A stretch of DNA of 33,594 nt from Hellea sp. (GTDB lineage Bacteria; Pseudomonadota; Alphaproteobacteria; Caulobacterales; Maricaulaceae). Both the position numbers and the translations under genes were made by a program. Of this stretch, positions 1 through 33,594 are shown one piece after another. Numbering within the stretch: position 1 is the first letter of the stretch; every line of letters begins with the position of its first letter. The notes under the pieces were generated by a model. That model was not told the origin of the DNA. It did not search any database and saw nothing but the letters and a program-made list of their open reading frames with translations. The stretch is from assembly GCA_020629545.1 (NCBI GenBank), contig JAHDDC010000025.1:6091-39684 (forward strand), given 5' to 3'.

Positions 1-1
1 G

Positions 2-586
2 GTCGTGGCAGGCGGGCTTGCGGCAGCGCTCTCAACAGCGGCCGGCCTTTTAATGGTCATTAGCTCAGCCGTGTCGCATGATCTTTTAAAACGCACTTTC
101 AGGCCGGATATGAGCGAGCGGCAGGAAATGATGGCCGCTCGTCTGGCGGCGGCTGTGGCTGTGATTGCGGCAGGCCTGCTTGGTATATTTGCCACCTCTC
201 TGCCTTTTGTCGCGCAGGTGGTTGCCTTTGCCTTTGGTCTTGCTGCGGCTTCACTTTTTCCGGTCATCTTCCTTGGTATTTTCTGGAAACGCATGAACCG
301 CGAAGGAGCCATTATGGCAATGCTATCGGGCTTGGTGACGACATTCAGTTATATTTATTATTTCAAATTTATTCATGACGATCCATCTGACTGGTGGTTT
401 GGCATTTCCCCCGAAGGCATAGGATTTGTGTTTATGTGGCTGGCTTTGGCTGTTGGTATTGTGACAGCTTTATTGACACCGGCGCCTCCATCTCACATTC
501 AGGACCTTGTCGACGATATCCGCGTTCCGGGACAAAGAAGCCGTCACGGCCCGCAAGATTATGAAATGATACCCGCTAACTCTTGA
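2..586 (+). CDS. Sodium:solute symporter (acetate-permease type), C-terminal part
   Basis: The reading frame is open from the left edge, so only the last ~195 residues are present. It is the C-terminal end of a sodium:solute symporter (SSS family, ActP-like). The stretch AGGLAAALSTAAGLLMVISS followed by SHDLL is the family's conserved helix and adjoining loop. At least three further hydrophobic helices follow (about residues 47-95, 100-122 and 137-157), and the tail is hydrophilic. By family it is an inner-membrane Na+-coupled carrier for acetate or another small monocarboxylate. It ends directly against acetyl-CoA synthetase with no gap (stop at 584-586, next GTG at 587). That arrangement is common for acetate uptake plus activation and supports acetate as the substrate. 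The substrate itself is inferred from context. Confidence 0.88.
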   Translation, partial: VVAGGLAAALSTAAGLLMVISSAVSHDLLKRTFRPDMSERQEMMAARLAAAVAVIAAGLLGIFATSLPFVAQVVAFAFGLAAASLFPVIFLGIFWKRMNREGAIMAMLSGLVTTFSYIYYFKFIHDDPSDWWFGISPEGIGFVFMWLALAVGIVTALLTPAPPSHIQDLVDDIRVPGQRSRHGPQDYEMIPANS

Positions 587-2551
587 GTGTTTAATATGGA
601 CAATGAAAATAAATCCTATCCGGTTCCATCCGGTTTTGCAGCCAAGTCCAATCTGGATGCCGCGGGCTATCAGGCAATGTATGACCGCTCTATTTCCGAC
701 CCGGAAGGGTTCTGGGGCGAGCAGGGCAAGCGTCTTGATTGGATGACGCCTTATACCAAGGTTAAAGATGTCAGCTGGGACAAATCGGATCTATCCGTCA
801 AATGGTATTCAGATGGTATTTTAAACGTTTCGGCAAATTGCATTGATCGCCACCTTGAAACCCGAGGCGACAAGATAGCTATCATTTTTGAAGGTAATCA
901 TCCTGATAATAACCACAGCCTGACCTATAAAGAGCTCCACGGTGAGGTCTGCCGTTTTGCTAATGTTTTAAAGAATAACGGAGTTCAAAAAGGCGACCGC
1001 GTAACTATCTATATGCCCATGATCGTTGAAGCAGGGTTTGCTATGCTGGCCTGCGCGCGAATTGGTGCGGTGCACTCCGTGGTCTTTGGAGGTTTTAGTC
1101 CTGAGGCGCTGGCGGGCCGGATCATCGATTGTGAGAGCACATTTGTAATCACGGCCGATGAGGGCAAAAGAGGGAGCAAGACCGTTGCGCTTAAAGCGGC
1201 GTGCGATGCTGCTTGCGATATCGCGGCCAAAGCCGGCCAGCCCGTCAAAACAGTTCTGACGATCCGCCATACAGGCGGTGAAGTTGATATGATCACTGGA
1301 CGGGATGTCTGGTATCATGAAGCGCTGGAGGGTGTTTCATCCGATTGTCCGCCCGAGCCTATGAACGCCGAAGATCCTTTGTTTATACTTTATACATCCG
1401 GATCAACGGGAAAGCCGAAAGGCGTACTCCATACAACGGGCGGTTACCTTGTCTGGGCGTCTATGACCCATGAATATGTGTTTGATCTGAAAGAGGAAGA
1501 TGTATTTTGGTGCTCGGCTGATGTGGGCTGGGTCACAGGTCATACCTATATTATTTACGGCCCGCTTGCTAACGGGGCGACGACGGTCATGTTTGAAGGC
1601 GTGCCAACCTATCCTGATGCTTCGCGGTTCTGGCAGGTTTGTGATAAGCATCGAGTCAGCCTTTTTTATACAGCGCCAACTGCGATCCGGGCACTTATGC
1701 GAGAGGGTGAGGGGCCTGTTAAGGCCACAGATCGATCATCTATTCGTATTCTGGGCACGGTCGGGGAACCGATCAACCCTGAAGCCTGGGAATGGTATTT
1801 CCATGTAGTCGGTGAGGGCCGCTGCCCGATCGTTGACACATGGTGGCAAACAGAAACCGGCGGGGCCATGATTGTACCGCTGCCGGGGACAACGGATATG
1901 AAACCTGGCGCAGGGTCTCATCCATTTTTCGGCATTGAGCCTGCTTTGGTGGACGCGGACGGCAATGAACTGCACGGCGAAACCGAAGGCAATCTGATTA
2001 TCAAAAACTCATGGCCGGGCCAGATGCGAACCGTCTATGGCGATCATCAACGCTTTATCGACACTTACTTTTCTGCCTATCCCGGTAATTATTTTACGGG
2101 CGATGGCTGCAAGCGGGATGAGGACGGATTTTACTGGATTACGGGCCGGGTGGATGATGTGATCAATGTCTCTGGCCACCGCATGGGCACTGCCGAGGTT
2201 GAAAGCGCGCTTGTCTCTCATGACACGGTCGCTGAAGCCGCCGTTGTAGGCTATCCTCACGATATCAAGGGGCAGGGGATTTATGCCTATGTGACCGTAA
2301 CAGCGGGTACTGAGGTAACCGAGGCTCTGGCTAAAGAATTAACCGGACATGTCCGCACAGAAATAGGCCCTATTGCAACACCGGATCTCATCCAGTTCGC
2401 CCCTGGCCTTCCCAAAACCCGATCAGGCAAAATCATGCGCCGTATCTTGCGCAAAATCGCTGCTAATGATTATGGAAATCTCGGCGACACATCCACTCTC
2501 GCCGAACCCGAAGTCGTAGGCGAACTAATCGAAAACCGAATGAACAGGTAG
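587..2551 (+). CDS. acs: Acetyl-CoA synthetase (AMP-forming)
   Basis: Activates acetate to acetyl-CoA via an acetyl-adenylate in the cytoplasm. The 654-residue length is typical of Acs. Visible motifs in order are the P-loop-like [11 protein letters not shown] (from Y269), the core motif [10 protein letters not shown] near residue 420, the hinge region [15 protein letters not shown], and the C-terminal [11 protein letters not shown]. In that last motif K615 is the lysine that is catalytic for adenylation and is acetylated in characterised Acs proteins. The start could be GTG at 587, flush with the symporter stop, or ATG at 596. Neither has a strong Shine-Dalgarno, which fits translational coupling to the upstream symporter gene. 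An 84-bp gap without any recognisable terminator follows before the AT-rich block. Confidence 0.97.
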
Positions 2552-2635
2552 TTGATATTAGAAACTATTGGCCCTAACAAACTATGATGTTGGTATAGAT
2601 GTCATAGATGTTAAGATTATTGAAACAACACCCGT

Positions 2636-3199
2636 TTAGTATTCAAATTTTGAGTTTTCCAATTTCTTTCTAATGGTCGTTATATTTGTTTTTTTACCTT
2701 CAGCGGTGAATGGTGTTTTGAACGTGAACGCATACTCAGATTCGGAGTGTCCAGATAAATATTCAAGGCGAAGAGTGCTTTCTTCCCAAGTGGGCCAAAT
2801 ATCGGTCCACCACATCGCGTAATTAGGGTGCTCCATTTTTGCAAACCAGTGTTTCTTCCTTTGAATTGCTCGTAGATGTAAACCTGAATAAACAAAAGAG
2901 TATAAGGAGTATAAATCCTCCCAAACAGAAAGTGCAGATGCTTCGTAATCCTCTCCTTCAATTTCTCCCTTTATATAATAATTTGGAACCTTAAACGGGC
3001 CCCACTTGCCCCATTCTCTGTCAAAAAAAGAACAATCGTCACGATCATCAAGTGGTCTCGCGCTTTCGATATGGCCTATGGTATTTGATGCTTGATTATA
3101 CACTGATGGAGTTATGAATTGAAAACCACTTAATGCAGGGGACCTAAGATGGTCTACAGTTTGAGCAAAATTCACAATAGCAAGCATATGATTTAACAT
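2636..3199 (-). CDS. DUF3291 family protein
   Basis: A 187-residue protein that matches DUF3291, a ferredoxin-like-fold family related to antibiotic-biosynthesis monooxygenases and of unknown biochemical role. Family signatures are the N-terminal LAIVNFAQ strand followed by LRSPALSGF, then LSVWEDLYSLYSFVYSGLH and the hydrophobic MEHPNYAMWWTDI, and finally the ending YAFTFKTPF. The start may be the first ATG or M5 at 3187; family members usually begin close to the LA.(L/V)N strand, and neither start has a clear ribosome binding site. It lies 31 bp downstream of the dioxygenase-like gene on the same strand and is probably co-transcribed with it. It is AT-rich compared with acs. Its position in a block of tailoring-type genes suggests an accessory enzyme, but the function is unknown. 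Confidence 0.8.
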   Translation of the reverse strand: MLNHMLAIVNFAQTVDHLRSPALSGFQFITPSVYNQASNTIGHIESARPLDDRDDCSFFDREWGKWGPFKVPNYYIKGEIEGEDYEASALSVWEDLYSLYSFVYSGLHLRAIQRKKHWFAKMEHPNYAMWWTDIWPTWEESTLRLEYLSGHSESEYAFTFKTPFTAEGKKTNITTIRKKLENSKFEY

Positions 3200-3230
3200 T
3201 CATAATCCAGAGTTTTGGCAGATGATCCTT

Positions 3231-4070
3231 CTAAAGATGTGTCTCAAGACTTGAATTGTATACAACAGGGTATCGATTGCAATCAATTTCGCCGCCAGCA
3301 TGCAATTGTTTTACTAGCATCATTTTATGCACCCCTGGTCGAGGAGAATAAACAACATCATCTCCAGCATATCTAATTGAATAAGCTCTTCGACGTCGAC
3401 TAGTGTTGTTCGCTAAACCCCGATGTATTGTTAATGCATGAAAAGCAACAATATCGCCGACATCTACTTCAGTGCATTTGATGTTTTCTTCTGGATAATC
3501 CCTTTTTGAAAAGGGAATCTCATTGACTTTAGATGCAAAATTATCGGGTTGTAAATCTGTATATAACTTATGAGAAGAAGGCAAAAACTCCAAGGCCCCT
3601 GACTCTCTTGTTACAGTGTCTACGGGTATCCAAAAACTAATAATTTGACTTCCCATAATAGGCCAGTATGGGAGGTCATTATGCCAGTTAGTATAAAAAG
3701 GAGAGTTTGGTTCTTTAACAAAAAGATGATCGAAGAACAAGTTTACCTTTTTAGAGCGCATTAGTTGACTTGCTATACGAGGAAGATTTGAGGATCTGCA
3801 AATTTTATCTAATGCTGGATAATTTGCCCACATTTCTTGGCTGCCATGGAATGCTCCATCTTTTTCATTTTGATATGAAAATTTCTTACCCGTACGCAAT
3901 TCAAGTTCTAAATCAATAGCCTCTCTAAGTTTCATAATGTCATTTTTACCGACCACATCTCGAATTACTAAAAAGCCTTCACGGTCGAATTCATTTATAC
4001 TGTCGGTTGTTAACAACATTAAATTTCCCAATTGACTTTCCATTGCTAAATGGGAAGTATCATTATGCAT
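3231..4070 (-). CDS. Phytanoyl-CoA dioxygenase (PhyH)-like Fe(II)/2-oxoglutarate oxygenase
   Basis: A 279-residue protein with the layout of the PhyH family of non-haem iron, 2-oxoglutarate-dependent oxygenases. The N-terminal segment FDREGFLVIRDVV (28-40) is the usual family opening. WHNDLPYWP supplies the HxD iron ligands H130 and D132. IISFWIPVDTVTRESGALEFLPSSH is the conserved core strand and turn. The distal histidine is H216 in FHALTIHRG, and an arginine-rich strand (RRRRAYSIRY) follows where the 2-oxoglutarate-binding Arg is expected. All key residues are present, so it should be active. PhyH enzymes hydroxylate or otherwise oxidise fatty-acyl, amino-acid or carrier-bound intermediates. 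Transcription is divergent from the ATP-grasp gene, and DUF3291 follows. The substrate cannot be read from the sequence. Confidence 0.88.
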   Translation of the reverse strand: MHNDTSHLAMESQLGNLMLLTTDSINEFDREGFLVIRDVVGKNDIMKLREAIDLELELRTGKKFSYQNEKDGAFHGSQEMWANYPALDKICRSSNLPRIASQLMRSKKVNLFFDHLFVKEPNSPFYTNWHNDLPYWPIMGSQIISFWIPVDTVTRESGALEFLPSSHKLYTDLQPDNFASKVNEIPFSKRDYPEENIKCTEVDVGDIVAFHALTIHRGLANNTSRRRRAYSIRYAGDDVVYSPRPGVHKMMLVKQLHAGGEIDCNRYPVVYNSSLETHL

Positions 4071-4076
4071 TCAAAT

Positions 4077-4089
4077 ATACAATTTGTAT
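4077..4089. promoter_or_regulatory. Perfect 13-bp palindrome in divergent promoter region
   Basis: ATACAATTTGTAT is a perfect odd-centred palindrome starting 7 bp upstream of the dioxygenase start codon. It lies inside the 134-bp AT-rich gap shared with the divergent ATP-grasp gene. Its position suits a repressor operator for the minus-strand gene. In such AT-rich DNA a palindrome of this size may be chance, and no regulator gene lies nearby. Confidence 0.3.
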
Positions 4090-4204
4090 TTGAAGCGAAA
4101 GCGTAATATTTAATATATTCATGTTGCAAGTACTTAAACTTTATAAGCAGAACAAGATAAGTTTTGTAATTGTCGTTGCAAATATTATTTGAAGGAAGAA
4201 AAAG

Positions 4205-5089
4205 TTGGAAATTGGCCTTATTACAACAGATTTCTTGGGGAAGCTTTCAGATAATATAGAATTTCCATATGTGTCGAATGATGACCTTCTTTTGGTGAAG
4301 GAACTCAAAGAACGTGACTTTCAAGTGACATCTATTAATTGGGGGGCTGACTTAAGTAAATACCTTAGTATGGATGTATATTTAGTTCGTTCTCCGTTAG
4401 ATTACATCTTAGACAAAGACAAATTTATCACTTGGTTGGATGAGTTAAGGGCTCATAACAAGCTTATTATTAATTCATTTTCGACGATAAATTGGAACTG
4501 CGATAAAAGTTACTTGGCTGACCTCGCTAAATCTGGAGTATCGGTTATTCCTACCAAGTATGTTGAGCGTGATAATCAACTTAGTCTTATTGATCATATT
4601 GGTGATTTAGACTGGGAGGATATCGTAATAAAACGTACTGTTTCAGCGGGGGCGCACTTTATGAATCGTGTTAAGAGGGATGATTATAAAAAGTTTGAAA
4701 AAAAATTCATGAAAATGAGATCAGAAAGCGATCTGATGATACAGCCTTTCCTCGACGAAATTACTCGAGTAGGGGAATGGTCCCTCATATTTTTTGGAAT
4801 GACTTTCTCGCATGCGGTCAGGAAAATGCCCAAAAATGGAGACTATAGAGTACAAGAACAGCATGGTGGGTATATTGTTATTGAAACTCCGCCGGATTGG
4901 GTCATTGATAAAGCTTACGAAATACTCTCCAAAACAGACGATACCTTAACTTATGCAAGGGTTGATGGTTGCGAAGTTAACGGTGAATTTCTTCTGATAG
5001 AATTAGAGTTGATAGAGCCTGAATTATTTTTCCGAACATCCAAAGATGCCGCAAGTAAATGTGCGGATGCAATTCAGCGTTTAGCTTAA
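4205..5089 (+). CDS. ATP-grasp ligase, DcsG / RimK-like (COG0189)
   Basis: A 294-residue ATP-grasp enzyme. It has the layout of the DcsG-like family (DcsG closes the ring in D-cycloserine synthesis), which is related to glutathione synthetase and RimK. Typical marks are the early VRSPLDYI, the ...FSTINWNCDKSYL segment where family members carry N-x-K-x-Y-L, the nucleotide-binding strand DIVIKRTVSAGAHF, the LMIQPFLDEI strand, GEWSLIFFGMTFSHAVRK, and the metal-binding end YARVDGCEVNG...LIELELIEPELFF. The enzyme should couple ATP hydrolysis to amide or peptide bond formation through an acyl phosphate. The TTG start is supported by GAAGGAAG about 8 bases upstream. It is the only plus-strand gene in the AT-rich block. 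Many DcsG-like proteins sit outside cycloserine clusters, and no other dcs gene is seen, so the product is unknown. Confidence 0.85.
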   Translation: MEIGLITTDFLGKLSDNIEFPYVSNDDLLLVKELKERDFQVTSINWGADLSKYLSMDVYLVRSPLDYILDKDKFITWLDELRAHNKLIINSFSTINWNCDKSYLADLAKSGVSVIPTKYVERDNQLSLIDHIGDLDWEDIVIKRTVSAGAHFMNRVKRDDYKKFEKKFMKMRSESDLMIQPFLDEITRVGEWSLIFFGMTFSHAVRKMPKNGDYRVQEQHGGYIVIETPPDWVIDKAYEILSKTDDTLTYARVDGCEVNGEFLLIELELIEPELFFRTSKDAASKCADAIQRLA

Positions 5090-5157
5090 TTTTTATAAAG
5101 TTGCTGAAACCTTAAAAGAGCTTTGTATTGGCTTGACAACTCCGAAAATGTTGGTTC

Positions 5158-6234
5158 TCAGACTAATAACCAACTTTCTTCATGGCCCTTTTTGCCAAGA
5201 TGATCTTTATGGCTTTTTATATTGTTCTGTATAATATTTGCTACGGCGATAGCATTTTTTTCTACGAATGTTAGTGTGAGATGTTTGCCAGGAGTGCTAA
5301 AAATTTTAAAATTTGATAATGCTAACTTGAACCAGTCACTTACATAAGTATGATCCTCAGCCCCCTCAGGGATGATAAGGCTAATTGGGTGGTTTAATGG
5401 GCTAATAGTGTTCTTTGCTCTTAATTTTGACATAGATAAAATATTATTGTAGCGATGCATTAGCGAGGAGTTATCTTGAAAAGCTGCATATTGATTATGT
5501 TTTCTGGCTTCGTTAGTTAGAAATTGAATTTTATCAAATAGCTCCATTTCCGTAAACTCATGCATTTGCATGATTTTTGCCGTAAACCGCCAACCAAATA
5601 AAGTTCCGATATACAACTTCCAGAACTCCTTATGCGACCCGATGTTATCATAGCTATCCTTGAAAAAATCTGATGGTAATATAGTATCTATAAGTGTCAA
5701 GGAACCCACCTTATGTCCAAGTTTCAGAAAATGTCTTGCTATTTCAATTGCTAAAAGTCCCCCTGTAGAGAATCCAGATAAATGGTAAGGTTGTGTCGCC
5801 CCTGATGTAAGCATTTTCGAAGCATAAAATTCGGCAATTTCTTCCATTGTGGAAGGTAATTCCCAAGCTCCACTGTAATTTGGGGGGCATACCGCCATTA
5901 CGGCTGTTGATTTGGGAAAATGCGGAACTAATTTTGAATAACATGCGAAGTGTCCCGTTAGGGGGTGTATACAAAATAAGGTTTCTGTTGAGCCAAGGCT
6001 TTTGCTTAACGTAAGAATAGATGTCGTTTGATCATTGCTGTCATCGAGATATTCAAGAGGTGTTTGGCGGACGATTTCTTCAACTTTTTTGTGATTTTTC
6101 TCTATAAATGCTTGGAAAGCTTTCGAGGTTTCCTCGATTGGTCGGGAGAAAGTAAGACGTTTATCAACCAAATAAATGCTACATTTCTCTATTGAAAGGA
6201 AATTACATAAACTTAAAGTGTCAATACCTGACAT
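5158..6234 (-). CDS. Thioesterase-domain alpha/beta hydrolase with unusual N-terminal extension
   Basis: The C-terminal ~270 residues form an NRPS/PKS-type thioesterase. FCIHPLTGHFACY is the oxyanion strand. The nucleophile elbow GFSTGG has S156, LTLIDTILP supplies acid D183, and PGKHLTL supplies H318. It should release or edit a thioester-bound chain. The first ~45 residues resemble the second half of a YiiD_C-type hot-dog thioesterase domain (IYLVDKRLTFSRPI against the family's strand and YLRP turn), but the front half is missing. The ATG has a good AGGAC site upstream, so translation probably does start here. No NRPS or PKS is present in the window to supply a substrate. MaoC-like and BtrH-like genes lie upstream on the same strand, 73 bp and further away, and are probably in one transcript. 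Confidence 0.82.
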   Translation of the reverse strand: MSGIDTLSLCNFLSIEKCSIYLVDKRLTFSRPIEETSKAFQAFIEKNHKKVEEIVRQTPLEYLDDSNDQTTSILTLSKSLGSTETLFCIHPLTGHFACYSKLVPHFPKSTAVMAVCPPNYSGAWELPSTMEEIAEFYASKMLTSGATQPYHLSGFSTGGLLAIEIARHFLKLGHKVGSLTLIDTILPSDFFKDSYDNIGSHKEFWKLYIGTLFGWRFTAKIMQMHEFTEMELFDKIQFLTNEARKHNQYAAFQDNSSLMHRYNNILSMSKLRAKNTISPLNHPISLIIPEGAEDHTYVSDWFKLALSNFKIFSTPGKHLTLTFVEKNAIAVANIIQNNIKSHKDHLGKKGHEESWLLV

Positions 6235-6307
6235 AATTGTCCTGTCTTTGATGTGTTTTAATATATCTAATATATATGGCGGATTTACTCTATTATTGAA
6301 ACGAAAA

Positions 6308-7117
6308 TTATGTGCCTTTCAGGGTCAGCACTATATCGCAACGTAAAACAGGTTTCTCATTTATATCAAGCTGCAACGATACAAACCCTGATGCACCATT
6401 TTTCTTTACAACTGGCTCAGAGACATTAATTGTAAATTCGCAGTTTTCAAAATCCCATATCTTATTGTTTTTTGCTAACATAATTTGAGAGTTTATGTAC
6501 ACAGTATGACGGCTATGAACCAACATTGGATCAACTAAATGAGGAATGTAATTTTCGGGAAAAACCACTTTTATAGCACTTCCTTCCCCTGAGATATCAC
6601 TAATTTTTATAAATTCAGACACCATAATTGCATCTAAACAAACCCATAAATCTGCAGTGTTTATGCGCTTATTGGAAATAGTCAGATCAAAAAAATTTGA
6701 AATCTGTTTTTTACTTATCTTTGCGTGATTAGTTGATTTGTTCTGAGTATTTGTTGGCAGGTCAGAGTGTTTGCTAAATGTAAGATAGGAGAGGACTACA
6801 TTCTCTTGCAAGCTTCTCAGTTCTCCAAAACACTTATTATTTTTTGGCTCTTCCCAAACGACTTTCACAATCTCGTTAACTGGCGTAGGTTCGCGAAGCT
6901 TTACATCAAAACGCAACCATCCCCCTGCATCAAAACAATCGTTAAACTTTGAAACAGATATTTTTGTTGGTAACATGGACAACATCCCGTGGGCAAAAAT
7001 TGTCTTTGCTCCAAAAGCATGTGCAACATTAACGTCAAAGTGTAGTGGGTTCCAATCGCCTGAAAATTCAGCCCAATTTCGTACATCGTCTTCAGATAAA
7101 ACAAAGTTTTCAGTCAT
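6308..7117 (-). CDS. MaoC-like hot-dog dehydratase/hydratase
   Basis: A 269-residue protein whose N-terminal half is a MaoC/(R)-hydratase hot-dog domain. The active-site motif FSGDWNPLHFD carries the expected Asp (D21) and His (H26). It is followed by FGAKTIFAHGML, the family's substrate-tunnel helix. The C-terminal half has a similar length and strand pattern without the motif, consistent with a degenerate second hot-dog domain as in two-domain hydratases. The family hydrates or dehydrates enoyl or 3-hydroxyacyl thioesters on CoA or a carrier protein. An AGGA site lies ~9 bases before the ATG. It is flanked on the same strand by the BtrH-like gene (48 bp upstream) and the thioesterase (73 bp downstream), pointing to acyl-thioester chemistry in a biosynthetic pathway. 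Confidence 0.82.
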   Translation of the reverse strand: MTENFVLSEDDVRNWAEFSGDWNPLHFDVNVAHAFGAKTIFAHGMLSMLPTKISVSKFNDCFDAGGWLRFDVKLREPTPVNEIVKVVWEEPKNNKCFGELRSLQENVVLSYLTFSKHSDLPTNTQNKSTNHAKISKKQISNFFDLTISNKRINTADLWVCLDAIMVSEFIKISDISGEGSAIKVVFPENYIPHLVDPMLVHSRHTVYINSQIMLAKNNKIWDFENCEFTINVSEPVVKKNGASGFVSLQLDINEKPVLRCDIVLTLKGT

Positions 7118-7165
7118 TGGGATGTTCCTGTTTTTCTGTCTGCATTACAGTAGTAGCCACCATTA

Positions 7166-8092
7166 TTATTGCGCGGATAAGTGTTTCCAAAACGCCGCTT
7201 GTTGGGTTTCTATTAGTTTGAATTTTTTCTGAATACGGTCAAGAATATTCTCGTCCAGTGTGGCTTGATACTTTAAGGCTAAGATACTTAACTCTCTCCA
7301 ATACTTTTCAACTTCATAAGCAAATTCCATTGTTTGTTTACTATAACACGCTTCCTCCAGCGCTCGTTGTAAAAGACGCATGTTCGGCAAAATGAACAAA
7401 ACATTGATTATTTCAAATATCCTTCGAGCGGCCATTCTGCTTCGGTTGTTGGCGGGTGAAAGAGCGTCATCACAAGATTTAAAATATTGTTGAATTGCAT
7501 AGCGGTGTAGCTCATCTTTAGTATTTGAGAGAGCCTGTCGACTGATTTCGTGTCTGATTTCAGAGGGAGCCTGTAAACTACTGTCTATTAGCATATAGAA
7601 CAGTGTCCCAATACTCGGTGCGAACTGATTGCCAACGATTCGTGTGAAGAGGGCTTTCTGCATGTCATCCAGTGATAATATGCAATGGCCTGAGATTGGC
7701 ACTCGATCCATGATTAGGGGGTCAAAAATATCAAATGTTTGCGTATTCTGGCAATACTTATTAACAACTATAGCATGTATGTAGCTTTCTCTTTGCTGAT
7801 ATATTTCATGGTACTTCATATAAGAGGAATTTACCCACAAAACAATTGAGCCCACCGAGTCTAGTGCATTACAAAGAGTTGTGAGCCAGCTGTTGTCTAA
7901 TTTAAGTCTGTCGCTTAAAAGCGTTCCGCCAAAACGACTGATTGTAACTCTACATGTTTCAATAGAGTCAAAGTTAATTTCAGGGAAGCCATGCTCATCT
8001 AAACCGCTACGCAATAAAAAACCGCTTCCGTATAATAGGAAATTTGGCTCATGGAATGCACAGTTAAATTGTTCTTTTAGAATATAATTCAA
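7166..8092 (-). pseudogene. BtrH-like acyltransferase, probably 5'-truncated
   Basis: The 308-residue frame from TTG at 8092 resembles the BtrH N-terminal family: cysteine-peptidase-fold acyltransferases that move an acyl group from a carrier protein in butirosin-type biosynthesis. Family-like stretches are FHEPNFLLYGSGFLLRSG, SIVLWVNSSYMKYHEIY, the YIHAIVV strand with the expected catalytic-type His, FDIFDPLIM, and LSLDDMQKALFTR. The helical C-terminal half fits the partner domain. The conserved Cys-containing segment of this family has a counterpart upstream of the TTG: the same frame reads TCFTGGLN, with Cys at 8105-8107. However, the frame reaches a TAA at 8138-8140 with no ATG, GTG or TTG start before that Cys. 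The gene therefore seems to have lost its start, and the product from TTG 8092 would lack its nucleophile. A non-standard start is the alternative. Confidence 0.55.
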
Positions 8093-8165
8093 ACCACCCG
8101 TGAAACAAGTTGCCGCCGTCGTCTTGCTAAAAGGAAATTAAGGGTTTGTAAGCATACCTGTTGTA

Positions 8166-9239
8166 GTGTCTACGGCCCATCATCCGATTGAATTCACGGA
8201 TTACGTGGACCAGCGGCAATTTCGTCAAACCGATAATGCTGGGTTGAGAAGCGTCGTATCTTATTCTCTGAAAGAAGGTGTAAACAAAGAGGTCAAACAA
8301 TGGGCTTTCGAATTCTATAACGGAGTTGCCCATCAATTGATGACTGATCTGATGGTGTTTGAATATGCGCATATGCTCAAACGCGTATTGAGGCAAACAC
8401 GAGAGACAATATTAAACGGCGTAACTCATCCAATCAAAAACAGCGTCGATAGAGCAAAATCTGGTGTCGAAACTTTATGGACTAAACTAGATGATGCTTA
8501 TGATAACCATATAAATGGTATTCCCGTAAAGTATGATGAACTTTTGTCCGCAGCAATTAAGGCAAAAATGAATACGAGAGCTGCGTCGAACCGGATGAGC
8601 CTGATTCATTTCAGCGCAACGCTGTTTGAGCACGCGGATAAGCTTGATTCAATTAATCTAAAGGCTGTCGAGAACGTTCGCCTCAAGCAGAATGGCATCG
8701 CGGTAGGTGAATTGATTAATGCTCAAGCACTGATTGCGGCTAGCAAACGCGATGTCGAAAAAGGAGTAGAACTTAATGCAACACCTAAACTAACGAAATT
8801 ATTCCTCGCCAATCGTTTTGAAGATACCATCCTAGACAGCTATTCAAAAAAGGAAACATTTGTCATCGAGACCATTTTTGATGAAATTCTTGAAAACGTA
8901 GCAACGCACGGTTTGGCTAATGAGAACAATAAAGTACCAGTTAGGCTAGAAGTCCAGGAGGGAATTAACGGCTGGGAGTTAACTTTCGCCAATCAAATTA
9001 ACCCGTCAAGAAAGACCATGTGCGCCGTAAAATCACCTCAAAATGAAGAACCTCGATTTGAGAAAGTCGCGCCACAGAACACAACCGGTCAAGCACTTGT
9101 TTCACAAATGTTAGAAATGCTCTCAATCGGCGAAATTTATACGCGCAAAATATGCGTCGAAGATAGTCTACACGAAAACAAGCTTACACCTGAGTACCAG
9201 GTAAAACTAATTCTTTCTCATACATGGAGTGAGATGTGA
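8166..9239 (+). CDS. Histidine-kinase-like GHKL ATPase protein (gene 1 of three-gene system)
   Basis: A 357-residue soluble protein with no sensor or membrane segment. The region around H88 (GVTHPIKNSV, in a helical stretch 65-110) resembles the H-box of a dimerisation/phosphoacceptor helix. The C-terminal ~130 residues look like a divergent GHKL ATPase. FDEILENVATHG gives an N-box with E240, N244 and H248. LTFANQI replaces the usual DxGxG strand, as in several atypical kinases. NTTGQALVSQM near G308 serves as the G2 box, followed by a final YQVKLIL strand. It probably binds ATP; autophosphorylation is inferred. The GTG start has no good Shine-Dalgarno, and the frame is open only back to 8142, so the 5' end may be incomplete. 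It overlaps the next gene by GTGA, preceded by a GGAGTGAG site. An unrecognised gene apart from these motifs. Confidence 0.7.
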   Translation: MSTAHHPIEFTDYVDQRQFRQTDNAGLRSVVSYSLKEGVNKEVKQWAFEFYNGVAHQLMTDLMVFEYAHMLKRVLRQTRETILNGVTHPIKNSVDRAKSGVETLWTKLDDAYDNHINGIPVKYDELLSAAIKAKMNTRAASNRMSLIHFSATLFEHADKLDSINLKAVENVRLKQNGIAVGELINAQALIAASKRDVEKGVELNATPKLTKLFLANRFEDTILDSYSKKETFVIETIFDEILENVATHGLANENNKVPVRLEVQEGINGWELTFANQINPSRKTMCAVKSPQNEEPRFEKVAPQNTTGQALVSQMLEMLSIGEIYTRKICVEDSLHENKLTPEYQVKLILSHTWSEM

Positions 9240-11140
9240 TCGAAAATTCAACAGGCAAATTGCGTCTTATGATGCTGGACGATGCGCCTTCGTTACGCGA
9301 AATTGGGAGTGTGCCAACTTTGGGATTTGGTTTTGGCAAGGCCTCAAGAAGGATTGTTAGTCGAAACTTTCGATTGGAATGGTTATTCGACGAGTTTGGG
9401 GCAAACGCCTATTTCCAATCACTTATGACTGGACGCGCTGAATCTATAAGACGGGCGACACCGCCTTTAGAGTATGCTCATATCGTCCTCTTTGACTACC
9501 GGCTTACCCAGAGCCAAGAGATCTGGCAAGAATTGGACTCGCAACCAGGTTTTCGTGAGGCCGTCGCTGCAATCGATCCTCTCGGCGAATGGGGAACAAT
9601 GAGAGCGTATTCAGGGAGATGGAAGAAAGACCGCCGAGTGGGTGCTGAACCAAAAACCGGATTTGGTGAGCGCAGCGGATGCCAGTTAGGAACTCTAATT
9701 TCCTTGGCGAATTCGGGATTGCCTTCAGTCGGCATACCGCAGACTGTAACACCTAACAGTTCGGAAACGGCAGCATTGGAATGGGTTGCAAATATAACAT
9801 TAAGGGGTGCATTTAATGAGAAAGAAGGGGCATTGGCCGACTGGATGCAACTATTTGAGAAAGCCCTTCCACGCCTCAGAAAACAAATACTTTATCTCGC
9901 AAAAACAGGTTTAATCGCAGTTGACTTGAAAAAGTTATTGGAAGCAATCGAGATGATAAAGTCGGAGGACTTTGACGTTTCATCGACACTAACAATAGAA
10001 AGCGGTGCTGGATTTGAACAATTGCGTCTAGAGGCCATTTGTTTTGATTTGTTGTACGAACTCACTCATGATGGAAAACTTTTACCGCGAACGAGGTTAA
10101 AAAGCTCGACAGATTCTCCTATTTCATTTTTGGATCAATTGTCCTCGTCCACAACTGGCAACCAAGCCTCTGTCTTAGGAAAGGCCATTGAGTTGAGTGA
10201 CGTTTTTCAAAGAACATTTGAGAGCCAAAACCACATCAGGCGACGCGATGTATCTAGAGAAGTGTATTCAATTTGGGGCGCCAACAGTAGAGATAATAAC
10301 AAGAATCGAACGCTAACTGAAGATACCGTCGATTGGTTAAAACGATGGGGAGTTAATTTGGAAACCCTGGAGAAACAAGTATGTGCCGGGGAAATGATCA
10401 AGTTCAATGGAGATAACGCTCCATTTACGTTGAGGTCTTTAAAGGATGAGGCCAGAGGACAGCCAATAATTGCTCGTTATGCGGCCCTGTCCCTTGCAAT
10501 TTATACGGAAAAAGTCAGAGCTGGACTGTCTTCGCGACGGCAGGAAATGGCAATGATGGAACTGTTGGAATTTTTTGACAGTGATACCAGCGAAAACATA
10601 CACTGGCCCGACCTCGATGTATTGCGAGGCGTGTGGTTGTCAGACGAAAAAATCTCTTATGCAAAAGCCATTATAGGGAGAGAAAAAGATGCAAGGTCTA
10701 AACTTGAAGAATTGAGAGACTGTTTGGGAAGTTCCCTGTACACCATGCAACACGCTCTTGGTCTAACTTCGTTACCAAGCCCTCGAATACAGGATGACGA
10801 AGGCAACGCGATAGATGACCACAGAAGTTTTGGAACTTTGATAAAGTCAAATGCCCTGCAAGACGTGCTTGATGTATATTATAGCGTGGCTGCACCGAGT
10901 CCGCCTAGACTATTGATGTGGAGCGAACGAAAAACCGGACAGGCGTCGGATGTAAATAGACCTTTGGACAGATTAGAAGACGGCATGTCTATATCACCCA
11001 CTAAATTATTTAGTGGCGTCTTAAATCAAAAGGGAAGTCTTCAACCAGGAGAAGGTCGAATTATTACAATGTTGGCATTGCATCATTCTTTTGCTCGTCA
11101 ATATTGGCCTGATTGGATGATCGAGGGAGAACAATTGTGA
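9236..11140 (+). CDS. Large protein with divergent receiver-like N-terminus (gene 2 of three-gene system)
   Basis: A 634-residue cytoplasmic protein. The first ~185 residues resemble a response-regulator receiver: RLMMLDD ends in the acidic pair D15-D16, HIVLFDYRL gives a candidate phosphoacceptor D87, and LPSVGIPQT ends near T170 where the switch Thr would lie. The gap between D87 and the last strand is much longer than in ordinary receivers, so this would be a receiver with a large insertion. The remaining ~440 residues are mostly helical, with no transmembrane segment and no motif I recognise (one charged-aromatic patch LHHSFARQYWPDWM lies near the end). It is translationally coupled to the kinase-like gene through GTGA at 9236 and to the next gene by GTGA at 11137. 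The natural reading is a phosphorelay or ATP-gated partner of gene 1. The output domain is unknown. Confidence 0.65.
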   Translation: MIENSTGKLRLMMLDDAPSLREIGSVPTLGFGFGKASRRIVSRNFRLEWLFDEFGANAYFQSLMTGRAESIRRATPPLEYAHIVLFDYRLTQSQEIWQELDSQPGFREAVAAIDPLGEWGTMRAYSGRWKKDRRVGAEPKTGFGERSGCQLGTLISLANSGLPSVGIPQTVTPNSSETAALEWVANITLRGAFNEKEGALADWMQLFEKALPRLRKQILYLAKTGLIAVDLKKLLEAIEMIKSEDFDVSSTLTIESGAGFEQLRLEAICFDLLYELTHDGKLLPRTRLKSSTDSPISFLDQLSSSTTGNQASVLGKAIELSDVFQRTFESQNHIRRRDVSREVYSIWGANSRDNNKNRTLTEDTVDWLKRWGVNLETLEKQVCAGEMIKFNGDNAPFTLRSLKDEARGQPIIARYAALSLAIYTEKVRAGLSSRRQEMAMMELLEFFDSDTSENIHWPDLDVLRGVWLSDEKISYAKAIIGREKDARSKLEELRDCLGSSLYTMQHALGLTSLPSPRIQDDEGNAIDDHRSFGTLIKSNALQDVLDVYYSVAAPSPPRLLMWSERKTGQASDVNRPLDRLEDGMSISPTKLFSGVLNQKGSLQPGEGRIITMLALHHSFARQYWPDWMIEGEQL

Positions 11141-11883
11141 AGCCATTCGAAAACCCTTTATTTGCTGAGTATAGACGATTTGAAGGAGATGTTGGTATTT
11201 ACTTCGAAGACCGTTTGTTCCGAAGTTGCCTTAAAACTTTCTCTCAAAAAAAAATGATAGGCGTGTTGGCACAACGTCGTCATCTCTCATGCTTGTTCAC
11301 GTCGTTTTGTGACACTATATATCCAACGCTATCGGACGAAAGCCATCGAAAGCTTGTCCAAGAAATAGTGAGAGAGGAATATCTGGAAGAGAATCATCGT
11401 GAAGCCTTTGTTCAAGAACTAATTAATCTAGGCATGTCTCGTCAGGAGATAAGAAACACCCAATACACCGATGGAACATTGAAAGCCGGCCAACGCCTTA
11501 TCAAGTTTGCACTTGAATGTGGACGACGTGAACAAATATATGCTTTATGCGCGCTTCGTTTTTTTGCAGAATTATTGGCTGGTGACGAGTTCAATTTTTT
11601 CTTCCAACAGTTGTTTGGAAACCAAAAAAGGAAACGCAAGAAATCGGTCTTCTTAGGTCCACATATTGACCTTGATTTAGCAGGTTCAGGCGGGCCTAAT
11701 GACGGCCACGCAGAGAGATATTTGACGCCGATCGCGGAATTGCTGGTGTCAAAAGACGATCTTGCGACTGCCAAACATGCCATAGTCGACGCAGCAAATA
11801 TACGGGCTTATTTTTATGGCCAATATTGTGGTAATATGATGATGAAAAAATCAGAAATTAAAAAGGCCGCCCAAAATGTATGA
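11137..11883 (+). CDS. Haem-oxygenase-like putative diiron protein (gene 3 of three-gene system)
   Basis: A 248-residue helical protein resembling the iron-containing redox / haem-oxygenase-like diiron oxidase group. The helix VREEYLEENHREAFVQEL gives Glu80/81/84 with H87 and is followed by LGM, as in the family (E..x..H then lGl). FFAELLAGDEF gives E145. HIDLDLA followed by GHAERYLTPI gives H176, D180 and H191, close to the H-x3-D-and-H end of the fold. Known members catalyse diverse O2-dependent oxidations of small molecules. The GTG at 11137 is preferred because it overlaps the previous stop as GTGA and has GAGGGAG upstream; a TTG at 11113 in the same frame would force a longer overlap. 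A basic insert KRKRKK (164-169) precedes the last helices. The substrate and the link to the kinase-like pair are unknown. Confidence 0.65.
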   Translation: MKPFENPLFAEYRRFEGDVGIYFEDRLFRSCLKTFSQKKMIGVLAQRRHLSCLFTSFCDTIYPTLSDESHRKLVQEIVREEYLEENHREAFVQELINLGMSRQEIRNTQYTDGTLKAGQRLIKFALECGRREQIYALCALRFFAELLAGDEFNFFFQQLFGNQKRKRKKSVFLGPHIDLDLAGSGGPNDGHAERYLTPIAELLVSKDDLATAKHAIVDAANIRAYFYGQYCGNMMMKKSEIKKAAQNV

Positions 11884-11918
11884 GCGACCTAAAATATATC
11901 ATCGCATAAACTGGCTGA

Positions 11919-12104
11919 TTATTTCTTGCGATTTTGTTGCCAGTCCTGCACGATGTGAAAGATTATCGTACTTGTTATGATAATCGCACAAATGAGTTCG
12001 CCGGTTCCGTTCGATGCCTCAATTCCAAATGCTGCGTCAACGAGATCGGCGAACTTTCTCATATCGGGCAACCATTGTGTCCCGCGTGTTTTGACTTTGC
12101 GCAT
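11919..12104 (-). CDS. Small single-span membrane protein (61 codons)
   Basis: Encodes a 61-residue peptide with a basic N-terminus, one hydrophobic span near the C-terminus (GELICAIIITSTIIFHIV) and a basic tail QQNRKK. The start is supported by AAGGAGAA nine bases upstream of the ATG, one of the best ribosome binding sites in this region. It converges on the three-gene system, whose last stop is 35 bp away. A 70-codon plus-strand frame overlaps it with a TTG start and no binding site, so the minus frame is preferred. I do not recognise the family. Size and topology would fit a small membrane effector, toxin or regulator, but nothing in the sequence proves that. Confidence 0.5.
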   Translation of the reverse strand: MRKVKTRGTQWLPDMRKFADLVDAAFGIEASNGTGELICAIIITSTIIFHIVQDWQQNRKK

Positions 12105-12269
12105 AACAAAATTCTCCTTTTCTCTTTGCTAATGACTAGTCTTTAACATAGATGAACATGAGACAACGACGCGCTATGACTGACGATGATTAGTGTCGAT
12201 TTAACAAGTATTCAGAATCGTGATTCGATTGTAGTTGATTTCAGTTTTTGGGATTGAATCGCCTTGTGT

Positions 12270-12297
12270 GCCACGAAGTTAACATGTCTTCGTTGGC
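12270..12297 (-). terminator. Hairpin just after the DUF3422 stop codon
   Basis: On the minus strand the DUF3422 stop is followed at once by GCCAACGAAG, a nine-base loop and CTTCGTGGC: a nine-pair stem with one bulged base. Its position fits transcript termination or 3' protection of the gdh-putA-DUF3422 transcript. There is no run of U after the stem, so it is not a canonical intrinsic terminator. Confidence 0.4.
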
Positions 12298-12298
12298 A

Positions 12299-13612
12299 TC
12301 AGCGCAGTCCCAATTTCCTTTTCAATTTCCGCCCAAAAATAAACACCATGTATACAATTATAGGCGCGGCGATTCCGGTCATCAAATCTGCCTGTAGTGA
12401 GACCCCTGCTAAATTCAGAAATTTAGCTAAGGTTGAAAAAATTCCGATCGCGTAATAGCTTATTGCGACAACGGATAGAGCTTCGACAGTTTGCTGAAGT
12501 TTTATTTGCGTATCGGCTCGTCGATTCATGGAGTCGAGCACCAGCGCATTCTGATTTTGGACTTGAACATCAATCTTTGTCCGGAAAAGAGCAGATGTTC
12601 GCGCGATCCTTTGTTCAAGTTTGTCGAGCCTTGTGGCAGTTGCATCGTTTGTGTTCATTGCGGGAATGAAGCGTCGCCTGATAAAATTTGACAGCCTTTG
12701 TGCGCCTTGAATTCTTTGTTCATTGATTTCTTCGAGGCGCCGGAAAACGATTTGTCCATAGGCCTTGGTGGCATCATATCGGTTGCTGTCTCGTGTGACG
12801 AGATTGTCTACTCTTGACGAAAGAGCTATCAGCTTTTCAAGCAAAGCCTTATCATCTGGACGACCTGAGTGCCCTTCTTCATGAGCTAGTATATTGCTCA
12901 GCTCGTCTTCGAGCGCAGCAATTCTTCTGTTTGTTGCATAGTTTGTTAGTTGTCCCATCTGAGCCAGGACCCGATAGGTTTCTATGTCGAGTATGCGCTG
13001 AATTAATCGACCCAGGCGGAATGGACCCAAATTTCCATCTTTTACAACAATGCGTGTGAAACCATCACCCTGAATTCTAAAGTCGGACCAGATGACGGCA
13101 TTTCGGTCGCAGACAAATCCGCCAGCAACGGGAGGAGATTGGAAGCAATCCGGTGATGATGGCTTTTCCAGATAATTCTTATCCACCGGCGTCACATGTA
13201 TGTGCGTCGCCACCAGGCTATCTTCGAAATGATTGGCTGTCCATTGTTTTGGTAGGCCCTCAATAGACGTTCTAGCGAATTCGCTTTTCTCTGATGCCCT
13301 ACTGCAAAAGGTAAAAGTTTCGAATTCAGAATGGCGTTCCCATTTTACTTTCAGCTTGTCGTTCGTCCCCAGAAAAAACAAATCATTTTGTTCAAGGGTT
13401 TTAAGCCCGGCAAATGAAATAAGCTCTTCCAGACGATCACGATTTATGTGTTCACCTTTTTCCGACGCGAGGAAAACGACATAACTACAAACCGTTCTCT
13501 CAGGCATGGGTAAAGGGGGATGTTGATAAAGCTCTCTATAGGCATCAGATCGCAAGGAACCAATTTCTGACCAACGCAGGGATAGTGTTGGTCTGTCGTT
13601 AGTCCGTTTCAT
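12299..13612 (-). CDS. DUF3422 family membrane-anchored protein
   Basis: A 437-residue protein matching DUF3422 (COG4949, predicted membrane-anchored, mostly in proteobacteria). Features are the N-terminal HPPLPMPERTVCSYVVFL, the mid-region DFRIQGDGFTRIVVKDGNLGP-type strand set, GRLIQRILDIETYRVLAQMG, a long helical stalk (roughly 210-370) likely to form coiled coils, and two C-terminal membrane spans (about 375-398 and 409-427) ending in a basic tail. The bulk is therefore probably cytoplasmic with a C-terminal anchor. Its biochemical role is unknown. It overlaps the preceding small gene by 14 bases and lacks its own clear binding site, so it is probably translated by coupling as the last gene of the putA operon. 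Confidence 0.9.
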   Translation of the reverse strand: MKRTNDRPTLSLRWSEIGSLRSDAYRELYQHPPLPMPERTVCSYVVFLASEKGEHINRDRLEELISFAGLKTLEQNDLFFLGTNDKLKVKWERHSEFETFTFCSRASEKSEFARTSIEGLPKQWTANHFEDSLVATHIHVTPVDKNYLEKPSSPDCFQSPPVAGGFVCDRNAVIWSDFRIQGDGFTRIVVKDGNLGPFRLGRLIQRILDIETYRVLAQMGQLTNYATNRRIAALEDELSNILAHEEGHSGRPDDKALLEKLIALSSRVDNLVTRDSNRYDATKAYGQIVFRRLEEINEQRIQGAQRLSNFIRRRFIPAMNTNDATATRLDKLEQRIARTSALFRTKIDVQVQNQNALVLDSMNRRADTQIKLQQTVEALSVVAISYYAIGIFSTLAKFLNLAGVSLQADLMTGIAAPIIVYMVFIFGRKLKRKLGLR

Positions 13613-13883
13613 TTGGCCATTGAAGTTTTGCTATATGATCGTCGGGATCATCATTGTCTTCATTGTTCTCGATGTTGATTGCTATCAACTCCGAACGGAC
13701 GGATTTGAAGAAAGACATCATTTCCGATTCTGAGCCTCTTACCAAAATCTTTTGAAGATCATTTATGACCGTGATTGCGCAATTGCCGGAAAAGGGGTTT
13801 TTAGCATCGGTAAGATAGGTTGGTTTCGAACAGGCGGCGATTATCCACTTGCGTAGTTTCAGGTCTTTTCCGTCATAGGTCAT
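13599..13883 (-). CDS. Small hypothetical protein downstream of putA
   Basis: A 94-residue soluble protein with an acidic C-terminal third (NIENNEDNDDPDDH). No family is recognised. ATG at 13883 is chosen because AAGGAGG lies five bases upstream; the in-frame GTG at 13889 would overlap that site. The ribosome binding site sits between the putA stop and this start, only 14 bp apart, and the 3' end overlaps the DUF3422 start. It is therefore firmly inside the putA-DUF3422 transcript. A sequence such as LRKWIIAACSKPTYLTDAKNPFSGN followed by a hydrophobic strand ending in LQKILVRG suggests a small folded domain. Its role in proline metabolism, if any, is unknown. Confidence 0.72.
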   Translation of the reverse strand: MTYDGKDLKLRKWIIAACSKPTYLTDAKNPFSGNCAITVINDLQKILVRGSESEMMSFFKSVRSELIAINIENNEDNDDPDDHIAKLQWPNETD

Positions 13884-13897
13884 GTTCACCTCCTTGA

Positions 13898-16800
13898 TTA
13901 CATGGCCAGCAATGTTGCATTGCCCCCCGCTGCCGTAGTGTTGACTGTGAGGGTGCGTTCAATGAAAAATCTTTCAATCTCATCATCTGAGGTCAGTATG
14001 GGCACCAGTTGACCGTTCATGGAAAGTGCCCATTCTGCCCAAATATTGATGCGCTCCTGACAGGTCAGAACTGCACCAAGCTGGAGTATATTTTCAGGAC
14101 TAAAGGGAATGCCGTCCACAAGCTGGATGAGATTTTTTTGACCAGTGGTAGCGGCTAATTTGGTTATCAATTTTTCTAGTGAGGACCGGTGTTCGTGATC
14201 TGGTGAAAGCAGGATCACGGCGTTACCGGTGGCCAGTGATATCAGCAGTTGTTGGCAGAGAACTTCTGGAAGAACCCTGTCGTCACAAAGAATAATTCCT
14301 CGGGGATTTAATTCCAGACTGTTGCTTTCCCCTGTTGGGCCAGGAAGTGTGATTTGCCTGCCTTCAGAGTATTTTATTTTTGACAGAAATGCTGTGTCAA
14401 TAACTCCAAAATGGCCTTCACAAATCTCTACAAGTTTTTGAATTTTGTCTTTATTCAGTTGACCGAGCCATGCAGTTGAGGCTGCCTCGATTGCATTAAG
14501 ATCGAGCGGTTCGACCAGATTTTCATAGGATAGTTTTTCGTTAGAATGAAAGACATCTTCCGAGGAAGTGCTCTTGGATTTGGATAAGCGCCGCACATAA
14601 TGAGGGCCTCCGGCTTTAGGCCCGGTTCCCGATAAACCCTCGCCGCCAAAGGGTTGAACGCCTACAACAGCACCGATCTGGTTCCGATTGACATAAAGAT
14701 TTCCGACACGGGCGAGACAGGAGATCTGGTCAACGCGATCGTCTATCCTAGTATGCAGCCCCATTGTCAGTCCGTAACCAAGAGAATTAATGTCCCGGAT
14801 TAGGGTTTCCAGATTTTTCTCATTAAACTTCACAATGTGTAAGACAGGGCCGAATATTTCCCTTTCCAGAACCTTTATGTCTGGGATCTCGAATGCGACG
14901 GGTCCGACAAAGACACCATTCTTTGTATTTTCATTGAGGGGAACTTCGTGAATGGTGCGATATTTTGTTTTGGACGCCGCGATATAGTTTTCCAACATGG
15001 TCCGCGCTGATATATCGATTACGGGACCCACATCTGTTGACAGATATTCAGGATTAGAAAGCGTTAGTTCCTGCATGGCCCCTGCCAGCATCGTCATGAA
15101 GGCATCAGCAACATCATCCTGGATACAGACCACACGACAGGCTGAGCAGCGTTGACCAGCAGATTGGAAAGCAGAGGCTATGACGTCGGCGACGACCTGC
15201 TCGAGCAAGGCCGTTGAATCGACAATCATGGCGTTTAGCCCGCCTGTTTCCGCGATTAACGGAATGTGGGCGCGTTCAGTCTTTATCAGTTGGCTCGCGA
15301 TTTTTTTTGCCGTCGCCGTTGACCCGGTAAAACAAACACCATGAATATCCGGATGTGCGCTTAAGTGATTGCCCAGTTCCCGGCCGTCGCCGAGGACGAG
15401 ATGAACGGCCGAGTCCGGCACCCCTGCCTGATAGAGGAGCTGGATGGCCTCATAAGCGATTAGGGGCGTTTGCGCCGCTGGCTTGCAAATGACACTATTA
15501 CCGCCCGCAAGCGCACCGATGATCTGTCCTAGGAATATTGCCAGCGGAAAGTTCCAGGGCGAGATGCAGGCGACGACCCCAAGTGGATCTCTTTCTTCAA
15601 CCTGGTTGGCATAATAGAAACAGAAATCGATAGCTTCTCGAACTTCAGCGATTGCATCCGGCCAGGTCTTGCCCGCTTCCTTGACGCAGAGCGTTAGGAG
15701 CCTGTCATAATTTTTTCCAAGCAAATATCCGACCTTGTTTAATACATTTCGTCTCTGGTCAGGCGAGAATTGGGTCACCCATTCTGATGTTCGAGCAAGA
15801 GAGACCGCAGCATCAATTGAAGCGACGTTTGTCGCTTCCCAGTATCCGGCAATTTTGCGAGTGTCATATGGGCAATTTACCTGAAATTCCCCAATTGACT
15901 GGCTGGGTTTTTTGCCCGCAATCAAGGAGTGAGCCTGTACGGATTCGAATTTACCGATCAAGCGGCTTAAACGGGCACCTACGGACGCTTGTGTGAAGTC
16001 AATGCCGCGGGCTGCCAGACGCTCACCATTAAAATGATCCCTTGGATCATGTATATTCGGATGCGGTGCCCGGGAATTCGTCGTGACCTTGTTGATCGGA
16101 TCTTCGATAATCTCCGAGATTGAGACGTCATCAGAGGTCAATTGATTGACGAAGGAGCTATTGGCTCCATTTTCAAGAAGTCGTCGGACAAGGTAGGGCA
16201 ATAAGTCCTCATGCTCTCCCACGGGCGCGTATACACGGCTTGAAACCCCGGAAACTGACTTGAGTTCCTCGTGCAGCTCTTTTCCCATTCCGTGCAGTCT
16301 CTGAAACTCATAGTTTTGGCGGGTTCCAGCCATTTGAATAATGGATGCGGCGGTTTGAGCATTGTGAGTGGCAAATCTCGGAAATATTGAGCCCGGCGCG
16401 TCGAGAAGTGTTTTAGCGCAGGCGAGATAGCTGACATCAGTGTTTTCCTTGCGTGTGAAAACAGGATAACTTTCAAGCCCCATCTCCTGAGCGCGTTTGA
16501 TTTCCGTGTCCCAATAGGCGCCTTTGACTAGACGAATATTGAGAATATTGGGCTTTTGTTCGTATAGCCTGATCAAGTGCTGAATAACGGGTATGGCGCG
16601 GCGTTGATAAGCCTGAACAACAAAACCAAGGCCATTCCAGTCGCGGAGCTCAGTTGTTTCGGAGAGCCTCTTCAGGACTTCAAGAGAGACTTCGAGGCGT
16701 TCGGCCTCTTCGGCATCAATGGTGATGTTGAGGTCATGATGTCTGGCCAGACCTGCCAATTCAACAAGTCTCCCAACTAGTTCCGGAACGCATTTCTCCT

Positions 16801-17584
16801 TTTGTACGAATTCATATCTCGGATGGAGCGCGGAAAGTTTTACTGAAAGACCTGCCTGCCCCGGTGTGAACCCTTGCTTTCCCTGATGATCCGCAATGGC
16901 CAGCAAAGCTGAACGATAGGCATCAAAATATCGATCCGCGTCAGCCTGCGTGTAAGCCGCTTCTCCAAGCATATCAAAAGAATAGGCGTCTTGAGGTCCT
17001 GCATTTTTTAGCGATTTCCTGATCGCGGCCTGAATATTCTTTCCCAATACATAATGATCACCCATCATTTGCATCACACGGAATATGGCGGAATAAAGTG
17101 CGCGATCACCAATACGGGCCGCGAGGTTTCTGGCCCGCTTTCCCCCGGTTGTTTTTATCCAGCCTTTTGTGATCCCCAGGCCAAGGGTTGCCAGATCAAC
17201 GATCCTTGACGGGCTATCGCCTCTATGACTTGACCAGTTTCCGGGTTCGATTTTATCGCGGATCAAAGAGAATGCATTTGATTTATCCGGTGTTCGGATG
17301 AGCGACTCTGCAAGTCGCATCAAAATGATGCCCTCTTCGGTCGAGAGGCCATACTCTTGCAAAAACGCGTCAATGACCGGTGTCCGGTCTGAACTGGATC
17401 GAATTTTTCTGACAAGTTTGGACGCCAGTTCGCCAGCTTCTGCCCTTTGCTCTTCTGAAATTTGACAAATGTCGAGCAAGGCAGACACAAGCTGACCTTC
17501 ATCCATTAAATAGAATTCTGAAAGATCAATCCTTGGATCTGTCTGCGAGCCCTGTTCGAAGGAGGTAAAATATTGCTTGTTCAT
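13898..17584 (-). CDS. putA: Bifunctional proline dehydrogenase / glutamate-semialdehyde dehydrogenase
   Basis: Oxidises proline to glutamate in two steps, using an FAD-dependent PRODH barrel and an NAD+-dependent aldehyde dehydrogenase that share an internal channel. The PRODH half contains RLVKGAYWD near 351-359 and YEFQRLHGMG. The ALDH half has CFTGSTATAKK, the general base in AETGG (E779) and the catalytic Cys in GQRCSA (C813). A C-terminal ALDH-like domain (~1040-1228) ends in the usual NTTAAGGNATLL. At 1228 residues it lacks the N-terminal ribbon-helix-helix of E. coli PutA, so it is a type B PutA that cannot repress its own gene; the divergent Lrp-type protein probably regulates it. 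It lies 132 bp downstream of glutamate dehydrogenase, which consumes its product. Confidence 0.97.
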   Translation of the reverse strand: MNKQYFTSFEQGSQTDPRIDLSEFYLMDEGQLVSALLDICQISEEQRAEAGELASKLVRKIRSSSDRTPVIDAFLQEYGLSTEEGIILMRLAESLIRTPDKSNAFSLIRDKIEPGNWSSHRGDSPSRIVDLATLGLGITKGWIKTTGGKRARNLAARIGDRALYSAIFRVMQMMGDHYVLGKNIQAAIRKSLKNAGPQDAYSFDMLGEAAYTQADADRYFDAYRSALLAIADHQGKQGFTPGQAGLSVKLSALHPRYEFVQKEKCVPELVGRLVELAGLARHHDLNITIDAEEAERLEVSLEVLKRLSETTELRDWNGLGFVVQAYQRRAIPVIQHLIRLYEQKPNILNIRLVKGAYWDTEIKRAQEMGLESYPVFTRKENTDVSYLACAKTLLDAPGSIFPRFATHNAQTAASIIQMAGTRQNYEFQRLHGMGKELHEELKSVSGVSSRVYAPVGEHEDLLPYLVRRLLENGANSSFVNQLTSDDVSISEIIEDPINKVTTNSRAPHPNIHDPRDHFNGERLAARGIDFTQASVGARLSRLIGKFESVQAHSLIAGKKPSQSIGEFQVNCPYDTRKIAGYWEATNVASIDAAVSLARTSEWVTQFSPDQRRNVLNKVGYLLGKNYDRLLTLCVKEAGKTWPDAIAEVREAIDFCFYYANQVEERDPLGVVACISPWNFPLAIFLGQIIGALAGGNSVICKPAAQTPLIAYEAIQLLYQAGVPDSAVHLVLGDGRELGNHLSAHPDIHGVCFTGSTATAKKIASQLIKTERAHIPLIAETGGLNAMIVDSTALLEQVVADVIASAFQSAGQRCSACRVVCIQDDVADAFMTMLAGAMQELTLSNPEYLSTDVGPVIDISARTMLENYIAASKTKYRTIHEVPLNENTKNGVFVGPVAFEIPDIKVLEREIFGPVLHIVKFNEKNLETLIRDINSLGYGLTMGLHTRIDDRVDQISCLARVGNLYVNRNQIGAVVGVQPFGGEGLSGTGPKAGGPHYVRRLSKSKSTSSEDVFHSNEKLSYENLVEPLDLNAIEAASTAWLGQLNKDKIQKLVEICEGHFGVIDTAFLSKIKYSEGRQITLPGPTGESNSLELNPRGIILCDDRVLPEVLCQQLLISLATGNAVILLSPDHEHRSSLEKLITKLAATTGQKNLIQLVDGIPFSPENILQLGAVLTCQERINIWAEWALSMNGQLVPILTSDDEIERFFIERTLTVNTTAAGGNATLLAM

Positions 17585-17716
17585 GATCTTTATTCTAGGA
17601 GGAAATTATAGAACATGAGTCTTTATTAGGTAAAAAATAATGTATAAAATTCCAATATACGGGAAATTCAAGAAACATATGGTCTGATTTTTGGAAAAAT
17701 ACAGAATTTGATAATC

Positions 17717-19111
17717 TCACAATCCAAGCGTAAGGTAGCTCTCGGATATGCTCTGAAGCGCCAGATAATATGCAGCTGTTCTCAAGTCTGTTATATCCGG
17801 GTTCGAATTTTTACAGTCTCGCATGCGGTCATATGCGGAACGCATGGTTTCGTCGAGGCCAGACCTCACAAGGTCTATTTCATCTGCCCCTCGTGTCGCA
17901 AGATTTCTGTATTCGTCAAGGACTTTCAGGCCGTTATGTTCCAACTGATCAATCAGGGACTCGGCTTTCTGAACATCCTGTCGCTTTTGCAGTCTTCCCA
18001 GTTTCATCTGCCCCAGATTTCGCGTCCATTCGAAGTATGAAACCGTTACACCGCCCGCATTGGCATATAGGTCAGGGATAATACAGACACCCCTGTTTTG
18101 CAGTGTTTTGTCAGCCGCATATGTTATTGGGCCGTTCGCAGCTTCAATTATTATCTGACAATTGAGTTTCGCTGCATTTTCGCGGTTGATGACCCCCTCA
18201 ATGGCAGCGGGAATGAGTATATCGCACTCAATTTCCAGACCCAATAGCGGTTTGTCATGAAATTTTGCGCCCGGGAAACCGTCCAGCGTGCCTTGTTCCT
18301 CCCGGTACTGCTTGACCTTCCGGACATCCAGGCCGTCCGAAGCGTGTAAGTAGCCCTCTCGTTCACAAACTGTTGTTATGAGGGCACCGTCTTCTTCGGA
18401 TAGAAAGAGTGCAGCGTGGTAACCGACATTGCCCAAACCTTGCACACTGATCCGCTTTCCCTGCAGGTCGCCAGACATACCATAAGCGCGGACATCATCC
18501 GGATATCGGAAGAAATAGCGAAGCGCATATTGCACGCCGCGCCCGGTCGCCTCCAGGCGTCCGGCGATGCCACCGCAGATCACGGGCTTGCCGGTTACAC
18601 AGGCTCTCTTATTGATGTCACTGGGGTGCAGCCGCCCATATTCGTCTGCCATCCAGGCCATTTCACGCTCTCCCGTCCCCATATCTGGCGCAGGAACGTT
18701 CATCGAGGGGCTGATCAGGCCTCGCTTTGACAATTCATAAGTAAATCGACGTGTAATGCGTTCCAGTTCATAAGGCTCCCAATCTTTCGGATTAAGGCAG
18801 ATCCCGCCTTTCGATCCACCGAAGGGAATTTCTGTTAATGCACATTTATATGACATCAAAGCGGCGAGAGCCTCCACTTCCTGCATGTTGACATCGGGGG
18901 AGTAACGAATCCCGCCTTTAACCGGCTCGATATGCTCGGAATGTACGGCCCTATAGCCTGTGAAGGTGTGGATAGCACCTCTTAGCCTGACACCAAAACA
19001 GACCTTGTATACCGAGTTACACACACGGATTTTTTCGAAAAGCCCATCTGCCATCGGAAGGTGCGATGCGGCCTTGGCGACCATGTTGTCGACGTTTTGA
19101 AGAAAATTCAT
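17717..19111 (-). CDS. gdhA: Glutamate dehydrogenase (Glu/Leu/Phe/Val dehydrogenase family)
   Basis: Deaminates glutamate to 2-oxoglutarate and ammonia, or the reverse. The N-terminal domain has the substrate lysines K65 (EPVKGGIRY) and K89 (YKCALTE), the catalytic K101 (PFGGSKGG) and D143 (VPAPDMGTGE). The Rossmann domain opens with VQGLGNVGYHAA, and DILIPAAIEGVI followed by IIEAANGP completes the family pattern. The 464-residue length is normal for the small hexameric type. GGGAGAG lies before the ATG. It is divergent from the Lrp-type gene and precedes putA on the same strand, so it likely acts catabolically on glutamate from proline. Cofactor choice (NAD+ or NADP+) cannot be fixed by eye. 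Confidence 0.95.
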   Translation of the reverse strand: MNFLQNVDNMVAKAASHLPMADGLFEKIRVCNSVYKVCFGVRLRGAIHTFTGYRAVHSEHIEPVKGGIRYSPDVNMQEVEALAALMSYKCALTEIPFGGSKGGICLNPKDWEPYELERITRRFTYELSKRGLISPSMNVPAPDMGTGEREMAWMADEYGRLHPSDINKRACVTGKPVICGGIAGRLEATGRGVQYALRYFFRYPDDVRAYGMSGDLQGKRISVQGLGNVGYHAALFLSEEDGALITTVCEREGYLHASDGLDVRKVKQYREEQGTLDGFPGAKFHDKPLLGLEIECDILIPAAIEGVINRENAAKLNCQIIIEAANGPITYAADKTLQNRGVCIIPDLYANAGGVTVSYFEWTRNLGQMKLGRLQKRQDVQKAESLIDQLEHNGLKVLDEYRNLATRGADEIDLVRSGLDETMRSAYDRMRDCKNSNPDITDLRTAAYYLALQSISESYLTLGL

Positions 19112-19168
19112 AATCTCTCCCTTGACCGCACGCTAAGGAATATCAAAAGACTATGGTTTTTAATTGCA

Positions 19169-19196
19169 TTGATAAAACAGGAAAAAAGTATATTAT
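19169..19196 (+). promoter_or_regulatory. Putative sigma-70 promoter for the Lrp-type regulator
   Basis: TTGATA and TATTAT are separated by 16 bases, upstream of the regulator start at 19228. Both hexamers match the consensus at five of six positions. The site lies in the AT-rich 116-bp gap shared with gdhA, where an Lrp-type protein would be expected to bind and control both directions. Assigned by eye only. Confidence 0.35.
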
Positions 19197-19227
19197 TATG
19201 TAAAATTGAGAAATAAAGATAAAGTAT

Positions 19228-19710
19228 ATGAGTAAAGAGCGAAGTCTTGATATAACCGATAAAAAGATTCTCTACGAGATCCAGAAGAACGGACGGATAA
19301 ATCTCGTCGATCTTGCGGCAAAGGTCAATTTGAGTAAGTCACCTTGTTATCAGCGGCTAAAACGGTTGGAGAAGGAAAAATATATCAGGGGGTATCGAGC
19401 CGACCTTGACCCCAAGAAAATTTCGCGGGGATATCTGGTTTATGTACAGGTCAAGCTGGAGAGCACAAGGCGATCGGCTTTGGAAAAATTTAACAAAGCC
19501 GTGAAAACGATTCCAGAAGTTCTGACATGTCACATGATGTCTGGCGGATTTGATTACCTCCTTAAAATACGAACACGTGATATGACGGATTTCAGGGAGT
19601 TACTGGTTGACGTCATATCAGATCTTCCCGGGGTTCATCAAACACTGACATTCCCAGTTATGGAGCAGATTAAAGAGACGACTGAATTGACAATAGAGGG
19701 ACTCGATTAG
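19228..19710 (+). CDS. Lrp/AsnC family transcriptional regulator (PutR-like)
   Basis: A 160-residue Lrp/AsnC protein. ITDKKILYEIQKNGRINLVD followed by LAAKVNLSKSPCYQRLKRLE forms the N-terminal winged helix-turn-helix. YLVYVQVKLE, VLTCHMMSGGFDYLLKIRTRDM and PGVHQTLTFPVM make up the RAM ligand-binding domain with its conserved glycine turn. Such proteins respond to amino acids, and alphaproteobacterial PutR relatives activate putA in response to proline. Its divergence from gdhA-putA and the lack of a DNA-binding domain in the PutA here make it the likely proline-responsive regulator of that operon. Only the family is seen directly; the ligand is inferred. Confidence 0.93.
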   Translation: MSKERSLDITDKKILYEIQKNGRINLVDLAAKVNLSKSPCYQRLKRLEKEKYIRGYRADLDPKKISRGYLVYVQVKLESTRRSALEKFNKAVKTIPEVLTCHMMSGGFDYLLKIRTRDMTDFRELLVDVISDLPGVHQTLTFPVMEQIKETTELTIEGLD

Positions 19711-19747
19711 GTCGTGGTGGCCCAATTGGAAGAACAGGGAATTCGGA

Positions 19748-22441
19748 TTGCGCGTGACTGAGCCGGTGGACATATTAGACGACGCAGACTGGATTGTTGA
19801 ATCCAAACTGATGCCGAGGCGTCCGAATATCAGCCTCGTTAGTCGGCCAGCCTTGCTAGGGGCGATGGACGATATTCTAGGATCCAGGCTCGCACTCGTC
19901 ATAGCGCCTGCAGGTTACGGCAAGTCAACATTGCTTTTTCAGTGGAGTGAAAATCTCAAAAACAGGGGCATCAGATATGCCTGGCTTACGCTTGATGAAG
20001 AGGATTCGGCACCTAACCAGTTTCTGGCGTATGTTGTCCTTGCCCTTGCCAGATCAGGAATGGCGGTCGGAGAACTCGCCGTGGGAGCTTTAAACGGATA
20101 TCCGGATACGCCGGTCAATATCGTTTTGAAAAAACTGGTGAAGATAATTGCGCGAGCTGGTGAAAATTATGTTCTGTTCCTCGACGACTTTCATTTCCTG
20201 ACCGGACATAAGGTCTCAGATCTACTTAAGGAATTTGTTGCCTTGATGCCTGATAACCTGTCTCTTGTATTGAGTTCCAGGCGCGACCCCATGATCGGAA
20301 GTCAAGCCATGTTGATTGACGGCCATGCTTTGAAGTTTGGCATGTCCGATCTCAAACTAACCCAGGACGAAACGCGCAAGATTATAGAGAGCGCTGATCT
20401 GGACATTGATATTTCGGAGTTACATGCCGTCACTGAGGGCTGGCCTGTGGCCGTGCAATTGGCACGCGTTCAACTTGTCAACAATCCATCTGTCATGCCA
20501 GCCAAGGCATCTTCCAACCAGATGGTTGCATCATTTCTGACTGAACAGGTGCTATCGTCAATAGACTCAGGGGTGAGGGAAATTCTGTTTAGCATTTGTT
20601 TTCTGGACAGGTTTAATCAGGATCTTGTTGAAAGCCTGTTTGGGAATTCGCTGCAGGACAGTATATTTGAAAAACTAAAGCCTATTGAAGCATTTCTGTT
20701 ACCTGTTGAGCGTGACGGTAACTGGTTTCGGCTGCATCATCTCTTCGCAGAATACCTTCGCGAGACAGCAATCAAATCACAAAAGAACAAACAGAGGGAA
20801 ATTTCTTCACAAGCAAGCCAATGGTTTTCAGAAAATGGTTATCTGCTTGAGGCTGTCAAATATTCTTCTACAGCTCAGGATTATGATAAGTGTGAGCTTC
20901 TGATCAATCAGGCCGGTGGTTGGCGCATTATACTTTACGACGGTATTAGTGTTTTGCGATCATTGCTTAAATTTATTCCCGAGGCATATATTTCAACCAG
21001 TCCACGCCTATTAGTCGCGAGAGCATACCTACATTGCAAGGATGGCGAGCAACATGAAGCGAGAGGTTTGCTTGATATCTCAAAATCCTTGCATGCGAGT
21101 GACGCTGATCCAGCTTTTGAGCGCGATCATCTTGTCGTGGAATCTATGGTCAATGTTTATGAGGACAGACGCCGGTGGGTACGATCTCTTGACATCATTC
21201 GGGATCGAAGATCGGCGATCCAGAATATGGATCCTGTTGAGCACGGTACGCTAAAGTGTGAAGAGGTACTAATTCTCCTGGCACAGGGCAAAATTTCTGA
21301 AGCATCCGACACCTTAAAATCTGCGTTTTCCGCGATGAGAGCGAGTGAATCCGTTCTGGGCCTGAATTACTGCTATTTGCACTCTGCTATAATTGCTTTG
21401 TTGAAGGGGGATATGATCGTCGCGCGTGCCAATATTGCACGGTCTCTGGATCTGGCTGAAAGTAATTTTGGGTTCGATAGTGGATTGAAGCACATGGCAA
21501 AATCCCTTGAACTTGCGCAGAAAGTCTGGGTCGGCGAACTTGATAGGAATGATATCTCAGGGTTCTCGGATACCTTGAAATATCTTGAAAATTACGACGG
21601 CTGGGTCGAACTGTTTATTGCGGGTCTGGATGGCGCGTTTCATTTATCAGAGCAGGTGCGAGACGCGGAGTTTGGCCTTGAACTTTCAGAGCGATTCCTA
21701 AAAGTGGCGCGTAGCCGGCGGCTAGAACGTCTGGATGTGTTTGCCCAAATCCTTAAAATGAAGGCTTTGGCTGATCTGGGCCGTCAAAGCCAGGCTCTGG
21801 AAATACATCGTCACTTGCGCGATTGGGTAAGCCGACATCTTGACGCTGAGCATACAAGGGACTGGCAATGTCTATTTCTCGCGGCTTCTTCCCTTCCGGT
21901 CATAGACGGTGCTGATCAGGGCGAATGTATCCGGACGTTGAATAAGGTCATAGTCCGGGCGGAAGAGATCGGCGCCAGACTACATGAAATCAGGCTACGA
22001 ATTGCGTTATCAGCGGCTCTTGAGAAACATTCCGGACGAGAAAAGCCTATGGAGGCATATCAGCGCGCTCTATCACTTGCGGCTCGAGACAATATTACTG
22101 GGCCTTTCCTGTGTGAAAGGGATGCGCGCAGAAAGCTGCGTAAAGCCCGCGAATTGATCCGCAATAAGGAAGATGAACTCATCGTTCACCATTTTGTCGA
22201 ATCCCTTTTGAATCGAATAGATGATCTTGAGCCCAAGAAAAAAAGCACCGTCTTGAGTTCAAGGGAACTTGAAATTCTTGAAAAGCTTGGACTGGGGCAG
22301 TCCAATAAGGAGATAGCGATCGCACTTGAACTGACAGAAAATACAGTGAAATTTCATTTGAAAAATATTTATACCAAACTTTCTGTCAATCGACGCGCGC
22401 AGGCCATTTCTGAGGGGCACAGGCTTGGGTTACTCGATTAA
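19748..22441 (+). CDS. MalT-type LuxR family ATP-dependent regulator (LAL)
   Basis: An 897-residue STAND regulator of the MalT/LAL type. The N-terminal NTPase has Walker A APAGYGKST (K59) and Walker B YVLFLDDFHFL. A winged-helix segment RLHHLFAEYLRE follows, then a long TPR-like helical sensor region (~400-820). The end is a LuxR-type helix-turn-helix: LSSRELEILEKLGLGQSNKE followed by TVKFHLKNIYTKL. Such proteins switch on transcription when ATP and an inducer bind. The start is probably TTG 19748 (AGGGA eight or nine bases upstream); GTG at 19754 is possible. It follows the Lrp-type gene by 37 bp and precedes the TonB receptor gene. The likely target is the receptor and catabolic genes downstream, which is inferred from position. 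Confidence 0.92.
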   Translation: MRVTEPVDILDDADWIVESKLMPRRPNISLVSRPALLGAMDDILGSRLALVIAPAGYGKSTLLFQWSENLKNRGIRYAWLTLDEEDSAPNQFLAYVVLALARSGMAVGELAVGALNGYPDTPVNIVLKKLVKIIARAGENYVLFLDDFHFLTGHKVSDLLKEFVALMPDNLSLVLSSRRDPMIGSQAMLIDGHALKFGMSDLKLTQDETRKIIESADLDIDISELHAVTEGWPVAVQLARVQLVNNPSVMPAKASSNQMVASFLTEQVLSSIDSGVREILFSICFLDRFNQDLVESLFGNSLQDSIFEKLKPIEAFLLPVERDGNWFRLHHLFAEYLRETAIKSQKNKQREISSQASQWFSENGYLLEAVKYSSTAQDYDKCELLINQAGGWRIILYDGISVLRSLLKFIPEAYISTSPRLLVARAYLHCKDGEQHEARGLLDISKSLHASDADPAFERDHLVVESMVNVYEDRRRWVRSLDIIRDRRSAIQNMDPVEHGTLKCEEVLILLAQGKISEASDTLKSAFSAMRASESVLGLNYCYLHSAIIALLKGDMIVARANIARSLDLAESNFGFDSGLKHMAKSLELAQKVWVGELDRNDISGFSDTLKYLENYDGWVELFIAGLDGAFHLSEQVRDAEFGLELSERFLKVARSRRLERLDVFAQILKMKALADLGRQSQALEIHRHLRDWVSRHLDAEHTRDWQCLFLAASSLPVIDGADQGECIRTLNKVIVRAEEIGARLHEIRLRIALSAALEKHSGREKPMEAYQRALSLAARDNITGPFLCERDARRKLRKARELIRNKEDELIVHHFVESLLNRIDDLEPKKKSTVLSSRELEILEKLGLGQSNKEIAIALELTENTVKFHLKNIYTKLSVNRRAQAISEGHRLGLLD

Positions 22442-22508
22442 TGACAGGTTCTTAAATTCAGGAAAAACCACCTATTTGGGTAGGGGCGCGCTTATTGACC
22501 TGCCCGAA

Positions 22509-22537
22509 TTGACGTCAAATCCACCCGCATTTGAAAT
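22509..22537 (+). promoter_or_regulatory. Putative sigma-70 promoter of the TonB receptor gene
   Basis: TTGACG and TGAAAT are separated by exactly 17 bases in the 204-bp gap between the LAL regulator and the TonB receptor. The -35 matches consensus at five of six positions and the -10 at four of six. It is the best promoter-like pair in this gap. Assigned by eye only. Confidence 0.33.
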
Positions 22538-22539
22538 TG

Positions 22540-22561
22540 TTCGCGTTATTCCCCTCGCGAA
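22540..22561. promoter_or_regulatory. Inverted repeat TTCGCG-N10-CGCGAA
   Basis: Perfect 6-bp arms separated by 10 bases, starting three bases after the putative -10 element and so near the expected transcription start. It could be an operator or a hairpin in the 5' leader of the receptor mRNA. The gene starts at 22646 with AAAGGGGAA as its ribosome binding site. Confidence 0.28.
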
Positions 22562-22645
22562 TACTGCTCGGATAAACGTGATCATCGTGTCGCGAAAGAG
22601 CAACAACACGCCAGCGTCGCTGGTAATCCTTAAAGGGGAATTAAC

Positions 22646-24904
22646 ATGAAGAGACAATTTGCAAACAGTCTGTTGGCAGCGACCATGCTTTCAGCCTTTG
22701 CCATTCCGGCCTCGGCGCAAACGCCGCCAACAAGCAATTCTGATGGCGAATTCGTAGACGAAATTATCGTTATTGGTTCTGCGCGTGGTCGTGCTGAAAA
22801 CGTCCAGGAAATTCCATTGTCTGAAACCGTATTTGACGCTCAATCCATTTCGGATGCCCGAATTGACCAGGTAGATGACTTTATTGCGTTGACACCGGGT
22901 GTAACGCTCTCAAATTCACAGGATGCCGGAACGAACTTCATTTCCATTCGTGGTCTATCACAGACAAGAAATGGTGAAGCGCCTGTTGCGGTTGTTGTTG
23001 ATGACGTACTTCAGACGAATTCCCGGACTTTTGACCAGCCTTTATTTGATGTGAGTAGCGTCGAAGTCTTGCGGGGCCCTCAGGGTGCGCTTTATGGGCG
23101 GAATGCCACTGGTGGCGCCATCATAATCAACACCAAACAGCCTACCAATGAGATGGAAGGCTATGTGCAGGCCACTATCGGTGAAGGCGAAGAATTTGGC
23201 CTGGAAGGTTCGATCTCCGGTCCAATTGCCGAAGATTCGGTTTTGTTCAGATTGTCAGGGCGCTATGTGGAGCGGGACGGATATTATGACAATCTTTTCC
23301 TGGGGGAAAAGGTCGATTACCTCGAAGATATTGCCTTGCGAGGGCATTTAAAACTCATCCTTTCTGACAATGTTGAGGCAGACCTGAGAGGTTCGATTGT
23401 TCGAACTGACGCCGGATCCCTGAATTACACCTATCAACCGGCTATTATTGATCCTGCGACAGGGCTGCCCAGTGCTTTCGACTTTGCCAACCCCGACGCA
23501 GATACCGTAGCTCGCGAGTTTTACGCCAACAATCTTGGTCTTGATGACCGCGATATTGACCAGTTATCGCTCAAGATCAAAGCTGATCTTGGATTTGCCG
23601 ATTTAAGACTCGTTTCAGCTTATGATAAAGTGACTCAGAATACGGGAAGTGATCAGTTTCCTTACACGGCAGCGAGCTCTGTGACACCAGCGCCGCCTTT
23701 CCCGTTTTTTGACGCTACTCAGTCGCAATTCTTCGAGGTTGAGTCGTTAAGTCAAGATATCCGTTTGATTTCGAAGGACGATCAGCAATTCCGCTGGATG
23801 GTTGGCGGCTATTATCTGGATACTGATCGTTTTGTGAATTCTTCAATCATGGCAGATCTTGAGCAGGGCATTATTCGTCTGCAACGCGACCCGGTCAATA
23901 ACCCGACCAATCCGCTTACCAGTTTTATTGCCGATGATAATGACAACGAAGCCTGGGCACTTTTCTTTAATGCAGCCTATGACATTACGGAAAATCTCGA
24001 ATTGGCCGTTGCTGGTCGGTATGATGAGGATCAGCGGACGCAAACAGTGGACCCGAGACAAGGCGTTTATGACAATGGTGTTGTAACCGCGCCCATCGGA
24101 TTGCCAGGCGCTGTTAACAAGGCGACTTTTGATCTGTTTCAGCCAAAAGTCAGCCTACGTTATCTGGCAAGTGATAATGCCACGATTTATGCCTCCTGGG
24201 GTAAGGGCTTCCGAAGTGGGCAATTTAATCAGAACGGCGTTGGTGCAATCGCCGCCGGTGCCGGTGTCGCCGGTGTTACGGATCTCTATCCTCAGGAAGA
24301 GACCGAAACATTTGAACTTGGGGGTAAATTCCAGTTTGCGGATGGTCGCGTGACAGCCAACGGGTCTATCTATAATACGTCGGCTACAAATACGCCTTAC
24401 TTTGTGTTTATTGGTGCGGTCAGTGCGCAGGTTCTCGTGCCGATCAATGATATCGAAGCGACCGGCGGAGAACTGGAAGTCAGTGCAGAATTGGCAGAGG
24501 GTCTGGATGTCTATGGTAGCATCGGTCTTGTAGATACTGAGATCAAGGAATACCTAGTGAATCCAGCAGCTGTCGGGAACAAGGCACCTTACATTGCCGA
24601 CTCGACATTTAACGCTGGTATTCAGTACCGTCGCCCCATCACCGAAGGTTTGAACCTATTTGGGCGTGTAGACTATGAAAACCGGGGAGAGCAATTCTGG
24701 GATCCTGAGAACTCAACGTCGCGATCCGCTATTGACCTCGTTAATCTACGCATTGGAATCGAAGATCGTGATGGCGATTGGTCCTTCACCATTTCCGGAG
24801 ACAATGTTTTCGATGAAGTCTACAATTCCGAATGGGTTTTGGGTGGCTTTGCACACGCCGGGCTCCCGAGTGTATGGCGCGCCGATCTGCGTTACAACTT
24901 CTAG
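22646..24904 (+). CDS. TonB-dependent outer-membrane receptor
   Basis: A 752-residue receptor for energised uptake across the outer membrane. The signal peptide has a basic start and hydrophobic core and ends ASA, with cleavage likely after A24. The TonB box is DEIIVIG (38-44). The plug domain contains TPGVTL, ISIRGL, VVVDDVLQ and the conserved VEVLRGPQGALYGRNATGG followed by IIINTK. The rest is a beta barrel closing with the aromatic C-terminus LRYNF. Family resemblance is to the large alphaproteobacterial receptors for organic substrates rather than classic siderophore receptors, but the ligand is not readable. The genes downstream (cyclophilin, hydantoinase, amidohydrolase, MFS) suggest an amide or imide compound. 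A strong GC hairpin lies just after the stop. Confidence 0.95.
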   Translation: MKRQFANSLLAATMLSAFAIPASAQTPPTSNSDGEFVDEIIVIGSARGRAENVQEIPLSETVFDAQSISDARIDQVDDFIALTPGVTLSNSQDAGTNFISIRGLSQTRNGEAPVAVVVDDVLQTNSRTFDQPLFDVSSVEVLRGPQGALYGRNATGGAIIINTKQPTNEMEGYVQATIGEGEEFGLEGSISGPIAEDSVLFRLSGRYVERDGYYDNLFLGEKVDYLEDIALRGHLKLILSDNVEADLRGSIVRTDAGSLNYTYQPAIIDPATGLPSAFDFANPDADTVAREFYANNLGLDDRDIDQLSLKIKADLGFADLRLVSAYDKVTQNTGSDQFPYTAASSVTPAPPFPFFDATQSQFFEVESLSQDIRLISKDDQQFRWMVGGYYLDTDRFVNSSIMADLEQGIIRLQRDPVNNPTNPLTSFIADDNDNEAWALFFNAAYDITENLELAVAGRYDEDQRTQTVDPRQGVYDNGVVTAPIGLPGAVNKATFDLFQPKVSLRYLASDNATIYASWGKGFRSGQFNQNGVGAIAAGAGVAGVTDLYPQEETETFELGGKFQFADGRVTANGSIYNTSATNTPYFVFIGAVSAQVLVPINDIEATGGELEVSAELAEGLDVYGSIGLVDTEIKEYLVNPAAVGNKAPYIADSTFNAGIQYRRPITEGLNLFGRVDYENRGEQFWDPENSTSRSAIDLVNLRIGIEDRDGDWSFTISGDNVFDEVYNSEWVLGGFAHAGLPSVWRADLRYNF

Positions 24905-24918
24905 GCAGATGAATTTGC

Positions 24919-24938
24919 CCCGCCTCCTCGGAGGCGGG
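24919..24938 (+). terminator. GC-rich hairpin between receptor and downstream genes
   Basis: CCCGCCTC, loop CTCG, GAGGCGGG: a perfect eight-pair stem with a tetraloop, 15 bases after the receptor stop. No U-run follows, so it is more likely a partial terminator or an mRNA-end protector that lets the receptor be made in excess over the enzymes than a full terminator. Confidence 0.4.
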
Positions 24939-24963
24939 ACGGATTCTGGACAAATGCAGAACC

Positions 24964-25494
24964 ATGTCACAGGAGATAACTCAGGGAATTAGGGTCCTGA
25001 CCGCTTTGGGATCCTTTGAGGTTGCCTTGTCAGTCTTGAAGGCTCCCGAGACCTGTCGGTATTTCATCGAGCATTTTCGAACCTCTCAAATGGATAGCGG
25101 CAGTGTATTCCGGATCGTGAATGAGAAGAACGCCCAGATGCGCCAGCGCCATCCCATCCAGGTTGTACAGATGGGGCTAAGGGAAACCGCAAGGTCCCGC
25201 GTTTCTCAGCCTGGACATGAGAGCACAAAACATACTGGCCTGAAACATTTCCAGTGGTCCGTCTCGGCCGCCCGGGAAGGTCTGGGAAACACTTATCCGA
25301 GTTTCTTTATCTGCATGCGAGATGAACCCCAACTGGACTTCGGGGGACAACGGCATCCGGACGGGCACGGGTTTTCGGTTTTTGGCATGGTGCGATCGGG
25401 AACTGAAACAATCAGGAAAATATACGCAAAGGCGGAAGACGGTGAATATCTCCAGCGTCCAATCCCCTTTCTCAAGACAGAAATAATCGGCTGA
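24964..25494 (+). CDS. Divergent cyclophilin-type peptidyl-prolyl isomerase
   Basis: A 176-residue protein with the cyclophilin pattern: LGSFEVALSVLKAPETCRYF at the start, SVFRIVN where cyclophilins have FHR(V/I) (the catalytic Arg is kept, the His before it is not), VVQMGL for the (M/I)-x-QGG strand (Gln kept), then WSVSAAREGLG, SFFICM (the QFFI strand), LDFGGQRHPDGHGFSVFGMV and a final ETIRKI helix. It should catalyse cis-trans isomerisation of X-Pro bonds, though it is a divergent member. There is no signal peptide, so it is cytoplasmic. The ATG at 24964 has a weak site. An AGGAG inside the first codons hints at a later start, but the family strand begins at about residue 9. It lies 36 bp before hyuA and is likely co-transcribed. 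Confidence 0.82.
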   Translation: MSQEITQGIRVLTALGSFEVALSVLKAPETCRYFIEHFRTSQMDSGSVFRIVNEKNAQMRQRHPIQVVQMGLRETARSRVSQPGHESTKHTGLKHFQWSVSAAREGLGNTYPSFFICMRDEPQLDFGGQRHPDGHGFSVFGMVRSGTETIRKIYAKAEDGEYLQRPIPFLKTEIIG

Positions 25495-25530
25495 ACAATA
25501 GCCAGAACCAAGTGAAGAAGGAAACAGAGC

Positions 25531-27546
25531 ATGAGCAATTATCGCGTGTCTGCCGATATTGGAGGAACTTTTACGGATTTCGTTATCGAGGATGACGAAG
25601 GCCAGGTTCGAATTGGTAAGGTTCCAACCACACCTGACAACCCAGCCCGAGGCGTCTTGAACGGCATTGAACAATTGCTGGATGATCCGAAAGAGATCGA
25701 ATTTTTCGTGCACGGGACGACAGTAGGTTTGAATGCCTTTCTCGAGCGTCGCGGAGCAAGAGTTCTCCTTCTCATGACTGAAGGCATCGCCGATACTTAT
25801 ACGATTGCTCGGGGTCATCGTGAAGAGCTGTACAAGCTACATTACCGCAAGCCCAAACAACTGGTTCCGCGTGAAGATGTTCATGAGGTATCGGAACGCC
25901 TGTCATGGGATGGAACAGTATTAAAGCCTCTGGATAGAAAATCGCTTGACCGGGTAATAGAGAAAGTAAGGTCTGAAAATATTCCGGCTATAGCCGTTTG
26001 CCTTCTTCACGCCTATTCGAACCCGGATCATGAAGTTGAAGTCAGGGACATTTTACGAAAAGAGCTCCCTGGCGTGTCAATTTCTCTTTCCCATGAAGTT
26101 GCTCCGGAATGGCGAGAGGTTGAACGAGCATCATCGACTGTGATGGATGCCTATGTGGCACCTGTTGTTGAGCTTTATCTGGCTACCCTGAAAAAGGAAT
26201 TACTCGAAGCCGGGATGACAAAAACTATTCACGTCATGAGGTCCAATGGCGGCGTCATGACCGACAAGTCAGCAAGCCGCCACCCGATATCAACATTGAT
26301 GTCAGGACCGGTCGGCGGCAGCATTGGCGGCGTCGAGTTATCCAAAACGACCGGACTGCAGAACCTGCTTTGTGTTGATATGGGCGGAACCTCGTTTGAT
26401 CTCAGCCTGGTTGTTGATGGAAAGGCCCAGCTTTCAACAGAAACCGTTCTGGAAGGTCTCCCACTCCTTATGTCCATTATAAACATCGACACCGTCGGGG
26501 CCGGAGGCGGTTCTCTCGCCTGGATTCAGAATGGGGGGCTACGTGTCGGGCCGCAAAGCGCCGGTTCTGTACCCGGCCCTGTTTGCTACGGTCGTGGCGG
26601 TACTCAGCCGACGATTACAGACGCTAACCTGTTTCTGGGACGTCTGGGCGCAGCATCGCTCCTCGACGGAAAAATGTCGCTAGATACTGATTCCACGGCT
26701 CAGGCTTTCCGGGAGCTGGCCCAAAAAATTGGTCTCACCGATGTTCAACTCGCTGAAGGCATGATTTCAATCGGTAATGCCAAGATGGCCGATGCCATGA
26801 GAACAATCACTGTAGGACAAGGCATTGATCCTCGAAACTTCACACTGGTCGCCTTTGGCGGTGCAGGTCCCATGCATGCTGTAGAGTTAGCCCGTGAACT
26901 GGATATCAGCCGGATATTGATCCCGCGCTTTCCGGGAACATTTTCGGCCTGGGGTATGCTGCAAAGTGACATCAGACATGATCTGAGCACCAGCCATTTC
27001 TCGATTGCGGGAAATACAAGTGAAAATGACCTGACCAGTAAATTTGACCGAATGATACTTGAAGGACGCGAGGTTCTATCAAGCGAAAATGTTTCTGAAG
27101 ACCGGATGGAATTTATTCGTTCCGCTGACTTCCGCTATGCGGGCCAGGAATATACGATCGCCGTAGAATTTGATGATGGATTTACACTCAATAGCGTCAT
27201 TGAGACATTTCACCAGATGCATGAGTCCCGCTATGGACATGCCCTGCGCGGTTCACCTGTTGAAATCATCAACTTGCGTCTGGCAGCGCTCGGAAAACTT
27301 GATCGAAGTGCTCCGGGCTTCACCTTTGCCTCAAAAGAAGCAGAGCCCATTGTCGGGCAGCGTGACGTTATCTTCGACGGCAAAAGCTACAATACACCAA
27401 TCCTTAAACGGGCGATGATGAGCGACACGTCCAGGCGAACGAGCCCGGCAATCGTCGAAGAAGAAAGCGCGACGACCATCATCCCACCCGGCTATTCATT
27501 TAACCTGGACGAATTTGGCAATCTGATCATTGAGGCGGAGGCATAA
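25531..27546 (+). CDS. Hydantoinase/5-oxoprolinase family subunit A
   Basis: A 671-residue ATP-binding subunit of the hydantoinase/oxoprolinase family. ADIGGTFTDFVIE (8-20) is the actin-fold phosphate loop. FVHGTTVGLNAFLERRG, the conserved MDAYVAPV, MRSNGGVMT, LMSGPVGGSIGG and VDMGGTSFDLSLV follow in the usual order, and then GAGGGSLAWI and FGGAGPMHAVELA. The family hydrolyses cyclic amides such as 5-oxoproline or N-methylhydantoins with ATP, and also includes acetone carboxylases. AAGGAAAC precedes the ATG. The B subunit follows after 2 bp. A role in opening a cyclic imide or lactam imported by the receptor is likely; substrate not determined. If it acts on 5-oxoproline, the product glutamate would feed the GDH encoded nearby. 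Confidence 0.94.
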   Translation: MSNYRVSADIGGTFTDFVIEDDEGQVRIGKVPTTPDNPARGVLNGIEQLLDDPKEIEFFVHGTTVGLNAFLERRGARVLLLMTEGIADTYTIARGHREELYKLHYRKPKQLVPREDVHEVSERLSWDGTVLKPLDRKSLDRVIEKVRSENIPAIAVCLLHAYSNPDHEVEVRDILRKELPGVSISLSHEVAPEWREVERASSTVMDAYVAPVVELYLATLKKELLEAGMTKTIHVMRSNGGVMTDKSASRHPISTLMSGPVGGSIGGVELSKTTGLQNLLCVDMGGTSFDLSLVVDGKAQLSTETVLEGLPLLMSIINIDTVGAGGGSLAWIQNGGLRVGPQSAGSVPGPVCYGRGGTQPTITDANLFLGRLGAASLLDGKMSLDTDSTAQAFRELAQKIGLTDVQLAEGMISIGNAKMADAMRTITVGQGIDPRNFTLVAFGGAGPMHAVELARELDISRILIPRFPGTFSAWGMLQSDIRHDLSTSHFSIAGNTSENDLTSKFDRMILEGREVLSSENVSEDRMEFIRSADFRYAGQEYTIAVEFDDGFTLNSVIETFHQMHESRYGHALRGSPVEIINLRLAALGKLDRSAPGFTFASKEAEPIVGQRDVIFDGKSYNTPILKRAMMSDTSRRTSPAIVEEESATTIIPPGYSFNLDEFGNLIIEAEA

Positions 27547-27548
27547 TC

Positions 27549-29228
27549 ATGGCGAGACAGCAAAAACACACAAATCCCATTACGACTGAAATTATTCGCA
27601 ATGCATTTAATTCCATTGCTGAAGACATGAATGCGGCTTTGATACGCAGTGCCTACACACCGATTATTTATGAAGGCAAGGATTGCGCCGTGGCCTTACT
27701 CGATGCTGATGGCGAAGTTCTTGGTCAATCTCTGGGACTGCCGCTTTTCCTGGGCAATTTGTCTCTATGTGTTCAAATTGTCGCCGATATGCATGGCTGG
27801 GACTTTTATCAGGAAGGCGACGTCATCATCCTTAATGACTCCTATATTGCCGGCACGCACCTTAATGACATGACTGTCATCATGCCGATATTCCGCAATG
27901 GAGAAAGAGTCGGATTCGCGACATCCCGTGCTCACTGGCTTGATGTAGGCGCAAAAGATGCGGGTGCTCCAACAGATGCACATGAAATATATCAGGAAGG
28001 TATGCGATGGTCTCCAACCAAGGTTTATGAAGGCGGCAAACCAAGACAGGATATTCTGACATTCCTCAAGAATAACAGCCGTTTTGGTGATGCCCTGCTG
28101 GGTGACCTGCATGCGCAAATTGCGGCCGGTAAAACCGGAGAAAAACGGTTCAGTGCATTGATTGAACGTTTTGGGATGGCAACAGTCGATGAAGCTCGTA
28201 TCGATATCTTCAGACAGTCGGAAGAAATGGAGCGGGAATGCGTCGCTGACATTCCGGACGGAGCTTATACAGCAGAAGGCGCATTGGATAATGACGGCTT
28301 GTCTGACGAACCTGTTCCAGTCAAATTATCCATCACGGTCAAGGGTGATGCCATGACCATGGATCTGGCAGGGTCCTCGCCTCAAACACGCGGCGGTGTA
28401 AACTGCGGAGAAACGCAGACGATTTCCGCAGCGCGGGTCGCATTCAAGCTTCTCATCAATCCAGAGCGTCCGGTCGACGGAGGAACCTTCAAGACATTAA
28501 CGGTAAAGTCTCCGGCTGGCTCTATTTTTGCGGCGCAGGAACCTGCGGCCTGCTCATGGTATTTTTCTTCTCTCGGACTTCTGATTGACCTGGTCGTCAA
28601 GGCCCTTTCACCGGTCATGCCTGAAAAGGCTGCAGGGGCTCATTATGGTGACTCCATGGTCATCATTCTGAGCGGCTACGACAAGCGCAAGAATGACGAG
28701 CTCTTCGTTTCAGTTGAAGCCAATAATGGCGGATGGGGAGCCTGGTCTGACGGAGACGGTCAGGATTGTCTGATCAATAATGTCAATGGCAGCTTCAGGG
28801 ACTATCCAATCGAAGTGTTTGAGCATCGTTACCCGGTCAGGATCAACCGTTACGGTATTCTCCCGGATAGCGGGGGTGCGGGCCAACACCGGGGTGGCAA
28901 TGGCAGCTACCGTGAATATGAGCTTCTCAATGATGCAAACATGTCCCTGTGGTTTGAGCGTTCACGTACAACTGCCTGGGGCCTTGCGGGCGGTAAGCCT
29001 GGAACTGCACCAGTTGTTCGGATTACGCAGCCAGAACTTGAACCGGAAGAGATGTTCAAGACCAATGCAAAATCACTCAAAGCCGGAACCATTATCTATA
29101 CACAGACGGGCGGCGGCGGCGGTCATGGTGATCCGTCAAAAAGATCAGATACAAACGTTCTGTCTGATCTGAAAAATCACTATATTTCGGAAGAAACGGC
29201 ACGTTCCGTTTACGGCGTCAACGTCTGA
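27549..29228 (+). CDS. Hydantoinase/5-oxoprolinase family subunit B
   Basis: A 559-residue B subunit, partner of the A subunit encoded 2 bp upstream. It opens with PITTEIIRNAFNSIAEDMNAALIRSAYTP, typical of HyuB. ILNDSYIAGTHLNDMTV and SRAHWLDVGAKDAG carry the conserved Asp and His residues of the metal site. QTRGGVNCGETQT, VEANNGGWGAWSDGDGQDC and the C-terminal TGGGGGHGDP (the family's terminal glycine-rich HGDP) complete the pattern. A and B together form the ATP-dependent amidohydrolase. The tight spacing indicates one transcript with shared translation. An amidohydrolase gene starts 20 bp downstream. Confidence 0.94.
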   Translation: MARQQKHTNPITTEIIRNAFNSIAEDMNAALIRSAYTPIIYEGKDCAVALLDADGEVLGQSLGLPLFLGNLSLCVQIVADMHGWDFYQEGDVIILNDSYIAGTHLNDMTVIMPIFRNGERVGFATSRAHWLDVGAKDAGAPTDAHEIYQEGMRWSPTKVYEGGKPRQDILTFLKNNSRFGDALLGDLHAQIAAGKTGEKRFSALIERFGMATVDEARIDIFRQSEEMERECVADIPDGAYTAEGALDNDGLSDEPVPVKLSITVKGDAMTMDLAGSSPQTRGGVNCGETQTISAARVAFKLLINPERPVDGGTFKTLTVKSPAGSIFAAQEPAACSWYFSSLGLLIDLVVKALSPVMPEKAAGAHYGDSMVIILSGYDKRKNDELFVSVEANNGGWGAWSDGDGQDCLINNVNGSFRDYPIEVFEHRYPVRINRYGILPDSGGAGQHRGGNGSYREYELLNDANMSLWFERSRTTAWGLAGGKPGTAPVVRITQPELEPEEMFKTNAKSLKAGTIIYTQTGGGGGHGDPSKRSDTNVLSDLKNHYISEETARSVYGVNV

Positions 29229-29247
29229 TCGTCGAAACGGAGACGCT

Positions 29248-30504
29248 GTGAAGTCTTTTCTATTGAAGAATGCCGATGTTCTGATTGGGCCCGATCTAAC
29301 GCTAAAGAGACATCAATCAATTCTGGTCAAAGACGGCGTGATACTTCAGATCGCCCGGGATGTTCCAGAAAACCAGGCAGAACGGGTTATTGATCTTTCG
29401 GGCCTGACTCTCATGCCTGGGCTGATAGATGCTCACACACACCCCTGTCTAGCCGATAGTAATATTGGCCAGTTGAACGACATACCTCTGACTCTGATGA
29501 CGGCCAGAGCGTCAAATATTCTAACCAGAATGCTTCATCGCGGATTTACTTCAGTGCGCGATGCGGCTGGAAGTGACTGGGGGTTGAAGCAGGCTATTGC
29601 GGACGGCGAGATTACCGGACCGCGCATGTTTATTGCAGGCCGGGCTATTTCACAAACCGGTGGACATGGCGATTTTCGGTGTCGAACTGAAGAAGGTCAG
29701 GATTTGTGTTCTTGTAGTCATGCCTTGTCGATGACATCCAGGATCGCGGACGGAAGGGATGAAATGCGCAAAGCCGTGCGAGACGCTTTCAGGCTGGGGG
29801 CAGATCAGATCAAGATCATGGTGTCTGGCGGAGTGTCCTCTCCCCATGATCCCCTCGAAAAAGACCAGTTCGCAATTGAGGAAATTTCCGTGGCCGTAGA
29901 AGAAGCCGAACGTCGCGGGTCCTATGTCATGGCGCATGCTTACGGAGCCAGCGCAATCAAGACCGCTATAAGGGCCGGTGTCAAATCAATAGAGCACGGC
30001 AATCTTATTGATGAGGAAGCCGCCGGTCTGGTGGCCGAAAACAATGCATATGTTGTTCCGACCCTGGTGACTTACAAAGCTCTGGAAAAATCGGCAGCAA
30101 ACTCCGGATGGTCACAGGCCATGCTGGACAAGTTGAAGCGCGTTCAGGAAGCAGGCTATCGGTCTGTCGAATTATGTCGGCAAGCCGGAGCCACTCTCGG
30201 ACTGGGGACAGATCTTCTCGGAGCTGATTTCGATCTTCAGGCTGAAGAATTATTCCTGCGGGCTAGTTGTCAGTCAAATCGGGAAGTATTGATTTCCGCG
30301 ACGGTCAAGAATGCCGAGCTTCTCAATGGTTTTGAGAGCAGGCTTGGACAAATACGTGAAGGGTTTTTGGCGGACCTCATAGGTATAGCCGGTAACCCTC
30401 TGGAAGATTTCAGGCCGTTCAGGAATCCGGAGACTCTGATCCCGTTTGTCATGAAAGAGGGAAACGTCATCCGGGAGATCTCGCCCGCTGAAATGAAGGG
30501 GTAA
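29248..30504 (+). CDS. COG1228 amidohydrolase (prolidase/imidazolonepropionase-like)
   Basis: A 418-residue metal-dependent amidohydrolase. PGLIDAHTHP gives H63 and H65; QIKIMVSGG gives K189, in the position of the bridging (carboxylated) lysine; VMAHAYG and SIEHGN give H230 and H250; LGLGTDLLG gives D322. GGHGD near H140 is also typical of this subgroup. All metal ligands are present and there is no signal peptide, so it is cytoplasmic. Characterised COG1228 relatives include Xaa-Pro dipeptidases and Xaa-Arg/Lys dipeptidases. With PutA and a prolyl isomerase nearby, an X-Pro dipeptide or N-acyl amino acid is a reasonable guess, but not shown. GTG start with GGAGA upstream; part of the hyuAB operon, 5 bp before the MFS gene. 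Confidence 0.92.
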   Translation: MKSFLLKNADVLIGPDLTLKRHQSILVKDGVILQIARDVPENQAERVIDLSGLTLMPGLIDAHTHPCLADSNIGQLNDIPLTLMTARASNILTRMLHRGFTSVRDAAGSDWGLKQAIADGEITGPRMFIAGRAISQTGGHGDFRCRTEEGQDLCSCSHALSMTSRIADGRDEMRKAVRDAFRLGADQIKIMVSGGVSSPHDPLEKDQFAIEEISVAVEEAERRGSYVMAHAYGASAIKTAIRAGVKSIEHGNLIDEEAAGLVAENNAYVVPTLVTYKALEKSAANSGWSQAMLDKLKRVQEAGYRSVELCRQAGATLGLGTDLLGADFDLQAEELFLRASCQSNREVLISATVKNAELLNGFESRLGQIREGFLADLIGIAGNPLEDFRPFRNPETLIPFVMKEGNVIREISPAEMKG

Positions 30505-30509
30505 TCCAA

Positions 30510-31832
30510 ATGACGCAAGCAACTACTCAAAAAACCTCCGATGAAACAGCTGGGTACTGGTTCGAAAACATGTCCATAACCCGCGCTCATTGGCTTGCGG
30601 GAATGGTTATCTTTGTCACCTTTGTCATTGAAGCCTGGGAAATGCTTATTCTCATATTTTCCGCCGGTGCCATTGGAGCCGAGTTTAATCTCGATACGAC
30701 CTCTATCGGGACACTCATCAGCGCCATATTCCTTGGCATGATACCGGGTTCATTATTGTGGGGACAGCTAGCCTCAACACTTGGACGCCGAAAGTGCCTG
30801 ATGCTGAGCATCGGCCTCTATGCGATATTTCCGCTTTTGAGCGCATTTGCTGGATCATACGAACAATTGTGGTGGACACGCTTTTTTGCTGGCGTCGTTC
30901 TGTCAGGGGCTCTCGTGGTCTCCTTTCCGTTGTTCATGGAATTATTGCCGGTCAGTGTCAGAGGACGAGCAACGGTTCTGCTTTCTGCTGGCTGGCCGGT
31001 CGGCACATTGGTCGCTGTTGGGGTTACGATGGCACTTGGGGACCTGGGATGGCGACTTGTTCTGGGTGTGAGCACGGTGGCCGCGCTCTGGGTATTGGCG
31101 ATCTATGTTTTCGTGCCTGAATCCGCCTATTGGCTTTCTGAAAAAGGCAGGAGTTCGTACGCTGCGAAAGTGGTGAACCGTTTATCCGGTGGATCACTCA
31201 CGCCCACGCAGGTGCGGCCTGTTGATACGGCCCAAAACGCTATGCCGTTCTGGAACATTTTTCGTGGGAAAACGCTCCGCATCACGATCATCACGACGAT
31301 TGTGAATTTCTGTTTTGCCTGGGGGTATTGGGGCATGACGTCATGGCTACCGACACTTCTGGCGGAGAAAGGTCTTAGCGTAAACCAGGGTCTGGAATTT
31401 ATTGCCTTGTCTGCCCTGTTCATGTTTCCAGGATATATTTCTGCAAGCTATCTGACCGGTAAAATGGGGCGAAAGAAGGTCATGGTGATTTATGTCGCCC
31501 TTGCAACGCTGGCCGGTATCGGATTTGCCACAGCGTCAAATAACGTCCAGCTTTACGGATGGAATTTTACCTTGTCATTTTTTAGCCTGGGTGCCTGGGG
31601 AATCTGGAACACCTGGCAAGGAGAAGTTTATAACACGGCAACTCGTGGGCCTGGCGTTGCCTGGGGTATTATGCTTCAACGAGTGGCGAACACGGCTGCA
31701 CCCGTGATCATCGGAATAGTTCTGGCACGGTCGGGCTTCATGCCAACGGTCTTGTTCATTTCTGCCTTTCTCGCTGTAACCTTTCTTGCGTCCCTTCTCC
31801 TTCCGGAAACAGAAGGGAAACGTCTTGAATGA
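30510..31832 (+). CDS. MFS transporter
   Basis: A 440-residue major facilitator with about 12 hydrophobic spans. The cytoplasmic loop 2-3 motif [15 protein letters not shown] is the MFS signature, [13 protein letters not shown] ends the first half as in the sugar/organic-acid porters, and [11 protein letters not shown] is the matching loop in the second half. It is therefore likely a proton-coupled inner-membrane importer. The central helices contain [22 protein letters not shown], also seen in acid:H+ symporters. It lies five bases after the amidohydrolase gene and overlaps the sensor kinase by four bases, so it is in the same operon and is the probable inner-membrane step for the compound taken up by the TonB receptor. 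Substrate unknown. Confidence 0.92.
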
Positions 31833-33594
31833 TGAGTGACCGATCTACAGCTCAAGCAGTGATTTCAAGGCGTCAGTTGGATAATGATCACATCCGGCTG
31901 GCCGTCGAGGGTTCGCAATTGGGCGTATGGGATTATGAGGTCATATCGGGAGATTTGCTCTGGTCTGATAAGATGTATGACCTTCTGGGCGTTGCTCGAA
32001 GTCAGACAATTGATATTCAATTTCTCAACCAGATTATTCATCCTGAGGATTTCGATTGGGTGCAGACGGAAATCTCCAAGTGTCTGCAGACCAGAAAACC
32101 CTATGCGATTGAATATCGTATAATCCGTCCCGAAGATCAGTCGATAATGTGGGGGTATTTTACGGGCCGTGCGATATTTGACGATACAGGTAATCCGATC
32201 CGCATGTTGGGAACCGGATATGATATCACCCATTTGAAGGAAGCGGAATTCAGAGCTGAAGCCGCAGACCGCGCGAAATCTGAATTTCTGGCTAATATGA
32301 GCCATGAAATTCGAACGCCTATGAATGGCATCATGGGCATGACCCAACTTCTGGAAGCTTGCGACCTTGGCAAAAAGGAACAGGAACTTCTGAGCGTAAT
32401 TCAGAGGTCCGGAAATGCGCTGCTGACAATAATCAATGACATTCTGGATTTTTCGAAGATCGAGGCGGGGCAAATGGAACTGGATCCCGAGCCCTTCAAT
32501 CTCAAGGATAGTATTGAAGACGTCACGGCATTACTTGGGAGTGCCAAGTCCCTCTCCAGCGTGGATCTCCTATTCAGATATCAACCCAACCTGCCATGCG
32601 GATTTGTAGGCGATGCGGGTCGGATAAGGCAGATTATCACCAACATTTTAGGGAATGCGCTAAAATTCACGGAAGCTGGCCATGTCCTGATTGAGGTAGC
32701 TGGCGAAACACATGGAGCCATTTCTGATTTGACCTTCAAGATTGCCGATACAGGTATCGGCATACCTCCAGACAAAATCGAAACAATTTTTGAGGAATTT
32801 CAGCAGGCCGATGGCAGCACGACCCGAAGATTCGGGGGTACTGGACTTGGGCTATCGATCGCGAGGTCTTTTATTGAACTTATGGGAGGGAAGCTCGAAG
32901 TTGAAAGCGAAGTGGGCATCGGTTCGACATTCAGTTTTTCAATCAGATTACCGGTCCACGAACTCGCAAGCTCAAAGTCGGATAAAGTTCCAGACCCTGG
33001 TTTGATGAATATTTTGATTGTCGATGATAGCGAAATCAATCGACGAATTCTGACGGAACAATTGAGACACTGGGGCCTGAAATGCGTTGCGGTTTCTTCC
33101 GCGAAAAAAGGTTTATCCGTCCTGAAAAAGGCGCAGGGAAAAAATATCAATATCGATCTGGTTGTTCTGGACTATCAGATGCCGGAACTAGACGGGCGCG
33201 ATTTCCTTAAATACCTGGTGGCCAGCAAAACCCTATCCGACACGCCGGTAATTATATTGTCTTCAGTTGATGACCCGCGTGTTGCGAAAGAACTGAAATC
33301 CATTGGGGCTATGGATTTTCTGACGAAACCGCCAAGAAGTTCGGATCTTTACGCGGCGATATGCCGAGCGAGGAATCCTGATCTTGCTATCCTTCAGAAC
33401 AAAAAGGATTCCATAATACCAAAAGTGAAGTCTTCAGAAGCACGCCATGCCGTTTCGCAGTGCAAGCTGGATATTTTGGTTGCCGAAGACAATGAGGTTA
33501 ACCAGCAATATGTAGATTTTGTTTTGCGTGATCTTAACCTGTCCTACAAGATCGTGGAGAATGGTCATATGGCTGTTGAAGCCTGGCAAAACTT
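31829..33594 (+). CDS. Hybrid sensor histidine kinase (PAS-HisKA-HATPase-REC-REC), truncated by the window
   Basis: The frame runs to the window end (588 codons so far). There is no membrane segment. A PAS domain (about 25-135: [20 protein letters not shown], then [16 protein letters not shown]) precedes the HisKA domain with [15 protein letters not shown] (phosphoacceptor H159). The ATPase shows [22 protein letters not shown] and [11 protein letters not shown]. Receiver 1 has ILIVDDSE and [13 protein letters not shown] (D448) and LTKPP; receiver 2 begins [12 protein letters not shown] and is cut off. A phosphotransfer domain may follow beyond the edge. ATG at 31829 overlaps the MFS stop as ATGA, so the kinase is co-translated with the transporter. 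It probably senses a cytoplasmic signal connected with transport or catabolism; that link is inferred. Confidence 0.93.

What the first reader, a model, noticed from the sequence alone, without database searches (positions are those of the whole stretch)
8166..11883. Unrecognised three-gene system: kinase-like ATPase, receiver-like protein and haem-oxygenase-like diiron protein
Seen: three plus-strand genes joined by two identical GTGA start/stop overlaps (9236 and 11137), each preceded by a GA-rich ribosome binding site, so they are made as a unit. Gene 1 has an H-box-like helix (H88) and a GHKL N-box (E240, N244, H248). Gene 2 begins with a receiver-like fold (D15-D16, D87). Gene 3 has the Glu/His pattern of haem-oxygenase-like diiron oxidases. 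Known: kinase/receiver pairs relay signals, and a few such pairs (for example Detocs) act in phage defence, but I know of no described system with this third component. Inference: signal sensing in gene 1, relay through gene 2 and an oxidative output or cofactor step in gene 3, possibly defence or stress response. It sits in accessory DNA between core metabolic blocks.
Basis: partly seen in the sequence, partly recalled or inferred. Interest (0 to 1): 0.85.

Follow-up and report, generated by a model that had tools for sequence, protein, structure and literature searches.

The report
Orphan operon ending in diiron oxidase
Three tightly joined bacterial genes end in a probable iron-dependent oxidase, preceded by two nearly relative-less proteins that may be regulators; distant cousins of the oxidase sit beside a different unexplained partner, which hints at an undescribed enzyme group.

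Summary
The three ORFs and both GTGA overlaps are real, but gene 1 has no clear ribosome binding site. Gene 3 is well supported as a haem-oxygenase-like diiron oxidase (HDO): six 3H/3C ligand positions (E80, H87, E145, H176, D180, H191) are kept in five remote relatives, whose profile finds gene 3 at 67 bits. Gene 1 as a GHKL kinase is only suggested (HATPase_c_2 at E 0.12 on a fragment; no G1 box). Gene 2 as a receiver has no statistical support. Structure predictions failed (pLDDT 33 and 35). Genes 1 and 2 had no credible relative outside their own genome where searched, so conservation of the trio cannot be shown. The five HDO relatives found (four cyanobacterial, one Solirubrobacteraceae) each lie right behind a PLD-like protein, not a kinase/receiver pair. 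Best reading: an enzyme operon whose HDO is probably controlled by divergent partners. Main rival: it belongs to the adjacent biosynthetic-looking cluster. Nothing found points to phage defence.

The parts
8166..9239 (+). gene 1, 357 aa, possible GHKL-type ATPase/kinase: H88, N-box-like DEILENVATHG (E240, N244, H248), G2-like TTGQAL at 306-311; no G1 DxGxG box
   Evidence: Pfam HATPase_c_2 E 0.12 on residues 201-357; no relatives accepted
9236..11140 (+). gene 2, 634 aa, possible receiver-like N-terminus (D15, D16, D87, T170, R190 by eye) plus about 400 aa of unknown; no family
   Evidence: no relatives found; receiver profile not significant
11137..11883 (+). gene 3, 248 aa, haem-oxygenase-like dimetal oxidase (HDO); ligand positions E80, H87, E145, H176, D180, H191 and motif QRRxLS conserved
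   Evidence: Pfam Haem_oxygenas_2 E 8.8e-6, below gathering score; alignment A2; profile of five relatives 67 bits
9236..9239 (+). GTGA stop/start overlap, genes 1-2, GGAG upstream
11137..11140 (+). GTGA stop/start overlap, genes 2-3, GAGGGAG upstream
8093..8165 (.). 73-bp gap between the divergent minus-strand gene 7166-8092 and gene 1; no consensus sigma-70 promoter found there

Best explanation
The locus is one co-translated operon whose last gene makes an HDO-type diiron (or Fe/Mn) oxidase. Genes 1 and 2 are nearly orphan proteins; I think they are most likely a degenerate two-component-like pair (a GHKL-like ATPase and a receiver-like protein with a large unknown output part) made in step with the oxidase and controlling when or on what it acts. 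Shown: the overlapping genes, the ligand set, and the relatedness of gene 3 to an HDO group that elsewhere sits behind another, unrelated PLD-like protein. Inferred: ATP binding by gene 1, the receiver fold of gene 2, and that the pair regulates gene 3. Unknown: substrate and biological purpose.
For: Tight overlaps with good ribosome binding sites for genes 2 and 3. Six 3H/3C ligand positions invariant in six of six aligned HDOs, the set described for HDOs in PMC13108848 (passages). HATPase_c_2 is a weak hit in the predicted register, and hhalign puts the gene 1 N-box on the N-box of kinases and 'IVLFDYRLT' of gene 2 on the receiver's phospho-Asp strand. The HDO relatives are also the second gene of a tight pair with a partner that matches no enzyme family clearly, in 5 of 5 loci (family scans were run on two of the five partners). 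In two of the five a divergent Ser/Thr kinase (51% identical to each other) precedes the pair.
Against: Gene 2 has no statistical similarity to receivers. Gene 1 is not clearly above shuffles with canonical kinase profiles (206 of 2000 as good or better; 22 of 300) and lacks the G1 box. Both AlphaFold models failed. No second copy of the trio was found. The review passages say that the HDOs studied so far need no protein effector, though one (MboA) needs a redox partner for a later step. The HDO relatives' partner is unrelated to genes 1 and 2, so it does not support this pair as regulators.
Confidence: 0.4

Rival explanations
1. The trio belongs to the neighbouring low-GC cluster (2636-8092: DUF3291, PhyH dioxygenase, DcsG-like ATP-grasp, thioesterase, MaoC, BtrH_N-like). 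Gene 3 is then a tailoring oxidase for a small molecule, and genes 1-2 are its regulators or further enzymes.
For: Direct adjacency across a 73-bp divergent gap; families common in natural-product clusters (the BtrH_N hit is weak, E 0.0048); characterised HDOs act mostly in natural-product biosynthesis (PMC13108848, passages).
Against: GC differs (0.36-0.41 against 0.41-0.45; third-position GC 0.275-0.379 against 0.378-0.414). In three of the five loci of HDO relatives (L008, L010, L011) the neighbours scanned are Ser/Thr kinase, Ffh, CpeS, DUF427, band-7 or ClpB; in L009 they include an SDR enzyme and in the Gloeothece plasmid a methyltransferase and an asparagine synthetase-like gene, which could be biosynthetic. 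Genes 1-2 match no enzyme family.
Confidence: 0.33
2. A phage-defence or stress system in which gene 1 senses, gene 2 relays and the HDO makes a toxic or protective product.
For: Accessory location; kinase-receiver defence systems exist (recalled: Detocs); an HDO (DtpC) protects Acinetobacter during desiccation (PMC13232832, passages).
Against: Genes 1-3 match no PADLOC model at E up to 1. Of ten window proteins scanned with PADLOC only 19748-22441, about 8 kb away, has matches under E 0.01, to CARF models over its HTH end only. No phage, plasmid or viral-contig relatives of genes 1-2.
Confidence: 0.12
3. Genes 1 and 2 are lineage-specific orphans without kinase or receiver function (motifs read by eye are chance), and only gene 3 is a conserved enzyme.
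For: No profile support for gene 2; gene 1 support is one hit at E 0.12; no relatives outside the own genome that I can credit.
Against: Gene 1 motifs fall in the right order (H88, N-box, G2-like) and register; both long frames are intact and overlapped.
Confidence: 0.15

Closest known systems
HDO superfamily (UndA, CADD, SznF, BesC, DtpC; Pfam PF14518)
   Same: 3H/3C ligand set in the order E, H, E, H, D, H
   Different: Only 26.1 bits to PF14518, below its gathering score of 28.9, and weak to the CADD model TIGR04305 (E 0.0015); 11 residues between D180 and H191 (15-17 in the relatives; 3 in CADD, recalled); operon partners unclassified
Unnamed HDO plus PLD-like pair in Cyanobacteria and Solirubrobacteraceae (L002, L008-L011)
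   Same: Closest HDO relatives found; QRRxLS motif and ligands shared; HDO is the downstream gene of a tight pair
   Different: 24-26% identity; upstream partner is a PLD-like protein unrelated to genes 1 or 2
HEF_HK / Response_reg_2 two-component-like pairs (PF19191/PF19192; PMC8011034, abstract and passages seen)
   Same: Kinase-like gene next to a gene with a loop-extended divergent receiver and no other known domain
   Different: Neither gene matches these models at E up to 1; no HATPase_c_3 match, no restriction-modification gene among the window proteins scanned; third gene is an HDO
Detocs (recalled; by title none of the 10 papers listed of 26 is about it)
   Same: Kinase-like, receiver-like and effector genes in one operon
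   Different: Gene 3 is an HDO without receiver domain, not a purine nucleoside phosphorylase

Membership tests
HDO superfamily | 3H/3C dimetal ligand set | tested here: met
   E80, H87, E145, H176, D180, H191 invariant in six of six; assignment to ligands by position, from the order in the family
HDO superfamily | Profile match | tested here: inconclusive
   PF14518 E 8.8e-6 but 26.1 bits against cut-off 28.9; much weaker matches to ferritin-like aldehyde decarbonylases (Pfam E 0.018; PDB E 0.02); profile of five relatives 67 bits
HDO superfamily | Seven-helix haem-oxygenase fold and O2-dependent oxidation | not tested
Canonical two-component system | HisKA/HATPase_c in gene 1 | tested here: inconclusive
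   only HATPase_c_2 E 0.12, 12.8 bits against cut-off 27.4, on a fragment; N-box present, G1 DxGxG absent, no acid after H88
Canonical two-component system | Response_reg receiver in gene 2 | tested here: not met
   no PF00072 hit, none at its place among 39; 298 of 2000 shuffles score as well; Lys position holds R190 by eye
HEF_HK / Response_reg_2 | match to PF19191 and PF19192 | tested here: not met
   no hit at E up to 1 (that the library holds both models was not checked)
HEF_HK / Response_reg_2 | restriction-modification genes nearby (over-represented, not obligatory) | tested here: not met
   none among the 20 window proteins scanned with Pfam; not every window ORF was scanned
Detocs | PNP effector with receiver (recalled) | tested here: not met
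   gene 3 is Haem_oxygenas_2-like
HDO plus PLD-like pair | PLD-like gene directly upstream | tested here: not met
   genes 1 and 2 unrelated to the partner profile A3

The most novel reading that the evidence does not exclude
Gene 3 belongs to an undescribed clade of HDO enzymes that serve as output modules of signalling operons: the oxidase stays while the upstream control module is swapped (PLD-like, sometimes with a Ser/Thr kinase nearby, in Cyanobacteria and Actinomycetota; a divergent GHKL/receiver-like pair here). As far as the paper searches show (open-access papers, top listings only), this would be the first HDO gated by a dedicated signalling pair.
Probability: 0.22. Interest if true: 0.75.

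Novelty: new variant of a known kind. Interest (0 to 1): 0.42.

Why it matters
HDOs are known mostly as biosynthetic enzymes, and a 2026 review says that those studied need no protein effector for O2 activation (PMC13108848, passages). A group of HDOs that is regularly the second gene behind regulatory-looking partners would widen the role of this chemistry to signalling or stress responses and bear on how O2 activation is gated, which that review calls in need of more work. As it stands the trio itself is a single instance.

Tried and rejected
A match of gene 1 at E 0.0032 in G776 was rejected: the 458-aa frame it lies in is, by reading the ORF of L004, an NtrC/NtrX-type sigma-54 regulator, not a GHKL protein. 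Pfam hits zf-CRD, RRF_GI, Sec39, Methyltrn_RNA_2 and DUF5951 at E 0.02-0.23 on genes 1 and 2, a PHROG at 0.36 and PDB hits from E 0.16 up were treated as chance. Single-sequence AlphaFold of gene 2 (pLDDT 33.3) and gene 1 (34.7) failed, so no fold search was run; the helix/strand order of the gene 1 model fits a Bergerat fold but at that confidence is not evidence. Pattern scans for genes 1 and 2 in viral contigs and for gene 2 in genome contigs (17 stretches, none a relative) gave nothing; such scans with one protein find close relatives only. Gene 1 had no genome-contig scan (both went to gene 2 and to gene 3) and gene 3 no phage search. The HDO alignment gave no viral relative (62 stretches). 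A2 profile searches in phylum samples around G826 and G825 gave 1 of 149 and 1 of 117, each the centre genome itself. Plasmid searches with the ATP-grasp and BtrH-like neighbours found six distant relatives and none; those loci were not opened. Paper searches listed no described system with an HDO behind a kinase/receiver pair; only the top listings were seen (one search had 51,342 papers, 12 listed). In two conflict-system papers no word beginning with 'oxygenase' occurs; a third was searched for other terms only.
Full report
What is there. The window lies in a 3.6-Mb draft genome of 155 contigs (completeness 91.6, contamination 7.5), so mis-binning of the contig cannot be excluded. Three plus-strand genes at 8166-9239, 9236-11140 and 11137-11883 overlap by GTGA twice. 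Genes 2 and 3 have good ribosome binding sites; gene 1 does not. The region is AT-rich against its flanks. To the left, across a 73-bp divergent gap, lies an even more AT-rich block with DUF3291, PhyH, ATP-grasp, thioesterase, MaoC and (weakly, E 0.0048) BtrH_N-like genes; further out are an acetyl-CoA synthetase-like gene on the left and DUF3422, PutA-like and glutamate dehydrogenase-like genes on the right.

Gene 3. Pfam gives Haem_oxygenas_2 at E 8.8e-6, 26.1 bits against a cut-off of 28.9. Weaker matches go to the HDO CADD (E 0.0015) and to ferritin-like aldehyde decarbonylases (E 0.013-0.02). A plasmid search found one relative, on a Gloeothece plasmid, and an alignment-based scan of the 84,980-species genome collection found four more among 45 pattern matches: Calothrix, a Lyngbya MAG, another cyanobacterial MAG and a Solirubrobacteraceae MAG. 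That scan uses two short patterns and is not exhaustive. In the alignment of all six, E80, H87, E145, H176, D180 and H191 are invariant, together with Q46-R47-R48-x-L50-S51. This fits the 3H/3C set of HDOs described in the passages that I saw of PMC13108848. A profile of the five relatives finds gene 3 at 67 bits, E 1.2e-16 with the search space set to a million sequences. The family looks rare: 1 of 398 genomes of the phylum sample (the own genome), 1 of 149 and 1 of 117 in samples around the Solirubrobacteraceae and Calothrix genomes (the centres themselves).

Company of the relatives. In 5 of 5 relatives the HDO is the second gene of a tight pair. The first gene encodes a protein of 300-356 aa, alignable among all five (24% identity between the two phyla), with weak PLD-like matches (PLDc_2 E 0.025 for the Gloeothece one, no Pfam hit for the Solirubrobacteraceae one; the latter matches DrmC at E 0.02; that DrmC is PLD-like is recalled). 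It is unrelated to genes 1 and 2. Two of the five (L008, L010) also have a divergent Ser/Thr kinase upstream, 51% identical to each other. Other neighbours scanned are Ffh, CpeS, DUF427, band-7 and ClpB in three loci, an SDR enzyme in L009 and a methyltransferase in the plasmid. So the HDO group keeps unusual, possibly regulatory company, but not the kinase/receiver company proposed.

Gene 1. A fragment (201-357) gives HATPase_c_2 at E 0.12 over the expected stretch; that E-value is for 24,736 models, and a GHKL domain had been named beforehand, so I count it as a real hint, with the caveat that I chose the fragment. Against it: the full protein gives no GHKL hit at E up to 1, the G1 box is missing, and profiles of kinases (from this genome, seeded with one from G776) are matched or beaten by 206 of 2000 (HMMER) and 22 of 300 (hhalign) shuffles. 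No relative was accepted: 2 of 385 in the class sample, one being the own genome and one a chance match in a sigma-54 regulator; 1 of 200 in the order sample, the own genome; none in plasmids, phages or viral contigs. Gene 1 was not scanned against the genome-contig collection.

Gene 2. No family in Pfam at E up to 1 for the whole protein, none for residues 1-210 at E up to 10; PF00072 finds 39 places in the genome but not this one. A profile of 40 receiver sequences (same origin) is matched by 298 of 2000 shuffles and by 43 of 300 in hhalign, though the hhalign match sets D87 on the phosphorylated Asp. By eye, the order DD, D, T, R-G-A-F is receiver-like with a long insertion; loop extensions are also how Response_reg_2 was described (PMC8011034, abstract and passages). 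Relatives: only the own genome in 99, 398 and 195 genomes (samples overlap), none in plasmids, phages, viral contigs or the genome scan.

Judgement. The enzyme call for gene 3 is well supported. The two-component reading of genes 1 and 2 is plausible for gene 1 and unproven for gene 2. The claim of an unrecognised conserved three-gene system is not established, because the trio is known from one locus and the HDO's relatives use another partner. The wider pattern, an HDO group tied to partners that do not look biosynthetic, is the more interesting lead.

Noticed in passing
window 2636-8092: AT-rich block (GC about 0.36-0.41) with DUF3291, PhyH, DcsG-like ATP-grasp (134 bits, cut-off 360), thioesterase, MaoC and weakly BtrH_N-like genes: looks like a small uncharacterised biosynthetic cluster.
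   Followed up: partly
L002 7021-8672, L008 4814-6465, L009 6883-8651, L010 7021-8699, L011 3477-5143: Conserved two-gene arrangement, PLD-like protein plus HDO, in Cyanobacteria and Solirubrobacteraceae; no named system matched (Pfam and PADLOC run on the Gloeothece and Solirubrobacteraceae pairs).
   Followed up: partly
L008 2913-4370 and L010 5292-6815: Divergent Ser/Thr kinase genes, 51% identical, directly upstream of the PLD-like/HDO pair.
   Followed up: partly
window 13898-17584: The genome has a second PutA-like protein (contig C5) only 50% identical; with 7.5% contamination this may be a paralogue or a mis-binned contig.
   Followed up: no
window 12299-13612: DUF3422 gene next to the trio; found in 2 of 10 genomes of the genus, own genome included, the other at 50% identity.
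   Followed up: no
window 19748-22441: 897-aa LuxR-type regulator with a STAND-like NTPase part beside oxoprolinase-like genes; PADLOC CARF models match its HTH end at E 1.9e-5.
   Followed up: no
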